From NCBI RefSeq assembly GCF_016587435.1, contig NZ_BNJJ01000018.1, positions 1 through 64,000 on the forward strand: DNA of 64,000 nt, read 5' to 3'. The notes under the pieces were generated by a model. It saw only the letters and a program-made list of their open reading frames with translations, did no database searches and had not been told where the DNA came from. Positions within the stretch are counted from its first letter, which is position 1; the number at the start of each line of letters is the position of its first letter. A program made the translations under genes and the position numbers. This stretch comes from Dictyobacter formicarum. GTDB lineage: Bacteria; Chloroflexota; Ktedonobacteria; Ktedonobacterales; Ktedonobacteraceae. Positions 1 to 64,000 of the stretch are shown here, piece by piece.

Positions 1-165
1 CCCTACATTGTGGCTTGTCTTCATTCTTCGTCTCCTTGGTTATCTTTATCTCGATGTGAGAGCACATGCGAGAAAGCTCAACGTTTCTTTCAAAGGACAT
101 CTTCTCTCAAACACCATCGGTATGCGAGTCATCTTCTTAGCAGTCCAATAGATCCTCTTCCTCTT

Positions 166-1089
166 CTAGAAGAAGTGTCCATCTTCGAGATCCTGGATCA
201 GCGTGGGGTGTACTGGCTGCCACCCCAGCAGCTCGCGGGTCAGCGCGCTCGACGTCGGGTTGTCTATTGAGGAGAAGGGTCCGAGCCAGCGAAAGTGCTT
301 GCCCGCGTCCTCTGGAGAGATGGAGACCACCGGGAGATCGAGATGCCGACCGATCACCTCGGCGATGGTGCGGGTCGGCACGCCCTCTTCCCCGACTCCG
401 TGCAGCACCGATCCCGCTGGGGCCTTCTCCAGCGCCAGACGGAACAGGCGAGCGGCATCGAGCCGGTGCACAGTGGGCCAGCGGTTAGAACCATCGCCGA
501 CGTAGCCGGAGACGCCCTTCTCACGGGCGATAGCGATCAGGATCTCCGTGAAGCCACCTCTTCTTTTGTCGTGAACCGAGGGAGACAGTCGCACGATCGA
601 TGAGCGCACGCCGCGCTGGGAGAGAGCGAGCGCCACGTTCTCCGATGCGAGCCGGGGCGCGACCGACCCGGCGTCGGCCACGTCCTTTTCCGTCCCGAGA
701 CGCCCCGGCGGGAGAAAGAATGTGAGCATCACTGTTCCCGAGGTGACCACGAACGGCTTGCCGGAGCCTTCGAGCGCTGCTCCGATTGTCTGGACGGCGT
801 GCAGATCCCTGCGCACAGCGCCCTCGTAGTCCGAGAAGATCCCCTCGTGGTCCGCGACGAAGTCGTGGACAAACGCGAGGTGGATGACGCCGTCAGAGGC
901 AGCCGCTGCGCTGCGCAGGCTGTCAAGATCATCAAGGGAACCACGATGCACCTGTGCGCCGGCGGCAGCAAGCGAGGCAGCGGCTGCCTCTGAGCGCGCC
1001 AGGCCGAGGACCTGATGGCCCGCCTTGATCAGTTCGGGGACGACGGCGGAGCCGATAACACCGGTCGCGCCGGTAACAAAAACTCTCAT
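166..1089 (-). CDS. NAD(P)-binding SDR / NAD-dependent epimerase family protein
   Basis: Predicted cytosolic oxidoreductase of 307 residues of the extended or atypical short-chain dehydrogenase type. The N-terminus carries the Rossmann motif GATGVIG within the first 15 residues, followed by the alternating strand and helix pattern usual for nucleotide binding, including an acidic GSLDDLDSL stretch. A reading-frame extension of 19 residues upstream is possible, but the ATG at 1089 is preceded by GGAGG at good spacing and begins exactly with the first beta strand, so that start is chosen. The substrate cannot be told from sequence; relatives include epimerases and nucleoside-diphosphate-sugar reductases. 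It stands alone, with no partner gene on the same strand in the window. Family call is firm, function is not. Confidence 0.9.
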   Translation of the reverse strand: MRVFVTGATGVIGSAVVPELIKAGHQVLGLARSEAAAASLAAAGAQVHRGSLDDLDSLRSAAAASDGVIHLAFVHDFVADHEGIFSDYEGAVRRDLHAVQTIGAALEGSGKPFVVTSGTVMLTFFLPPGRLGTEKDVADAGSVAPRLASENVALALSQRGVRSSIVRLSPSVHDKRRGGFTEILIAIAREKGVSGYVGDGSNRWPTVHRLDAARLFRLALEKAPAGSVLHGVGEEGVPTRTIAEVIGRHLDLPVVSISPEDAGKHFRWLGPFSSIDNPTSSALTRELLGWQPVHPTLIQDLEDGHFF

Positions 1090-1426
1090 AGGAAAATCCT
1101 CCATTAAGAAGCGTAAGGTTAGGGTTTGGGTCGTGTGGCCACACACATCAAGTCAGGTGATCCAGCATGATTGATGGTGTCGTCACACGTGCGTGTGCCG
1201 GTTCGGCAAGCAATGCAGCCAGCATCTCTCCCGACGACAAGCGTTCCTTAACTGACATCAGAAGTATACACTGATAAAGGACTTGTCAAAAGGACCATTT
1301 TTAGATAGACTAAAGGAGCCATTGAAGAAAGATTTCGATCTATGCAGAGGCTTGAGGGAAAGCAGATACCGTATGCCGAAAAGAGCACTCCCTGGCAGAA
1401 GGCCGGAAATCACCCTTGACCAGAAC
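1090..1426. other. Intergenic region, no gene seen
   Basis: About 340 bp between the SDR start and the left end of the first IS6 copy. It must hold the SDR promoter. No convincing coding sequence or strong hairpin was recognised. Confidence 0.5.
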
Positions 1427-2291
1427 GGTATTGTCAACTTGACGGTGTGGCGAAACATGGTGCTAAAATAACCGCATGAAAACAACCATCGTTGCCCCCC
1501 CATAGAAAGGCTTTCGTGACCCTCCGTAAATCATGAGCCACGCCATCTGGCTGTATTTTCGCTTTTCGCTCAGTTTTCGTGATGTCGAAGAACTGCTGGC
1601 ACAGCGAGGGATCGTCGTGACCTATGAAACCGCGTGGCAGTGGTGCTTGAAGTTTGGGCAGACCTCTGCCAATGAGTTACGTTGTCGCCGCCCTCGTTGT
1701 GGCGACATCTGGCACCTGGATGAAGTCTATCTGAAGATGAACGGGAAAACGCACTCTCTCTGGAGGGCTGTAGATCAGGATGGCAACGTGCTCGACATCC
1801 TGGTGCAAAGCCGACGCAACAAGAAGGCCGCGAAACGATTTTTCGCGCCGCGCTTCTCAAAGGGTTACAATACGTTCCACGCGTGATCATTACCGATAAG
1901 CTGAAGAGTTATGGGACGGCGAAACGCGAAACCTTGCCTGGCGTGGAGCATCGTCAGCACAAAGGGGTGAACAATCGTGCGGAAAATTCGCACCAACCTA
2001 CGCGACTGCGTGAAAAGAAGATGCGGCGATTCACGTCTGCCAAACATGCCCAACGTTTTCTCTCTGCTGATCGCGCCCCATTTCAGGGCATTTCCAACCC
2101 CGTTGTCACCGTTTGAGGGCCGAGGAATACCGTGCTATTTTACAGGCTCGCTTTCTGGTGTGGAACGAGATCACCGTAGGAAAACTCATCGCATACTAGT
2201 TAACCCTCCCTCGCATTTCACTGTCTTCAGTCTCTCTCTTCTTTATAACTCAACAATAATCGGCATTCCTAACAAATAAGTTGACAATACC
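1427..2291 (+). mobile_element. IS6-family insertion sequence (GGTATTGTCAACTT ends), degraded
   Basis: An 865-bp element bounded by perfect 14-bp terminal inverted repeats, GGTATTGTCAACTT at 1427-1440 and its complement at 2278-2291. The same ends bound the IS at 53115-54626, mark the fragment at 60102, and occur in a short element at 38741. No clear 8-bp target duplication was found. The right end abuts a group II intron fragment. Confidence 0.85.
1476..2199 (+). pseudogene. IS6-family transposase, degraded
   Basis: Decayed copy of the transposase found intact in coding sense at 53208-54577. The ATG at 1476 opens a frame hit by TAG and TAA codons within the first 20 codons. Good homology runs from SHAIWLYFRF (about 1536) through the DDE region LDEVYLKMNGKTHSLW to ILVQSRRNKKAAKRFF near 1840. 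A frameshift around 1845-1885 moves the rest (IITDKLKSY and NRAENSHQPTRLREKKMRRF) to another frame. Its 5' part has no intron, so it serves as the uninterrupted reference for the intron-bearing copy: the sequence corresponding to codons 10-20 is continuous here. Not expected to be active. Confidence 0.85.
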
Positions 2292-2698
2292 ACCTCGTAA
2301 TGGGAAGCGGTACGAGATACTCTCCCTTTTCTCCCGACGTCCCAGAAAGGACGTAAAAGGAACGAACGGGCACCTAAACCATCTGACTGTCTCAAAAGAA
2401 GCAAAACGGAGATGCCCTACGTCGGAGAGACCCGATAGGGGTACGGAACTTGCATAGTAGTCCGAGACGGTAACGCCGATCACATGGCAAAGGCAAGTAA
2501 GTTGTTCACGTGAGCAAGAGGCCAACGTATGCGAAAGGCAAAAAGCGGAAGCCGAAAGTAAACGACCAGTTCTCTGGGAACAACTGGAGAGCCGGATACT
2601 TGGAAACTTGTACGTCCGGTGTGCGCCGTGAGGCGCTTTGAGATATTCCTGTTACAGACAGGAGGAACTAGGGAGATGTTCTTGAGCCACCAGCTTAC
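2292..2698 (+). ncRNA. Group II intron, 3' fragment (domain V at 2589-2622)
   Basis: This stretch is closely similar to the 3' two thirds of the intron at 53880-54532. It includes the exon-binding segment GAAGCGGT (2304-2311) and a 34-nt domain V at 2589-2622 with the AGC triad and a GAAA-type loop. The last two bases of domain V are GT instead of TC, so the basal helix is weakened. A domain VI region follows and the fragment ends with CTTAC at 2698, the same 3' end as in the other copy. The 5' third, including the 5' splice site, is missing and replaced by the right end of the IS6 copy. No reverse transcriptase is encoded. It is a dead fragment. Confidence 0.75.
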
Positions 2699-2823
2699 CC
2701 GGCGGCGAAAGCCAAACGGAACAAGAGCATGCTGAAAAAAATGACCCATGCTTGAATGGACTTCCCCCGTTTTTGTAGAGTCGAGGAAGAAAAGTGTGAT
2801 AGACTTCGACTCAGGAGGGTCCA

Positions 2824-3117
2824 ATGGCCAAAAAGCAGCGTGTGTACACCACAGAGTTCAAACAAGAAGCGGTTCAACTGATGGAAACCAGCGGGAAAAG
2901 TATTGCCCAACTGGCACGCGATCTCGGGGTTTCAGATAGTGCACTGCACAGTTGGAGAAAAAGTATTGCTCACCACGGAAATCAAGCTTTTCCGGGAAAA
3001 GGACATCAAACAGAGCTGGAAGAAAAACTGCGTCGTCTCGAACGCGAGAATGAAATCCTGCGTCAAGAGCGCGACATTCTAAAAAAAACGGTGCATATCT
3101 TCGCGCAACAGCCATGA
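2824..3117 (+). CDS. IS3-family transposase OrfA (HTH protein)
   Basis: 97 residues. The N-terminal half is a helix-turn-helix of the HTH_8/Tnp_1 type (YTTEFKQEAVQLMETSG, then IAQLARDLGVSDSALHSWRK) that binds the IS ends. The C-terminal half is a leucine-zipper-like coiled coil (LEEKLRRLERENEILRQERD) used for multimerisation. The ATG at 2824 follows GGAGGGTCCA. A run of eight A residues at 3081-3088 (frame reading CTA AAA AAA ACG) is a classical -1 slippery site, and the -1 frame stays open into orfB, so an OrfAB fusion transposase is expected. The stop overlaps the orfB ATG by 4 nt. Confidence 0.92.
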   Translation: MAKKQRVYTTEFKQEAVQLMETSGKSIAQLARDLGVSDSALHSWRKSIAHHGNQAFPGKGHQTELEEKLRRLERENEILRQERDILKKTVHIFAQQP

Positions 3118-3989
3118 TGAAGTACCAATGCATATTTGAGCATCACCAGGACTATCCGGTCAAACGGATGTGTGCGGCCTTTTCGGTCTCGGAAAGCGGC
3201 TATTATGCCTGGCTCAAACGTGAAACATGTCAGCGAGCCAAGGCCAATGAGCTGCTGCTGCACGAGATTGAACAGATTTTTCATGAGCATCGATCCGTCT
3301 ATGGAAGTCCACGCATTCACGTTGCTTTACGAGACCAAGGCATGCAGTGTGGAAGAAAGCGTGTGGCTCGCTTGATGCGTCTGCATGGAATCAGCGCCAG
3401 GCGACGGCGATCCCGCGTACAAACAACGAACAGCGAGCATTCGTTTCCCATTGCGGCCAATCTTCTCAACAGAAATTTTACCGCTGAGACGCCAGATCGC
3501 GTCTGGGTCAGTGATTTTACGTACGTCGGCACACGAGAAGGATGGTTGTATCTTGCCACGGTGCTTGATGTGTATTCGCGCCGCGTTGTAGGCTGGTCCA
3601 TGAGCCATGAGCGCACGGAAGAATTGGTCCTGGCTGCTCTGCAGATGGCTGTGACCTGGCGCAAGCCCGCTCCTGGCCTCATTCATCATTCCGATCGCGG
3701 ATCGCAATATGCCAGTCTCTGCTATCAATCCCAGTTGCAGCGGCATGGAATCGTGGCCAGTATGAGTCGCAAAGGCGATTGTTACGATAATGCGCTGGCC
3801 GAATCCTTTTTTGCCACGCTCAAAGCCGAATGTGCCGATCGTCAGTCCTATACCACGCGCATTGAGGCTCGGCAAGACCTTTTTCTCTACATAGAAGAAT
3901 TTTACAATAGGAAACAGCTTCATTCAGCATTAGGCTACGTCAGTCCACTTACTTTTGAAGAAGGAGGGGAACGAGAGAAAAGCGAGTAA
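3114..3989 (+). CDS. IS3-family transposase OrfB (DDE integrase domain)
   Basis: 291 residues as an independent frame. It has an HTH_21 region at the N-terminus (SVSESGYYAWLKRE, VYGSPRIHVALRD) and an rve-type catalytic core: first Asp in WVSDFTYVGT, second Asp in IHHSDRGSQYAS, Glu in DNALAESFFATLKAE. The length is normal for the family and the catalytic triad is complete. It is normally made as a -1 frameshift fusion with OrfA; the ATGA overlap would also allow translational coupling. Probably active or recently active. Confidence 0.93.
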   Translation: MMKYQCIFEHHQDYPVKRMCAAFSVSESGYYAWLKRETCQRAKANELLLHEIEQIFHEHRSVYGSPRIHVALRDQGMQCGRKRVARLMRLHGISARRRRSRVQTTNSEHSFPIAANLLNRNFTAETPDRVWVSDFTYVGTREGWLYLATVLDVYSRRVVGWSMSHERTEELVLAALQMAVTWRKPAPGLIHHSDRGSQYASLCYQSQLQRHGIVASMSRKGDCYDNALAESFFATLKAECADRQSYTTRIEARQDLFLYIEEFYNRKQLHSALGYVSPLTFEEGGEREKSE

Positions 3990-4268
3990 ATTGACAAAGA
4001 GAGATATATATGCTATCTTTCTCTTTAAAGAAGAAATATTGACGTTACGTATACGTCATATCTTTCTCTTTACCACCTATTTCTATGCGTTTCATCTACG
4101 TTTTTACGTCGTTCCTCTTGCCCAACTCTCACCTTTGGGCACTCTACAAAAACGGGTCAAGTCCAATCGCTAGCTAAGGAGCTATTCGGCACAGATAAAC
4201 TTATGTTTTTAACAAGTGGAGCCGTTAAACCCTATCGTACGCTGTAGGTGTTAGGAAGAGATTCTATC

Positions 4269-4874
4269 ATGGATATCATTGAAGAAACCAAACGAGCACT
4301 TGCAACACTCAATCCTAGAGAGAAAGAGTCACGGATCGATGACCTGGATTGGCTTTTTGAGAAGGGAGGATTTAAGAAAGCTGATGTAGGGCAGGCGGCT
4401 TCTTTCATGTTGCTTGCTTCTCTAGACGAAAGAGATGAGAGAGTAAAAGAAACGATCTTTTCCGCCCTTAAGACGGCCGTAAGTTGGAATGATATTAGCG
4501 AATATATTGACTGGGATGTGGTAATCAGGCAGCTTTCTTTTCTATCATTAAATGGTTTGATGTATGCCCTCGGCATGTTAGGTTGGTCGAAGAGAATAAC
4601 TGACATCAGCATTTTGAAGCAATATCTAGATCATGACCACTTAGCTGTTCAAACATGCGCACTTGATTCTATTTGTCAAATCTGGTGGGATGCAAGTGGG
4701 CGAGACCCTGAAGCTAAGGCTCTCATGAATATTGAAGCACAAAGACGTGTTGATTTTCTTATTGGTAATCCTAAAAAACATGATGTGTCGGAATCCAAGA
4801 TCACAGGACTATTTCAAGAGGTTTGTGCCGAAGTGATAGAAAACATGGAGAAGTGGTTTGATCAGCATAGATAA
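4269..4874 (+). CDS. Hypothetical protein, all-helical, HEAT-like
   Basis: 201 residues, not recognised. The ATG at 4269 is chosen over a GTG at 4248 because AGGAAGAG lies about 10 nt upstream of it. The protein appears wholly alpha-helical with repeated amphipathic helices of about 35-40 residues (for example MLLASLDERDERVKETIFSA and QYLDHDHLAVQTCALDSICQ), a spacing reminiscent of HEAT or armadillo repeats. No signal peptide or membrane segment is seen. It lies with a small zinc-ribbon gene in an AT-richer island between two IS3 elements, so a horizontally acquired accessory gene is plausible. No function is proposed. Confidence 0.7.
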   Translation: MDIIEETKRALATLNPREKESRIDDLDWLFEKGGFKKADVGQAASFMLLASLDERDERVKETIFSALKTAVSWNDISEYIDWDVVIRQLSFLSLNGLMYALGMLGWSKRITDISILKQYLDHDHLAVQTCALDSICQIWWDASGRDPEAKALMNIEAQRRVDFLIGNPKKHDVSESKITGLFQEVCAEVIENMEKWFDQHR

Positions 4875-4996
4875 AGTTCTGATGATCGATACATACCGAT
4901 GAATCATGTAAGCAACCAGTAATAGGATTTATTGTTGACAAAAGACGTGACAAACTTCTGGATAAAGTAACATGAAAATAGAGGAACGGAAATTCT

Positions 4997-5137
4997 ATGG
5001 AAGATGCATGCGATTGTTGTGGACAGACAGAAGATAGAAGGCAACTTTCGACACTCATCTTGGTTCGCCAAGATGGCACAGAGTTTGAGATGCTTATCTG
5101 TCCAAATTGTATTGAATTTGGTGACAAACAAGGCTAA
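4997..5137 (+). CDS. Small zinc-ribbon protein (46 residues)
   Basis: An ATG at 4997 preceded by GAGGAAC opens a 46-residue frame. It contains two paired cysteine knuckles, CDCC near residue 5 and CPNC near residue 36, about 30 residues apart, the layout of a treble-clef or zinc-ribbon fold. It starts about 120 bp after the stop of the helical protein upstream and on the same strand, so the two may be co-transcribed. The function is unknown; small ribbons of this kind often bind RNA or protein partners. Confidence 0.55.
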   Translation: MEDACDCCGQTEDRRQLSTLILVRQDGTEFEMLICPNCIEFGDKQG

Positions 5138-5156
5138 TGGTTTCCATTGAATACTG

Positions 5157-5453
5157 GTGGTGCATTGGTATGTGTTGCAGATCGAATGTTTACTGGTTGG
5201 TAGCTCACTGTCTTGCCGGAAAAACATCAAACAAAAGACGATAAGGTATCAAGTTCGGGTGTCAAACCCTTCCATTATAGACGTCAAAGAAGCCCTAGAC
5301 TGGATACAGAATCACCCTCCTTTTAATGCTGCATGTATCCCATGTAGAACGCACATGGAAGAGTCTGGAGCACCAATAACACAAGCATACAGAGAAGCCT
5401 ATCAAATTTTACTAGTCAAAAATAACAGTCACTCTCTAACAAGAGGTTTTTGA
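5157..5453 (+). CDS. Hypothetical protein, doubtful
   Basis: 98-residue frame that starts 20 bp after the zinc-ribbon gene. The second half (KEALDWIQNHPPFNAACIPC, then a helical stretch ending in YREAYQILLVKN) has the composition of a real protein and a CIPC pair. The first 40 residues look poor, so the true start may be internal or the gene may be damaged. No family recognised. Confidence 0.35.
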   Translation: MVHWYVLQIECLLVGSSLSCRKNIKQKTIRYQVRVSNPSIIDVKEALDWIQNHPPFNAACIPCRTHMEESGAPITQAYREAYQILLVKNNSHSLTRGF

Positions 5454-5463
5454 AAAGGTAACA

Positions 5464-5619
5464 ATGTTGGGAAGAAAACGTGCTTTTGCTATTGAAGAAG
5501 GACATGTGCTTTCTTTTGGACGGGTCGTATATGTTCGGCAAGACTACGCATTGAATTTTGTGCCGAGGCAACAGAGTGATTGCAGTATAATGGTACCGGA
5601 ATCCTGGACAGGTCAATAA
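5464..5619 (+). CDS. Hypothetical protein, probably cut by IS3 insertion
   Basis: 51-residue frame beginning MLGRKRAFAIEEGHV just downstream of the previous frame. Its last codons lie inside the left end of the IS3 element that begins near 5605, so the natural C-terminus is probably lost. No family recognised. Confidence 0.3.
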   Translation: MLGRKRAFAIEEGHVLSFGRVVYVRQDYALNFVPRQQSDCSIMVPESWTGQ

Positions 5620-5868
5620 GATAAAATAGCTGTATCGGAAAGAGAAGAAAAGGAGCAAAAACATGGCAGGATCACGCAAACGATACAGCTCAGATCTGAA
5701 GGCAAAGATTGCCCTAGAAGCCATTCGCGGCAACAAGACCGCGAATGAAATCGCCGCGGAGTATGGCGTGCATCCAACTCAGATTGCCCAATGGAAAAAA
5801 CAAGCCTTAGTACTACAGTGACACTTAATTGAGAAAAAGTGATAGACTGCTTCAGGAGGGTGAAGCAG

Positions 5869-7060
5869 ATGACCTCAACCAAGCAAGATAAAGAGCCAAA
5901 AGAACAGCAAGAAGACCTGTTGCAGCAGATCAAAGAAGAACTGACGAAACTGCAAGCGCGTATTGGGCCACGCTTTCGACGGGCTGAGGTGCGTCAACGA
6001 GCGCATCGCTTCCTGGAAGGCTTGTTGACCGATATTCCTCGCAAAAACGGCTGGCAAATGGCTGAACATCTCGGTGAAAGCGGTCCGCGTGGGGTTCAGC
6101 GCTTGTTGGGGGAAGCCGATTGGGATGAAGATGCCGTGCGTGACGAGTTACGTACCTATGTGCTGGAGTCTCTGGGGACACTGAGGGACTGCTCGTCATG
6201 GATGAAACCGGATTTCTGAAGAAAGGCAAGAGATCGGCTGGGGTCGCGCGCCAATACAGCGGGACTGCCGGACGGCGAGAGAACAGCCAGATCGCGGCGT
6301 CTTTCTCCTCTATGCGAGTCAGAAAGGATACGCGTTCATTGATCGTGAGCTGTATCTGCCAGAAGAATGGACCTCGGACCGCGTGCGGTGTCGTGAGGCT
6401 GGGATTCCTGAGGAGAGAGGGTTTGCCACGAAAGGAGAACTGGCCCAGCAGATGCTGGCGCGGGCTTTTGCCACCGGCCTTCCGGTCAACTGGGTGGCAG
6501 GAGATACCATCTATGGTTATGATGAGCTTCGCCTGTTTCTGCAAGGACACCAGAAAAACTACGTCCTTGCGGTGCCCGAAACACATCTGGTTTGGATCCG
6601 AGGAGAACCTCAACCGGTGGGGCTGCTAGCAGCCCTCTTTCCGAAAGCATCCTGGGTGATGCTCGCAGCAGGCGAAGGCGGTAAAGGACCACGGCTCTAC
6701 GAATGGGCCTGGTTGCAATTGCCAGAAGAGACGGACATCCCCAGCGAAAAAAAACACTGGGTGCTCCTTCGGCGCAGTCTTTCCGATCCAAGCGAACGAG
6801 CGTATTACCGAGTCTACGCTCCAGCCAACACGCCACTTGCCGAACTGGTCCGCATAGCTGGAAGTCGATGGCGGATTGAAGAAGGCTATGAACAAGCCAA
6901 AGGAGAAGTTGGGCTCGATCAGTATGAAGTGAGAGGGTATCGGGCCTGGTATCGACATGTAACCCTTGCGTTGCTAGCACACGCCGTACTGGCAGTGCTG
7001 CGAGCGCAGATCAATGCCCAGGAAAAAAAAGGGGAACCGAGCAGGCATGCATCCAGATGA
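5869..7060 (+). pseudogene. IS701-family transposase, frameshifted
   Basis: Starts at the ATG at 5869 after AGGAGGG. The N-terminal domain (RRAEVRQRAHRFLEGLLTDI, KNGWQMAEHLGE) and the DDE core ([58 protein letters not shown]) are recognisable. The reading frame changes near 6180 and near 6295, and again near 7045 where the natural C-terminus (SVAELRRVV onward) continues in the frame of the next feature. It needs three corrections and so is not functional as it stands. Confidence 0.88.
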
Positions 7061-7524
7061 GTGTTGCGGAACTGCGTCGAGTTGTTCAGGTCCTCCGGGA
7101 GCCAGAAGCACAGCGAGAACGAGGGTTGCACTGGTCGCGCTTCCGGCGAGAGCATCAAGCAGGAGCGAAGCGCTGCCATATCCAGCGCCGTGCTTGCCAA
7201 GCCCCCTTGATGCGAACGGAAGCTTCAGAGGCGCTTGCTGTCTCTGCCCTGCCCAAGCTCACGGACGCTCAATGGGAACGGATTCGTCCATTCCTGCAGT
7301 CTGAGAAACCAGCAAAGGGGCGTCCTGCAGGTGATTATCGCCTGATACTGGAAGGGATTGTTTTGGTCCTGCGAACTGGATGCCCATGGCGCGCTCTGCC
7401 AGAACGCTTCGGACCGTGGCAAACCGTGGTGGGTGCCTATCGACGTTGGTGTCAGGAGGGACGGTGGGTACATATCCTTCCGATCTTACAAACGCAAGAG
7501 GTACCGTTCGCATCCTCGGCTTGA
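7057..7524 (+). CDS. IS701 C-terminus joined to a DUF4096 transposase N-domain
   Basis: 155-residue frame with two parts. Residues 1-48 (SVAELRRVVQVL to the basic RREHQAGAKRCH stretch) are the displaced C-terminal tail of the IS701 transposase. Residues about 65-140 (LTDAQWERIRPFL, GDYRLILEGIVLVLRTGCPW, YRRWCQEGRWVHIL) are the N-terminal DUF4096 domain of IS5-type transposases, without a DDE core. It lies inside the IS701 ends, so it travels with the element. Whether the small domain is made as a separate protein is unknown. Confidence 0.6.
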   Translation: MSVAELRRVVQVLREPEAQRERGLHWSRFRREHQAGAKRCHIQRRACQAPLMRTEASEALAVSALPKLTDAQWERIRPFLQSEKPAKGRPAGDYRLILEGIVLVLRTGCPWRALPERFGPWQTVVGAYRRWCQEGRWVHILPILQTQEVPFASSA

Positions 7525-7650
7525 CTTTATTAAGTGTCACTGTAGTATTAGATGGACTTCCATCGCTCTTTTCTTCACGGAGTCCTGGCCAGGAAAAAGG
7601 TGAGGAGGAACTTACAGCGGCCTTGTATCAGCAAATTGGTCAGTTAAAAG

Positions 7651-8514
7651 TTGAACTGGACTGGCTCAAAAAAAAATCAGGGCAGCTCCGTTGAGGACAA
7701 ACGCCAGTTGATTGATCCCAGCCATCCGCAGATGAGCATTGGGCGACAGTGCGAGTTGCTTGGACTGGCTCGTGCCAGTTACTACTATCGGCCCATGCCT
7801 GTGAGTGAAGAAGATCTTCTCTTGATGCGTTTATTGGATGAACAATACACGAGAACGCCTTTCTACGGCACGCGAAAAATGACGGAGTGGCTCAATCTGC
7901 AAGGCTACGAGGTCGGACGAAAACGGGTTCGCCGTTTGCTGCAGACCATGGGGCTCGAAACGATCTATCCAAAACCGCATCTGAGTCAAGCTGGGATGAG
8001 AGAACAGCGATTTCCTTATCTGTTGCGGAACCTGGCCATCACCATGGTGAACCAAGTTTGGAGCACCGATATTACCTATATCCGCTTGGCGCGCGGGTTT
8101 GTCTACCTGGTGGCGATCCTGGATTGGTGGAGTCGCTATGTGTTGGCTTGGGAACTTTCGATCACCTTGGATACGAGCTTTTGTCTCGATGCCTTGGATC
8201 GAGCGCTCATGCAAGCAACGCCAACGATTTTTAACAGCGATCAGGGAGTGCAATTTACGAGCTCAGAATTTGTCCAACGTTTGCAAGCAGCCCAGATTCG
8301 CATCAGTTGGGATGGCCGAGGCAGAGCGCTGGATAACATTTTTGTCGAGCGTCTGTGGCGTTCACTCAAATATGAAGGCATTTATCTCAAGGAGTATCGT
8401 ACGGTCAAAGACGTCAGGGAAGGAATCAAGCAGTACTTTGACTTTTACAACCATCAGCGTTTGCATCAGTCACTGGACTATCAAACGCCAGCACAAGTGT
8501 ATCGGCAGCCATAA
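7651..8514 (+). CDS. IS3-family transposase OrfB
   Basis: Integrase-type transposase of about 280 residues. HTH_21 region: RQCELLGLARASYYYRPMPV and TPFYGTRKMTEWLNLQGYEV. DDE core: STDITYIRLARGFVYLV, then FNSDQGVQFTS, then DNIFVERLWRSLKYE, with the usual C-terminal YQTPAQVY. Catalytic residues are all present. OrfB itself is undamaged, but its OrfA partner is split by IS701, so the element is probably immobile unless helped in trans. Confidence 0.9.
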   Translation: MNWTGSKKNQGSSVEDKRQLIDPSHPQMSIGRQCELLGLARASYYYRPMPVSEEDLLLMRLLDEQYTRTPFYGTRKMTEWLNLQGYEVGRKRVRRLLQTMGLETIYPKPHLSQAGMREQRFPYLLRNLAITMVNQVWSTDITYIRLARGFVYLVAILDWWSRYVLAWELSITLDTSFCLDALDRALMQATPTIFNSDQGVQFTSSEFVQRLQAAQIRISWDGRGRALDNIFVERLWRSLKYEGIYLKEYRTVKDVREGIKQYFDFYNHQRLHQSLDYQTPAQVYRQP

Positions 8515-8610
8515 CGTCACGTAAAACGTAAACGTAAGCTCTTTCAAATATTGCTGAGTTTTATCTTAAACTGGCCCGGTTTTTGTCTAGACACAGGGGA
8601 CCACCATAGC

Positions 8611-8868
8611 TTAGCTGGTGGTTGTTGGCTTGCGCGAGGGCTTCGTTTGTGCCGACAAGCCCAATTGCTGCATCAGCCGTGCCACGCGTTTGCGGGAACA
8701 GGCGATGCCCCGCTCCTTGAGCACCGCATGAATCCGTGGACTCCCATAGAGTTGGCGATGCTCCAGGAAAATCTGCTGGATCTGCGCGGATAAACGGGCA
8801 TCTTCTCGGCCATGCTGGCTGGGCTCGCGGTTTTTCCAGGCATAATAGCCACTCTCTGAGACCTCCAA
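8611..8868 (-). pseudogene. IS3-family OrfB, truncated before the DDE core
   Basis: Only the N-terminal HTH_21 part remains: VSESGYYAWKNREPS, RQLYGSPRIHAVLKERGI, KRVARLMQQLGLSA, then a stop 10 residues later close to the IS end. The -1 frame entered at the T7/A7 run (8961-8967) is open into this frame. The catalytic domain is absent. Confidence 0.8.
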
Positions 8869-8927
8869 CGTCTTGCAGAGCAGCGTGATCGGATACTCTT
8901 CTGCATGCTCTGCAATGAAGGGAAAGG

Positions 8928-9224
8928 TCAGAGCTGGCTGCGCGAGAAGACGCCCAGCGCTTTTTTTAATATATCACGCTCCTGCCGCGTCACTTCCAGT
9001 TCTCGTTTGAGCCGACGGAGTTCTTCCTCTTGGGGCGTCTGGTGACCACTGCCAGGAAAGGCCTGCTCTCCGTGTTCAGAGCTCTGCTTACACCACTCAT
9101 ACAGCGTGCTGTCGGCGATCCCCAGCTCACGAGCAATCTGGGCCATCGGTTTTCCACCGGTCTTGACGAGCTGGACCGCTTCTTGTTTGAATTCCCTCGT
9201 AAACCTTCGTTGTTCCTTCTGCAT
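8928..9224 (-). CDS. IS3-family OrfA
   Basis: 98 residues, HTH (FTREFKQEAVQLVKTGGKPM, IARELGIADSTLYEWCKQ) followed by a charged coiled coil (EEELRRLKRELEVTRQERD). Closely related in layout to the OrfA at 2824. Seven A residues on the coding strand (8961-8967) form a -1 slippery site before the stop. Without a catalytic OrfB it might act only as a DNA-binding inhibitor; that is inference. Confidence 0.88.
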   Translation of the reverse strand: MQKEQRRFTREFKQEAVQLVKTGGKPMAQIARELGIADSTLYEWCKQSSEHGEQAFPGSGHQTPQEEELRRLKRELEVTRQERDILKKALGVFSRSQL

Positions 9225-9378
9225 GATCTTTTCCCTTTCTGGGTCGGCTTCACTCGTTCTAGTTTACCTTCCCCATTTTCCTGGGTCAAGACCATGTTTT
9301 TGGGAGGATGATCTGTCCTCTGCATACTGGTCCTTCATGAGATCGTTGTGAGTTTCTCAGAAATGGAGGACAAACAAG

Positions 9379-9609
9379 ATGGTGTTAACAGCACTGATGA
9401 AACTGCTCGCGAGCCTGACGCCGCAAGCCCAGGTGGTGGGTATTGTCGGTGGGTGTGTTGTGCTGTGCTACGGGCTCACGTTGCTTGCTTTTTGCCGCAC
9501 GATGAGTCAACGGCTCGTGCGCGTGTTGAACGCCTGGCACGCTAGCCGGACGCGTGCACGGCTGATGCGCCGCTCAAAGAAGCAGGGTCGTCTCAAGAAG
9601 CAGCACTAA
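9379..9609 (+). CDS. Small single-pass membrane protein
   Basis: 76 residues. The ATG at 9379 follows GGAGG with 9-nt spacing, a good ribosome site. One hydrophobic segment at about residues 18-38 (VVGIVGGCVVLCYGLTLLAF) is followed by a strongly basic cytoplasmic tail (RTRARLMRRSKKQGRLKKQH). It ends 20 bp before the damaged ECF sigma factor on the same strand, so the two are probably one operon. Position and topology would suit a membrane tether or anti-sigma-like partner, but there is no zinc motif and no family is recognised. Confidence 0.65.
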   Translation: MVLTALMKLLASLTPQAQVVGIVGGCVVLCYGLTLLAFCRTMSQRLVRVLNAWHASRTRARLMRRSKKQGRLKKQH

Positions 9610-9628
9610 GGAAGGAGAAGCAGAGGAC

Positions 9629-10429
9629 ATGGAAGAGCTAATAAACACCACGATGGCGCAGGAGTTCGAAGCCTGAGTGGCCAGTCTGGGGCGGCCGCGC
9701 AAAGCGTTCTCCGAGCGGCTGATGTGTATGCAACCGCCTCAGATGGATGGTAGTCAGGAGGCGTATGAGGAGTTCTTTGCGCGTTTGAACCGCAGTGTGC
9801 TCCTCCGGATCGCCGCGCCGATTGTGCACGATGATTCGGCTGCGGCGGAGGATGTGGTGCAGCAGGCGTTGTTGCGTGCGTATCGGCATTTGACCAAGGG
9901 CCAATCCTATGCGGCGCCGCGCCAGCAGTTCCAGCACGTGAAGAACAGCGATCCCGAGCACGCCTCGCTGGATCTGAATCTGCCGGTGGTGCAGATTCAA
10001 AATCCCGCGGCCTGGCTGTATACCATTGTGCATAATACAGCCTGCAATTATGTGCGCAAGCGCAAAGTGGCGTTGGTGTCGTTGGAGGAAGTGATGCGGG
10101 AGGCGGAGCGGAAGGAGTCGTGTTTTGCGCAGCCGGAGCGCGATACCATCCGACAGCAGCAGGCGCAAGAACTCCGCCGGTATGTGGCTGCCCTGCCTTC
10201 CCCTTTCGCTGACATTGTGCGTCTGTACTCTGTTGAAGGGCAACCACTCTAGGAGGTGGCGGACATGTTGGGCTATCCCCATGCCAGGATTCGGGTGTAT
10301 ATGGGCCGCGCTCGCAAGATGCGCAAAGCGTTGCTCTTAGGAGAAGCAGAGATCGTCGACGGGAAACGGCGCAAGAAACGGCGCCGGCGCCGCTCATGCT
10401 GGCCGAGGGGTGACCAGCGTTTCTGGTAG
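9629..10429 (+). pseudogene. ECF-type sigma-70 factor with two in-frame stops
   Basis: Read in one frame, the sequence gives an RNA polymerase sigma factor. Region 2 is seen in AAEDVVQQALLRAYRHLTKG and AAWLYTIVHNTACNYVRKRK, and region 4 in EVADMLGYPHARIRVYMGRA followed by a basic tail. A TGA follows codon 15 (9674), just after a short leader beginning at the ATG at 9629; a GTG at 9677 or ATG at 9722 could start translation after it. A TAG at 10250 sits at the entry of region 4, exactly where family members usually carry a Gln or similar residue. Without read-through the product lacks its -35-binding domain. Recent decay is the simplest explanation. Confidence 0.7.
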
Positions 10430-10535
10430 AACGTGCGTGTGGTGGATGCAAAGCACGCTGCCACCCTTTCCAAAGAAGGCACAGCGTGTTTTGTCGTGTG
10501 TTCAAGGATGAAAAGAGGGAGGCAGGCCTCTTGTG

Positions 10536-10871
10536 TCAGGATGAGAGCGAGAGGCCTGGGGCGAGCCCATAGTGTGTTTTGTGTGGGATGAGGGCGATGC
10601 GGAACAGGTCTTCAGGAAGATCATCCGGGTAGCCAATGATGAGGCAATTGTGGGCGCGATCGATAGAGCGAACAGGATACCAGCGAGTGAGGAGCGTTGA
10701 CGCAATGAGTGGTGCATGCTCAAGGGAGCGCGATCGCGACTGGTGAAGAGATGCTTGTGACTGTGCCGCAGGTGGTCTGTTGGAGGAATCGACGGTGGAA
10801 TCCGCAGGAATGGCTGCGGAGATCCTGCCGGTATGGTGGTGCCGTTTGGGGTCGTGTTGGGGTCGTGTCAT
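10536..10871 (-). CDS. Hypothetical protein, doubtful
   Basis: 111-residue frame on the opposite strand from the sigma factor. The first 50 residues are low-complexity and unlikely, but the last 60 (RWYPVRSIDRAHNCLIIGYP, DLPEDLFRIALIPHKTHYGL) look like real protein. It may be the tail of a decayed gene. No family recognised. Confidence 0.25.
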   Translation of the reverse strand: MTRPQHDPKRHHHTGRISAAIPADSTVDSSNRPPAAQSQASLHQSRSRSLEHAPLIASTLLTRWYPVRSIDRAHNCLIIGYPDDLPEDLFRIALIPHKTHYGLAPGLSLSS

Positions 10872-11381
10872 ATAGCCATCGTGTGATTGTGTGTATGCCT
10901 GTGTACGTGCAAGGTGGCAAGATCCAGCGTCCAGATTGCGTGCCCTGGGGTCATGCGTGGATGATGGTCATCAGGGTGTGTGGGTGGATGTGAATAGAGA
11001 GAAGCACGAGGAGGAAGAGGGAAGAGATCTGTTACGATGATAACTCGCAGAAAGATACTGCGAGATGAGATCCTTCCGAGGAGGAGAACAGGAAGAACAA
11101 AGGTGGAAGGAGACAAGACACAAGAGGGAGAAAGAGATAGATAGGAATTCCTATAGAGCCTAGGCCAAAAAGGCAGACCAGTGGCGCGTTGATGCCCAAT
11201 TGTCACAACTGCAGTCACTGCATCCGCTTTGTACGCAGGGATGCGTTTTGACAGGGCAGACAGGTGCTTTCTGCGCGAACGAGGGCTATCTGGTTTTCCT
11301 GAGAAGATCGACGCGAGCGGTAAGGGCAGGCGTGCGTACCTTGAGGAGTGTTTTTCGCTCAACGTTGGGTTTGTTTATTGG
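10872..11381. other. Intergenic region, no gene seen
   Basis: Purine-rich, low-complexity sequence (AGAGGGAGAAAGAG type tracts around 11000-11150) between the doubtful frame and the ISL3 remnant. No coding sequence supported. Confidence 0.4.
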
Positions 11382-11999
11382 CTACGGGAACCCTATAGCT
11401 TCCTCTACAGTGTTTCTGACGTATTTATGTACATCCCGATCAGGGAGAACATCGAGTCGGCGATGCCGTTCCAGGTCACAGATCAGCGTCCCGTACCGAT
11501 GCCCTTTGCGCCATGACCAATCATCCAGACTGACCACGCGAGGTGGCTCAACAGGCTTATCGGGAAGGCAACGAAGCATACGCAGGAGCGTATCAGGGCT
11601 ACAGAACATCTTCAACCGACCAGTGAGCCGTGCAGTTGCCTCTCCCCCAAGAGCGAGGCCAAATTGCTCTAACGCCTCTTTGAGGCGGATAGTGCGCCGC
11701 CCATAGCGTTTAGCAAGCGTGGGAATGGTTTCCGCAAAGGTCTTACGAGAACAGGTCTGCTGCTGGCAGAAGAAGCGGCGGACCTGTATGACGAGCCGAA
11801 CGCTTTGTCCACCCCACGGCAGATCAGCCAATCGGCGTGTATATCGGCTATGCACGCGCGAGGAGGGATGAGCGCACGCAGGACAGAGAGCGTGTACGGT
11901 CTGTGATTGAGCAAGGATGATCACTTGATCGCCCTCTAGCATCACTTGCTCAATGGTGAAATCTACAAGATCGGGAAGAAGCTGTTGTATAAATGTCAT
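11382..11999 (-). pseudogene. ISL3-family transposase, C-terminally truncated
   Basis: 205 residues corresponding to the N-terminal part of an ISL3 transposase, which is normally 400 residues or more. It has the zinc-binding knuckle (CPACAHPSSRVHSRYTRRLA), the second cysteine pair (CQQQTCSRKTFAE), an HTH region and the first catalytic Asp segment (VVSLDDWSWRKGHRYGTLIC, DLERHRRLDVLPDRD). Homology stops there, and a short unrelated tail leads to the stop. The rest of the catalytic domain is lost. The start lies 78 bp from the left end of the IS1182 element. Confidence 0.85.
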
Positions 12000-12077
12000 T
12001 GTTTTGAGTAAGAAGGAGCCAATGCTGGTGAAGCTCTATTTTCTTCTATTATATCACATTCTTGATCACACAAAGTG

Positions 12078-13843
12078 ACACTGTTGGCGAACTTCTCAAA
12101 CTCAAGCAGCTAAGGCTGCAAAGTGAGAGGTTCGTGTCTTGGCAACGGACGGTTCTTCCAACCAGGCTAACACACGCACGATGTTCATTGCTGTGGCACA
12201 GGCAAGATGTTGGAGATGGGTTTTAGAAAATCCTTCATACCGACTTCGGCGCATGTCAAACGCTCGTACTCCCTGTGACATCGTCGCCTCGATCCCAGCT
12301 CGTTGGTCGTAGACCTTCCAGAACTCAGAAGTTTTTTCGCGTGCTCTGGCCTTCTCTAAGGCCATGTGATGTTCCTCTTTCCTGACGGTAATCGTTCGTC
12401 GATCCGTCCTGGTACATTGAGAACGGCAAGGGCATGCTTGGCAATCCTTGGTCGAAAACTTGATTTTGATGACCTCATTGTCACGTCGATCAATGGCTGG
12501 CGTCCAACTTGAACTTGGGTGCCCAGTTGGACAGATGGCTTGTTGTGCAGGCCAATCGATCTGGAAACTGCTGGCTGCAAAACCCTGTTTGGCCTGGCCT
12601 TGCCACTTGTTATCCGCTCTGGTTGGAGCGATCAAATCAATTCCATAGTCCACCTGGCTGGCGACGAATTGTTTGGACTCTGCATAGTTCGTGTCGGTCA
12701 AATGCTCTTTGGGCAGTAATTGCTTGTCTTTTAAGGCTTGATGGATCACTGGCGTCACATCGACATCTCCCTTCCCAGCAGGACTCGTTTCAACATGTGT
12801 GATCAGCCGAGGTTGGTCCTCATCACAGCTTTCCGTCAGATGCACTTTGTATCCCACCCACCAGGTCGTGAGTTTGCGACCATATGTCGCCTCAGTATCA
12901 TAGGGGGAGCAAATCATCGTTGCCGGCGGTGGAATATTGTCATCGGAACGAAAGTGGACATGTCCATCGACCAGTTCAAAGTGCTGGAGCCACACGCGTC
13001 GCAAGGTTTGCACCGCCGGAACCTGGTACAACCAGTGGAGCTCTGGAGTGGTGTCAATTGCATTGAGCAACTGGTATCCATCAGCTCCTATCGTTTGAGC
13101 CGCTGCGATGCGCTTGATTGTGTCCCGTGGGAAGCGATGCTCCTCCATCCGATGGTCATAGCGGATATGCCATTCTTCTGGAGCAAACGACTGAAGCCAG
13201 GTGGGAGCAACAACAGCCAGGCTGTTTAAGGTGGCACGAAAGGTCTCACCAACACACATCACGCGATGTAAGGCACGGACTTTGGCTAAGATGTGGGTGG
13301 CATCTGTGCGCTGTCTCCCACCGGCTTTGACAAGACCTCGTTGTTTGAAATGATCGAGCATCGTGTCAAACAGGAGATATTCAGCATTGCCTGCAAGGAG
13401 TCGTGAGCGAAACTCACTCAGGACCGAGAAGTCAAAGCCACTATCTTCTAATTCTAAGCTGAGTGCGTATTTCCAATCGAGGCGAGCGCGCACTGCGTCG
13501 GCCGCTTGTCGATCAGATAGTTCCTCAGCGAATTGCATAATGGTAATCAAGGCTAGTCTCCAAGGAGCCAGAGCGGGTTGACCGTTTTGCGGAAAAAGGG
13601 CAGCGAACGCTTCATCTTGGTAGAGAATACCGAGTTCGTCTCGCATGCGGATAAAGGTGCTCCCTTTTGGGAAGGCTGCCTTGGCAACGCGCGCTGTTTC
13701 TTGAGGTACGGGATGAATAGGTTCTGGTTTGAGTGACATATCCTTCTCCTCTTTGGCTCAGAGCTTGCTTTACGATCTCTTCTTGTCCGAGCATAACAGG
13801 TTTCCTCTCATTTAGCGAGGGGAAGGGAGTTCGCCAACAGTGT
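12078..13843 (-). mobile_element. IS1182-family insertion sequence, intact
   Basis: 1766 bp with inverted ends ACACTGTTGGCGAACT, flanked by the 7-bp direct repeat CAAAGTG (12071-12077 and 13844-13850). The single transposase frame is whole. A second IS1182 at 22998 sits in an almost identical target. Confidence 0.9.
12102..13739 (-). CDS. IS1182-family transposase
   Basis: 545 residues, normal length. The N-terminal DUF772-type domain is seen in RMRDELGILYQDEAFAALFP, RLALITIMQFAEELSDRQAA and LSEFRSRLL. The DDE_Tnp_1 catalytic part follows, with the first Asp in RTDATHILAK, the second in LTDTNYAESKQFV and the Glu in YDQRAGIEATMSQGVRAFDM. A cysteine cluster (CQACPCRSQC) precedes the last motif, as is usual in the family. 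Start at 13739 follows GGAGAAGG. Likely functional. Confidence 0.93.
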   Translation of the reverse strand: MSLKPEPIHPVPQETARVAKAAFPKGSTFIRMRDELGILYQDEAFAALFPQNGQPALAPWRLALITIMQFAEELSDRQAADAVRARLDWKYALSLELEDSGFDFSVLSEFRSRLLAGNAEYLLFDTMLDHFKQRGLVKAGGRQRTDATHILAKVRALHRVMCVGETFRATLNSLAVVAPTWLQSFAPEEWHIRYDHRMEEHRFPRDTIKRIAAAQTIGADGYQLLNAIDTTPELHWLYQVPAVQTLRRVWLQHFELVDGHVHFRSDDNIPPPATMICSPYDTEATYGRKLTTWWVGYKVHLTESCDEDQPRLITHVETSPAGKGDVDVTPVIHQALKDKQLLPKEHLTDTNYAESKQFVASQVDYGIDLIAPTRADNKWQGQAKQGFAASSFQIDWPAQQAICPTGHPSSSWTPAIDRRDNEVIKIKFSTKDCQACPCRSQCTRTDRRTITVRKEEHHMALEKARAREKTSEFWKVYDQRAGIEATMSQGVRAFDMRRSRYEGFSKTHLQHLACATAMNIVRVLAWLEEPSVAKTRTSHFAALAA

Positions 13844-14019
13844 CAAAGTGCGGGAGATCCAGTATAGCAGGTACTGGACAGTTTTAGAAATCTGTTATGC
13901 GATTGACATTTCTCCACTTCAATGAGGGGTAACAGGAACGAGTGTGTTATCAAGTGTAAGGGTCACACCGATGATTGTACAGATCAAATACTCTCAACTG
14001 ACCTCAATCTTGCCTTGAG

Positions 14020-14067
14020 CGGAATCAACTCGCACGCGAATGGAATATCTCAGGCGAGTTGATTCCG
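14020..14067. repeat. 14-bp inverted repeat (hairpin)
   Basis: CGGAATCAACTCGC at 14020-14033 and its exact complement GCGAGTTGATTCCG at 14054-14067, with a 20-nt loop. There is no T-run, so an operator pair or a remnant of a mobile element is as likely as a terminator. Confidence 0.6.
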
Positions 14068-14412
14068 TCCGAAGCTGGATAGAAGCCTGCTGAAAGCATT
14101 TGAGATGAGCTGACGCTCGCTCTGGCCAGAGGAAGAGGAGAAAGCGCTGAATGCACAATCTCCCAGGCCTGACTATTCTGGTTTCTTTCCTCTCTGTTCT
14201 ACCTGCCATGCATTACAGCAACAGACACCCAATGAATAATATGAGACACCGCCTCGCTTCAGGGTGCGCCTCTCTACCAGGAGGGAAAGAAGTCCTCAAA
14301 AAAGAACTCCGTTCTTACATGGAACGGTCCGGGTATAGTTAATTGTTCGACTTCATTGCTCAGAAAAAGAAGCTTGTTCAAAGTGACTTTTGACAGAAGT
14401 ACATGAGAAATA

Positions 14413-14453
14413 GATGCAATGATTGCTCGTTTTCCAGACGGTATCATTGCATC
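14413..14453 (+). repeat. 11-bp inverted repeat, terminator-like
   Basis: GATGCAATGAT at 14413 and ATCATTGCATC ending at 14453, followed by TGTCTTTTG. It could terminate a rightward transcript, but no gene feeds into it. Confidence 0.4.
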
Positions 14454-14916
14454 TGTCTTTTGAGATACCTGGAGCACGACCTATCCTTCAATAAAGGGTG
14501 CTCTTACGTCCCATACTCCTTCACCTGTTTTTTTGCTAATTCCTCCATCTTCGACGATATTGCTTGCTTTCGCCAATTGCTCAGGCATAATAAATAGACA
14601 AAAAATTCTATCAAATTGCCTGATAAGCAATTTGGAAGCCTGGTCCAGCTTCGGCAGATTTCCTGCACAGGACCAAACAAGCCAATCATTGGTTTGGGAG
14701 CATAGTCCACTCTGGCAGATATCTGCAACGGACTTAGACAAACTGCTATAGGTGTAAGCCCTTTGTCTATAAAAATACACCTAATTATCGTATGATGAGG
14801 CAAGGAGGTTAAATATATTACATGCTTGTAGCTTACTGATGTATATCAGCTAAGCTCAACATGTCTTATTCTCCTTTCCTTATGTTTCATTTCTAATAAC
14901 GAAAGAGGAACAAGAC

Positions 14917-15525
14917 ATGAATAGCAAACAAATTGAAAAAAACTTAGATGAACTGGCCGAAGTCCTCCAACAATTTCAGGTTCCCTCGGCCCAATTTCAC
15001 CTATTAATCGCTGGAGGAGCGTATATGTTGATACAAAAAAAGCGACAGTTTACCGAAGATATCGACTTTGCCATCATCCAGCAACCTTCGCGTATTCCAC
15101 GAAATCGAGTATTCCAGGTTACAATTGAACGGACAGAAATAGCCCAGGCGCGTACGACAGTGCCCTTTTCAGCAGAGTTTAAGCAAGCAGTGCAAATCAT
15201 CGCACAACGTCATCCTGAACTTGCAGAAGACTGGCTCAATGATGAGGCAGCGTCATACTATTATGATGACGCACCTCTGCCAGAGGTCACCTTCTGGCAA
15301 TCATTTCAAGGAATCCTATACTGCTATCTTCCCACCAAGGAATATATGTTTGCGACAAAAATTGCAGCAAGCCGACCAAAGGATGTGAATGACATCCAAG
15401 TGCTGATGAGGGACCTCAAGATAAAAAATCGAGCCCAAGCCAAACAGATCATTGATCGTTTTCTACTTCCAGAAGCTCAAGTGTTCTGGCAGGTAGATGA
15501 CCAGCTTGACCTGTTGTTCCCTTAA
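14917..15525 (+). CDS. DUF6036-like nucleotidyltransferase, toxin-like
   Basis: 202 residues. The fold signature of minimal nucleotidyltransferases is visible: GGAYML near residue 32 followed by TEDIDFAII near residue 45, which gives the G-G helix and D-x-D metal site of AbiEii/DUF6036-type enzymes. A third acidic residue and a KEYMFATKIAASRPKDVND segment follow, as in that family, where a K-A-R-KD motif marks the end of the catalytic domain. The ATG at 14917 follows AAAGAGGAAC. A second gene follows 97 bp downstream in the same direction, the layout of type II or IV-like pairs. The acceptor (tRNA, protein or drug) is unknown; toxin activity is inferred. Confidence 0.75.
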   Translation: MNSKQIEKNLDELAEVLQQFQVPSAQFHLLIAGGAYMLIQKKRQFTEDIDFAIIQQPSRIPRNRVFQVTIERTEIAQARTTVPFSAEFKQAVQIIAQRHPELAEDWLNDEAASYYYDDAPLPEVTFWQSFQGILYCYLPTKEYMFATKIAASRPKDVNDIQVLMRDLKIKNRAQAKQIIDRFLLPEAQVFWQVDDQLDLLFP

Positions 15526-15621
15526 TTGAGCAGAAGTGATCCCTGAAATGAAAGGGATCACTTCCAATCTATAAATCTTCCCTCTCACGTGGTATACTTA
15601 GAGAAAGGGAGGAAAGAACAC

Positions 15622-16086
15622 ATGATAGTGCACGAGCAACAGATAGAGCAGCGAGATCGTGCTCGCTTCCAGACATTGCAACGCTCATTTGAACAGATCT
15701 GCGCAGGAGAAGATCCGTGGATTCCCCTGGGCAAATTTATGCATCAATTCTTTGGTGAATTTAAAGAGCATCGTGAAGCGTTACTCCACGATCCACTATT
15801 CCTTCCTCCAAATAAAACGCCCGAGCAATTTCGCTGGGCCGTCTTTTGCGCTGCATCTGCCAACTACCTCTGCCATGTGTATTCACTCGAGTGCCCAGAC
15901 TGGGCACGTGATCCATACTACACGTTAGATCACGCCTGGTATCATGGACTCGGATCAGACCATCTACGAGGTCAAGAAAAGCTTCGGGCCACCACCCCAG
16001 AGGAATTTAGCCAACGAAATATCTTTTGTGGCAATCGCATCTTCTATAATAAGTATGAGTACCAAGGACGCCGACGAACAGCCTAG
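15622..16086 (+). CDS. Partner protein of the nucleotidyltransferase (antitoxin-like)
   Basis: 154 residues. The ATG at 15622 is preceded by GGGAGGAAAG; an upstream in-frame start at 15589 lacks a ribosome site. No DNA-binding motif is evident. The conserved-looking C-terminal part (YTLDHAWYHGLGSDHLRGQE, then TPEEFSQRNIFCGNRIFYN) recalls the pattern 'PxxFxxRxIFxxxxxL' in the partner gene that commonly sits next to DUF6036 nucleotidyltransferases in actinobacteria. That recall has not been checked by alignment. It most likely forms a cassette with the gene upstream. The end lies 90 bp before an IS6 element. Confidence 0.6.
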   Translation: MIVHEQQIEQRDRARFQTLQRSFEQICAGEDPWIPLGKFMHQFFGEFKEHREALLHDPLFLPPNKTPEQFRWAVFCAASANYLCHVYSLECPDWARDPYYTLDHAWYHGLGSDHLRGQEKLRATTPEEFSQRNIFCGNRIFYNKYEYQGRRRTA

Positions 16087-16175
16087 TCCCACTGGTGTAG
16101 GAACAGGAAGAAACACCCAAACCGATCAGGTGGCTTCTTATGAGGCTGCACTCCGACAAGCCATTACACTGCATC

Positions 16176-17300
16176 GGATGTGTCAGAACTGAGAACAGAG
16201 GAAACAAACAAAATGCGTTGGCCGCTTCTCGCCCCAACCTTTTTTGTCTGTTAGAGCGTTTTTGGCAATGACCACAGAGCGAGAGCCAAGATAAGGGAGC
16301 TATGTAGGCATAAGCCCACTCCCGCCTATCTTACTATCACATGGGCTGAAGCCGCTTCCAGAGACGCTTCAGTTTATTTCCAAAACAGGCTCTTAGGCCA
16401 CCTGCACCAGGGCCTGCAGAGCCACCAATCGCTGGCGAAACATCTCGCGTCGCTGTTGCAGGGAAACAGGTTGTTTTATGGTCGTACGAATCCGGAAAAA
16501 CTGACGCACTTCATCAAAGGCCCGACAGAAGCGCGATGCCGATGGAAAGCTTCCAAACCCATGCATGGAGGAGTAGCGCTGTTTCATGCCACGGTGGTCT
16601 TGCTCTCGTCGATTGTTGAGATAATGGTTCCATCGATGGAGAACGTCCTTGCCAAGGACCTCGCGGATCGCACGTGGGTACGAACGGTGCCCATCCGTGA
16701 TCACTCGCTCTGGAGTATGACTGACCGTCTGGAGGGTTTGCTGGAAAAAACGCTTGGCGGCGTCCATATCTCGCTTCTGGCTGAGCATTGAGTCAACCAA
16801 ATTGCCGTTCTGATCAATGGCACGATACAAGTAGCACTACGTTCCCTGAACCTTTACATAGGTCTCGTCAACGTGCCAGGAGATTCCAGACCGGCCTCGT
16901 CGTTTGACACGCACGTGGTCCGCAAGCAGTGGCGCGAATCGAGCTTCCCAATTCCTGACCGTCTCGTGCGTGAAAGACCACCCATGCTCCAAAAACATCT
17001 CCGCTACATCGCGGAGGCTCAGTTTGTAGCGCAATCGCCAGATAACGACAAGAAGAACGATATCCGTAGGATATTCGAGAAAGTTGAAAGGAGTGCCGGT
17101 GCGTTCATTAAAAAGGTGTTTGCAGGCTGTGCAACGAAATATCTTGTACCCGAGGATGGTTTTCTTGCGCTGTTCTTTTGCGGAGGAAGATGTACAATGG
17201 GGACAATTCATGGGGCGTTCCTCATCAGGTGTTTGTTTCTCAAAAGTATACGCCGTGAGGAGCTTCCACGCCACATCATATTCTGAGTTCTGACAGAACC
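16176..17300 (-). mobile_element. IS6-family element with zinc-finger transposase
   Basis: Candidate ends GGATGTGTCAGAACTGAGAA at 16176 and the imperfect complement (ATTCTGAGTTCTGACAGAAC) ending at 17300. The left end matches the ends of the related element at 30544-31518. Between the left end and the transposase stop lie about 215 bp of extra sequence, including a GAAGC/GCTTC hairpin near 16350. Confidence 0.65.
16393..17211 (-). pseudogene. IS6-family transposase with N-terminal zinc finger, nonsense mutation
   Basis: Start at 17211 (MNCPHCTSSS). The N-terminus is a four-cysteine ribbon (CPHC and CTAC), then the usual IS6 HTH (LRYKLSLRDVAEMFLEHGWS) and DDE core (HVDETYVKVQGT; VITDGHRSYPRAIREVLG; NRREQDHRGMKQRY). 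A TAG at 16837-16839 replaces what is normally Trp, just after the first catalytic Asp. The frame is otherwise open on both sides of that one codon. Confidence 0.88.
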
Positions 17301-17504
17301 CCTACGAGTACCGCCTCTATGAGCACTGCGTGGCACAGTATACTCTTGTGCAGTTTCGCAAAATTCAATTTCTTGAGTATTTTTTGAGGTTTTCAGGCAT
17401 ATAATAGTGGACAGTGGATAGAAAAATTCCAGCGATATTGCAAATGATGCATGCGAAATGGCCCGTGATCGGGCTTAATATGTTCTTTTTCATGGAGGAA
17501 ATAC

Positions 17505-19703
17505 ATGTCTTCCTGTCCCAATTGTCATCAACCTGTAGGAGGCGATGATGATATTTGCGAAAATTGTGGCGCTGTCCTCTCTTCGCTGCTCGTCCCTGCT
17601 TCCTTTGTGGCGGCGCCCATCGTGTCCCAGATGGGTAGCCACTCCAATCAGCCCTCATCTATAACCTGCCCCAATTGTCATCAACCACTACAACCAGGCG
17701 ATGATATCTGTGAGCAGTGCGGCATGGTGGTCGATGGGCAAGAAATGATGCCAACATCCGCACCGGCGCAGGCGGCTGCCGGTCAAGCTCTACCGGTCAG
17801 CCGGGAAGAAACCTGTCCCAATTGCGGGAACCGAAAAGCTTCTGGGGTTAAGTTCTGTGGGCGCTGTGGCTACAACTTCATAGGCGCCACTACCGGACCC
17901 GACAGCAGCCCTTCTGTAGAAGGATCAACCACAATCACCCCGGGTTTGCAGATTGGTAGCCTGCTCAATTCCAAATATAAAGTGGCTCGAACCATTGGCG
18001 CGGGTGGTATGGGAGCCGTCTACCTGGCTGAAGACCAGGTCTTAAAGCGCCAGGTGGTGATCAAAGCGCTGCTCAGTGAAGATGATCCAGACCTGGTTGA
18101 ACAAAGCGTCAAGGAACGTGAGTTCCTGGCTGCCGTCAAACATGCCAACATCGTTTCGATCTACGACTTTGTCACCGTCGGGACGCAAGGCTATATCGTG
18201 ATGGAGTACGTACATGGTAAAACGCTGGAAGATCTGCTGGAGGAGCGCGGAGAACCACTCGGCATAGAAGAAGCCATCGGCTATATTCTCGGGATTTTAC
18301 CTGCCTTCTCATATCTCGCCAAACTAGGGCTGGTCTATTGTGATTTTAAGCCCCAGAACGTGATGTTGGAGCAACTCAAAGACGGAACGAAGATAGTGAA
18401 ACTGATAGACCTGGGAACGGTCATCAAGTACGAGCCGCATCCAAAGGATGTCTACGGCACGCATGGCTTTTATGCGCCCGAAGCGGTCAAGACGCCCTCA
18501 TCAGCAACCGATCTCTACACCATTTGTCGAACGCTGGCCTACCTGGCAACACGCATGGACCTGGCCAATCCTATCTTCGGCATGCCATCCTCTGAGTACT
18601 ACCAAGTGTTCCGCGACTATCCTGGTCTCTACCGGCTATTGGTCAAAGGGACGAATGCCAGGGCCGCCCTGCGCTTTCAAAGCGCCGAAGAGTTGCGGGA
18701 TCAACTGACAGGAGTCTTGCGGCAAATTGTCAGCGGACGACCAGGGGTGCCCACTGGTTCACATATGTTTGTCGCGGGTATCCTGACGACAACGGGCAAG
18801 CTAGGATTACGCGGCGAGGCCATCCTGGACGAAACCGATAAGGCCATTGATATGTTGCACTATGGTGATCAGGCTTTAAGAGCCGGTAGCTACAGCAGTG
18901 CGCGCACCTTTTACCAGCAGGCTGTTAAGGTCAATCCCAACAGTGTGGATGCGCACCTGCGGCTGGCTGAAACAGCAATGGACCAGGGAGAGTACGCACT
19001 GGCATTGGCTGAAATCACGCAGGTACAGCGTCGATCTCCGGGACATTGGAAGGTGGCCTGGTACACCGGGCGGCTCCTGGAGGCGCAAGGGAAATATCAA
19101 GAAGCAGCCAATCAATATCGTGAACTGATGGCAGATTTACCAGGTGAGCTACCACCGCAACAGTCGCTGGCCCGCGTTTGTGCGTGTATGGGCGATACAG
19201 CTAGCGCGGTTGAGCTCTACACGGGTGTCTTAAAAGCTGACCCGGGAAATACCGAAGTGATCCTGGGGGTTACAGATGCGTTAATTCAGCTTCAACGCTG
19301 GAATGAAGCGGCGGTAATTTTGCGTGGAGTGAACGAAGCAGCAGCCAGGTATGTGGAAGCTCAATTGCTCCTATGCAAGCTCTACCTGCAACATATGGTT
19401 CCTTTGACCCCACAAAACGTGCAGAGCGCAGCTGAAGCCATTCAAGGGCTACGGGGACGTACCGAGGATCCACGCTACTATCTGATGCGTGGAGACATCT
19501 ATCGAGCGGCCTGGTTGATGGCCAAAAGCAAACGACTCTCCTCAAATATCAGTATTGCCGGTGCCTCCAGGACTGATCCACGTACCCTGGGCCAGATGGC
19601 AGAGGAGAGTTATAGCGAATACCTACGCCGTGAGCTCCATCCCGACCAGCGGGAAGCAGTGGTCCGACGTCGTTTTGAAGTAGCACCCTGGCGTTGGGTA
19701 TAA
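17505..19703 (+). CDS. PknG-like zinc-ribbon Ser/Thr kinase with TPR domain
   Basis: 732 residues, cytosolic. Three CxxC-CxxC zinc ribbons occupy residues 4-21, about 55-72 and about 105-122. A protein kinase domain (about 155-410) has the glycine loop GAGGMGAVYLAED, the ATP lysine in VVIKAL, a catalytic loop YCDFKPQN in place of HRDLKxxN, and DLG in place of DFG. Both changes, and YIVMEYVHGKTLEDL, match the PknG subfamily. TPR-like helices fill about 440-660. PknG itself has a rubredoxin-like metal site, kinase and TPR, so the order is the same with zinc ribbons as the redox or metal module. Start at 17505 has GGAGG 7 nt upstream. It heads a three-gene run with a VWA protein and a membrane sensor. 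Confidence 0.92.
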   Translation: MSSCPNCHQPVGGDDDICENCGAVLSSLLVPASFVAAPIVSQMGSHSNQPSSITCPNCHQPLQPGDDICEQCGMVVDGQEMMPTSAPAQAAAGQALPVSREETCPNCGNRKASGVKFCGRCGYNFIGATTGPDSSPSVEGSTTITPGLQIGSLLNSKYKVARTIGAGGMGAVYLAEDQVLKRQVVIKALLSEDDPDLVEQSVKEREFLAAVKHANIVSIYDFVTVGTQGYIVMEYVHGKTLEDLLEERGEPLGIEEAIGYILGILPAFSYLAKLGLVYCDFKPQNVMLEQLKDGTKIVKLIDLGTVIKYEPHPKDVYGTHGFYAPEAVKTPSSATDLYTICRTLAYLATRMDLANPIFGMPSSEYYQVFRDYPGLYRLLVKGTNARAALRFQSAEELRDQLTGVLRQIVSGRPGVPTGSHMFVAGILTTTGKLGLRGEAILDETDKAIDMLHYGDQALRAGSYSSARTFYQQAVKVNPNSVDAHLRLAETAMDQGEYALALAEITQVQRRSPGHWKVAWYTGRLLEAQGKYQEAANQYRELMADLPGELPPQQSLARVCACMGDTASAVELYTGVLKADPGNTEVILGVTDALIQLQRWNEAAVILRGVNEAAARYVEAQLLLCKLYLQHMVPLTPQNVQSAAEAIQGLRGRTEDPRYYLMRGDIYRAAWLMAKSKRLSSNISIAGASRTDPRTLGQMAEESYSEYLRRELHPDQREAVVRRRFEVAPWRWV

Positions 19704-19799
19704 AATTCTACGCTTATTCCTGAAGCATATTGAATCCCATTTTTATTATGAGAAATGCAGCAACACCACTTATCTCAAAGAAAGAAGCATGAAACAACC

Positions 19800-21062
19800 A
19801 TGTTTACCATCAATGCCTATCATAATCCCTTTCTGCGCGTCAATCAGACCTCGATGCAAGCGGTGATCTCGCTAAAAGTAGATGAGCAATTAGCGGTTGG
19901 CCCAACACCCCAGGCGTTGGCCATCGCCATGGATCGATCTGGATCAATGGATGGTGCCAAGATGAGCGCGGCCCGCGAGGGTGCGATAAAAACTGTCCAG
20001 GCTCTGGATGAGAGTATGGTATTTATGGTCGTCACCTTTAATGATTCTGGGAATGTCCTGTTTGGTCCAGCACTGGCCACCCCTGAGAATAAGAAGCAGG
20101 CTGTCACAGCTCTACAACGGGTGCGGGCCGCCAACGGAACGCGCATGAGCGCCGCCCTCAACCTGATTGCTGACAAACTCCAGCATGAACAATCACGAGC
20201 CCTCAAGATCCTCTTTTTAACCGATGGTAGGAATGAAGGAGAGACGCGGACACAATTAAACAAGGCTGTGGCCCGCTGCGCAGAGGCACATATCAGTATC
20301 AGCGCGTGGGGAGTTGGGACCGATTGGGATGCCGCCGAATTGCGTCATATTGCTGACGCCACACATGGCAGCGCGGATATTATACCCACGCCCGGGCAGG
20401 TTGAAGCTGCCTTTACGCAGACGTTCCGCGATATGCGCAAAACGGCTATCTCCAATGCACGACTCTTGCTCTGGACTCCCAATGGGGTACGCATCACACG
20501 CATAGAGCAGGTATATCCATCTATTGTGCAACTGGGATTAGAGCCTGATGCGAGCAATCCACGCCAGGTTGTGGCCTCGCTGGGTTCGTTTGCCGCCGGA
20601 GACCAGCGTGATTACTTGATCAATCTAGAGATGCCTGCTTATCCAGTTGGGCAGCAGTTTATGCTGATGCGACCCGCACTGCGCTTTCAAGCGGGAGGAA
20701 TGCAGGCGCTAGAAGAGAAAAGCGCGCGTAGTGGCTGGGTCTTTGTTCAGTGGACCGACAATGCAGCGCAGGCAGCGCAGATTGAGGAACATATCGCACA
20801 CTACACGAACCAGGAAGAATTGTCTCGCAGTATCAAAGAAGGACAGGAAGCCTTGGCGGCTGGTGATAGCGAAAAAGCCACTCGACTCCTGGGGCGGGCG
20901 CTAGAGATCAGCGAACGTACCAATAATGAGCGTATTACGCGCCTGCTCAACGATATCGTTGAACGCGACGCCAGGGGCACTATTCGTCTGAGTCAGCGTG
21001 CCGATGCAGTAGCGCGCAAGACACTGGCGATCAATACAGGCCGCACCTCAAAACTGAAATAG
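19800..21062 (+). CDS. von Willebrand factor type A domain protein
   Basis: 420 residues from the ATG at 19800; an upstream in-frame ATG at 19755 adds 15 poor residues. The VWA domain covers about residues 20-215. It has a complete MIDAS metal site: DRSGS at 45-49, a Thr in the NGTRM segment and TDGRNEG further on. After it come a beta-rich region and a helical C-terminus (EELSRSIKEGQEALAAGDSE) that looks TPR-like. No signal peptide or membrane segment, so it is probably cytosolic. It starts 97 bp after the kinase and ends 26 bp before the membrane sensor, all on one strand, so it is likely a scaffold or substrate in the kinase pathway. Metal-dependent protein binding is known of the family; the link to PknG is inferred from position. 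Confidence 0.9.
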   Translation: MFTINAYHNPFLRVNQTSMQAVISLKVDEQLAVGPTPQALAIAMDRSGSMDGAKMSAAREGAIKTVQALDESMVFMVVTFNDSGNVLFGPALATPENKKQAVTALQRVRAANGTRMSAALNLIADKLQHEQSRALKILFLTDGRNEGETRTQLNKAVARCAEAHISISAWGVGTDWDAAELRHIADATHGSADIIPTPGQVEAAFTQTFRDMRKTAISNARLLLWTPNGVRITRIEQVYPSIVQLGLEPDASNPRQVVASLGSFAAGDQRDYLINLEMPAYPVGQQFMLMRPALRFQAGGMQALEEKSARSGWVFVQWTDNAAQAAQIEEHIAHYTNQEELSRSIKEGQEALAAGDSEKATRLLGRALEISERTNNERITRLLNDIVERDARGTIRLSQRADAVARKTLAINTGRTSKLK

Positions 21063-21088
21063 GTGTAAGTGAAAGAAGAGACGTTCGT

Positions 21089-22702
21089 ATGGCTAAACAG
21101 ATAGGGAAACAGGTGGTCTCTAGCAGTCCTGCTCAGACCATTGCAGCCAGGTCACAATCATCGCCTCAGCTAGATGGTATGTGGCGGAAGTTGGGGCGGC
21201 AAGCCTATCAAACCCTCAAAGGACAATTTGTGTTGCTGGCTGCTGGCTGTATGCTGGTGGCCTTGATCCTATCGCTCTTGATTGCGCAACAATTTCGCCG
21301 GGCCAACGACGACCTTAACACCATCGTCAGCGGGAGTATCCCCAGTGTCAATGCGGCACAGGCGATTGCACAATATATTGGAGATATCGATGCGAAATCC
21401 GCCGACTACCTGGCAACGGCCTCGTTGAAAGAGACAGGTCCCTGTTCGGTTGTAGGTACAGGCAACACCACGATTGACGGCGGCACCCTGACTGTACATG
21501 ATTGCGACGCCAAAGATATCAATGCTGAACTCATCTTGATGAATCAGCAGATCTATCTGGCCGCGCACAATGTCACCTATTCCGGTGAGCAAACCGCCAT
21601 TGAGCGTATCATTGCCGGAGCTGAAGAATATAGCTCGAATGTTGCGATTATGCAGCATGAATTTAGTTTAGCGAAGAGCATGACAGATCCACAGGATGAA
21701 CACCTGGTCAGAGCCTATGCAGCTTATCAGGCCGCCGGGGATGTCCTGCATAGCAGAATTCAGCGCGTACCGCAACACAATGCAAATGGAACCTATGCGT
21801 TGGATGAGTCGAGCTTGCCCAATTGTAGGATTGGCTCGCGCAGTCTATCTCCAAATGAATGGGTCTTTGCGGGCATCGAAACCAATGTCGATTGTTTAAA
21901 TGCGATCAACAAGCAACATCTCGATGATGCCTACAGTAATGTCAGTGGCTCTCTTACAGGCGATGTGGTACTGGCAATTCTGCTCTGCCTGGCGTTCTGT
22001 GCCTTGCTGGCCTTTACCACCTGGCGTATGGCACGGATAACCCATCGCATCATCAATATGGGCCTCTCGCTGGCTCTGGTGATAGGGATCGTGTTTAGCC
22101 TGACCGTGGTGAGTAATTTCCTGAACTTCGCTGGTCGCCATGGAGCTTATGGGCAAATCGTACAGGATGACTATGATAGCATCTACTATGCTGCCCAGCT
22201 TAATCGTTATGCGACCAATGCCAATGCTGATGAGTCGCGCTGGTTAGTCGCTCTGACCTTTCATGATCAAGCCGGGGTTGCGCGTTGGCAAGCTGATTGG
22301 CAGACCAGCACTCAGCAGGTACAAACCCTGATTGATCGTGCCCAGGCTAATCGTACCTGGCCCGAGGAAGACCAACCTCTGCAGGACATGCATAATTGGT
22401 GGGCAAAATATTATGGTATTGATGGCTCGATTCGTAGTACTGCCCAGGTTACTGATGGCATAGCCAGCTCCACGCATTTGTTACAAGCGGAGAAGTTAAG
22501 TACTGGTGACTCCAATACTGCCTTTGGCAATTTTACCACCGCAGTCGATCACTTGCGGCAAGCCAACGATGGTCACTACAGCGCAACTCTCCAGGCTACC
22601 CAAATTACGCTGAACGTATACAGTTTGTTCAGCCTTGTCCTTTTCATCAGTCTGGGCATCCTGGCTGTCTGGGGAGTGATGTATCGCTTGAAAGATTTCT
22701 GA
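21089..22702 (+). CDS. Four-TM membrane protein with two extracytoplasmic sensor loops (GlnX-like)
   Basis: 537 residues. Four hydrophobic segments: about 47-67 (VLLAAGCMLVALILSLLIAQ), about 293-313, about 318-340 and about 510-530. This leaves two large external domains, about 70-290 and 340-510. Both are helical and each resembles the four-helix bundle of chemoreceptor sensor domains, so the protein looks like a duplicated sensor unit. There is no kinase or HAMP domain. Mycobacterial GlnX, which passes an amino-acid signal to PknG, has the same general plan. The gene follows the VWA gene by 26 bp and is followed by a strong terminator, so it closes the operon. The ligand is unknown, and no GlnH-like binding protein is next to it. 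Confidence 0.78.
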   Translation: MAKQIGKQVVSSSPAQTIAARSQSSPQLDGMWRKLGRQAYQTLKGQFVLLAAGCMLVALILSLLIAQQFRRANDDLNTIVSGSIPSVNAAQAIAQYIGDIDAKSADYLATASLKETGPCSVVGTGNTTIDGGTLTVHDCDAKDINAELILMNQQIYLAAHNVTYSGEQTAIERIIAGAEEYSSNVAIMQHEFSLAKSMTDPQDEHLVRAYAAYQAAGDVLHSRIQRVPQHNANGTYALDESSLPNCRIGSRSLSPNEWVFAGIETNVDCLNAINKQHLDDAYSNVSGSLTGDVVLAILLCLAFCALLAFTTWRMARITHRIINMGLSLALVIGIVFSLTVVSNFLNFAGRHGAYGQIVQDDYDSIYYAAQLNRYATNANADESRWLVALTFHDQAGVARWQADWQTSTQQVQTLIDRAQANRTWPEEDQPLQDMHNWWAKYYGIDGSIRSTAQVTDGIASSTHLLQAEKLSTGDSNTAFGNFTTAVDHLRQANDGHYSATLQATQITLNVYSLFSLVLFISLGILAVWGVMYRLKDF

Positions 22703-22750
22703 TTGAAAGATTTCTAAGATAGCTTGATCAGTGAAAAGGCCAATCGAAAT

Positions 22751-22803
22751 GGAAGAGTCAGCATCCGATCATAGAGATCGGATGCGCTCTTCCTTCTCTT
22801 TTT
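22751..22803 (+). terminator. Rho-independent terminator of the kinase operon
   Basis: Very strong hairpin: GCATCCGATC (22761-22770) pairs with GATCGGATGC (22776-22785) around a 5-nt loop. The stem is extended by GGAAGAG (22751) with CTCTTCC (22787-22793), followed by a pyrimidine run ending in six T. It lies 48 bp after the sensor stop codon. Confidence 0.88.
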
Positions 22804-22997
22804 TACTGATTTTGTGGTATTTTGTTGACAGAAAATGTTCAATAAGGCTTTTAAGTGTATTTTTGATGTCATTTGCCTTTAAAAATGGCTCATACATAAC
22901 CTTGGTGAAGGATGAGTTTATGGGAAGAGGACTGCATCTTCCTAACGCTCAGAAAAACAGCTGCCTGGCCATTATTGATGAGCCTATCACCAAAGTT

Positions 22998-24761
22998 GAT
23001 ACCGGTGGCGAAGTCGAAACCCCCATCCTATGCAGCTGACTGCATCACCTTCTTAAAGGGAGAAGTCCGCGTCTGAGCAGGCGCTTCTCCCCGGAGCCAA
23101 CTCATCAGGTGAACAATATTGATTGCGGTAGCGATGGCGACATGACTAAGATGTGTTTTGGGAAGGCCAAAATAGCGCGAACGCCGCAAACCCATCGTGC
23201 GCGTTCCTTGAGAGTGGGTTCCTTCAATCCCTGCCCGATGGCGATAGCTCTCCTTGAATGCATCTGTGCTCTCACGGTTGCGTGCAGCAAGCAAGGCCTG
23301 CATCCTCTCCGGAGGCTGCAACGTCAAGGTACGCCGTGTTTGCCCGGTGCAGGAGGTGCGACCGGGACAGACCTTACAATCGGTCTGGGAAAACTTGATT
23401 TTGATGACAGGGTGGCCTTTACCATCCTGAGCAGGTGTCCAGCTTGAGCTGATCTGACCGTGAGGGCAGGTCACAGTTCGTGCTTGCCAATCAATGCAGA
23501 AGTGCGTGACATCATACTCGGTATCGGCTTGCCACCAATAATTGTGACGAACCGGACCAAGGAGGTCCACTCCATATTGGTGCTGACTTTGTAGGAGATT
23601 GGCTGCATCGACATAGCCTGCATCCACCAGGTGTTGATCAGGGAGGAGGTGTTTGTCTGCGAGACCGGCCTGGATTGCAGGAAGGACTTGTTCGTCATTG
23701 ATGCCAGCACGAGTGGTTTCCACGTGGGTAATCAGTTGCGGTGCCTCTTCGTCGCAGGTCTCACTGAAATGCGCCTTGTAGCCCACCCACAACGTGCTCC
23801 TTTTCTTGCCGTAGCGGGCATCGAGCTCATAGGGGGAGTTGATCAGTTGAGCTGCTGGCAGAGCAGGCTCAACGCGCTATTGCCCGCCTTGCTCTCTTGG
23901 CTCAAATTGCTGCTCCCAGATGATACGCAGCGTAGTGACGGCGGGCAGCGTTTTCATCCAGTCTGCGGTGCTAGCTGCATCTACTGCTTGCAGAAGCGTC
24001 CACCCATCGGCTCCCACCTGATTGGCATACTGTGTGCGTTCGTCCTCACCTTGGGGCAAGCGTTCATGTTCCAGCCTCTCCCCATAGCGTTCCACCCACT
24101 CGGCAGGCACGTAAGCGCGTACCCACGCCGGGGCCACCTCCGCCAGGACGTTTAACGCATAGACCATGGTCTGCGCCACGCACAGCACGCGGTTGAGTGC
24201 GCGGATCTTCGCCAGGATATGGGTGGAATCGGTGCGTTGCCGCCCGCGAGCTTTGAGCCATCCACCTTCCCGGCACCGCTCTAAGAGCAGATCTAACAAA
24301 CGCTCTTCCGCATTGCCTTGAACGAGGCGTGAGCGAAATTCGGAGAGCACCGTATGATGAAAGCCAGGATCGGTGAGGTCCAGGCTGAGGGTATACTTCC
24401 AATCCAACCGGCTTCGTACCGCGTCTGCAGCTTGCCGATCCGTGAGATGCTCCATGAATTGCAGCACCGTGATGAACGCCAAACGCCATGGGGCCTCGGC
24501 AGGCTGACCATGCGTGGGAAACAGGTCAGCAAATGCTTCATCAACATACATCGTTCCCACCGTGTCGCGCAACTGCATCAGGACATTACCACGGGGAAAG
24601 ATGGCACGTACGACACGGGCGGTTTCTTCAGGAACCGGAGGAATGGGTAGCACTTTGAGTGACATAGATGACCTCCTCATTGGGTACGCAACAACGCATT
24701 CATCACCTCCATGCTACTAGATGAGGTCCAGTTGCTCCGTTTTGACTTCGCCACCGGTATC
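22998..24761 (-). mobile_element. IS1182-family insertion sequence, frameshifted
   Basis: 1764 bp with inverted ends GATACCGGTGGCGAAGTC and the direct repeat AAAGTT on both sides (22992-22997 and 24762-24767). The target resembles that of the IS1182 at 12078. Confidence 0.88.
23028..24665 (-). pseudogene. IS1182-family transposase, one frameshift
   Basis: The first 262 residues read from 24665 (MSLKVLPIPPVPEETARVVR) to a stop at 23877. The catalytic remainder (MWVGYKAHFSETCDEEAPQL, LVDAGYVDAANLL, HRAGIEGTHSQGTRTMGLRR) reads in another frame from about 23870 to 23028. About 40% of the residues line up by eye with the intact IS1182 at 12102. One frameshift near 23870-23880 separates the two halves. 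Confidence 0.88.
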
Positions 24762-24885
24762 AAAGTTGTGTATGAGCCACCAAGCAAAATGATTTACACA
24801 ATCATGGAATCATTGGTCCGCTGGGTGGAACGAAAGAAAACCGGAGAGGCATCTTGCGTCCACATGCTTCTCGATGCTGATCCCA

Positions 24886-24927
24886 GCGTGTCTCACCTCT
24901 GTTCTCGTCAACAGAGGTGAGACACGC
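24886..24927 (-). terminator. Long perfect hairpin, likely terminator
   Basis: GCGTGTCTCACCTCTGTT (24886-24903) and its exact complement (24910-24927) form an 18-bp stem with a 6-nt loop. It lies just downstream of the leftward NmrA-type gene. There is no T-run on either side, so factor-independent termination is not certain. Confidence 0.6.
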
Positions 24928-24949
24928 GTTCAATGGTCATGCAGACGAC

Positions 24950-25816
24950 TCATTCAATTGCCTCTCGATGTTTTCTGATATATGCCTCAAGGTCCATTGG
25001 CGGTTGGCCCGTAATGTGCTCGATCACTTCATCTGTGCCAGAGAACATGCCTGCTGCATGGTCTTTCGCAGCTTCAATGATATGCTGTGCAAAGAAGGGC
25101 CGGCCCCTCTTCACCAATTGCTCGTGATACTCTTCAAGTGATATTTTTTCGTATTTGATTTTATATCCCAAGATCTGCGAAATCTTCTCGAATGCTTCGG
25201 CGTAGGTGTACTCTTTGGGACCAAACAGGCGGTAGGTTTTCCCTGTATGCGCTGATGGATGCTCTAAAATGCTTGCGATGAGACATGCTTGATCCTCCGC
25301 TGCGATGGGAGCGTGCTTGCTTTCGCCAAACGGCAATTGCACAAGACCGTCTTTGATATTTTGCGCATAGTAGAGAAACCATTCGGCAAAAAACGTCGGT
25401 CGCAGATGGGTGACAGCAAGGCCAGACCAATCAAACACTCGTTCTGCCATCCAGTGATTGAACGCCGCGTGACTCTTCGCCTCGCGTCTTGCTTGGATTT
25501 GCGACATATTCACGATGGCTGGCACGGCTGCCTCTTTCGCGGCTTGTGCGAAGTAGGCGGTTGCCTCGATGAGGCCGGGAGCAATTGGATACACGAAGTA
25601 GGCTCCCCAGACGCCTTCGAGCGCGGGCCGAATCGTGGTGAAATCGAGCAAATCTCCCACGGCGATCTCGACGCCTTGTTTTTCTAATTGTGCACTTCGT
25701 TCGTCGTACTTATGAACGAATGCCCTTACTTGATGGCCTCGTTCAAGAAGCAATTCGATCGTTTTCCCGCCGGTTGCTCCTGTTGCTCCTGTAATCAAAA
25801 AGCGTTTTGAACTCAT
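24950..25816 (-). CDS. NmrA-like NAD(P)-binding oxidoreductase
   Basis: 288 residues, predicted cytosolic. Rossmann motif GATGATGGKTIELLLERGHQ at the N-terminus, then KQGVEIAVGDLLD, the usual NmrA/SDR_a5 pattern. The central part (VNMSQIQARREAKSHAAFNH) lacks a clear YxxxK pair, as is common in this atypical group, which covers quinone reductases and redox sensors. The ATG at 25816 (spacing 6 from GGAGG) is preferred to the adjacent one at 25819. It is a single gene ending before the hairpin at 24886. Confidence 0.88.
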   Translation of the reverse strand: MSSKRFLITGATGATGGKTIELLLERGHQVRAFVHKYDERSAQLEKQGVEIAVGDLLDFTTIRPALEGVWGAYFVYPIAPGLIEATAYFAQAAKEAAVPAIVNMSQIQARREAKSHAAFNHWMAERVFDWSGLAVTHLRPTFFAEWFLYYAQNIKDGLVQLPFGESKHAPIAAEDQACLIASILEHPSAHTGKTYRLFGPKEYTYAEAFEKISQILGYKIKYEKISLEEYHEQLVKRGRPFFAQHIIEAAKDHAAGMFSGTDEVIEHITGQPPMDLEAYIRKHREAIE

Positions 25817-26129
25817 CATGTTCCTCCATACTGATTCTATGTGCTTCTCCATATCGTTCAGAGCACAGCTATAGCCGATGACCGGCACTCCCTCGGTGTG
25901 ACTGAAATCAAGCTCAGGGCACGCACAAAATCCATATGCTCATACACAGACGTACTGCTGCCGGCTGGTTCGAGGCGAGGACCGTGTGTTTAATCGTGAT
26001 CTGTTTGCGAAACCCCATCTTTTTCACTTCCTTTGAGCACCAGGGTTGTGGGAGAACGCTTTTTCTGCGCCAGGATCAGCCTTTGCTCCTGAGACGAGCA
26101 GTTCAGCAACCGATTGGAGCAGCGTTGCC
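25817..26129. other. Intergenic region, no gene seen
   Basis: Promoter region of the NmrA-type gene followed by sequence without a supported frame, up to the left end of the MITE-like repeat. Confidence 0.4.
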
Positions 26130-26342
26130 TGTAAATTTGCGAATGCGCGTGGGCGGATTGTTAAGAATTTTGATAATTAAATGGGAAAGCAAGCAATCAA
26201 CCTGAATCGGCGCGACACGAGAGATCTCTTCACTACGCTTCGATGGGAGAGCAAAAATTTTGTACGTCTTTTGCCCGTTCTACCGCCTATTTAATTGGAA
26301 AGATTTGGTCAGAATCCGCCCACGTGCATTCGCAAATTTACA
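26130..26342. mobile_element. MITE-like element with 30-bp inverted ends
   Basis: A 213-bp segment bounded by near-perfect 30-bp inverted repeats beginning TGTAAATTTGCGAATGCGCG (26130-26159) and ending at 26342. The arms differ at one base (GCGCGT versus GCACGT). There is no coding capacity inside. No target duplication was found. The right end lies 19 bp past the stop codon of the neighbouring SDR gene. Confidence 0.65.
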
Positions 26343-26360
26343 CAAAAAGGAGCGTGTGGC

Positions 26361-27266
26361 TCACTTCTTCAACTTCTGTTTCTCTCCCTTTGGTGTGAGG
26401 GTCGTCAGGGGGAGATCGAGCGCCTCGAAAAAGGATCGGGTCGCCTGTGTGACGGCCTCGTTTATCGCCTGGGGAGCCTGCCGTTGGGCAACCGGCGCAA
26501 CAACGGTGTGCAATGGCCGCTCCCCCGCTGGTTGGGCGATGACTCTGGCCACCGCGTCGGCCACCTCCTGGGGATCGGGAGGCGTGGCGGATCGGTTCTC
26601 TGCGTAAAACGCCGTCGTAAACGCATCCATAGCAGCCTGATAAAGGGCAGTCCGTCCGGTATCTGCCGCGCTCTGATGTTTCGCCGCAATTGGGGTCGGG
26701 TAGGTTCCAGGCTCAATAATGGCGGCGTCGATGCCAAAGGGTGCCAGTTCATAGCGATACGACTCGGTGAGTGCCTCCAGGGCAAACTTTGTCGCTCCAT
26801 AGAGGCCCAGAAAAGGCAAGGCCAGACGCCCGCCAATGGACCCAATTTGCAGCAGCAACCCACTGCCGAGCCTGCGCATGTGTGGCAGAGCTGCCCGGTT
26901 CACCCGCAACACGCTAAAAACATTGGTATCGAATTGCTGCTGGGCTTGTTCCAGGGTGAATGCTTCCAGTGGACCACTATACGATGTTCCGGCATTGTTG
27001 ACCACCACGTCAAGACGACCCGTGATCCCTACAAGAGATGCGATTGCCTGCTCCACGGAAGCGTCGTCAGTGATATCGATTTCGATGATATGCATTGCCA
27101 GCTGTTCTCGTTGCGCCAGAGCGCGTAGTTCTTCTGCCGTAGGGGCATTTTTCCCCGCCACAGCACGCATGCCCGCAAAAACGGTGTATCCCTGGCGTGC
27201 TAGGGTTTCAACGATCAGACGACCAAAGCCACTGCTACTGCCAGTGACAAGTATTGTTTGCGCCAT
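26361..27266 (-). CDS. Classical short-chain dehydrogenase
   Basis: 301 residues, cytosolic. It shows TGSSSGFG cofactor motif at the N-terminus, the NNAG motif, the catalytic Ser in QIGSIGGRL and YGATK as the YxxxK pair, then the usual IEPGTYPTP loop. Start at 27266 begins with the first strand and has GGAAAC upstream; a 20-residue extension is possible. It starts 76 bp downstream of a SnoaL-like gene on the same strand and is probably transcribed with it. Substrate not predictable. Confidence 0.92.
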   Translation of the reverse strand: MAQTILVTGSSSGFGRLIVETLARQGYTVFAGMRAVAGKNAPTAEELRALAQREQLAMHIIEIDITDDASVEQAIASLVGITGRLDVVVNNAGTSYSGPLEAFTLEQAQQQFDTNVFSVLRVNRAALPHMRRLGSGLLLQIGSIGGRLALPFLGLYGATKFALEALTESYRYELAPFGIDAAIIEPGTYPTPIAAKHQSAADTGRTALYQAAMDAFTTAFYAENRSATPPDPQEVADAVARVIAQPAGERPLHTVVAPVAQRQAPQAINEAVTQATRSFFEALDLPLTTLTPKGEKQKLKK

Positions 27267-27342
27267 CGGTATGTTTCCTTTCTTCTCAAAATGACATGAC
27301 CGGCAGTCATGTCTTGGCGTTGCCACCGCTCACTCCCTGGCA

Positions 27343-27705
27343 TTACGCCTTTGGAACGATGGCATTGTGTACTGTCTGAAGAGTGATCAAGCCATTCTCA
27401 AAGAGGAAGGTTTCTACTCCATCAGAGACGCTTGCCCGCGCGGAGTCGGCGGTCCACTCAAGAAAGAGCACGTTGTCCGCGTACATCGTTTTGACGCCCC
27501 ACGGTGCCTTGGGAAGCTCCTGGAGAAGATCGGCGAAGAACTGACGTATCGCGTCCTTGCCACGGAGAACACCAGACGGGCTGATGAAGGTAGCGGCGGC
27601 AGCGTAATCCATCATAGTGGCATCGAGATCTTCGGCCCCCAAGGCCTGTGTGTGGTGAGTAAAGACTTTCTCCGGCGTCCTTTTCGAGAAATCTGTTTGT
27701 GTCAT
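27343..27705 (-). CDS. SnoaL / NTF2-like protein
   Basis: 120 residues, the usual size of a single NTF2-like cone domain. The pattern FTHHTQALGAEDLDATMMDY, then FISPSGVLRGKDAIRQFFAD, is typical of SnoaL-like and ketosteroid-isomerase-like proteins. Start at 27705 follows GGAGAGGAGAAAG. It precedes the SDR gene, a common pairing in small detoxification operons. A strong palindrome lies 26 bp upstream and is probably its operator. Confidence 0.85.
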   Translation of the reverse strand: MTQTDFSKRTPEKVFTHHTQALGAEDLDATMMDYAAAATFISPSGVLRGKDAIRQFFADLLQELPKAPWGVKTMYADNVLFLEWTADSARASVSDGVETFLFENGLITLQTVHNAIVPKA

Positions 27706-27730
27706 CGCTTTCTCCTCTCCTCTGCAAAGA

Positions 27731-27758
27731 CGTTGCACATCCCACGGGATGTGCAACG
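27731..27758. promoter_or_regulatory. Palindromic operator candidate
   Basis: CGTTGCACATCCC and its exact complement GGGATGTGCAACG are separated by 2 bp, which gives a 28-bp near-perfect palindrome 26 bp upstream of the SnoaL-like start. A degenerate copy lies at about 28034-28057 around CATCCCGTGGGACG. It suits a TetR- or GntR-size dimer; the regulator is not in the window. Confidence 0.6.
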
Positions 27759-28136
27759 AGCTGCCCCTTAGGCTGAAGTGTCTTCACAGGCCCGTTCACT
27801 GCTCTCTCTTGTTGCTGAGACGGGGCGAGATCAAGCGGTGTGAGTGCCGTTCCTCACACCAAAGCCCAGTTCATGCACCTCGCCCTCCCTGCTCCTAATG
27901 TAAGGAAGAAGCGTTATGAAAGCGCTATCAACAGCCTCATAGGCCGTGGAGTGAGGAACGGCTCTGCTGCCTGAGGCACATGTGAAAGCCATGAAGGACG
28001 CGCTCACGCCCGTTCGACTTCACAGAGCAAACTCGTTGTGCATCCCGTGGGACGAGCCATTAATCAAAGCACATGACACTCTGCCTCAGTGTTCGCTTTC
28101 CTCAAGGGAGAGGAACATGGGAACAATTTCACTTGT
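27759..28136. other. Intergenic region with a second operator-like site
   Basis: About 380 bp without a supported gene. It contains the degenerate copy of the palindrome near 28034-28057. Confidence 0.4.
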
Positions 28137-28177
28137 TAGCACGTTGTATCAGGTCGTCAAAATGACACGTAAGGACC
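28137..28177. repeat. 41-bp direct repeat, copy 1
   Basis: Identical over 41 bp to 30464-30504, beginning TAGCACGTTGTATCAGGTCG. The two copies bracket about 2.3 kb that holds the hydrolase, nitrilase and MarR remnants. Confidence 0.85.
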
Positions 28178-28199
28178 TACTGCGTCTCCTTTTGGCGAC

Positions 28200-28721
28200 C
28201 TACTCCTCTTGTTCAGAGAAAAATGTGTTGAGTCGTCGTAGCAGTTCTTCTGGTTGTTCCTCAGCGCTATAGTGGCCGTACTGTGGGATGATGCCGCCGG
28301 AGACGTGTTCAGCGAGCTGAGCGAGACTATAGAAAGGCCAGCCAGCTCCGCTGTATTCGCCTCCCAGCGCTAAGACCGGGATGCGTAACTTTTCTTTGCT
28401 GTACTCTTTAAAGAGCTGTGCATTGATTGAGAACTCGCGATAATAGCTAAATCCGGCCCGTAAGGCGTCTCGGCCAGAATAACAACGAACGTACTCATCG
28501 ATCTCCTCTTGAGTGAATGCAGCCGGAGCACGAGAGAAGAACCACTGAAGCAGGATACGCTCACGTCCCTCGGCAAGAGATTCCGTCAGGCCACCAGGAG
28601 CCTGGAAAAAGCCGAAGTGCCAGATGTTGCGTTTGGCGGCAAAATCTTCGCGCCCAAAGCCTTCGAGGGGAATATCCAGGATCACGAGACGCTGCACAGC
28701 CTCACGGTACCGAGCTGGCAC
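28200..28721 (-). pseudogene. Alpha/beta hydrolase, C-terminal part only
   Basis: 173 residues that match the C-terminal two thirds of an epoxide-hydrolase-like alpha/beta hydrolase: RYREAVQRLVILDIPLEG, the lid region, then the Asp strand (IPVLALGGEYSG) and the catalytic His segment (SGGIIPQYGHYSAEEQPEEL). The N-terminal part with the nucleophile elbow is missing, and the upstream sequence belongs to an NmrA-type gene in another frame. A deletion has joined the two genes. Confidence 0.78.
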
Positions 28722-28870
28722 AACGCTTTGGCGCGCTCATCCTCTCGCCGGACCAAGGCGCGTACCTTCTGCCCCTTGGCGAGCAGCAATGCGGTGAGGT
28801 TGCGGCCGATAGCACCGACATCGCCGGCCGCTCCGGTCACAAGGATCGGGCTGTCATGTGTAGATTTCAT
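28682..28870 (-). pseudogene. NmrA-type SDR, N-terminal fragment
   Basis: About 62 residues with the Rossmann start (PILVTGAAGDVGAIGRNLTA, GQKVRALVRREDERAKALCQ). A good ribosome site (GGAG) precedes the ATG at 28870. Homology ends at the junction with the hydrolase fragment and the frame stops soon after. Confidence 0.75.
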
Positions 28871-29060
28871 TGTCATACTCCTTACTTTGTAGTTGCGTTC
28901 AGATAGGTTGGGAGGCGTTCGGAGTTCGGCGTGTTCTCGGGTCTGATCGTCACCGGACAGGACACCTCTTGATGGATCCTCGACGTCTGCCGTGTGCCTG
29001 ATTTATCCCCGACCATGCTGGATCCGGCGCGGCAGGTGGCCGGCTGGACGAACGGCGGGA

Positions 29061-30061
29061 TTACAGGACCTCGACGGTCCTCTCCTCCTCGACAGCCGTG
29101 CGCAAGGCCTCAGCCTTCGGGTGCTCGGTGCGCTCATGGACGTGCGACGCGGGCGTCCGATCGATCAGCAGGCTGAGCAGTTCGGGGCGGCTGTAGTGAC
29201 CGCGCGCGTCCATGATTCTCTTGCGGAAGTCGATCTGAGCGAAGTCAAGATCTGCAATCACTTCGCCTTCACCAGCTTTGAGAGGCTCGCCGATGATCTG
29301 GCCTTCCGGGTTCACAATGGCGGTGAAGCAGCCGCCGGAAATCGGCTCGATAGTACACCCCGTATCCTTCATGATCTGGGCCTGCTGATCGGCATCGAGC
29401 CACGCCGTCGCGTTGACGACAAAGCAGCGGATTCGAGGGCGTGCTGGCGGATGTTCACTTCCGTCTGCTCCGCGAACAGCGGGCCGAAGATCGATCCGGG
29501 ATGCATCGCCGAGTGGATCTGCTCGCCATCGGCAATGAGCGCGTAACGCGCGAGCGGCAGGTAGTGCTCCCAGCAGGCGAGCTGTCCGATACGCCCAACG
29601 GCGCTATCGACGGCGCGCAGGCCCGTGCCATCGCCCTGGCCCCAGATCATACGCTCATGATAGGTTGGCGTAATCTTGCGGCGGCGCTGGATCAGCGTAC
29701 CGTCCGCGTCGAAGAGAAGCTGCGTATTGTAGATCGAGCGGCCGTCGCGCTCATTGACGCCGATCGAGACGACCATGTTCGCCTCCTTCGCGGCCTCGCC
29801 GATCGCATGGGTCTCGGCAGACGGGACCGTGACCGACTCTTCGAGCAGACGCTGATGCTCCTTCCCAATCCTCATGTCGAACGCTGACTGCACGAAGGAG
29901 AAATAGGGGTAGTAGGGAACGACGGTTTCGGGGAAGGTCGCGAACTGGACGCCCTGTTTGCCCAGCTCACGGATCTTCTTCACGACCTTCTCGACGGTAC
30001 CCTGCCGGCTGTACAGCACGGGGCTGATCTGCACGGCGGCAGCTTTAACGATGGTGCTCAC
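29061..30061 (-). pseudogene. Nitrilase, single frameshift
   Basis: Carbon-nitrogen hydrolase that would convert nitriles to acids. The Glu-Lys-Cys triad is present: FPETVVPYYPYF, RRRKITPTYHERM, and the Cys in [19 protein letters not shown]. The first 220 residues read from 30061. A one-base loss near 29430 shifts the frame, and [12 protein letters not shown] sequence and the C-terminal third continue in the other frame to 29061. The combined length of about 330 residues is normal. The damage is limited to that point, so a sequencing error is possible. Confidence 0.85.
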
Positions 30062-30133
30062 TGTATGTTCCTTTCAGGTTGACGTGACGGAATTCGCTAC
30101 GCTGTATGTTGCATACACAACACTATGGGCCGC

Positions 30134-30343
30134 TTACTCCACGAGTTCGTCGAGCGGGATGCTGTCGGCCACGCTGACTATGGCAGCCACGCCTTCCTCG
30201 CCGAGCAACTGTTTTGCTTTCACCTGTGCTGATCGCCACGCAGGCGCCGCCGAAATCAGTAATTTCCTGCCGGCCTGCGATATGGCAATTGGCCTTACGT
30301 GACTTTTTGACGAGAGGGTACAACGTGCGGTAGAAGTGATCAA
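30134..30343 (-). pseudogene. MarR-family regulator, C-terminal fragment
   Basis: The last 50 residues (SQAGRKLLISAAPAWRSAQV, KQLLGEEGVAAIVSVADSIP) match the end of the MarR wing and dimerisation helices; the HTH is missing. It lies 72 bp upstream of the nitrilase on the same strand and may be the remnant of its regulator. Confidence 0.65.
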
Positions 30344-30463
30344 TTCTAGCGTGTCTCTCTGCTCAAGATGCAGAGATCGCCAGTGATGAAGCTACTCTAG
30401 CGCAACTCCTGATCCTAATAAGAAGAAAAACACAGCCCTAGATGTTCAAAGTTACTACTTCTA

Positions 30464-30504
30464 TAGCACGTTGTATCAGGTCGTCAAAATGACACGTAAG
30501 GACC
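30464..30504. repeat. 41-bp direct repeat, copy 2
   Basis: Exact copy of 28137-28177, in direct orientation. The two lie about 2.33 kb apart. Confidence 0.85.
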
Positions 30505-30543
30505 ATATGAGAGTTCAAGAGGCCCTCCCCTGTCACATTGGAC

Positions 30544-31518
30544 GGATGTGTCAGAATTGAGAACACAGAAGATCACATCATGTTTGGCTCCATCCAACAC
30601 TCCGTTTAGGCTACCAGGAACATGGCTTTCAAGGTATCCAATCGATGGCAGAACAGACGGCGTTGGTCGGCAAGAGAAATGTATTGCTTCATCGTGGTAC
30701 GAAACCGGAAGAACTGGCGTACCTCGTCGAACGCCCTGCAGAAGCGTGATGCCGACGTGAAGTTTCCAAATCCGCGCATGGGATAATAGCGCTGCTTGAT
30801 CCCACGATGGTCTTGTTCCAAGCGGTTGTTCAGGTACGGGTTACAGCGATGGAGAACCTCATAGCCGAGCATCTCATGGATCGCTCGTGGATAGGAGTTA
30901 TGCCCGTCGGTCGTTAGGCGTTCTGGCACAGAACCAACTGTCTCAACCGCCTGCTTGAAAAACCGTTGAGCTGCATCCATATCCCGTTTCTCGCTCAGCA
31001 GAGAATCAACGAGATTGCCATCCCGGTCGATGGCCCGATAGAGGGAACACCACTTCCCGTGGACTTTGACGTAGGTTTCATCGACGTACCAGGAGGTTTG
31101 CGCTTGTCCGCGTCTTCTAGCACGGAGTTGATCCGCCAACAACGGTGCAAAACGAGCTTCCCAGTCCCGAACCGCCTCATAGGTAAACACAAAACCGCGT
31201 TCGAGAAATATCTCAGCGAGGTCACGTAGACTCAGCTTATAGCGCAGACGCCAGAGGACAACAAGAAGAACAATCTCTGTCGGGTATTCTCAGTAATGAA
31301 AAGGAGTGCCAGTTCGTTCATGAAAGATGCGTTGGCAGGTTGAACAGCGGAAGGTTCGGTAGCCGAGTACTGTTTTCTTTCTCTGTTCCCTGATCACTGT
31401 GGATAGACAAGATGGACAGTTCATGAGGCACTCCTACAAAAAATACGTGCGTGATCATCAGTTTACCACAAAAGGAGGGATCTCGGCTTGAGGTCTTGTT
31501 CTCAGTTCTGACGCATCC
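30544..31518 (-). mobile_element. IS6-family element with zinc-finger transposase
   Basis: 975 bp with 21-bp imperfect inverted ends, GGATGTGTCAGAATTGAGAA at 30544 and TTCTCAGTTCTGACGCATCC ending at 31518. Same subgroup as 16176-17300. Its right end has removed the start of a GNAT acetyltransferase gene. Confidence 0.85.
30606..31424 (-). pseudogene. IS6-family zinc-finger transposase with in-frame TGA
   Basis: Start at 31424 (MNCPSCLSTVIREQRKKTVL), with a CPSC/CSTC ribbon. A TGA replaces the codon before EYPTEIVLL, about 45 residues in. The rest of the frame is open and holds the complete core: YVDETYVKVHGKWCSLYRAI, TTDGHNSYPRAIHEM, NRLEQDHRGIKQRY. One stop codon separates it from a whole gene. 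Confidence 0.86.
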
Positions 31519-31915
31519 GACATACTATCAACGCAATCTCATTGCTACCGTGGATGGGGAAGGAAACGGCGAGCGTCTTGTCGCTGAGCAAAATGGATCG
31601 ATCGTCGGCAGTGTTATGCTCTTCCCACCGGCAACGAATCCCTATGCGAATGCGCTCATCTGCGCCTCCTACCCGGAGGTCCGTTTTCTCGCGGTTCTTC
31701 CACAGATGCGTGGACAAGGTATTGGAACCGCTCTCATGAAGGAGCGCGAACGACATGCTCAGGAGGCGGGAGCACAGGCCATCGGGCTGCACACTGCGGA
31801 AGTCATGCAGACCGCAATACGCATGTATGAGCGTCTAGGCTTTGTGCGCACTCCCGAAACCGACTTTCAGTCCGGCGAAGGAGTGGTTGTGCTCGGGTAT
31901 CGACACACGTTTTGA
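31519..31915 (+). pseudogene. GNAT acetyltransferase, N-terminus lost to IS6
   Basis: About 130 residues of a GNAT fold remain: LVAEQNGSIVGSVMLFPP (strands 2-3), the acetyl-CoA motif FLAVLPQMRGQGIGTALMKE, and TAIRMYERLGFVRTPETDF. The start is missing because the IS6 right end lies at 31518. An apparent upstream ATG at 31451 is inside the IS. Probably dead unless read from within the IS. Confidence 0.8.
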
Positions 31916-32061
31916 GGAAAAGGGCAAGATGCCTCAACCAGGCCTGGCAGTTCAGTTTATGGTCTTTTTGACAATTATGATCCGATCCGGAAGCCATGTG
32001 CGTCCTGTAAACAGGTTCTCACGGGGAGACCTGCTGCAGACATTGGAAAGGAAGAAATCTG

Positions 32062-32166
32062 ATGAGTCGTACAGTACGTATTTCTGTTGAGCATGTGGTC
32101 GTCTCATCAAAGCTGCCGTACCAACAGGTGATAGACACGCTCGAAGCCCTCTTGGGCACTATAGAA
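32062..32166 (+). pseudogene. DUF302-like protein, cut by IS6
   Basis: The ATG at 32062, with GGAAAGGAAG upstream, opens a frame beginning MSRTVRISVEHVVVSSKLPY and continuing QQVIDTLEALLG, like the first strand and helix of DUF302 proteins. The IS6 left end at 32167 cuts it after about 35 codons. The remainder was not found in the window. Confidence 0.5.
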
Positions 32167-33013
32167 GGTAGTGTTGCAAAAAATAAGAGGGAAAAGAAAT
32201 GGAGCGTGAGTGGACCCTATCAAAGTTCTTAGGCTGCCACTCCAAACAGCTTGGCAACCAGGGCAACCTGCCCTCCCACATCCCCTTTTGCCACGCCTTG
32301 CAGTTGCCCTTTTCTCAGCATGTTCATCACCTCAAACCCCTGTATGGTTCGCCACGCCGTCTCGAAAGAGAAGAAGCCCATCCCCGGTTTGGTTAACCGT
32401 TTGATACACCGGTGGTCTTGTTCAATGAGATTATTGAGATACTTCACCTGTCGCAACTCGCAGCTCTCGGGGATCTTTCCGACTGTTTTGAGGTCATTGA
32501 ACGCTTTGGGATAGGCTGCATTTTTATCGACATTGATCACTCGCGGTTCTGTTGTATGAAAGGCAGAGAGGGTTTTCAAAAAGAAGTGCTTAGCCGCATT
32601 TCCATCTCTGATCGAGCTCAGCCAAAAGTCGAGTGTATTTCCCTGTGAATCGACCGCTCGATAGAGGTAGACCCACTCTTTTTTCACTTTGATGTACGTC
32701 TCATCAACACGCCAAGAATCCGTTGTGAACTTCACATGGAGGCGGCACCGCCGTTCAAGCTCAGGAGCATAGTGCTGGATCCAGCGATAGATCGTGGTAT
32801 GATCAACGTTCAGGCCGCGCTCAGCCATCATTTCTTCGAGATCCCGATAGCTGAGCGAATAGCGCAGATACCAGCGCACACACAGGAGAATGATGTCAGC
32901 CTGGAAATGACGCCACTTGAAGGGATTCTGGTTCTGGTTGCTCATGATGGAGACCTCTCTCGCTCTTTTCTCCCCACTGTAGTGCTCTGTCAATCATGCT
33001 TTGCAACATTGCC
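32167..33013 (-). mobile_element. IS6-family element (TGTTGCAAA ends), intact
   Basis: 847 bp with ends GGTAGTGTTGCAAA at 32167 and the complement of GGCAATGTTGCAAA ending at 33013, close to the ends known for IS26-type elements. It has inserted at or in the end of an IS630. Confidence 0.85.
32229..32945 (-). CDS. IS6-family transposase
   Basis: 238 residues from the ATG at 32945. HTH region (SYRDLEEMMAERGLNVDHTT, IYRWIQHYAPELE), then the DDE core: WRVDETYIKVKKEWVYLYRA, VINVDKNAAYPKAFNDLK, NNLIEQDHRCIKRLTKPGMG. Full normal length. This is the one IS6 transposase in the window that is uninterrupted and complete, so it could mobilise relatives in trans. Confidence 0.93.
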   Translation of the reverse strand: MSNQNQNPFKWRHFQADIILLCVRWYLRYSLSYRDLEEMMAERGLNVDHTTIYRWIQHYAPELERRCRLHVKFTTDSWRVDETYIKVKKEWVYLYRAVDSQGNTLDFWLSSIRDGNAAKHFFLKTLSAFHTTEPRVINVDKNAAYPKAFNDLKTVGKIPESCELRQVKYLNNLIEQDHRCIKRLTKPGMGFFSFETAWRTIQGFEVMNMLRKGQLQGVAKGDVGGQVALVAKLFGVAA

Positions 33014-33820
33014 TGTTGGAGAGGGTGACTTCTTTTTCTCAAGGGATGGGTAAAGCCGTTTGAGCTTGATACGGGCATCAGCGGTGGTAAAACGCCAATT
33101 GACCGTGATGGCCTCCTCATTGCGGTTCTGTTGCCAGGCATGAACCTCACGCTCCAGTTCCTCCTGGGTTCCAATGCGACGAGAGAGACACTGGCGCGCC
33201 AGGGCGGAGAGCTCAATCTCAGCCATGTTGAGCCAACTTCCATGCACAGGAGTATCATGGATTTCCAACGTGCGGAGGATGCGACGTGCCTCAGTCGGAG
33301 GAAAGGTCTGATACAAAGCAGAGGGCGTGTGGGTACTCAGATTATCCATCACGAGCACGATCTTCTCGGCATCGGGATACTCAACATCTACCAGTTCACG
33401 GATGAACTGGGCCCAGTCCTCGCTCGTCCGACGCTCTGTCACGTTGACAAAGCGTTTGCCAGCCAGCGGTTCACACGCCAGGAAGATTTTGCGCATGCCG
33501 GCAGCTTCAAAGGTGTAATCAACGCGTTCTGGTTGCCCCGGTTGCATCGGCAGGGGCTCGCGTTTGTCCTGCAGGAGTTGTTTGGCGCTTTCATCCATGC
33601 ACACCTGGGGAAAACGAGGATCATAGGGACGCGTGTAGACTTCCAGCACATCTTCCATGCGCCAGACAAAGGCGGCGCTGGCTTCGGGAGGAATACACCA
33701 GCATTGTTTTAGCCAGGGCTTGAGTTCATTTTTTTGAGCGTTTTGCGCACAGTTTCGTGGCTCACCTGCTCGACATAGCCCAATTCCACGAGCCGATTGG
33801 CCAGCAAACGCAAGCTCCAA
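32990..33820 (-). CDS. IS630-family transposase OrfB (DDE_3)
   Basis: The meaningful part starts at the slippery run near 33735. Catalytic segments: PQVCMDESAKQLLQDKRE, then KIVLVMDNLSTHTPSALYQT, then IHDTPVHGSWLNMAEIELSA. The last nine or so residues are read from IS6 sequence, but the natural end (LKRLYPSLEKKKSPSP) appears almost complete. It is expected as a -1 frameshift fusion with OrfA. Confidence 0.85.
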   Translation of the reverse strand: MELAFAGQSARGIGLCRAGEPRNCAQNAQKNELKPWLKQCWCIPPEASAAFVWRMEDVLEVYTRPYDPRFPQVCMDESAKQLLQDKREPLPMQPGQPERVDYTFEAAGMRKIFLACEPLAGKRFVNVTERRTSEDWAQFIRELVDVEYPDAEKIVLVMDNLSTHTPSALYQTFPPTEARRILRTLEIHDTPVHGSWLNMAEIELSALARQCLSRRIGTQEELEREVHAWQQNRNEEAITVNWRFTTADARIKLKRLYPSLEKKKSPSPTGNVAKHD

Positions 33821-34217
33821 CGGGCTTGTCCAGTCGGGCAGGGACTGCAGGAGAGCGCAATGAGATGGGCTTCTTGCTCCCCATCCAGGGCTTGCGCTCG
33901 CCTTTGCGTGTGAAGACGGTGGTTGAGGGCATCGTCCAGGCCATGATTGACGAAGCGCTCGCGAATACGGATTACGGTGTAGCGGCTCATCTCGAAGGCC
34001 TCCGCCACTTGCTCATCGGTCCAACGGGGACCAGAAGCATTGCGATCGATTTTCAAAAGAATACGAGCATGCGCTTGTTGTCTCACAGGAGCTTTGCCGC
34101 CAGCCAGCAATTGCTGTAAAAGGAACCGCTGTTCTTCACTCAACGCGACTTCATACTTGTGTGGACGCTCTCTCATCTGTCTCTCCTAGAAAAAGAGAAT
34201 GGAGTTTCCAGGATAAC
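33014..34217 (-). mobile_element. IS630-family element
   Basis: Two-frame element with OrfA and OrfB. Ends are approximate: related CTTCTTTTTCTC and CTCTTTTTCTAG tracts lie near 33030 and 34185 (complement). The left end has been overrun by the IS6 at 32167-33013. Confidence 0.65.
33709..34176 (-). CDS. IS630-family transposase OrfA (HTH)
   Basis: 155 residues with paired HTH motifs (WTDEQVAEAFEMSRYTVIRI and LRLLANRLVELGYVEQVSHE). Seven A residues on the coding strand (33729-33735) near the end form a -1 slippery site. The -1 frame leads directly into OrfB (KNELKPWLKQCWCIPPE), as is usual in IS630. Confidence 0.87.
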   Translation of the reverse strand: MRERPHKYEVALSEEQRFLLQQLLAGGKAPVRQQAHARILLKIDRNASGPRWTDEQVAEAFEMSRYTVIRIRERFVNHGLDDALNHRLHTQRRAQALDGEQEAHLIALSCSPCPTGQARWSLRLLANRLVELGYVEQVSHETVRKTLKKMNSSPG

Positions 34218-34225
34218 AGAAAAAC

Positions 34226-35143
34226 TCTCCTGTTGCAAACCATCCTTGACAGAGCAATAAACTCTGCTTTATTTGGAGCATCGCAGAGGAGTTCTTCATC
34301 ATGATCGAGCAAACCCCGTTCAAATGGCGTCATTTTGAAGCCAAGATCATTCTTTTGTGCGTACGCTGGTACTTGCGCTATTCGTTGAGTTACCGCGACC
34401 TAGAGGAGATGTTGCTCGAACGGGGTTTGCATGTCGATCACACCACGATCTATCGTTGGGTTCAGCAGTATGCCCCCGAACTGGAGAAGCGCTGCCGACC
34501 GCATCTCAAAGCCTGCAATGACTCGAGGACGCGTGGATGAGACATACATCAAAATCAAAAAAGTTTGGTTCTACCTCTATCGGGCCGTTGATTCCCAGGG
34601 GAACACCCTCGAGTTTCTCTTGAGTCCGACGCGCAATACCGAGGCGGCCACACGTTTCTTCCTGAAAGCACTGCATTTCTCCACTGATGGAGCTTCTCAA
34701 GCTCATCCAGTCGAGGAACAGATGTCCCAGCCCGCGGCTGCGGCCAACCCCGCCATATTAACTCTTCGAGTGATCAACGTCGATAAGAATGCAGCCTATC
34801 CCAAGGCCGTGGCCAACCTGAAAGCCGCTGGAGTCCTGCCTGACCACGTGGAATTGCGACAGGTGACATACCTCAACAATCTGATCGAGCAAGACCATCG
34901 GTTCATCAAACGCTTGACGAAACCGGGAATGGGCTTTTTCTCGTTCGAGACGGCCTGGCGAACGCTGCAAGGATACGAGATGATGAACATGCTGAGGAAA
35001 GGGCAAATACAAAGGGTGGATAAAGGAGACGTAAAAGGGCAGGCCGCACTGGTCGCCAGACTTTTTGGAGTTGTTGCCTAAGCTTGAACATGGAGAGGCC
35101 TACCATGCTCATCTTGTTTCTTCTCATTTCTTGCAACACAACC
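34226..35143 (+). mobile_element. IS6-family element, unit A copy
   Basis: From about 34256 it is nearly identical to 44593-45477. The right end is the complement of GGTTGTGTTGCAAGAA ending at 35143. The left end (TGTTGCAAACC near 34231) differs from the twin copy and resembles another IS6 end, so this copy may be a hybrid. It lies in direct orientation to the copy at 44563. Confidence 0.75.
34301..35081 (+). pseudogene. IS6-family transposase, frameshifted (unit A copy)
   Basis: Begins MIEQTPFKWRHFEAKIILLC. A one-base insertion in the sequence for NDSWRVDETY (near 34523) puts a TGA in frame after 79 codons, and the DDE core then reads in the next frame to 35081 (RVINVDKNAAYPKAVANLKA, NNLIEQDHRFIKRLTKPGMG, ending LFGVVA). 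An insert of about 15 residues (PVEEQMSQPAAAANPA) is not in the relative at 32229. The same frameshift is present in the twin at 44636. Confidence 0.9.
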
Positions 35144-35341
35144 CTGGCCTTTGCGTTTCTCCTCTCCTTACTCCAACCCTTCTTCGCAACCGTCCGAGAA
35201 CATCTGCTCAAGCAGTGGTGTCCTCGGACGGGCGAACGGTATCGTCAGTTTGACGTTCCGCTCTATCGACTCCGGGAGGCGTTGAGCTTTCTCTGGCTCT
35301 ACTATCCTCCCAGTGTTCAGCTTTTCCCTTTTTCGGGATGA
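35144..35341 (+). pseudogene. Transposase C-terminal remnant (unit A)
   Basis: About 65 codons (LAFAFLLSLLQPFFATVREH, YRLREALSFLWLYYPP) shared with 45478-45869. In unit A about 200 bp between the IS6 end and this remnant are deleted; the two edges share the trinucleotide ACC. Confidence 0.75.
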
Positions 35342-35355
35342 TTCATGTAAGTGGT

Positions 35356-38300
35356 TCAAGCGCATCTCATATTGGGAAGGGTGACTGTAAAAGTGGAGCC
35401 TTTTCCAACCTCGCTCTCCACCGTGATGGTTCCCTTATGATGCTTGACGATCCTGGCTACGATGTAGAGCCCCATGCCCAGGCCGGCAATCCCTTTCTGC
35501 CTGGGATTGGCGACCCGATAAAAGCGTTCAAAGATTTTCTCGCACTGTTCCCGCGGAATACCGAGGCCATGATCGCGCACCCGAACTGTGACCACATCTT
35601 CAGTGGTGTCCATCTCCACTTCGACCGTCTCTGCCTGAGGAGAGTATTTGATGGCGTTGCTGATCAGGTTGGTGAAGACCTGTCCCAGGCGGTCTCGATC
35701 CCCGATCATGCAGGCCCTCACTGGCGCACGTACCACAATGCTATGGTCTGGATAGCTGTATTGCACGGTGTCGGTGATCTCCCGGAGGAGTTCGTTAAGA
35801 TCCACTTGCCCCTGCCGATACTCCAGCTTGCCCGCCTGGATCTTGGAGACATCAAGCAACTCTCCGATCAGGCGTTCGAGTTGCTTGATGGGTCCCTCCA
35901 GGGTGGAAAGCGCTGTGACCACCTCGTCATGTGATTGTTTTTGCTGCCGTCTGCGCGCCAGTTGGATTTGCATCTTCAAGGCCGTGAGTGGATTCCTCAG
36001 TTCGTGGCTTGCCATATTGATGAAATCATCCTTGCGTTGATCGAGTTCTTTGCGGGCCGAATTATCCAGCACGAAGGCGATCCCCTGAGAGGGATTAGAC
36101 GGCAATGCGATGCGTCCAACAATTACCGGAAGGCGACTTCCATCTTTACATACATACTCTTTCTCATAAGGCGCTATATATTGGTGATCGGCCATTTCTT
36201 GGCGAGATTGCTGAAGACGAAGATGTTCTGGAGGGGTCATATGCACCCAGTTGATGTTCCCCGCATACAGATCCTCGCGGGTATAGCCGGTCATGTGCAG
36301 AAAGGTATCATTGGCATCTACAATCTGCCCGCCTTCTTCGATATTGATCCCGATAATCGGGGAGTTCATCAAAGCGCTTACGCGTTCCTGACTTTGGCGC
36401 AAGGCTTCTTCGATGCGCTTCTGATCGTCGATATCCGTGCTGGTGCCGAACCACTTGACGATCTGGCCTGCTTCATCGCGCACCGGCACCCCACGAGTTA
36501 AGAACCAGCGATACGCGCCCGTTTGGCCCTCCTTGAGGCGATTTTCGATCTCATAGGGTTCACCCACTGCGAGCGCATGATGCCAGATCGTCAGGGTGCG
36601 CTGAGCATCGTCAGGGTGTAAAAACTGGCTCCATTCATCGCCCAGTATGGATTCAGGGGAAGCCCCAAGGTAGTCGCAAGCGCGTTGATTGGCGTACTCA
36701 AGACGACCATCTGGCCGTGCTGTCCACACCAACTGTGGCACCGTTTCAGCCAGCACGCGCCAGTTCTCCTCACTGGCTTTGATTCTCTGTTCAGCCTGTT
36801 TCTGCTCGTCAATGTCAGTGTTGGTGCCAAACCATTTCAGGATCGTGCCCTGCGCATCTTTGAACGGCCCTCCTCTGGCAAGGGACCAACGATACTCCCC
36901 GGTGGTTCCATTGCACAGGCGCAGTTCCGCTTCATAGGGCCTGCCTGCCTGGACGGCGCTCTGCCACACCTCCAGGACACGTTGTTGGTCATCGGGGTGG
37001 ATGGCCTGGAGCCAACCATCCCCTTGAGCTTGTTCAGAAGTCATATTGGTATAGTCACACCAGCGTTGGTTCGTGTATTCACACGAGCCATCGGGGCGCA
37101 GCATCCAGACGAATTGGGGGATGGCATCAACCAGGACACGGATTTCGTCCTCGACTTGCTTTTTGTCGTGAATGTCGGTGCAGGTGCCAAACCACTTGAC
37201 GATGTGACCGCCTGCATCGCGCATCGGCATGCCGCGAGCTAAGAACCAGCGATACGCGCCCGTTTGGCCCTCCTTGAGACGATATTCAATCTCATAGGGT
37301 TCTCCCACTGCGAGTGCATGATGCCAGATCGTCAGGGTGTGCTCATAATCGTCAGGGTGTAAAAACTGGCTCCATCCAGAGCCCAATGCTTGTTCAGGGG
37401 AGGAACCGCTATAGGCATACCACCGTTGATTCCAGTACTCTAAAGCTCCATCTGGGCGTGCCATCCACACGAGCTGCGGCACCGTTTCGGCCAGCACTCG
37501 CCAGTTCTCCTCGCTTTCTTTGATTCTCTGCTCCGCCCGTTTCTGCTCCTCAATGTCGGTGTTGGTGCCAAACCATTTGATGATCTGGCCTCTTTCATCA
37601 CGTACCGGCATGGCGCGGGCTAAGAACCAGCGATACTCCCCAGTCGTGCCCTGGCGCAGGCGCAGTTCCGTTTCATACACCCCGCCGGTCTGGACGGCGC
37701 GCTGCCACACGGAGCGGACGCGTGGCCGGTCCTCAGGATGGAGACACTGCATCCATCCCTCCCCCTGGGCCTCTTCGGTGTTCAGGCCGGTATAGTCGCG
37801 CCAGCGTTGATTACACGAGTCCTGAGAGCCGTCCGGTTGCGTGGTCCAGACCAGCTGGGGGATAGCATCGATAAGGGCATGGATTTCCGCTTCGGCGCGC
37901 TTGCGCTCAGTGATGTCGGTCCCGACATAGACGAGGTACGCGACGTGGTGGTCCACGTCCCTGCGGGGGGTGATCGTTGCCTCAAGGTGAAGGTCCATCC
38001 CTTCCCTGGGGTGAACCACCGTCTCGAAACGCACGGTTTCTCCCCTGCTGGCTCGCGTGATGGCGGCGCGCAACTGCGCTTGACTGGTCGGAGCACAGGA
38101 CCACCACCGGGCTTCGGCGAGCGGGTGGCCAATGACCTCCTCGCGTCGGACGCGCGCCTGCGCCAGGGGGATCTCATTGATCTCGAGGACGATCCCCTCG
38201 GGGGTCAGCACGCCGATCCTGCTAAACAAGCCATCCAGGTCCTCGATGGAGAGACACTCGCCCTGGGGAACCGGCGCCTCTCGTCGGGCTGCGGCTCTGC

Positions 38301-38652
38301 CCTGGTGGACCTGCACCATCAGCCCCCCAATCGTGGGAGCGAGCTGCACGTGCAGCCAGGTCCCCGTCACGGGAGACACATACTCCACTTCCGTTGGTGC
38401 CTGGGTCTGTCTGGTCTGCTGGACGGCCTGATAGAGTGCGGTGCTCACCAGTTGGGAAGCGCCGCGCCACAAGGGCTTGCCCACTACATCCTCTCGTGTG
38501 GTGCCTAGGATGGCCTGCGCGCTCGCATTGGCATAGACAATCGTGGCGGCGTCATCGACGACAAACAGGGCACCTGGAAGCGCCTCAAGCAGAGAAAGGA
38601 GCGTGTCACTCGAGGTAGGAGTGACATGCCGGGTCTGTTTGGTATTCGACAT
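35356..38652 (-). CDS. Soluble multi-PAS histidine kinase (unit A, 1098 residues)
   Basis: No membrane segment. Seven PAS domains: about 15-125 (LPGALFVVDDAATIVYANAS), 130-250, then four tandem PAS_3 units (256-765) each opening with a form of VLAETVPQLVW, and 770-880 (RVSALMNSPIIGINIEEGG). HisKA follows with the phospho-His in FINMASHELRNPLTALK. The ATPase domain has the N box (TNLISNAIKYSP), G1 (DHGLGIP), F box (KIFERFYR) and G2 (GLGMGLYIV). It is cytosolic and probably senses redox, light or small ligands through PAS cofactors. It has no receiver; the free-standing regulator at 38908 is the natural partner, though a short element lies between them. The start at 38652 is preferred to a start 11 codons upstream. 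Confidence 0.92.
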   Translation of the reverse strand: MSNTKQTRHVTPTSSDTLLSLLEALPGALFVVDDAATIVYANASAQAILGTTREDVVGKPLWRGASQLVSTALYQAVQQTRQTQAPTEVEYVSPVTGTWLHVQLAPTIGGLMVQVHQGRAAARREAPVPQGECLSIEDLDGLFSRIGVLTPEGIVLEINEIPLAQARVRREEVIGHPLAEARWWSCAPTSQAQLRAAITRASRGETVRFETVVHPREGMDLHLEATITPRRDVDHHVAYLVYVGTDITERKRAEAEIHALIDAIPQLVWTTQPDGSQDSCNQRWRDYTGLNTEEAQGEGWMQCLHPEDRPRVRSVWQRAVQTGGVYETELRLRQGTTGEYRWFLARAMPVRDERGQIIKWFGTNTDIEEQKRAEQRIKESEENWRVLAETVPQLVWMARPDGALEYWNQRWYAYSGSSPEQALGSGWSQFLHPDDYEHTLTIWHHALAVGEPYEIEYRLKEGQTGAYRWFLARGMPMRDAGGHIVKWFGTCTDIHDKKQVEDEIRVLVDAIPQFVWMLRPDGSCEYTNQRWCDYTNMTSEQAQGDGWLQAIHPDDQQRVLEVWQSAVQAGRPYEAELRLCNGTTGEYRWSLARGGPFKDAQGTILKWFGTNTDIDEQKQAEQRIKASEENWRVLAETVPQLVWTARPDGRLEYANQRACDYLGASPESILGDEWSQFLHPDDAQRTLTIWHHALAVGEPYEIENRLKEGQTGAYRWFLTRGVPVRDEAGQIVKWFGTSTDIDDQKRIEEALRQSQERVSALMNSPIIGINIEEGGQIVDANDTFLHMTGYTREDLYAGNINWVHMTPPEHLRLQQSRQEMADHQYIAPYEKEYVCKDGSRLPVIVGRIALPSNPSQGIAFVLDNSARKELDQRKDDFINMASHELRNPLTALKMQIQLARRRQQKQSHDEVVTALSTLEGPIKQLERLIGELLDVSKIQAGKLEYRQGQVDLNELLREITDTVQYSYPDHSIVVRAPVRACMIGDRDRLGQVFTNLISNAIKYSPQAETVEVEMDTTEDVVTVRVRDHGLGIPREQCEKIFERFYRVANPRQKGIAGLGMGLYIVARIVKHHKGTITVESEVGKGSTFTVTLPNMRCA

Positions 38653-38740
38653 CGTGCGGTAGCTCTCCCTTTCACGTACCCCCATCCCTGAGAACGAAGG
38701 CGCATCTCTGCTCTAACCTCAAGAAATCTATTACAATGAT

Positions 38741-38904
38741 GGGTATTGTCAACTTCATTGAAATTGTAGAGCTTATAGAAGAGAAACAGGCCTCAAAGTG
38801 GAGATTGCGCCCTTTTTCTTGCCTGAGTTGCTCGAGAATTCTGGTTGATGTGGCATCGAAGTAGTGAAAGCTCATCAACGAAAATTTTTAAGTTGACAAT
38901 ACCC
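38741..38904. mobile_element. Short element with IS6-type ends (MITE candidate)
   Basis: A 164-bp segment bounded by GGGTATTGTCAACTT and its exact complement, the same ends as the IS6 copies at 1427, 53115 and 60102. The inside is non-coding and not obviously IS6-derived. The right end lies 3 bp past the stop codon of the response regulator gene. Confidence 0.8.
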
Positions 38905-38907
38905 TTC

Positions 38908-39303
38908 TCATGCAAGAAGATTTGCGATCAATTGCAGCAGTGTCTCCAGATCAAAGGGTTTCCGGAGCGTTCTGAGATGATCCAAGGCGCCGCTTTCTTG
39001 TGGCAAATCGGCACTCATCAGGAGGATGGGTGTTTGCTCACCTCCTTCTCTACGCTGCAACTGGTCGGCGAGTTCCAGCCCATTCATCCCAGGGAGATGA
39101 TAATCGAGGAGAAACAAATCAGGCGTGATCGTTTGCAGCATATTCAGCGCCATCTCGCCGCTCGGGGCAAGATGCCCTTGATAGATTGCCTCCTCCTGGA
39201 GCACTTCCAGCAGGAGATTGCCAAGGATGGGATCATCTTCGACAATGAGAATACGCTTGACAGCAAGAACATCACTCCATGCCTGTCGTTGGAACATAGA
39301 CAT
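38908..39303 (-). CDS. Single-domain response regulator
   Basis: 131 residues, only a receiver domain. It shows the acidic pair in ILIVEDDPILGNLL, the phospho-Asp in LFLLDYHLPGMNGLELADQL, the Ser switch in ILLMSADL and the Lys in LRKPFDLETLL. No output domain, so it acts through protein contact or in a phosphorelay. It starts 9 bp after the stop of the 758-residue kinase, in the same direction, with AGGAG at the ribosome site, so the two are co-transcribed and are probably a cognate pair. Confidence 0.94.
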   Translation of the reverse strand: MSMFQRQAWSDVLAVKRILIVEDDPILGNLLLEVLQEEAIYQGHLAPSGEMALNMLQTITPDLFLLDYHLPGMNGLELADQLQRREGGEQTPILLMSADLPQESGALDHLRTLRKPFDLETLLQLIANLLA

Positions 39304-39312
39304 ATGCGCTCC

Positions 39313-41589
39313 TTATGTTCTTTTCAGGGGAAGCGTCACCTGAAACGTCGATCCTTTTCCCATTTCGCTCTCCATCGTGATGGATCCTCCATGGTATTTC
39401 ACAATCTCCGCGACAATATACAAGCCCATTCCGAGGCCTGGAAAGGCGCGCTGATGTGGAGCAACCGCCCGATAGAAGCGCTCAAAGATTTTCTCGCGCT
39501 GCTCTTGTGGAATGCCGATACCCTGATCATGCACGCTGAGCGTCACGGCCTCTTCGGATACCTTGATATCCACCTCTATCGTGTTGGCTCCTGGGGAATA
39601 TTTGATCGCGTTGCTGATCAGGTTCAGCAACATTTGCTCGAGCCGGTCCTTATCCCCGACCAGAAGAGGGGGGGACGCGGCACGATGCACGACGATGGTA
39701 TGGGTCGTCTGCATCTGTTGCACGATATCAACGACCTCCTGGAGCACGTCGTCCAGATTCACCGTTTCTTGGGCATACTCCAGGGTGCCAGCCTGAATTT
39801 TGGAGAGGTCGAGCAACTCTCCGACCAATCGGGTAACCATGTTGAGTTGTGCCTCCATCCGGGAAAGAACGGTATCCGCGTTGTAGATGCCTTGCTTTCC
39901 CAGTTGCTTTCGTAATAGTTGCGTTTGCAGCTTCAAGGACGTGAGCGGCGTCTTGAGTTCATGGCTGACCATCCCTAGAAAGTGATCTTTGCGCTGCTCC
40001 AGCTCCTTGCGGGCTGAGTTGTCCAGCAGAAAGCCGATGCCCTGGAGCACCTCACCATGAAAGGCCACTCCTCCCATTAGCACGTCCAGGCGGCTACCAT
40101 CCTTACACACGAGTTCGGCTTCAAAGGGCGTGGTATCTTGCTGCACGACCAGTTCCTGGTGCACTTGCTGGAACAGCGAGGGCTTCGAGGTTGGCAGGGT
40201 GAAACTGCCCCAGTTGATACACCGCCGGCACAGCTCGTCTCGGTTATAGCCCGTCATCCTCAGGAAGGTGTTGTTCCCTTCCACCACCACGTCGTCTTCG
40301 GCGAAAAAGATCCCGATCACGCTGGAATTCATGAGATGGTTCACGCGTTCCTGGCTCTGGCGCAAGGCATCCTCGGTTTGTTTCTGCCTCTGAATATCGG
40401 TGCAGGTACCAAACCATTGGACGACCTGCCTCTCCTCGTTCCGCAGAGGCACACCCCGTGATAAAAACCAGCGATAGGTGCCCGGCTGTCTCTCCCTGAG
40501 GCGATATTCAAACTCATAGGGTTCCCCTGTCTCTAATGCCTGGCGCTGAAGAGCCAGGACCCGCTCTCGATCCTCAGGATGTACAAACTGAAGTGAGACC
40601 GCTTCATCATGCGTGATATCCGTTCGGGGGGCTGTGTGCCACATACCCTGGATGCACTGCCGGTCAGCGGGAGGCAGTTGCTGGAGCCATTCATCCTCTG
40701 TGCATTGCTCGGACATCATATGGGCATAGTCGTGCGAGCGTCGATTACAGTAGGCGATGGAACCATCAGGCCGCCTGATCCAGACAAATTGGGGCACGGT
40801 ATCGAGCACAGTACGAAGTTCCTCTTCCACGCGCTTGTACTGGGTAATATCGAATCCCGTACAGATCAGATACTCGACCTGCTGATTCGCCGCACATTGG
40901 GGCGTCAGCGTCACGGCAAGGTCGAGATACCTTCCTGGGTGTGGGTATATGCGGGCTTCAAAGCGTACCGTCACTCCCTGTCTGGCCTGTTCGATCGCCG
41001 CACCTAATTGCCTTTGGGCATGCGGGACAGACGACCACCAGGAAACAGCGGTGAGCGGTTTGCCAATCACCTCCTCGAGCTGGACCTGCGCGTCCGTCAA
41101 GGGACGCTGACTGATCTCCAGGATCAGTCCCTCCGGTGTCAACATCGCGACCCGCTCAGCACTGTGCTCCAGGAGATCCCGATACCGCTGTTCACTTTGG
41201 CGAAGGGCGTCCTGGCACTGCGTTGGTTCCGTGTTTTCCTGGAAAAAGACCGCGAGGCCCACTCCGGTGGGCGAGATCTGTGCATGGAACCAGGTCTGGG
41301 TCACCGGGGAACGATATTCCACGTCGGTCAGTTTCCGCGTCTGTCTGGCCTTGAGCACCGCCTGGTAGAGCGTTGTGCTCACCAGGTGAGGAGCGAGGCA
41401 CCAGAAGCTGTTTCCAACAAGCGCCTCTTGTGTGGTGCCGAGCATGGTCTGCGCGCTCGCATTGGCATACACAATCGTTGTGGCGTCATCGACGACAATC
41501 AACGCATCAGGAAGCGTCTCAAGCGCGCTGAGGAGCGTTTCACGCGATGTGAGCATGCTTGAGACGCTGCTTTGTGGATTGAACATCAT
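39313..41589 (-). CDS. Soluble multi-PAS histidine kinase (unit A, 758 residues)
   Basis: Start at 41589 (GGGAG at 9-nt spacing); 41586 is an alternative. Four PAS regions: LPDALIVVDDATTIVYANAS, ERVAMLTPEGLILEISQRPL, VLDTVPQFVWIRRPDGSIAY and RVNHLMNSSVIGIFFAEDDV. The third looks like two PAS_3 units fused by an internal deletion (AVSLQFVHPEDRERV joins two halves). HisKA with LGMVSHELKTPLTSLK and an ATPase domain with LLNLISNAIKYSP, DQGIGIP and GLGMGLYIV follow. No membrane segment. It is followed at 9 bp by the receiver gene. Its upstream region is nearly identical to that of the 1397-residue kinase. Confidence 0.92.
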   Translation of the reverse strand: MMFNPQSSVSSMLTSRETLLSALETLPDALIVVDDATTIVYANASAQTMLGTTQEALVGNSFWCLAPHLVSTTLYQAVLKARQTRKLTDVEYRSPVTQTWFHAQISPTGVGLAVFFQENTEPTQCQDALRQSEQRYRDLLEHSAERVAMLTPEGLILEISQRPLTDAQVQLEEVIGKPLTAVSWWSSVPHAQRQLGAAIEQARQGVTVRFEARIYPHPGRYLDLAVTLTPQCAANQQVEYLICTGFDITQYKRVEEELRTVLDTVPQFVWIRRPDGSIAYCNRRSHDYAHMMSEQCTEDEWLQQLPPADRQCIQGMWHTAPRTDITHDEAVSLQFVHPEDRERVLALQRQALETGEPYEFEYRLRERQPGTYRWFLSRGVPLRNEERQVVQWFGTCTDIQRQKQTEDALRQSQERVNHLMNSSVIGIFFAEDDVVVEGNNTFLRMTGYNRDELCRRCINWGSFTLPTSKPSLFQQVHQELVVQQDTTPFEAELVCKDGSRLDVLMGGVAFHGEVLQGIGFLLDNSARKELEQRKDHFLGMVSHELKTPLTSLKLQTQLLRKQLGKQGIYNADTVLSRMEAQLNMVTRLVGELLDLSKIQAGTLEYAQETVNLDDVLQEVVDIVQQMQTTHTIVVHRAASPPLLVGDKDRLEQMLLNLISNAIKYSPGANTIEVDIKVSEEAVTLSVHDQGIGIPQEQREKIFERFYRAVAPHQRAFPGLGMGLYIVAEIVKYHGGSITMESEMGKGSTFQVTLPLKRT

Positions 41590-41819
41590 GCAGTAGTTCT
41601 CCCTTTCATGTGGTCCCATCCCTGGAAGGAAGATGCTTCCCTGCTCTGATATCTCGAAACAGCATTGAGAAATGTGAGAAGACGCGGAACCTCCTTCTCC
41701 GTGAAACTCCTTTCAAGCCCTTCTGTCGAGAGGGCTTGCGCCAGGGTATGCTTGCGCATAGGAACTGTCGGATCCGAAAGGCGACCGGAACGTTTGTTGC
41801 GCGAGGAGGAACCTGCCCA

Positions 41820-42500
41820 GGTGGTACGCAGGCATCGACTGGGCTGACGAAAAGCACGACACTGTGGTTATCGATGATGTCGGCCATCAGCGTGGCACGT
41901 ATGCCAACGCACATTGCCGCTCTGCCTGCATCAAACCATTGCGCCATGCTCCGCAGCCGTTTGCTGGGCAATCCACACGCTCCAAACCTTGGGCATTGGA
42001 GTACTATCAACGCACGCGCTGGCCACTGCCAGCCTCACCGTGTTGCAACCGATTCGAGGCGGGGCCCGTTCCCTCTCGGATCTCAAGCTGCTGGCATTGC
42101 AGCGTCTGGCCGCTGAGCGGATCGGCGTGAAAGACCTGATTCGCCAACGCGGGCTGGTTCTGGAACAAGGCCAATTGATCAAAGCGCTTCGACTCTTGCG
42201 CGAGCATATTGACCAATTGGAGAGCGACATCATCGCGATGGTTGAACAGACGCGCGAAGGGCAGATTCTGCTGTCGTTTCCAGGCTTTGGGCCAATCACG
42301 GCGGTGACGATCAGAGCGGCTATCGGCTCGATCCACCACTTCCCCCTGGCTTGGGCCCTCAATGCATACGTTGGTTGGGCGCCGGTGGTGGCTCAATCGG
42401 GAAGCACCTTGGATGCCTCCTCCTTGACCCGCGGGGGAGCCAGGACGATAAAGCAGATCATGTTGCTGGCTGTCATGCAGGTCATCCGTACAGCACTCGT
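41820..42500 (+). pseudogene. IS110-family transposase, degraded (unit A)
   Basis: Traces of the DEDD N-terminus (WYAGIDWADEKHDTVVIDDV; the start ATG is changed to AGG) and, after a frame change and loss of the middle, the C-terminal IS116/IS110/IS902 domain: ILLSFPGFGPITAVTIRAAI, YVGWAPVVAQSGSTLDASSL, KQIMLLAVMQVIRTAL. The C-terminal tail is cut off there. Twin of 50316-51003. Confidence 0.8.
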
Positions 42501-42526
42501 TGTGCCTGTCATGTGCCTGTCACAAG

Positions 42527-42673
42527 CATCATGGTCATCTCCTCCTTTCCTCATCCTCTACGCGCAAAATGATTTTTCCGCGCGTGTGCCCTTGTCGGGC
42601 CTGCTCAAACGCCTGGGATGCCTCTGAGAGCGGGAAGACCCGCTCGGTGATTGGTCGGAGCTGGCCCGTATCT
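42527..42673 (-). pseudogene. Zinc-type oxidoreductase, C-terminal fragment (unit A)
   Basis: Nearly identical to the end of the intact gene at 51048 (RPITERVFPLSEASQAFEQA). The match stops at 42673, where unrelated sequence and the nitroreductase gene begin. The N-terminal piece of the same gene is at 43592-43675. Confidence 0.78.
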
Positions 42674-42748
42674 GCATGTGTCAGTGTTGCCGGCACCTCA
42701 CCTCTTTAATATTTACCTTTATAAACACCACAGTATAAGCGTTACAGG

Positions 42749-43405
42749 TTAAATAAAGGTAAATAGCTCTTCTTTAGATAATCTGGATTTTGGTGTATGA
42801 ACAGCATGATCTTTCTCAAAGTCGCGATAGCCAAGAGGGAGCAGGACACTGGATGTAAAGCCTTTTTCGCGTAGCCCCAGTTCAGCGTCGAGCCTGCGAG
42901 GGTCGAATCCCTCAAGAGGACTGACATCAATGCCAAACTCAGCTGCAGCAATGAGCAACATTCCCAACGCCATATATGTCTGTTTTTCCATCCAATGTTG
43001 GAGGTCTTTATAGTCGTACTCGTGCAGACTGACCCAATCGCTAGCACTATCTCCCCAGTGTTTTTTAGCAGATGCACTTTTGAACCAACCATCACGCTCT
43101 TCTTTGTCAAGCATAATATCCATGTACCCTGTCGGCAGGCTCATGCGTGTACAAAAAACGATTACATGAGAGGCATTCTCAACCTTCACGGCGTTGACGG
43201 CCTGTTCTGGACGCATTTCTTTCGCGATGCGTTCTTTTCCTTCCTGTGTACTGGCTACGAAAAAATGCCAGGGCTGTACATTCACAGAGGAAGGGCTGAA
43301 GCGCAAAAACTCTAGCAATGTATCTATCGTTTCCTGTGGAATACGACGATCCGGATCAAACGCTTTCGTCATGTGACCAGTTTGGGTAATCTTTGTGAGA
43401 TTCAT
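42749..43405 (-). CDS. NfsB-like oxygen-insensitive NAD(P)H nitroreductase
   Basis: 218 residues from the ATG at 43405; an upstream ATG three codons earlier overlaps the likely ribosome site. FMN-dependent flavoprotein expected to reduce nitroaromatics or quinones using NAD(P)H. Family signatures: FSPSSVNVQPWHFFVASTQE near residue 35, ASHVIVFCTR, WMEKQTYMALGMLLIAAAEF, then SPLEGFDPRRLDAELGLREK and LLPLGYRD. Length and layout match E. coli NfsB (217 residues). An Rrf2-type regulator remnant lies directly upstream. The gene sits inside the broken unit A oxidoreductase. Confidence 0.92.
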   Translation of the reverse strand: MNLTKITQTGHMTKAFDPDRRIPQETIDTLLEFLRFSPSSVNVQPWHFFVASTQEGKERIAKEMRPEQAVNAVKVENASHVIVFCTRMSLPTGYMDIMLDKEERDGWFKSASAKKHWGDSASDWVSLHEYDYKDLQHWMEKQTYMALGMLLIAAAEFGIDVSPLEGFDPRRLDAELGLREKGFTSSVLLPLGYRDFEKDHAVHTPKSRLSKEELFTFI

Positions 43406-43474
43406 GAAGTTCATCCTTATGTTTGTGTTACGAGGCGCTGTTGATGAGGCATCATTGCTGTTTCTTGTGCCTGT

Positions 43475-43675
43475 TCAACAGTATTGCAATGTTTCTTCTA
43501 AGAGATCTGCGACAGTCGTCTGGGCTAGACGCTGCTTCAGAGCATCTTCAGCTTCGCCATAGAAGTGTTTCAGCGCCGTTTGAATACCCCTTCCAACTCC
43601 TGGCTGAGGTTTCGGTGCATCTTCGAACACAAATTGATCGGGTCTGCTCTGACTATAGAGGTGAATAGCTTTCAT
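43475..43675 (-). pseudogene. Fusion of oxidoreductase N-terminus and Rrf2-type C-terminus
   Basis: The first 28 codons (43675-43592, MKAIHLYSQSRPDQFVFEDA) are those of the intact oxidoreductase at 51986. The remaining 38 (QTALKHFYGEAEDALKQRLA, QTTVADLLEETL) resemble the C-terminal helix of Rrf2 or similar regulators. The join falls inside one open frame, so a 66-residue chimera could be made, but neither parent domain is complete. Confidence 0.65.
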
Positions 43676-44003
43676 CTCTCACACGTCTCCTTGTTCTTCC
43701 TCATGCTTCCAGAACATTTCCAGGCTGATCTCTCCAGCAGGACCGACACATGACCAGGTGTCGCGCCGCAGGCGCTGAGAAGTCTTGAGCGAAAGGGCAG
43801 CTTCTGCATGGATATGTACCTGCATGTGGCTCCGAAGTGCTTTGCCTGGCAACAGTATAGAATGATAATGGTCTTGCTACAAGGGCCATTTTATAGGGAA
43901 AGTACGGAGCCATTTTGCTCTGCCAGGTTTTGGAACTGGTCTCTCTCTGGCGAGCGTGCCCTTGGCCGGAGAGGTGCGTTCATCCCCCATCTGTTGCTTC
44001 TGT
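43676..44003. other. Intergenic region, shared with 51987-52313
   Basis: Contains no supported gene. It is nearly identical to the region between the oxidoreductase and the dihydrofolate-reductase-like gene in unit B, and must hold their promoters. Confidence 0.5.
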
Positions 44004-44558
44004 TCATGCCTTTCTCACGCGGAAACGAAGGGTGGTCAGTTGCTCTGCTTGTGAGACGGCTATCGTCTCTCAGGCAACCTGTTCGCCCGCCTTTCGGGCA
44101 AAGAAGCGGACACCATCACCGAGCAAGATGGGCGCTACATACACGAGGATCTCGTCAATCAGCCCTGCCTCGAGACACTGACGGGCAAGGCTGGCACCGA
44201 TGATCAGCAGATTCTTCCCCTCTGTGGCTCGCAAGCCTGTCGCAACTGCGGATCGAATGTCATCCGAGAGGAACATGATCGTCTCATCTTCTTCGTCGTC
44301 AGGTGCGTGATGCGTCAGGACGAACACAGGTCCGATCCAGGCTCCTCCGAAGACCTTCCGATCCACTGGTGGTAGTCCCGGTTTCCGGCCCACATCGTAG
44401 CTCCGTCTGCCACTCAGCACGGCACCTGTCGTCCGGATGACCTGGTCTACGACTGGGTTTGGACCAGCAAATCGAGCTACCCAGTCCATCCCATCGTCTG
44501 GCCCGGCGATAAAGCCGTCCAACGACATGGTGACGTGCCACAAAACTTTCCCTATCAT
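44004..44558 (-). pseudogene. Dihydrofolate-reductase-family protein (RibD C-type), internal stop
   Basis: Begins KVLWHVTMSLDGFIAGPDDG, then GAVLSGRRSYDVGR, VFVLTHHAP and LLIIGASLARQCLEAGLIDE, DEILVYVAPILLGDGVRFF, the pattern of the RibD C-terminal/DHFR-like family. A TGA at 44070 interrupts the frame after GEQVA. The next 21 codons (ETIAVSQAEQLTTLRFRVRK) continue the expected final strand to a TGA at 44004, so the codon was probably Leu. The shortened 162-residue product may still fold. The same stop occurs in the unit B copy. Confidence 0.8.
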
Positions 44559-44562
44559 TTCT

Positions 44563-45477
44563 GGTTGTGTTGCAAGAATGAAGGTACAATGATAAACTCT
44601 GCTTTATTTGGAGCATCGCAGAGGAGTTCTTCATCATGATCGAGCAAACCCCGTTCAAATGGCGTCATTTTGAAGCCAAGATCATTCTTTTGTGCGTACG
44701 CTGGTACTTGCGCTATTCGTTGAGTTACCGCGACCTAGAGGAGATGTTGCTCGAACGGGGTTTGCATGTCGATCACACCACGATCTATCGTTGGGTTCAG
44801 CAGTATGCCCCCGAACTGGAGAAGCGCTGCCGACCGCATCTCAAAGCCTGCAATGACTCGAGGACGCGTGGATGAGACATACATCAAAATCAAAAAAGTT
44901 TGGTTCTACCTCTATCGGGCCGTTGATTCCCAGGGGAACACCCTCGAGTTTCTCTTGAGTCCGACGCGCAATACCGAGGCGGCCACACGTTTCTTCCTGA
45001 AAGCACTGCATTTCTCCACTGATGGAGCTTCTCAAGCTCATCCAGTCGAGGAACAGATGTCCCAGCCCGCGGCTGCGGCCAACCCCGCCATATTAACTCT
45101 TCGAGTGATCAACGTCGATAAGAATGCAGCCTATCCCAAGGCCGTGGCCAACCTGAAAGCCGCTGGAGTCCTGCCTGACCACGTGGAATTGCGACAGGTG
45201 ACATACCTCAACAATCTGATCGAGCAAGACCATCGGTTCATCAAACGCTTGACGAAACCGGGAATGGGCTTTTTCTCGTTCGAGACGGCCTGGCGAACGC
45301 TGCAAGGATACGAGATGATGAACATGCTGCGGAAAGGGCAAATACAAAAGGTGGAAAAGGAGACGTAAAAGGGCAGGCCGCACTGGTCGCCAGACTTTTT
45401 GGAGTTGTTGCCTAAGCTTGAACATGGAGAGGCCTACCATGCTCATCTTGTTTCTTCTCATTTCTTGCAACACAACC
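44563..45477 (+). mobile_element. IS6-family element, unit B copy
   Basis: 915 bp with 16-bp perfect inverted ends, GGTTGTGTTGCAAGAA at 44563 and the complement ending at 45477. Directly upstream of the unit A DHFR-like gene start. No target duplication seen (TCATTTCT on the left, AAGGACAG on the right). Confidence 0.88.
44636..45368 (+). pseudogene. IS6-family transposase, frameshifted (unit B copy)
   Basis: Nearly identical to 34301-35081 and carries the same one-base insertion with TGA after 79 codons. A further small deletion near 45350 shifts the end, so the final residues read QIQKVEKET instead of the LFGVVA end. Confidence 0.9.
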
Positions 45478-45869
45478 AAGGACAGTTGCCGTGGTATGTA
45501 CTCACCAACGAAGCGATCCGCAATGAAGAGGATATGTGGCAGATTGTCTATCGGTATGCGCGACGATGGCAGATCGAGATGACGTGGAGGTACACCAAAA
45601 GTGAGTTGGGCTTTGAAAGTCCACGGTCCTGGAGCTGGGAGGCGCGTCTGAAACTGTTGATGATTGCGACCCTGGCCTTTGCGTTTCTCCTCTCCTTACT
45701 CCAACCCTTCTTCGCAACCGTCCGAGAACATCTGCTCAAGCAGTGGTGTCCTCGGACGGGCGAACGGTATCGTCAGTTTGACGTTCCGCTCTATCGACTC
45801 CGGGAGGCGTTGAGCTTTCTCTGGCTCTACTATCCTCCCAGTGTTCAGCTTTTCCCTTTTTCGGGATGA
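45478..45869 (+). pseudogene. Transposase C-terminal remnant (IS4-like), unit B
   Basis: About 130 codons: PWYVLTNEAIRNEEDMWQIV, YRYARRWQIEMTWRYTKSEL, KLLMIATLAFAFLLSLLQPF, typical of the last part of IS4-type DDE transposases (the YxxRWxIE motif with the catalytic Glu). The IS6 seems to have inserted into or recombined with it. No N-terminal part was found. Confidence 0.72.
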
Positions 45870-45883
45870 TTCATGTAAGTGGT

Positions 45884-48800
45884 TCAAGCGCATCTCATAT
45901 TGGGAAGGGTGACTGTAAAAGTGGAGCCTTTTCCAACCTCGCTCTCCACCGTGATGGTTCCCTTATGATGCTTGACGATCCTGGCTACGATGTAGAGCCC
46001 CATGCCCAGGCCGGCAATCCCTTTCTGCCTGGGATTGGCGACCCGATAAAAGCGTTCAAAGATTTTCTCGCACTGTTCCCGCGGAATACCGAGGCCATGA
46101 TCGCGCACCCGAACTGTGACCACATCTTCAGTGGTGTCCATCTCCACTTCGACCGTCTCTGCCTGAGGAGAGTATTTGATGGCGTTGCTGATCAGGTTGG
46201 TGAAGACCTGTCCCAGGCGGTCTCGATCCCCGATCATGCAGGCCCTCACTGGCGCACGTACCACAATGCTATGGTCTGGATAGCTGTATTGCACGGTGTC
46301 GGTGATCTCCCGGAGGAGTTCGTTAAGATCCACTTGCCCCTGCCGATACTCCAGCTTGCCCGCCTGGATCTTGGAGACATCAAGCAACTCTCCGATCAGG
46401 CGTTCGAGTTGCTTGATGGGTCCCTCCAGGGTGGAAAGCGCTGTGACCACCTCGTCATGTGATTGTTTTTGCTGCCGTCTGCGCATCAACTGGATGTGCA
46501 TCTTCAAGGCCGTGAGCGGATTCCTTAGTTCGTGGCTTGCCATATTGATGAAGTCATCCTTGCGTTGATCGAGTTCCTTGCGCGCCGAATTATCCAGCAC
46601 AAAGCCGATCGCCTGGTGTGGGTCGAGTCGTAAGGCCACAACTCCCACGAGCACCGGCAGGCGGCTGCCATCTTGACAGATATATTCTTTCTCATAAGGC
46701 GCTCTATATTGGTGAACGACAAGTTCCTGGCGTGCCTGCTGGGTGCGAGCCAGGTACTCTGGAGGTGTCATGCGAGCCCAGTTGATGCTCCCGGCACACA
46801 AATCTTCTCGGCTGTAGCCGAGCATGTGCAGATAGGTGTCATTGGCATCCACGACCTGCTCATCTTCGGCGAGAAAGGTCCCAATAATACTGGAGTTCAT
46901 CAGGGCGTTCGCGCGCTCCTGACTCTGGCGCAAGGCTTCCTCCAAGCGTTTCTGCTCGTCGATGTCGGTGCAGGTCCCAAACCACTTGACGATCTGGCCG
47001 CTTTCATCGCGCACGGGCATGGCGCGGGCTAAGAACCAGCGGTATTCCCCGGTCTGGGCATTTCTGAGACGCACTTTGTGCTCAAACATGTCTCCCGTCT
47101 CCAGGGCATGCTGCCAGTGCGCTCGGTGGCCTTCCTGATCATCAGGATGGATGAATTGGAGATGAGCCCATGGGTCGCTTTGCATGTGTTCAGCCGTGAG
47201 CCCGAGGTAGTCACAGCAGCGCTGGTTCACATACTCGTGCCGGCTGTTGGGCCGTCTCACCCACACCAGTTGCGGCACCGTTTCGGCCAGCACGCGCAAG
47301 CTCTCCCGGCTTTCTTTGAGTTGCTGCTCCGCCCGTTTCTGGTCCTCAATGTCGGTGCTGGTGCCAAACCACTTGACGATGTGACCTCCTTCGTCACGCA
47401 CTGGCAAGGCACGGACTAAAAACCAGCGGTATTCCCCGGTCTGGGCATTTCTGAGACGCGCTTCGTACTTAAACATGTCTCCCGTCTCCAGGGCGTGCTG
47501 CCAGTGCGCTCGGTTGCTTTCCCGATCATCAGGATGGATGAACTGGAGATACTCCCAGCGGTCGCTTTGGACGTGTTCAAGCGTGAGTCCGGTGTAGTCA
47601 CACCAGCGCTGGTTCACATACTCGTGCCGGCTGTCGGGTCGTCTCACCCACACCAGTTGCGGCACCGTTTCGGCCAGCATGCGCAAGCTCTCCCGGCTTT
47701 CTTTGAGTTGCTGCTCCGCCCGTTTCTGGCCCTCAATATCGGTGCTGGTGCCAAACCATTTGATGATCTGGCCTGCTTCATTACGCACCGGCAGGCCACG
47801 GGTTAAGAACCAGTGATACTCACCAGTCTGACGATTCTTGAGACGGTATTCGATCTCATAGGGTTCACCCGTTGCGAGTGTCTGACGCCGAAGTGCCAGC
47901 GTACGCTCAATATCCTCGGGATGCACAATCTGGTGCCAGCCATCATCTCGGATGTGCTCAAGTGTGGCCTGAGTATAGTCGCAATAGCGTTGATTCACGT
48001 AGTCAACGCGGCCGTCTGGTTGCGTTGTCCAGACGAGCTGTGGAACGGTTTCGGCCAGCATACGCCAGTTCTCTTCGCTGATTTTGATTCTCTCTTCGGC
48101 CTGTTTCTGCTCCTCGATGTCAGTACAGGTACCAAACCATTTGATGATCTGGCCTGCTTCATTGCGCACTGGCAGAGCGCGGGTTAAGAACCAGTGATAC
48201 GTACCGGTCCGACGATTCTTGAGACGGTATTCATTCTCATACGGCTCACCCGTTTCCAGCGAATGGCGCCGAAGCGCCAATGTGCGCTCAAAATCGGCAG
48301 GATGCACAAACTGACGCCAGAAATCGTCCCCACTGAGCTCAAAATCGGGCTGCATCCAGTCACGATACCGTTGATTCATATACTCGAGACGACCATCGGG
48401 TTGCATCGTCCAGACCAACTGTGGTACCGTTTCGGCAAGCATGCGCCAGTTCTGCTCACTGATTTTGATTCTCTCTTCGGCCTGTTTCTGCTCCTCGATG
48501 TCGGTACAGGTGCCAAACCACTTGACGATCTGACCCCCTTCATTGCGTACTGGGTGTGCACGGGTTAAGAACCAGCGATACTCCCCTGTTTGGCAATTTT
48601 TGAGACGCTCTTCGTGCTCATACATGTCTTTCGTGTCCAGGGCATGTTGCCAGCGTGCTCGATTGCCATCACGATCCTCAGGATGGATGAACCGGAGATG
48701 AGCCCATCGGTCACTTTGTATCTGCTCAAGCGTGACCCCAGTATAGTCACGCCAGCGCTGGTTCGTGTACTCGACCTGACCATCGGGCTGTGCCGTCCAG

Positions 48801-50077
48801 ACCAGCTGCGGCACCGTTTCGGCCAGCACGCGCAAGCTCTCCTGGCTTTCTTTCAGCTGCTGCTCCGCCCGTTTCTGGTCCTCAATATCGGTGCAGGTGC
48901 CAAACCACTTGACGATGTGACCGCCTGCATCGCGCATCGGCATGCCGCGAGCTAAGAACCAGCGATACGCGCCCGTTTGGCCCTCCTTGAGACGATATTC
49001 AATCTCATAGGGTTCTCCCACTGCGAGCGCATGATGCCAGATCGTCAGGGTGTGCTCATAATCGTCAGGGTGCAAAAACTGGCTCCATTCCTCGCCCAAG
49101 GCCTGTTCAGGGGAGGAACCGCTATAGGCATACCACCGTTGATTCCAGTACTCTAAAGCTCCATCTGGGCGTGCTGTCCACACCAACTGTGGCACCGTTT
49201 CAGCCAGCACGCGCAAGTCTTCCTCACTGGCTTTGATTCTCTGTTCAGCCTGTTTCTGCTCATCGATGTCAGTGTTGGTGCCAAACCATTTCAGGATCGT
49301 GCCCTGCGCATCTTTGAACGGCACTCCTCTGGCAAGGGACCAGCGATACTCCCCGGTGGTTCCATTGCGCAGGCGCAGTTCCGCTTCATAGGGCCTGCCT
49401 GCCTGGACGGCGCTCTGCCACACCTCCAGGACACGTTGTTGGTCATCGGGGTGGATGGCCTGGTGGAGCCAACCATCCCCTTGAGCTTGTTCAGAAGTCA
49501 TATTGGTATAGTCACACCAGCGTTGGTTCGTGTATTCACACGAGCCATCGGGGCGCAGCATCCAGACGAATTGGGGGATGGCATCAACCAGGACACGGAT
49601 TTCGTCCTCGACTTGCTTTTTGTCGTGAATGTCGGTGCAGGTGCCAAACCACTTGACGATGTGACCGCCTGCATCGCGCATCGGCATGCCGCGAGCTAAG
49701 AACCAGCGGTACGCGCCCGTTTGGCCCTCCTTGAGACGATATTCAATCTCATAGGGTTCTCCCACTGCGAGCGCATGATGCCAGATCGTCAGGGTGTGCT
49801 CATAATCGTCAGGGTGCAAAAACTGGCTCCATTCCTCGCCCAAGGCCTGTTCAGGGGAGGCGCCAGTATAGTCATACCATCGGTGATTCGAATAGGTCAC
49901 CGAGCCATCAGGTTGGGCTGTCCACACCAACTGGGGCACGGTCTCGGCCAGGACACGAAAGTTCTCCCGGCTTTCTTTGAGCTGCTGCTCCGCACGTTTC
50001 TGCACAGCAATATGCTTGATGAGCGCCTTCCAGAGTGGAAGCGTGAGATGCCTGATCTGTTTTCCATCCAACATCAT
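45884..50077 (-). CDS. Soluble nine-PAS histidine kinase (unit B, 1397 residues)
   Basis: Start at 50077; 50074 is the alternative. Eight tandem PAS_3 units of about 128 residues fill about 30-1050. Each opens with a variant of VLAETVPQLVW and closes with KWFGTxTDI followed by a linker helix. A ninth PAS (RANALMNSSIIGTFLAEDEQ) precedes HisKA (FINMASHELRNPLTALKMHI) and the ATPase domain, which are almost identical to those of the 1098-residue kinase. There are no membrane segments or receiver. Several units are almost identical at DNA level, so the array probably grows and shrinks by recombination. No response regulator lies beside it in unit B; the receiver at 38908 is the nearest candidate. 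Confidence 0.92.
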   Translation of the reverse strand: MMLDGKQIRHLTLPLWKALIKHIAVQKRAEQQLKESRENFRVLAETVPQLVWTAQPDGSVTYSNHRWYDYTGASPEQALGEEWSQFLHPDDYEHTLTIWHHALAVGEPYEIEYRLKEGQTGAYRWFLARGMPMRDAGGHIVKWFGTCTDIHDKKQVEDEIRVLVDAIPQFVWMLRPDGSCEYTNQRWCDYTNMTSEQAQGDGWLHQAIHPDDQQRVLEVWQSAVQAGRPYEAELRLRNGTTGEYRWSLARGVPFKDAQGTILKWFGTNTDIDEQKQAEQRIKASEEDLRVLAETVPQLVWTARPDGALEYWNQRWYAYSGSSPEQALGEEWSQFLHPDDYEHTLTIWHHALAVGEPYEIEYRLKEGQTGAYRWFLARGMPMRDAGGHIVKWFGTCTDIEDQKRAEQQLKESQESLRVLAETVPQLVWTAQPDGQVEYTNQRWRDYTGVTLEQIQSDRWAHLRFIHPEDRDGNRARWQHALDTKDMYEHEERLKNCQTGEYRWFLTRAHPVRNEGGQIVKWFGTCTDIEEQKQAEERIKISEQNWRMLAETVPQLVWTMQPDGRLEYMNQRYRDWMQPDFELSGDDFWRQFVHPADFERTLALRRHSLETGEPYENEYRLKNRRTGTYHWFLTRALPVRNEAGQIIKWFGTCTDIEEQKQAEERIKISEENWRMLAETVPQLVWTTQPDGRVDYVNQRYCDYTQATLEHIRDDGWHQIVHPEDIERTLALRRQTLATGEPYEIEYRLKNRQTGEYHWFLTRGLPVRNEAGQIIKWFGTSTDIEGQKRAEQQLKESRESLRMLAETVPQLVWVRRPDSRHEYVNQRWCDYTGLTLEHVQSDRWEYLQFIHPDDRESNRAHWQHALETGDMFKYEARLRNAQTGEYRWFLVRALPVRDEGGHIVKWFGTSTDIEDQKRAEQQLKESRESLRVLAETVPQLVWVRRPNSRHEYVNQRCCDYLGLTAEHMQSDPWAHLQFIHPDDQEGHRAHWQHALETGDMFEHKVRLRNAQTGEYRWFLARAMPVRDESGQIVKWFGTCTDIDEQKRLEEALRQSQERANALMNSSIIGTFLAEDEQVVDANDTYLHMLGYSREDLCAGSINWARMTPPEYLARTQQARQELVVHQYRAPYEKEYICQDGSRLPVLVGVVALRLDPHQAIGFVLDNSARKELDQRKDDFINMASHELRNPLTALKMHIQLMRRRQQKQSHDEVVTALSTLEGPIKQLERLIGELLDVSKIQAGKLEYRQGQVDLNELLREITDTVQYSYPDHSIVVRAPVRACMIGDRDRLGQVFTNLISNAIKYSPQAETVEVEMDTTEDVVTVRVRDHGLGIPREQCEKIFERFYRVANPRQKGIAGLGMGLYIVARIVKHHKGTITVESEVGKGSTFTVTLPNMRCA

Positions 50078-50315
50078 GCAGTAATTCTCCCTTTCATGTG
50101 GTCCCATCCCTGGAAGGAAGATGCTTCCCTGCTCTGATATCTCGAAACAGCATTGAGCAATGTGAGAAGACGCGGAACCTCCTTCTCCGTTCAACTCCTT
50201 TCAAGCCCTTCTGTCGAGAGGGCTTGAGCAAGGGTATGCAAGGGTATGCTTGCGCATAGGAACTGTCGGATCCGAAAGGCGACCGGAACGTTTGTTGCTC
50301 GAGGAGGAACCTCCC

Positions 50316-51003
50316 ATGTGGTACGCAGGCATCGACTGGGCTGACGAAAAGCACGACACTGTGGTTATCGATGATGTCGGCCATCAGCGTGGCACGTATT
50401 CCACAGCACATCGCCGCTCTGCCTGCATCAAACCATTGCGCCATGCTCCGCAGCCGTTTGCTGGGCAATCCACACGCTCCAAACCTTGGGCATTGGAGTA
50501 CTATCAACGCAAGCGCTGGCCACTGCCAGCCTCACCGTGTTGCAACCGATTCGAGGAGGGGCCCGTTCCCTCTCGGATCGCAAGCTGCTGGAATTGCAGC
50601 GTCTGGCCGCTGAGCGTATCGGCGTGAAAGACCTGATTCGCCAACGCGGGCTGGTTCTGGAACAAGGAAGGCCAATTGATCAAAGCGCTTCGACTCTTGC
50701 GCGAGCCTATTGACCAATTGGAGAGCGACATCATCGCGATGGTTGAACAGGCGCGCGAAGGGCAGATTCTGCTGTCGTTTCCAGGCTTTAGGCCAATCAC
50801 GGCGGTGACGATCAGAGCGGCTATCGGCTCGATCCACAACTTCCCCTTGGCTTCGGCCCTCAAAGCATACGTTGGTTGGGCGCCGGTGGTGGCTCAATCG
50901 GGAAGCACCTTGGAAGCCTCCTCCTTGACCCGCGGGGGAGCCAGGACGATAAAGCAGATCATGTTTCTGGCTGTCATGCAGGTCATCCGTACAGCACTCG
51001 TTG
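50316..51003 (+). pseudogene. IS110-family transposase, degraded (unit B)
   Basis: Twin of 41820-42500. Here the ATG at 50316 is kept (MWYAGIDWADEKHDTVVIDD). The middle is deleted and shifted, and the C-terminal domain (ILLSFPGFRPITAVTIRAAI, YVGWAPVVAQSGSTLEASSL) ends at IRTAL. A short insertion near 50667 adds another frame change. Confidence 0.8.
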
Positions 51004-51047
51004 TGCCTGTCACAAGCATCATGCTCATCTCCTCCTTTCCTCGTCCT

Positions 51048-51986
51048 CTACTCCTCGTTCTCTACGCGCAAAATGATTTTTCCGCGCGTGTGCCCTTGTC
51101 GGGCCTGCTCAAACGCCTGGGATGCCTCTGAGAGAGGGAAGACCCGCTCGGTGATTGGTCGGAGCTGGCCTGTATCTATCAGGTTCCCGATCTGGATCAG
51201 TTGCTCCCGATTGGGTTCAACAATAAACCACACGGACCGCACGCCATGCGCCTTGGCCTGTTCAGTTGAGGGTGGGCTGGCAACGGAGATGAGCATGCCT
51301 CCTTTTTTCACCACTGTCCAGGAGCGCTCCAATGTTTCGCCTCCTACCGTATCAAGAACAAGATCGACATCATGGACGACCTCCTCAAAGCGCGTGGTGG
51401 TATACTCAATGATCTCATCGGCTCCCAACGTGCGTAGGAATGCATGATTGTGTGCAGAGGCTGTCGCGATCACCGTGGCACCAGCCCACTTTGCCATTTG
51501 AACCGCCATGCTTCCCACGCCACCAGCGGCACCATGAATGAGAAGCGATTGCCCACTGGTAAGCCCTGCGTGCTCAAAAAGCGCTTGCCAGGCGGTCAGT
51601 CCAACCAGGGGGACTCCGGCTGCCTGTAGGTGCCCAAGGGTTCGTGGCTTGGGCGCCACATCAGTTGCGCGTGCGACAGTGTATTCCGCAGCCGCGCCAT
51701 CCCGCCAAAATTCGGTGAGCGCATAGATAGCCTCTCCTACGGCGATACCAGTGACGCCGGCCTCCACTTCAACGACCTCGCCAGAAACATCATGACCTGG
51801 TATGGGATGCTGACGTTCGATACCAGCCGGTGTTTTCCAGGTTTCCGGCCAGGTAGGTTCCTGCCACATCACACTGGTCGCATGGACCCGAATCAGGACT
51901 TCTCCCACTCCTGGCTGAGGTTTCGGTGCATCTTCGAACACAAATTGATCGGGTCCGCTCTGACTATAGAGGTGAATAGCTTTCAT
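51048..51986 (-). CDS. Zinc-type alcohol dehydrogenase-like / quinone oxidoreductase
   Basis: 312 residues, medium-chain dehydrogenase fold. N-terminal GroES-like domain (PGVGEVLIRVHATSVMWQEP, PIPGHDVSGEVVEVEAGVTG), NADPH-binding motif (LLIHGAAGGVGSMAVQMAKW) and the C-terminal FPLSEASQAFEQARQGHTRG segment. The zinc-binding cysteines are absent, as in quinone oxidoreductases of the zeta-crystallin type. NADPH-dependent reduction of quinones or enones is likely. This is the complete unit B version; in unit A it is split. Upstream lies the DHFR-like pseudogene on the same strand. Confidence 0.92.
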   Translation of the reverse strand: MKAIHLYSQSGPDQFVFEDAPKPQPGVGEVLIRVHATSVMWQEPTWPETWKTPAGIERQHPIPGHDVSGEVVEVEAGVTGIAVGEAIYALTEFWRDGAAAEYTVARATDVAPKPRTLGHLQAAGVPLVGLTAWQALFEHAGLTSGQSLLIHGAAGGVGSMAVQMAKWAGATVIATASAHNHAFLRTLGADEIIEYTTTRFEEVVHDVDLVLDTVGGETLERSWTVVKKGGMLISVASPPSTEQAKAHGVRSVWFIVEPNREQLIQIGNLIDTGQLRPITERVFPLSEASQAFEQARQGHTRGKIILRVENEE

Positions 51987-52313
51987 CGCTTACCTGTCTC
52001 CTTGTTCTTCCTCATGCTTCCAGCGCATTCCCAGGCTGATCTCTCCAGCAGGACCTACACATGACGCACGAAGTGCCGCAGGCGCTAAGAAGTCTTGAGC
52101 GAAAGGGGAGCTTCTGAATGGATATGTACCTGCATATGGCTCCGAAGTGCTTTACCTGGCAACAGTATAGAATGATAATGGTCTTGCTACAAGGGCCATT
52201 TTATAGGGAAAGTACGGAGCCATTTTGCTCTGCCAGGTTTTGGAACTGGTCTCTCTCTGGCGAGCGTGCCCTTGGCCGGAGAGGTGCGTTCATCCCCCAT
52301 CTGTTGCTTCTGT
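51987..52313. other. Intergenic region, shared with 43676-44003
   Basis: Promoter region of the oxidoreductase; no supported gene. Near-identical to the unit A counterpart. Confidence 0.5.
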
Positions 52314-52784
52314 TCATGCCTTTCTCACGCGGAAACGAAGGGTGGTCAGTTGCTCTGCTTGTGAGACGGCTATCGTCTCTCAGGCAACCTGTTCGCCCGC
52401 CTTTCGGGCAAAGAAGCGGACACCATCACCGAGCAAGATGGGCGCTACATGCACGAGGATCTCGTCAATCAGCCCTGCCTCGAGACACTGACGGGCAAGG
52501 CTGGCACCGATGATCAGCAGCTTCTTCCCCTCTGTGGCTCGCAAGCCTGTCGCACCTGCGGATCGAATGTCATCCGAGAGGAACGTGATCGTCTCATCTT
52601 CGTCGTCGTCAGGTGCGTGATGCGTCAGGACGAACACAGGTCCGATCCAGGCTCCTCCGAAGACCTTCCGATACGCTGGTGGTAGTCCCGGTTTCCGGCC
52701 CACATCGTAGCTCCGCCTGCCACTCAGCACGGCACCTGTCGTCCGGATGACCTGGTCTACGACTGGGTTCGGACCAGCAAATCG
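52314..52784 (-). pseudogene. DHFR-family protein, N-terminus lost (unit B)
   Basis: Twin of 44004-44558 from RFAGPNPVVDQVIRTTGAVL onward. The first 30 residues are gone because the match stops at 52784 at the end of an ISL3-type element. The internal TGA is also present here (52380). Small changes such as Val to Gly (GATGLRATEG) separate it from the other copy. Confidence 0.8.
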
Positions 52785-53114
52785 GGTGTAAATTTGTACG
52801 TAAAATGAAGGAAGTGTTGGTTCATGCGCACTTTGTGTGGGAAGCTCAAAGGTAGTAAAATAGAAGAGATTTTTTTTCGCTGTTTTCTTCCCCTTCATGA
52901 AAGTACCAATGAATTCTCTGACCAACCTATTGTTCCCAAATAACCCTGATGTGGTCATCGAAGAAGCGACGCTTGAGGGCAATGTGCTCATCTTTTCTCT
53001 ACGTTCAACCAGAAGAGCGGTTCCATGCCCTGCGTGTGCCTCTCCATCAACACGGCTGCATGGTTCCTACATTCGCAAGCCCGCAGATCTTCCTTGTCTG
53101 GAATACACCGTTCG
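52785..53114 (+). mobile_element. ISL3-family element, left end only
   Basis: Begins near GGTGTAAATTTGTACG at 52785, where the unit B homology stops, and is cut at 53115 by an IS6. Only the first third of the transposase gene remains. Confidence 0.6.
52897..53114 (+). pseudogene. ISL3-family transposase, N-terminal fragment
   Basis: About 70 codons: NSLTNLLFPNNPDVVIEEAT, then the zinc knuckle CPACASPSTRLHGSYIRKPA and DLPCLEYTVRVL. The same domain begins the ISL3 gene at 11999. The IS6 end (GGTATTGTCAACTT) at 53115 interrupts it. Start may be 52897 or 52909. Confidence 0.8.
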
Positions 53115-53207
53115 GGTATTGTCAACTTATTCATAAGAGATGAAATATATTGATGAGTTATAACGAGGAAAGATGCTGCAGAGCGAGAGGTGGGGAGATC
53201 ATTACAG

Positions 53208-54577
53208 TTATGCGACCAGTTTTACTCTGGTTACCTCATTCCACGTCTGGAATCGGTCCTGTAAAGTGGCACGATATTCCTGCGCACGCAGACGATGTCG
53301 TCGCGGTTGGAAGTGGCCGGAGATGAGGCCGAAGGCAGAAAGGAAGCGTTGCACCTGTTTGGCTGATTTGAAGCGTCGCATCTTCTTCTCTCGGAGCCGC
53401 GTGGGTTGGTGCGAGTTTTCCGCCCGGTTGTTGAGCCCCTTGTGCTGTCGATGCTGCACTCCAGGTAGAATCTCACGTTTCGCCGCAGCATAACTCTTCA
53501 ATTTATCAGTGATGATCACGCGGGGGACGTATTGGAGCCCTTTGAGGAGTTTCCGAAAGAAACGTTTCGCCGCTTTTTTGTTTCGTCGGCTCTGAACCAG
53601 AATGTCGAGGACGTTTCCCTCTTGATCGACTGCTCGCCATAGATAGTGCCTCTGGCCACGGATCGTGAGAAAGACCTCGTCCATATACCACTTGTCACCG
53701 CAACGAAGGCGACGATGGCGTAGTTCGTTGGCGTATGTTTGTCCAAATTTGAGACACCACTGACAGACGGTTTCATAGGTCACGATGATCCCGCGCTGTG
53801 CCAGAAGTTCCTCCACATCGCGAAAACTGAGCGAGAAGCGAAAATACAGCCAAACAGCATGGCTGATGATTTCAGTCGGGTAAGGTGGGATCACAGCGCC
53901 TTCTCCCAGATGGGGAGGTTTCTGCGATCCTCCTTCCGAACCGGACGTACAAGTTTCCAAGTATCCGGCTCTCCAGTTGTTCCCAAATAACTGGTCGTTT
54001 GCTTTAGGCCTCCGCTTTTTGCATTTCGCATACGTTGGTCTCCTGCTCACTTGAACAACTTACTTGCCTTCGCCATGTGATCGGCGTTACCGTCTCGGAC
54101 TACTATGCAAGTTCCGTACCCTTATCGGGTCTCTCCGACGTAGGGCATCTCCGTTTTGCTCCTCCTGAGACATTCAGATGGTTTAGGTGCCCGTTCGTTC
54201 CTTTTACGTCCTTTCTGGGACGCCGGGAGAAGAGGGAGAGTATCTCGTACCGCTTCCCATTACAAGATACTTCTTCTCCATGGACGTTTCATTCAGCCTT
54301 CGTCCACCCGGGCTATTACGGCCAAGAAACTGGTGTTCAAGCAATTCAGCTTTCACCATGCCATCTCTTCGTCTTGCATCACGATCTTTTCGCTGAATCC
54401 TAGAACTGATGCGTTCTTGACATGCTGTGTTCCCTTTTAACGTTTCCATCTCCGGTAAATCAGGTGACGATACGAGATCTCTCCGCTCGTAGCTCCCTTG
54501 GGAGCGTTCTCAAGAGGACTCTACGGACGCACAAAGCGGTGGCCTTTGTAATTGGGGGAAGTGGCGTTTGTTTTCAT
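53208..54577 (-). CDS. IS6-family transposase, split by a group II intron
   Basis: Exon 1 is 54577-54533 (15 codons, MKTNATSPNYKGHRF) and exon 2 is 53879-53208 (223 codons from PTEIISHAVWLYFRF). Joined in phase 0 they give a 238-residue transposase of normal length. It has the HTH (SFRDVEELLAQRGIIVTYET), the DDE core (DKWYMDEVFLTIRGQ; VIITDKLKSYAAAKREI; NRAENSHQPTRLREKK) and the usual C-terminus. The frame that continues from exon 2 into the intron up to 54050 is intron sequence, not protein. If the intron splices, this gene is functional; no maturase is encoded nearby. Confidence 0.88.
53880..54532 (-). ncRNA. ORF-less group II intron
   Basis: 653 nt. The 5' end is GTGCGTCCGTAGAG (consensus GUGYG) at 54532. 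The 3' end is CTTAC at 53880. Domain V (53938-53971) is exactly 34 nt, with GAGCCGGA pairing to GTCCGGTTC, the AGC triad and a GAAA loop; domain VI follows. The candidate exon-binding site GAAGCGGT (54249-54256, minus strand) pairs with ACCGCTTT, the last 8 nt of exon 1, with one G-U. No reverse transcriptase or maturase frame fits inside. The exon junction is continuous in the homologous IS at 1476. Confidence 0.9.
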
Positions 54578-54806
54578 GCAGTTATTTTAGCACAATGTTC
54601 AGTTCCGTTATCAAGTTGACAATACCTTTCATCCATCATATCTGATGAGTTTTATTTTTGCAACACAGCCCATTTTTTCACACTCATTGCTTTGAGGACA
54701 TATCTTCAATGTACTTTGAGCATACTTTATCGTCGAACTTTTGATAAATTCATGGACGGGGCTTTCTCGACATATTCTCTGTAAAAATACTGCTAAGAAA
54801 CGCTGG

Positions 54807-54866
54807 TTCAGCTATATCGGCACCATTCTATACCTCGAGGTATAGAATGGTGCCGATATAGCTGAA
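54807..54866 (-). terminator. 60-bp perfect palindrome after the ABC operon
   Basis: TTCAGCTATATCGGCACCAT at 54807 begins a 60-bp sequence that is its own complement, with TCGA at the centre. The 30-bp arms have no mismatch. It lies 35 bp after the stop of the last transporter gene. On the leftward strand a TATTTTTAC tract follows about 15 nt later. A terminator for the operon, perhaps bidirectional, is the likely role. Confidence 0.65.
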
Positions 54867-54900
54867 GAGCAAGTAAGTAGGAGAGAGAATGCTGAGTCTG

Positions 54901-55800
54901 CTACCCCTTCACTGCACCGGCAAAGGCGTTAATCACATGGCGTTGCGTGAATACAAAGACCAGGATAGTAGGCACGAGCGAGATCATTGAGGCTGCGCAG
55001 AGCAGTACCCAGTTTGTGGAAGTCTGGGCAATAAATGCGTATAGACCAACAGGGAGTGTGCGCAGGTCGGAATTGCCCAGCGTGAAGACCAGAGGGATCA
55101 GGAAGTTGTTCCAGCTATTTATAAAGGTGAAGAGACCAAGTGTTGCCAGCATCGGACGAGCCAGCGGGAACATCACCTGCCAGAAGAGTTGATGGAAGCT
55201 GGCACCATCCACGCGCGCCGCGTCCTCCAGTTCGCGATCAATCGTCGAGAAGTAGCCCATGAAGAGAAAGGTGCTGAAGACCATATTCCCTGCCGTCTCT
55301 ACCACGATGACGGACCAGAGGGTATCGAGCAGGCCAATGCGCTGGATCAGATCGAAAACCGGCACAATCGTGTAGCCGTGTGGCAGGAAAAGGGTGACCG
55401 CGATCAACGCGATCAACCATTTTTTACCGGGAAAACTGGTGCGGGCCAGCACGAATCCAGCCATCGAGGTGAAAGTCAGCGTAAAGACGACCGTCAGGAC
55501 CGTAATAATGACCGTATTGAAGAAGTACTGACCGAATGTCGCCTGTGTCCAGGCATCGACATAATTCTGCCACAGAAACTCTTTGGGAATGAAACTCAGG
55601 CCCTCACTAAAGAAGCCCGCCTCGCTTTTGAGTGAACTGCCCAGTGCCCATAGGAAGGGATAGACCCAGAAGAAGCCACAGACCAGTAGGATCGCATGCA
55701 ATAGCAGCCTTCCCGTAGTCTGCCGGTATCTGAAGTTACGGCCCTGTTTTCGTCGTCTCTCTGTTTCGCGCACTGTTGCCTGTGGAATTGAGGTTGCCAT
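54901..55800 (-). CDS. Sugar ABC transporter permease, MalG/CUT1 type
   Basis: 299 residues with six hydrophobic segments (first LLLHAILLVCGFFWVYPFLW near residue 30, last near 260-280). The cytoplasmic EAA loop that docks to the ATPase reads EDAARVDGASFHQLFWQVMF PLARP-like, matching the EAA---G motif. It is the second permease of a carbohydrate uptake system. The MalF-like gene ends 32 bp upstream in the same direction. No ATPase gene lies in the operon, so a shared MsiK-type ATPase elsewhere must energise it, as is common for CUT1 systems of this kind. Confidence 0.93.
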   Translation of the reverse strand: MATSIPQATVRETERRRKQGRNFRYRQTTGRLLLHAILLVCGFFWVYPFLWALGSSLKSEAGFFSEGLSFIPKEFLWQNYVDAWTQATFGQYFFNTVIITVLTVVFTLTFTSMAGFVLARTSFPGKKWLIALIAVTLFLPHGYTIVPVFDLIQRIGLLDTLWSVIVVETAGNMVFSTFLFMGYFSTIDRELEDAARVDGASFHQLFWQVMFPLARPMLATLGLFTFINSWNNFLIPLVFTLGNSDLRTLPVGLYAFIAQTSTNWVLLCAASMISLVPTILVFVFTQRHVINAFAGAVKG

Positions 55801-55832
55801 AATTATGAAGTCCTTTCCATTCTAGCTAGTTG

Positions 55833-56876
55833 CTATGCTGCCCCGGTTTCGGTAGCGGAAGTGGCAGTTCTGGCACCGTTGCGGCGCACATATCGCCAGC
55901 CGAGGGCTTGGAAGCTGGTCAATACGATCAGGATCAGGCCGAAGAAGAACGAAGCAGCTGAGGCGAAACCAACGTTTGGCTGTACCACCCCTCCTCCTCC
56001 GGAGCCACCGACGCTGAAACCGCCAAAGGCCTGCTGATAGATATAGGTGCTCACGACATTGGAGGCAAAGTATGGGCCGCCGCCGGTTAATACCTGCACG
56101 AGGTCGAATACGTTGAGGTTACCCAGAATGGCGAGGAAGAGGATGATCATTCCCACACCGCGCAGCATCGGGATGGTGATCGAGAAGAACTGAGCGGCCC
56201 AACCGGCTCCATCGATGCGCGCGGCCTCGTAGAGTTCGGTGGGAATAGTCTGTAACCCGGCCAGGAAATAGACCATATTGATGCCCAGGGTATTCCAAAT
56301 TTGAATAGCAATAATGATCCACAGCACAAAACGGGGATCAGCCAGCCAGTCGATATGTTGATTGATAAGGTGGAGCTTCAAAAAGATGGTATTGAAGTTA
56401 TCGCCAAAATTGCTGATCATCAGATTCATGATCACGCCGATGACCGCCGGAGACATCACGACCGGCAGAAAATAGACTGAGCGATAGAACGTAGCGAAGC
56501 GCAATTTGGTGCTATTCAGGATCAGGGCCAGGATCAGGGCCAGCGTCAATTGAACAGGAACCACCACGGCAGTAAAAATGAATGTGTGGATGAAAGATTC
56601 CCAGAAAATGGGATCGGTTGTCACCTTTTTAAAATTGTCGAGGCCGACATATGCGGTCGGATCGCCGATGCCATTCCACTGATAGAGCGTGTAGCCCAGA
56701 GAAGCGAAGATGGGGTAGACAATGAAAGCCAGCAGCAGGATGATCATCGGAACAAGATAGATGTAAGACCAGCGGTTTCTATATATTTCCTGCCAGAGAC
56801 TTTTCTTATGGGCAGTTACGGTGACATGCTTCTTCTCCATCTCTGGTTGTGTTAGTTTTACTTCCTGAGCTCGCAT
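55833..56876 (-). CDS. Sugar ABC transporter permease, MalF/CUT1 type
   Basis: 347 residues with six or more membrane segments, starting IYLVPMIILLLAFIVYPIFA near residue 35. The EAA loop is LYEAARIDGAGWAAQFFSIT. A glycine-rich external loop (GGFSVGGSGGGGVVQ) near residue 295 is unusual in its length. Inner-membrane partner of the MalG-like protein. The substrate-binding protein gene lies 137 bp upstream, with a strong hairpin between. Start at 56876 with AGAGAGGAC upstream. Confidence 0.93.
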   Translation of the reverse strand: MRAQEVKLTQPEMEKKHVTVTAHKKSLWQEIYRNRWSYIYLVPMIILLLAFIVYPIFASLGYTLYQWNGIGDPTAYVGLDNFKKVTTDPIFWESFIHTFIFTAVVVPVQLTLALILALILNSTKLRFATFYRSVYFLPVVMSPAVIGVIMNLMISNFGDNFNTIFLKLHLINQHIDWLADPRFVLWIIIAIQIWNTLGINMVYFLAGLQTIPTELYEAARIDGAGWAAQFFSITIPMLRGVGMIILFLAILGNLNVFDLVQVLTGGGPYFASNVVSTYIYQQAFGGFSVGGSGGGGVVQPNVGFASAASFFFGLILIVLTSFQALGWRYVRRNGARTATSATETGAA

Positions 56877-56940
56877 GAGTTGAAAGTCCTCTCTTTTAGT
56901 TAGCCCGATTGTAAGTTATGGCGTGCGTCTGGCCTCTCAC

Positions 56941-56989
56941 GCATGGCGAGAACGCAGCTAGCACTTCTAGCTGCGTTCAATCGCCATGC
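56941..56989 (-). promoter_or_regulatory. Intercistronic hairpin between binding protein and permease genes
   Basis: GCATGGCGA pairs with TCGCCATGC outside, and ACGCAGCTAG with CTAGCTGCGT inside, with short internal loops and a 5-nt tip. It lies just after the binding-protein stop and has no T-run. The usual role of such a hairpin is to stabilise the upstream message or to attenuate transcription so that more binding protein than permease is made. Confidence 0.65.
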
Positions 56990-57013
56990 AAGGAAGCTGC
57001 GCGACTCGTTTGC

Positions 57014-58537
57014 CTATCCCTGGTTGTGTTTGGTGATGTAGTCTTTGGTGATATCCCAGTCCGGGTAAGTGTAGTCTTTAATGGAGACTTTAGCGCCATT
57101 GGTCTGGGCCTGTGAGATGGCTTTCTGGATCGCGGAGTTAGCACGGCCCTCAAGGTCGCTGAGCGCGGCTTTCATATCGTGCAACTGGCCGGTCCAGAGG
57201 CCAACTATCGCGTCATTCAAATTGGGCGACAGGGAGTTGAAGATGACTTTCGAGGTTTCGGGATTGCGCACGTTGGGATTGGGATAGGTAAGGTTCAAGG
57301 GCGCGTTGGCGACATATTCGGCAAAGGGCTTGAACTTGATTTTCGAAGGATCGTTGAGACTCTTGAAGGTCGAAAGATCTTCGTTGTACGTCTGTACCCA
57401 GCGCTGTTCCGCCGCATCGCTATAGAGCCAGTTGAACCACTGCCAGGCCTCTTCAGGATGTTTTGTTTGGGCGGAAATGGCGAACTCTTGACCGCCGGGT
57501 GTGTGATAGTAGAAGCCTTTGCGCGTTGCCGTCGGTCCGACCAGCGTAGTCAGGCTATAATTGGTGAATCCGTGCGTCGTCCATTCCGGCTGATTCCAGA
57601 CACCACCAACTATCATCCCGAATTTGCCACGCTCGAAGTAGGCACGTGCTGTTTCGTCGGTAATGCTCATGGAATTGGGATAGAAGTAGCCCTTCTGCTT
57701 CCATTGCAGGAACAGGCTGATGAAATCCTCCCAGTTGCGATCACTGGAGAACGTATATTTGCCCACGCGGTAATCGAAGCCATCGTACCAGGTGCCCCCG
57801 GTGCCGCCAAACGCGCCTCCAGGTACGCCGGCAGCGCGTATGAAGAGATCGACCCAATTGGTGACAGAACCGCCACCGCCAGCGCCGAAGCCGAGACCAT
57901 AATACTGTCCATTGCCTTTTTTAGTGATGATATCGGCAAATTTTGTCACATCGTCCCAGGTTTGCGGTACTTTGGGTGTGCCATCGCTATTGGTCAGGCC
58001 AGCGGCTTTAAACACGTCCGTGTTCAGATAAAGCATCTGGAAAACACCGCTACCAGCGAGAGGCGCGGTATAGGTCTTGCCGTTGTACATATTGTTGCCC
58101 TCGTAGAAGGTGCCGGTTGGGAAACGGTTCTTCCACGACGCATTAATCCACTTATCAACTGGCAACCACCAGCCCTTCTGCATCTGCACATTGTAGGGAG
58201 TCGCAGTGCCCGTAACCATAAAGACATCCGGCTGCTTGTTGGCTTTAACAGCGAGATTGAATAGCTGGTCATAGGTAGTGCTACTGTTGATGGTCCTTTT
58301 AACCTTGATATTGGGGTGAGCGGCCTCGAAGAGCTTGACCTCGTTATCGAGCCAGGGAGACTGGCTGACATAGTAGTCCCAGTACTGGAGTGTCACGGTG
58401 CTGCCGCCGCCGCTGGAGGAGCTACCGCAGGCGCTCAGGCTGGAACCCAGGGTTGCTGCGCTGGCCACCGCGCCAGCTGTCTTCAAGAAAGTGCGGCGGC
58501 TAAACCGCGATGGAAGAAGGATCGAAGGAACGTCCAT
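57014..58537 (-). CDS. Sugar ABC transporter substrate-binding lipoprotein
   Basis: 507 residues from the ATG at 58537 (GAGGAT upstream at 8 nt). The signal is a Tat type, SRRTFLKTAGAVA at residues 13-25, with a lipobox LSAC giving Cys37, so the mature protein is exported folded and lipid-anchored outside the membrane. The rest is a family 1 (SBP_bac) solute-binding protein: VTLQYWDYYVSQSPWLDNEV, FEAAHPNIKVKRTI, PDVFMVTGTATPYNVQMQKG, GGVWNQPEWTTHGFTNY. It presents the sugar to the two permeases downstream. The sugar is not predictable; relatives bind oligosaccharides. Confidence 0.93.
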   Translation of the reverse strand: MDVPSILLPSRFSRRTFLKTAGAVASAATLGSSLSACGSSSSGGGSTVTLQYWDYYVSQSPWLDNEVKLFEAAHPNIKVKRTINSSTTYDQLFNLAVKANKQPDVFMVTGTATPYNVQMQKGWWLPVDKWINASWKNRFPTGTFYEGNNMYNGKTYTAPLAGSGVFQMLYLNTDVFKAAGLTNSDGTPKVPQTWDDVTKFADIITKKGNGQYYGLGFGAGGGGSVTNWVDLFIRAAGVPGGAFGGTGGTWYDGFDYRVGKYTFSSDRNWEDFISLFLQWKQKGYFYPNSMSITDETARAYFERGKFGMIVGGVWNQPEWTTHGFTNYSLTTLVGPTATRKGFYYHTPGGQEFAISAQTKHPEEAWQWFNWLYSDAAEQRWVQTYNEDLSTFKSLNDPSKIKFKPFAEYVANAPLNLTYPNPNVRNPETSKVIFNSLSPNLNDAIVGLWTGQLHDMKAALSDLEGRANSAIQKAISQAQTNGAKVSIKDYTYPDWDITKDYITKHNQG

Positions 58538-58665
58538 GTTAATACATCCTCTGTTGTTTTTAATACTTGCGATACATACCAGATCGCAACTCATCGACAA
58601 TGATGTAGATAAACAAGAAAGCTACCAGTGACGTTAAATGGTCCTCTTTGCCGCCTGCTTCCCGC

Positions 58666-59769
58666 TCAGGTTTCATGCTGAATTCCGCTTGAGTAGCGGC
58701 GTCCGGAACCACATGAATTGCGCACGGTCAGAGTGAGCGGAAGCTGGATGTGACAGGATGGCCAGGTATGCCCATCAGGACTTGTTTGCCAATCCGGGTC
58801 AAAGGGAACCGCAAATTCCAACCAGTTGCGCGAAGGCTTGAAGCGCGGATTGAGCTGAGAGAGCAGCATTTCGACGGCACACTGACCGATTTCATAGAAC
58901 GGCTGGCGTACCGTTGTGAGCGCGATGGAACTTTGATAAGGCGGGATGACATCATCGAAGCCAACGATGGCTATATCTTCGGGTACGCGCCAGCCCAGCT
59001 TCCCCAGTTCCATAATTACACTATAGGCCAGATAGTCATTGCCAACGACAATGGCGGTGGGTGGAGTGCTCATGGCCTGAATCTCTTGCAGGCATTTCAC
59101 GGCACTACCATCGTCGTAAAGTGCTAGCATGGGATCTGGCTCTATACCAGCCTCCCGTAACGCCTGGCAGTAACCATGATAACGATCATGGAAGCAGGGT
59201 AGATCAGGGCTGGGAAAGAGAAAGGCGATGCGTTCATGCCCCAGTGAGAGCAGATGGCGAGTAGCCAGGCGCGCCCCACCCGCATTGTCTACACTTACCC
59301 AGGGACTGTCTAGTCGAAGGGCCGTCAGATTGATGATCACGACGGGCAGGCCACTGCGGGAGAGCGTGATCAAGTGCTGGGGCGAATGGGTATGAATCGA
59401 GGCCAGGAGACCGGCGGTGAGATTCGTTGTCAGCACTCGGTCGACCACGTTGCGAAAATCTTTGTGACCAGCCGAGCTATAGAGAATAATCTCATAACCG
59501 TTTTCCTCGACCACGCTAGCGATGCCCCGTATAATTTCCGGTATAAACGACCACAGGGCTGGAAGAAGCATACCGATGAGTCGGCGATCTCCACGTGCCA
59601 GATGCATCGCTGTCTGATCAGGCACGAAGTCGTGTTCCGCGATCACGCGCTGTATACGCTCACGCGTGAATGGATCGACATTGGCGCTGTTATTCAGCAC
59701 GCGAGATACCGTCGACTTTGAGACGCCAGCCAGGCGTGCGATATCACGAATAGTCGGCTTCTTTGCCAT
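58666..59769 (-). CDS. LacI-family transcriptional regulator
   Basis: 367 residues from the ATG at 59769. N-terminal HTH TIRDIARLAGVSKSTVSRVL with hinge helix, then the periplasmic-binding-like domain (RLIGMLLPALWSFIPEIIRG, SVDNAGGARLATRHLLSLGH, EDIAIVGFDDVIPPYQSSIA). The C-terminal 40 residues after LEFAVPFDP extend beyond the usual end. It lies upstream of the transporter genes, in the same direction, with 128 bp to the binding-protein start. It probably represses the operon until the sugar or a metabolite binds. Two LacI-type operators precede it, which suggests autoregulation. Confidence 0.93.
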   Translation of the reverse strand: MAKKPTIRDIARLAGVSKSTVSRVLNNSANVDPFTRERIQRVIAEHDFVPDQTAMHLARGDRRLIGMLLPALWSFIPEIIRGIASVVEENGYEIILYSSAGHKDFRNVVDRVLTTNLTAGLLASIHTHSPQHLITLSRSGLPVVIINLTALRLDSPWVSVDNAGGARLATRHLLSLGHERIAFLFPSPDLPCFHDRYHGYCQALREAGIEPDPMLALYDDGSAVKCLQEIQAMSTPPTAIVVGNDYLAYSVIMELGKLGWRVPEDIAIVGFDDVIPPYQSSIALTTVRQPFYEIGQCAVEMLLSQLNPRFKPSRNWLEFAVPFDPDWQTSPDGHTWPSCHIQLPLTLTVRNSCGSGRRYSSGIQHET

Positions 59770-59830
59770 ACGCCCTTCCTGCAAACAAATCGAAAAGACA
59801 GTTAGAATGCGGTAAAGATTGATAACGATT

Positions 59831-59848
59831 TATGGAACCGGTCCCATA
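59831..59848. promoter_or_regulatory. LacI-type operator 1
   Basis: TATGGAACCGGTCCCATA, an almost perfect palindrome around the central CG typical of LacI-family sites, 62 bp upstream of the regulator start. Confidence 0.65.
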
Positions 59849-59893
59849 AACACATAAAATGCCAGTAAACGCTTACTCATATGTATATATGCC

Positions 59894-59908
59894 ATGAAAC
59901 CGGTCCCA
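59894..59908. promoter_or_regulatory. LacI-type operator 2
   Basis: ATGAAACCGGTCCCA, the same core (AACCGGTCCCA) as operator 1, centred about 61-62 bp further upstream. The spacing is close to six helical turns, so looping or cooperative binding is possible. Confidence 0.6.
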
Positions 59909-60101
59909 CAGTCAAGTGTTTTGCAGACGAAATTTGGTCTGATGAGTGATTTATGGCGGTGTTTGGACGAAAAAGGATGAAGTTCTTTTTTATTGTATAG
60001 TATACAAGGTCAGGAGATGTTGATACTTCTGATCTTTCTGGTAATACGCATTAGAGAAGGACCGATGAATAGAGCATGAGTTTTGCGGATACCTTACTGA
60101 C

Positions 60102-60605
60102 GGTATTGTCAACTTAACCAGAGAAATGAAGATTATTGCTGAGTTATAGTGAAGAAGGATGCTGATGGGTCATGGAAGATATGGGGGATACCTCTGGTTA
60201 TGCGAATCGCTTTGCTCCAATCACTTCATTCCATGTTTGAAATCGGCCCTGTAAAAGGGTACGATATTCCCCGGCAGTCAAACGGTGACGTCGCGGTTGG
60301 AAATGCCCAGCAATGGGGCCGAAGGCGGAGAGGAAGCGTTGGGCCTGTTTGGCTGATTTGAACCGCCGCATCTTCTTTTCACGCAGTCGGGTGGGTTGGT
60401 GGGAATTTTCTGCCCGGTTGTTCAATCCTTTGTGCTGCCGATGCTCGACGCCAGGCAGGATCTCGCGTTTCGCTGCGCCATAACTCTTCAGTTTATCCGT
60501 GATGATCACGCGTGGAACGCACTGGAGCCTTTTGAGGAGCTTCCGAAAAAAGCGTTTCGCTGCTTGTTTGTTCCGTCGGCTTTGGACAAGGATATCCAGC
60601 ACGTT
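60102..60605 (-). mobile_element. IS6-family fragment (GGTATTGTCAACTT end)
   Basis: One end, GGTATTGTCAACTT, is at 60102; the homology stops near 60605 where sequence of the neighbouring rve-type element begins. About 60% of the element remains. Confidence 0.8.
60198..60602 (-). pseudogene. IS6-family transposase, C-terminal half
   Basis: 134 codons from LDILVQSRRNKQAAKRFFRK to the normal C-terminus (RFQTWNEVIGAKRFA). The HTH and first catalytic Asp are missing. Very close to exon 2 of the intron-bearing copy at 53208. Confidence 0.88.
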
Positions 60606-60665
60606 GCTGTATGCAGTTGGTCCCTCGTCTCCCGGTCAGATCGAGCACCTTGTGTCCCTGCCCTT

Positions 60666-61970
60666 TCAGGATGAGCTAAGCGCGCGAACCCGCTGTCGCC
60701 GCTCTTGCAAAGATCGAAGACGATGTTCGGCTCGCGCCTGTTCTTGGATCTGTTGCACATACTCCGCAAACGGGAGCGCGCCTTTTGACCAAGCAGGCAC
60801 GGGCAGTACTTTGAGGATCTGCCCCTCGCCCCACAAAACCAATGTCGCTTCCGCTGCATTCAGATGGACCGTGATGAGTTGTCCGCGCCATGCCTTCCCC
60901 ACATAATACCGCTTCAGGTCTAACTTGATCCGTCCAGCGGCATCCACGCGACGACGGAAGACCTGTTGTGGTTCATGGTGCAGCCAGGCCAAGGGGTCTA
61001 CCGCAGTCGGCAAGGCTGGTAAAGAGGATGTTTCGCGCAATCGCTCTGCTGGAGGCCGATCCAGCAGAGCGCGTCCCTGGTGCGGGCGCTCGTGATTGTA
61101 GAAGGTCTCAAAGGTGGTGAGAGCTTGCTGGGTCTGCCCGGCTGTGCTGGGACGTTCGACCTGCAGACATTCTTGCTTGAGTGTGCGATGAAACCGCTCG
61201 ACATACGCGTTTTGTTCGGGATGCTGCGGATCACAGACATGCATGTCGATATTCAGACAACTCCCAAAGCGCAACAAGGCCGAACAAAAATCACTGCCTT
61301 GGGGACTGCCGACAAAGCGGGGATCGCGGTCCAAGGTGATCTGCTGGGGCACGCCCCAGCGTTGCATGGCATGGACCAACGCTTCAATGACCGTCTCGGC
61401 CGTAAAGTCATGGCGCACCTCGGCATGCAGCCAATACGACGAGCCTTGATCAACCACATTGAAGATTTCCAGGCGGTGCTGCTGCTTGCCTTCGGGTTCG
61501 ATGTCAGCGCTGCCCACATCTTTGAAGTCAATCTGCCACTGCCGCAACGGCTCCACTGGCTCCAGTGGCTCATGGTGGGGCTGCTGCCGGGGAACAATAT
61601 ACCTGAAGAGGCATAAATAGCGATAGATCGTACTGCTTGCCGGTGGTGTGTAGGTCGCTTCTCCTGCATGCACCTGCCGTCGCAAATACGTCCGAATCGT
61701 GCGTGGACCGGCTACCCGATGCAACTGCTCCGCAAGCTGTTCTCGCAGCGTCACAATCTGCAGAATCTCATCAGGAGAGAGGGAAGGTGATGGGGTTTTG
61801 CGGGCACAGGAGCAACCTTGTAAGATCACATAGACCTCCTCGAAAGGGGCATTGAGATAGGGACGCAGGCGCCGTCTCCAGTTTTTGACCCAACTTTCCG
61901 ACATCCCTGTCTCCTTGACCAATTGCGCTTGCTTCCACTCCGGATGACGTTGTAACAGACTATACAACAA
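60666..61970 (-). CDS. Integrase-core (rve) transposase, IS481-like
   Basis: 434 residues. HTH region at the N-terminus (EWKQAQLVKETGMSESWVKN). Catalytic rve core: first Asp in LRQWQIDFKDVGSADIEPEG, second in QITLDRDPRFVGSPQGSDF, Glu in NAYVERFHRTLKQECLQVER. The C-terminal Mu-transposase-like beta domain (IKLDLKRYYVGKAWRGQLIT) is present. The start at 61970 is the first Met of the frame but a better one may lie just upstream. Intact frame, so possibly active. Its 3' side joins the IS6 fragment. Confidence 0.85.
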   Translation of the reverse strand: MLYSLLQRHPEWKQAQLVKETGMSESWVKNWRRRLRPYLNAPFEEVYVILQGCSCARKTPSPSLSPDEILQIVTLREQLAEQLHRVAGPRTIRTYLRRQVHAGEATYTPPASSTIYRYLCLFRYIVPRQQPHHEPLEPVEPLRQWQIDFKDVGSADIEPEGKQQHRLEIFNVVDQGSSYWLHAEVRHDFTAETVIEALVHAMQRWGVPQQITLDRDPRFVGSPQGSDFCSALLRFGSCLNIDMHVCDPQHPEQNAYVERFHRTLKQECLQVERPSTAGQTQQALTTFETFYNHERPHQGRALLDRPPAERLRETSSLPALPTAVDPLAWLHHEPQQVFRRRVDAAGRIKLDLKRYYVGKAWRGQLITVHLNAAEATLVLWGEGQILKVLPVPAWSKGALPFAEYVQQIQEQARAEHRLRSLQERRQRVRALSSS

Positions 61971-62093
61971 GAGGCGTTTGGGATAGGATGGATGCAGTGC
62001 GCTTGCTTACTGCCGGAGAGTTGCTTGAAGAGCAACACGTAAGCAGTCGTGTTAGGGGTAAGTGGCATGCGTTTGAAAGTGGCAATTTCAGAG

Positions 62094-62678
62094 GTGTGAA
62101 GCCCATTGACAATGTACCGATTGACCTAGCCAGGGGAAAACAAAGGGCTACCCCTGCGGCCTATGTTGACGAGAGGAACCTTCGTCTGAAGCGTCGTTAT
62201 CCTAGAGGGGTGAAACTGGCTGATACACCCTGACCAAAATGGTAAGGCGACGGCCTAAACGCTTGCATCTCGTTTGGGACTGCTTCCTGGCTCGCCCGGC
62301 GTAAAGAAGGCAACTACGGGTCGCTATGACACTTTCCGGTGGGAAGACAAGGAACTCTCATACCGCTTGACCGAAAGGAAGCGAAAATGCCAGCTTGCGG
62401 GAGAGAGGACGGAGGCGGCGTAGTAGTCAAATGCTCCTCTGTAATGGAGGAGACAAGGCGAAGGTCCGCCAGGGTAAGTCCAAAGAAACGAGGAAAAAGG
62501 AGTGAACCGGGAAATGCAGATGACGGTGGATTTTCCACTGGTGCGTCCTGGGACGATCTAGCAATCGCCAACTCTCCACCTGGGAGTATCTGGACCCAAC
62601 CGGAAAGCCGGATGCCGAGAAATTGGCCTGTCCGGTTTGGAGCGGGGGAAAGGTCGAAAGGTCCTACCTATCGCTACT
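62094..62678 (+). ncRNA. ORF-less group II intron, second type
   Basis: Begins GTGTGAAGCCCATTGACAA at 62094 (consensus GUGYG). Domain V at 62605-62638 is exactly 34 nt: AAGCCGGA pairs with GTCCGGTTT, with the AGC triad. Domain VI follows, and the 3' end lies near GCTAC at about 62678. The middle is unlike the intron at 53880, so it belongs to another lineage. A short frame just upstream of domain V (DDGGFSTGASWDDL) resembles the N-terminus of intron-encoded proteins; the rest of that protein is absent. Confidence 0.75.
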
Positions 62679-62830
62679 GGCGATACTCCCTGGTTGTGTT
62701 CAGTGTAAATGACGTTTGAGCAGAGCGTATCGCTTTTTCCTCTGGATTTCCAGGGGTTCGATGTCGTCGGACACCCCGGGAGACGAGGGACCAACTGCAT
62801 ACAACCCCTCATGAGTATGCCTTCTCTGGT

Positions 62831-63940
62831 TTATGCTGCTCTTTGGTAGTCATGGTGTAATCCACCTAACATCGGAACAGAAAGCACGTGGCCCGACTGG
62901 CCTGGAGGCGGTGCAGAAAGCTCTGGTGGGTCTGGAAGCCGTTGCTGAAGCCCTTGGTGAGGTCGGGCTTGATTGAAGTACCGCACATAGGCCTTGAGGA
63001 GACGATAGAGTTGTTTCTCCTGGAAAATGAAGCAGTGATCCAGGCATTCGCGCCTCACACTCCCGAGAAAGCGTTCACAGACCGCATTCGCCTGGGGAGT
63101 TCGATACGGAGTGCGAAGCACTTTGATGCCACTGGTCGTTGCTACTCGGGCGAAATTCGGCCCGAATTTTTTGTCATTATCCCGGATGAGGTATTTGGGT
63201 GTTTGTCTATATGGAGTCGCCTCTCGCAGTTGTTGTGCGACCCAACGATCAGTTGGAGACCGTGTCACGTTCACATGGATGACCTTGCGCGACTTCAACT
63301 CGATGATGAAGAAGGCAAACAGCGGACGAAAGAAGAGATCGGTCACCTGCAGGAAATCACACGCCCACACCTCTGCCGCATGATTGCGCAGGAACGTTTT
63401 CCACGTCTGCCCACTCGGTCGTGTGCGGCGGATGGGTCTCATATATTTCTGAATCGTCCGTTTACTCACCCGAATAGCGAGCTTGAGAAGCTCGCCGCGA
63501 ATGCGCTCCGCTCCCCAGAGCCGATTGTGTGCGGCCATCTCCTTGATCAAGCTGATCGTTTCAGGCGAGAGCTTTGGCTTTCTCGCCTGTGCCTTCATTT
63601 TACGCCTCCAGAACAAGCGGAAGAGCTCCCGATGCCAGCGGAGGAGCGTCTCTGGTTGGACAAGGAAGAGCGCCTGTTTCCAGGTTCGGACCATCCTGGC
63701 GAGGAGCACCAGAAGAAGCCGGTCCGTCTTTCGGTAGGGAGGCCGTTTGATCTGTCGATGAAGGATAACCAGTTGCTGTCGTAAGAGCGCATGTTCCGCG
63801 AGCAGTTCAGTCTTGCTTCTGGTCAGATCGGCGAGTGTACCGAGCGCAAGAGAAGTCGTTGGTGGCTTTATCCATCGCAAAACGTGTTCTTGAAGGGCAT
63901 GGAAGCCGAATGAGACGCATTGTTTGATCGAGTGCGCCAC
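62831..63940 (-). CDS. Integrase-core (rve) transposase
   Basis: 369 residues. N-terminal helical and HTH part (EHALLRQQLVILHRQIKRPP, NRLWGAERIRGELLKLAIRV, SKRTIQKYMRPIRR). Catalytic core: Asp in EVWACDFLQVTDLFFRPLFA, Asp in LIRDNDKKFGPNFARVATTS, Glu in NAVCERFLGSVRRECLDHCF, then NQARPHQGLQQRLPDPPEL. This single-ORF IS481- or IS3-like type is frequent in soil bacteria. Frame complete; the start may be internal to the first 30 residues. IS ends were not identified within the window. Confidence 0.87.
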   Translation of the reverse strand: MAHSIKQCVSFGFHALQEHVLRWIKPPTTSLALGTLADLTRSKTELLAEHALLRQQLVILHRQIKRPPYRKTDRLLLVLLARMVRTWKQALFLVQPETLLRWHRELFRLFWRRKMKAQARKPKLSPETISLIKEMAAHNRLWGAERIRGELLKLAIRVSKRTIQKYMRPIRRTRPSGQTWKTFLRNHAAEVWACDFLQVTDLFFRPLFAFFIIELKSRKVIHVNVTRSPTDRWVAQQLREATPYRQTPKYLIRDNDKKFGPNFARVATTSGIKVLRTPYRTPQANAVCERFLGSVRRECLDHCFIFQEKQLYRLLKAYVRYFNQARPHQGLQQRLPDPPELSAPPPGQSGHVLSVPMLGGLHHDYQRAA

Positions 63941-64000
63941 GTAAGTGGCGAGAGAGAGTACTTTGGTGAAGGCTGTTGGAAGGCCTTCTCTGCACCTGAC

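Follow-up and report, generated by a model that had tools for sequence, protein, structure and literature searches.

The group II intron RmInt1 of Sinorhizobium meliloti resides in the insertion sequence ISRm2011-2, where, according to the accessible text of PMC4238363, less than 1% of the exons are correctly spliced in vivo. The authors of that study regard the low level of splicing as a brake on the IS, and the same text also mentions transposase and integrase genes as sites of other class D introns (PMC4238363). The genome of K. racemifer, as far as the accessible part of its description goes, contains 601 transposase genes and 34 reverse transcriptase (RT) genes (PMC3236041). No group II intron in a transposase of the IS6 family or of the Ktedonobacteria was found among the literature matches listed, a set with subscription papers mostly outside it. 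Transposases of insertion sequences whose synthesis requires the splicing of an intron are already known, RmInt1 in ISRm2011-2 being the example. The intron described here, which lies in a 64,000-nucleotide stretch of DNA (the window), probably from the Ktedonobacterales, is another case; it adds a well-preserved ribozyme intron in a transposase gene, from a group lacking such a description among those matches.

The intron occupies 653 nt, positions 53880-54532 of the minus strand, and is ORF-less, without an RT gene. The element that carries it and the related sequences in the window have the following features.

53115..54626, minus strand: IS6-family insertion sequence carrying the intron, with 14-bp perfect inverted repeats
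54533..54577, minus strand: exon 1, transposase codons 1-15 (MKTNATSPNYKGHRF)
54533-54540, minus strand: IBS1, the last 8 nt of exon 1, pairing with EBS1
54257, minus strand: proposed delta base G, which precedes EBS1 and pairs with the first exon-2 base, C
54249..54256, minus strand: EBS1 (GAAGCGGU), intron positions 277-284, pairing with IBS1
54004..54024, minus strand: likely RT start remnant, ATG CAA AAA GCG GAG GCC TAA (MQKAEA, stop)
53940..53973, minus strand: domain V, 34 nt with an AGC triad, placed by Rfam and by direct reading
53880..53939, minus strand: domain VI and the 3' end of the intron
53208..53879, minus strand: exon 2, transposase codons 16-238 and the stop
1427..2291, plus strand: degraded IS6 copy, uninterrupted at the intron site
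2294..2620, plus strand: second copy of the intron, present as a fragment (intron positions 267-593), 94.5% identical over 327 nt
60102..60605, minus strand: 3' part of a third IS6 copy (78% over 506 nt), cut by an IS481-like element

The 3' part of the intron (53880-53973, minus strand) matches the full Rfam Intron_gpII model (RF00029, model positions 1-77) with a score of 55.9 bits, the cut-off being 40, and an E value of 2.8e-8. The match terminates precisely at the proposed 3' splice site and shows the conserved sequence and structure of domains V and VI. Group II introns begin with GTGYG and end with AY. Read from the letters, the 5' end is GTGCGTCCG and the 3' end is CCCACCTTAC, which agree with this consensus as GTGCG and AC. 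The earlier note had proposed a group II intron at this place and had named the Rfam covariance search as a check; the match above the cut-off, the two ends and the 34-nt domain V with its AGC triad bear the proposal out. An A at 53886, 7 nt from the 3' end of the intron, is present in all eight aligned introns and is likely to be the branch point. Domain IV is reduced to a remnant. Where an intron-encoded RT/maturase would be expected, the intron has only MQKAEA followed by a stop, which resembles the MQ(N/E/K/S)A(E/D) starts of the RTs of relatives and is likely to be what remains of an RT start.

Joining of exon 1 to exon 2 gives 238 codons followed by a stop, with no internal stop. The intron is situated in phase 0, directly after Phe15, between codons 15 and 16. 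The joined transposase scores 223.6 bits against the NCBIfam model NF033587 (transpos_IS6; cut-off 125) over residues 10-202, and 134.2 bits against Pfam DDE_Tnp_IS240, where the DDE match begins at residue 77. The phase-0 placement and the restored 238-residue IS6 transposase, as claimed earlier, are confirmed by this stop-free join and by the family score. Unspliced reading from the exon 1 ATG halts after MKTNATSPNYKGHRFVRP, the fourth intron codon being a stop.

The inverted repeat GGTATTGTCAACTT is found at 54613-54626 (minus strand) and 53115-53128 (plus strand); the element thus has the short terminal inverted repeats of the IS6 family, 14 bp long and perfect. With up to two mismatches allowed, the repeat was found seven times in the 64-kb window, compared with 0.35 expected, and all seven matches are perfect. 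An 8-bp target duplication is a trait of the IS6 family. None was seen around 53115-54626 when the flanks, which differ, were compared by eye; it is possible that the duplication was lost by recombination. The same perfect 14-bp repeats bound a stretch of 162 bp at 38742-38903, too short for a transposase, which is a possible MITE of the IS6 element. About 180 nt beyond the left end of the IS there is a 60-nt perfect palindrome (54807-54866; 30-nt arms, no loop), seen as a self-match. Repeats that include multi-PAS histidine kinase genes occupy 34257-52784, with a maximum of 99.7% over 887 nt between 34257 and 44592.

The degraded copy at 1427-2291 reads through the junction, in agreement with the earlier observation that it is continuous there: the nine codons around the junction are equal in length, and a TAA replaces Glu18 of the window transposase. 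The fragment of the second intron copy starts 2 to 3 bases past the end of this IS6 copy and, on its right side, diverges within the last bases of domain V. It is already 5.5% different over 327 nt, showing that the window intron is not newly arrived in its host. The element that cuts the third IS6 copy has 28-bp inverted repeats at 60608-60635 and 62776-62803, and its IS481-like transposase frame (60666-61970) scores 127.5 bits, the cut-off being 224. The same element also contains another group II intron, distinct from that at 53880-54532 (about 61997-62677, plus strand; Rfam, 59.2 bits), which is located antisense to and just upstream of the transposase frame. Its length is insufficient for an RT gene, and a similar piece occurs on one Deinococcus plasmid (24% of the query, 81.9%). 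This intron, the intron fragment at 2294-2620 and the IS6 part at 60102-60605 go beyond what the earlier note had described.

Relatives of the transposase were collected in one scan of a genome collection, which confirmed 97 stretches and, from the best 80 of these, gave 78 loci. The closest ones among the matches listed belong to Ktedonobacter, Dictyobacter and related genomes and are at most 89% identical across the whole protein. Codons 10-22 are uninterrupted in 61 copies, situated in 58 of the 78 loci from the best 80 of 97 stretches; one of the other 20 loci, L045, spans the site but its protein alignment is gapped there, and 19 stop short of the required coverage of the site. The window intron had no match at E 1e-5 in these 78 IS6 loci (best 80 of 97 stretches), and therefore its spread among IS6 copies elsewhere was not seen. 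Since 61 relatives are gapless and the 78 loci gave no match to the intron at this threshold, it is the window copy that deviates, and no exon bases were removed or added on insertion. Upon searching plasmids with the intron, 16 records were retrieved, none of them covering 80% of the query; the matches are 49 to 91 query bases long and situated around domains V and VI. The whole IS, searched against plasmids in strict mode, retrieved two Skermanella records at 4%. A narrow test of IMG/VR with one exact domain V pattern gave no match. That the open frame arose by chance was also considered and is rejected by the Rfam match, the controlled covariation described below and the 61 continuous relatives.

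The EBS1 sequence GAAGCGGT, at 54256-54249, pairs with ACCGCTTT, one of the pairs being G.U. A random exon reaches the EBS1 score against the 21-nt loop with a frequency of 0.0033, and pairing of all eight fixed-column positions (delta and seven of EBS1) has a chance of 0.0005 when the letters are assumed to be equally likely. The exon-binding site that had been suggested at 54249-54256 is upheld by these frequencies, all eight positions pairing when the delta neighbour is counted. A delta base beside EBS1 is a feature of subgroup IIA introns, and pairing of delta with the first exon-2 base is found here. No EBS2-IBS2 column fitted all members when the hairpin before EBS1 was searched by eye in the alignment.

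The guides were compared across seven introns residing in three host types (parA, IS3 and IS6), EBS1 being assigned to alignment columns by eye. Each intron pairs with its own exon at 8, 7, 7, 6, 7, 8 and 6 out of 8 positions (mean 7.0), whereas pairing with the exons of other host types has a mean of 2.2 and a maximum of 5. All seven have a delta pair, whose letters follow the host: U-A in each of five parA genes, G-C for IS6 and A-U for IS3. When unbroken pairing of at least 4 bases was demanded, as a stricter test, two of the seven failed, the parA introns of genomes G030 and G032. When EBS1 and delta of the window intron are set against the 61 intron-free IS6 targets, 8 of 8 positions pair in 19, 7 of 8 in 36 and 6 of 8 in 6. 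The exon base at +1 is C in every one of the 61. A G in EBS1 faces each of the third-codon positions -1, -4 and -7, where the targets show mostly C/T variation and are paired in 61, 59 and 61 of 61, respectively. At position -1 there are 21 T and 40 C, all paired by G; an A would pair with 21. Mispairing occurs mostly at -8, which is unpaired in 38 of the 61 targets. Because of the G opposite -1, -4 and -7, EBS1 tolerates synonymous C/T differences and can pair with most IS6 relatives, and it appears tuned to synonymous change.

A predicted fold of 154 pairs is shared by seven distinct introns in their domains I to III. Pairing is retained in 96.6% of cells of this fold, compared with a mean of 85.3 for shuffled alignments and 34-41 with the partners slid. 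The covariation score was reached by none of 500 shuffles; related sequences can outscore all shuffles, and a structure tends to beat its slid versions simply through having been derived from the sequences. The number of pairs with double changes is a safer measure of the fold, and amounts to 71 of 154, compared with a mean of 32.4 after shuffling and 11-19 after sliding. The earlier note had made its claim depend on a fold consistent with group II introns, and by these counts such a multi-domain structure with covariation is present. A composite of all domains, including V and VI, has 194 pairs, 86 of them with double changes, from eight sequences of which two are near-identical and without a control. 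The window intron keeps 174 of the 194 composite pairs and loses 20. Projected onto the window intron (637 of 653 nt), the composite fold has an energy of -118 kcal/mol, compared with a free minimum of -218 kcal/mol. Across three kinds of host gene, the family keeps one fold while re-aiming EBS1 and delta, and it is well suited for testing how intron guides switch targets.

The unusual extras lie in the relatives, namely RT-bearing introns in the P-loop of parA and, in genome G030, introns in the start codon of an IS3 element. The order was searched at the DNA level in 47 genomes, seven of which contain relatives of the intron at E 1e-8. Five RT-bearing copies, from five genomes, are inserted in phase 0 into ParA-family genes (L120, L121, L128, L130 and L131), between GGVG, which is GGVT in G030, and KTT, in the codons of the Walker A motif, or P-loop. 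The joined protein of G005 matches Pfam AAA_31 with 217 bits. None of the listed NCBIfam models reaches its cut-off on either of the two joined proteins scanned, so that the ParA family can be assigned, but not which ParA. The joined frame of G032 has an early stop. The YADD motif is retained in four of the five RTs and absent from that of G006. The G030 parA-intron RT scores 313.3 bits against TIGR04416 (cut-off 300), and its best match among solved structures is LtrA (434 bits, residues 5-601). Two inner nodes of the intron tree have 64% support, so that the RT gene may have been lost once or twice.

Three ORF-less introns of G030 (L126, L139 and L140), each 679 nt long, reside in IS3-like elements with an OrfA (HTH_Tnp_1). 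The junction splits the OrfA start codon between A and TG, with AGAGAGG upstream in exon 1; the intron ends in T, giving TTG if it is unspliced. Upon pairwise comparison, the introns are identical at 679, 677 and 677 of 679 positions (99.7-100%), the left exons at 46/50, 48/51 and 47/50, and exon 2, over its first 105 nt, at 96, 100 and 97. The long exon 2 of two copies is identical at 1158 of 1190 positions; one of the three copies has an internal deletion. Overall, the exons are 91-97% identical between copies. Since the introns match far better than the exons, their travelling together with the IS is rejected, and separate homing, or conversion, is preferred. An exon-2 search of G030 found the IS3 at three places, all three intron-bearing, so that OrfA would come only from intron-bearing copies, though a distant relative could help. 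Removal of the intron is needed to unite the ribosome site with the ATG in all three copies found, which makes this IS3 a clean case for asking whether splicing sets the transposition rate.

Across the order, Intron_gpII matches number at least 364 (summed) in 26 of the 47 genomes, where at most 78 candidates per genome were scored and G003 reached 78. From these, 80 intron ends were picked by hand, many of equal score and most of those in fragmented genomes being omitted. An RT lies upstream of 49 of the 80 (tblastn with five RTs), and 31 are without a detected RT within 2.9 kb; some of the 31 may be broken introns or have an RT farther away. Exons were joined for 10 of the 31. Four of the 10 were scanned with Pfam, and all four match transposases (one IS110, two TnpB and one DDE), a result from which no transposase rate is derivable because the four were chosen for long joined frames or for their transposase look. 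A Pfam domain crosses the junction solely in L188 (IS110) and L202 (TnpB), both with ORF-less introns in phase 0.

Matters of observation are the anatomy of the window intron, its precise in-phase site, the fold shared by the family, and how EBS1 and delta match the exon. As to its origin, the intron probably belongs to an LtrA-like lineage of mobile group II introns, from which it differs by loss of the RT gene, and probably reached the IS6 transposase gene by retrohoming. Insertion would have been RNA-guided, between the conserved Phe and Pro codons. The maturase, which would fold and splice the window intron in trans, would come from an RT-bearing relative at another place in the genome, and the full 238-residue transposase would be made from spliced RNA alone. 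As proposed for RmInt1, the intron would gain a dispersed target in many copies, and the IS would pay in reduced transposase output. Transposase synthesis by the element probably requires RNA splicing. The earlier note had put forward a splicing-dependent IS, and this is still the most likely reading; it is weakened by the frame that is open from 54050 into exon 2, from which a product without residues 1-15 is possible. Its further suggestion, that splicing is a layer of control over the IS, is not new, since the accessible text of PMC4238363 already makes this proposal for RmInt1 in ISRm2011-2 and accompanies it with in vitro experiments. By analogy with RmInt1, splicing of the window IS may likewise be low and act as a brake on it.

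Such low splicing leads to a different interpretation, possible though unlikely, in which a dead or very poorly splicing insertion put this copy of the IS out of action, too recently for the exons to have decayed. In its favour, RmInt1 itself ligates below 1% of exons in ISRm2011-2 in vivo (accessible text of PMC4238363). The window moreover has a single complete copy of the intron, the second being broken, and 20 composite pairs are missing from the complete copy. However, domain V, the A of domain VI and the EBS1/delta pairing are all intact, and the 5.5% difference of the copy at 2294 over 327 nt argues against recent arrival.

It is improbable that the transposase is made from unspliced RNA with a start inside the intron, for example at GTG 53894, after AGAAGG, or at GTG 54050, and hence lacks residues 1-15. 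The frame is indeed open from 54050 to the stop at 53208, and loss of these residues may be tolerated, as most of the protein lies in exon 2 and the DDE match runs from residue 77. Nevertheless, inspection by eye reveals no ribosome site before 54050, and the IS6 family model covers residues from 10 onward. The AAGGCG stretch before 53894 is common to all eight aligned introns, and its likeness to a ribosome site therefore need not be functional. That the intron is no independent mobile element here but a mere passenger of the IS, within whose inverted repeats it sits, is very hard to credit, given that the fragment at 2294-2620 lies outside all three IS6 copies seen and that the G030 introns are near-identical across IS3 copies with differing exons.

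Returning to a retrohomed intron spliced in trans, it is conceivable, but doubtful, that one maturase of the Ktedonobacterales, encoded in the ParA P-loop intron, serves the ORF-less copies in both the IS6 and IS3 transposases. If so, chromosome segregation would be linked to transposition, with IS activity depending on a protein from the intron of a ParA gene, and splicing of ParA would have to work, its P-loop codons being interrupted by the RT-encoding intron.

The window intron resembles RmInt1 in ISRm2011-2 in being a group II intron in an IS transposase gene, with intron stops that would make splicing necessary; it differs from RmInt1, which the accessible text groups with class D, in lacking an RT, in having relatives with an LtrA-like RT and in residing in an IS6-family host (PMC4238363). 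The ORF-less TeI3 introns of Thermosynechococcus elongatus, as far as the accessible text describes them, likewise have a deleted ORF with its ends still visible, occur in multiple copies, form families with different EBS sequences and targets, and are mobilised in trans by a related RT (PMC2882425). Few TeI3 introns are within genes in that text, whereas the hosts here are transposases, with the RT-bearing relatives in ParA-family genes (PMC2882425). The family shares with Ll.LtrB/LtrA of Lactococcus lactis the match of the G030 RT to LtrA and the delta base beside EBS1; unlike Ll.LtrB, the window intron is without an RT; it is a candidate member of subgroup IIA. The element is also like the IStrons, in that an intron and an IS are combined in one element. 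However, the IStrons, in the accessible text of their description, are group I introns that form one composite mobile unit, whereas here a group II intron has, by the reading favoured above, homed into an IS (PMC4227781).
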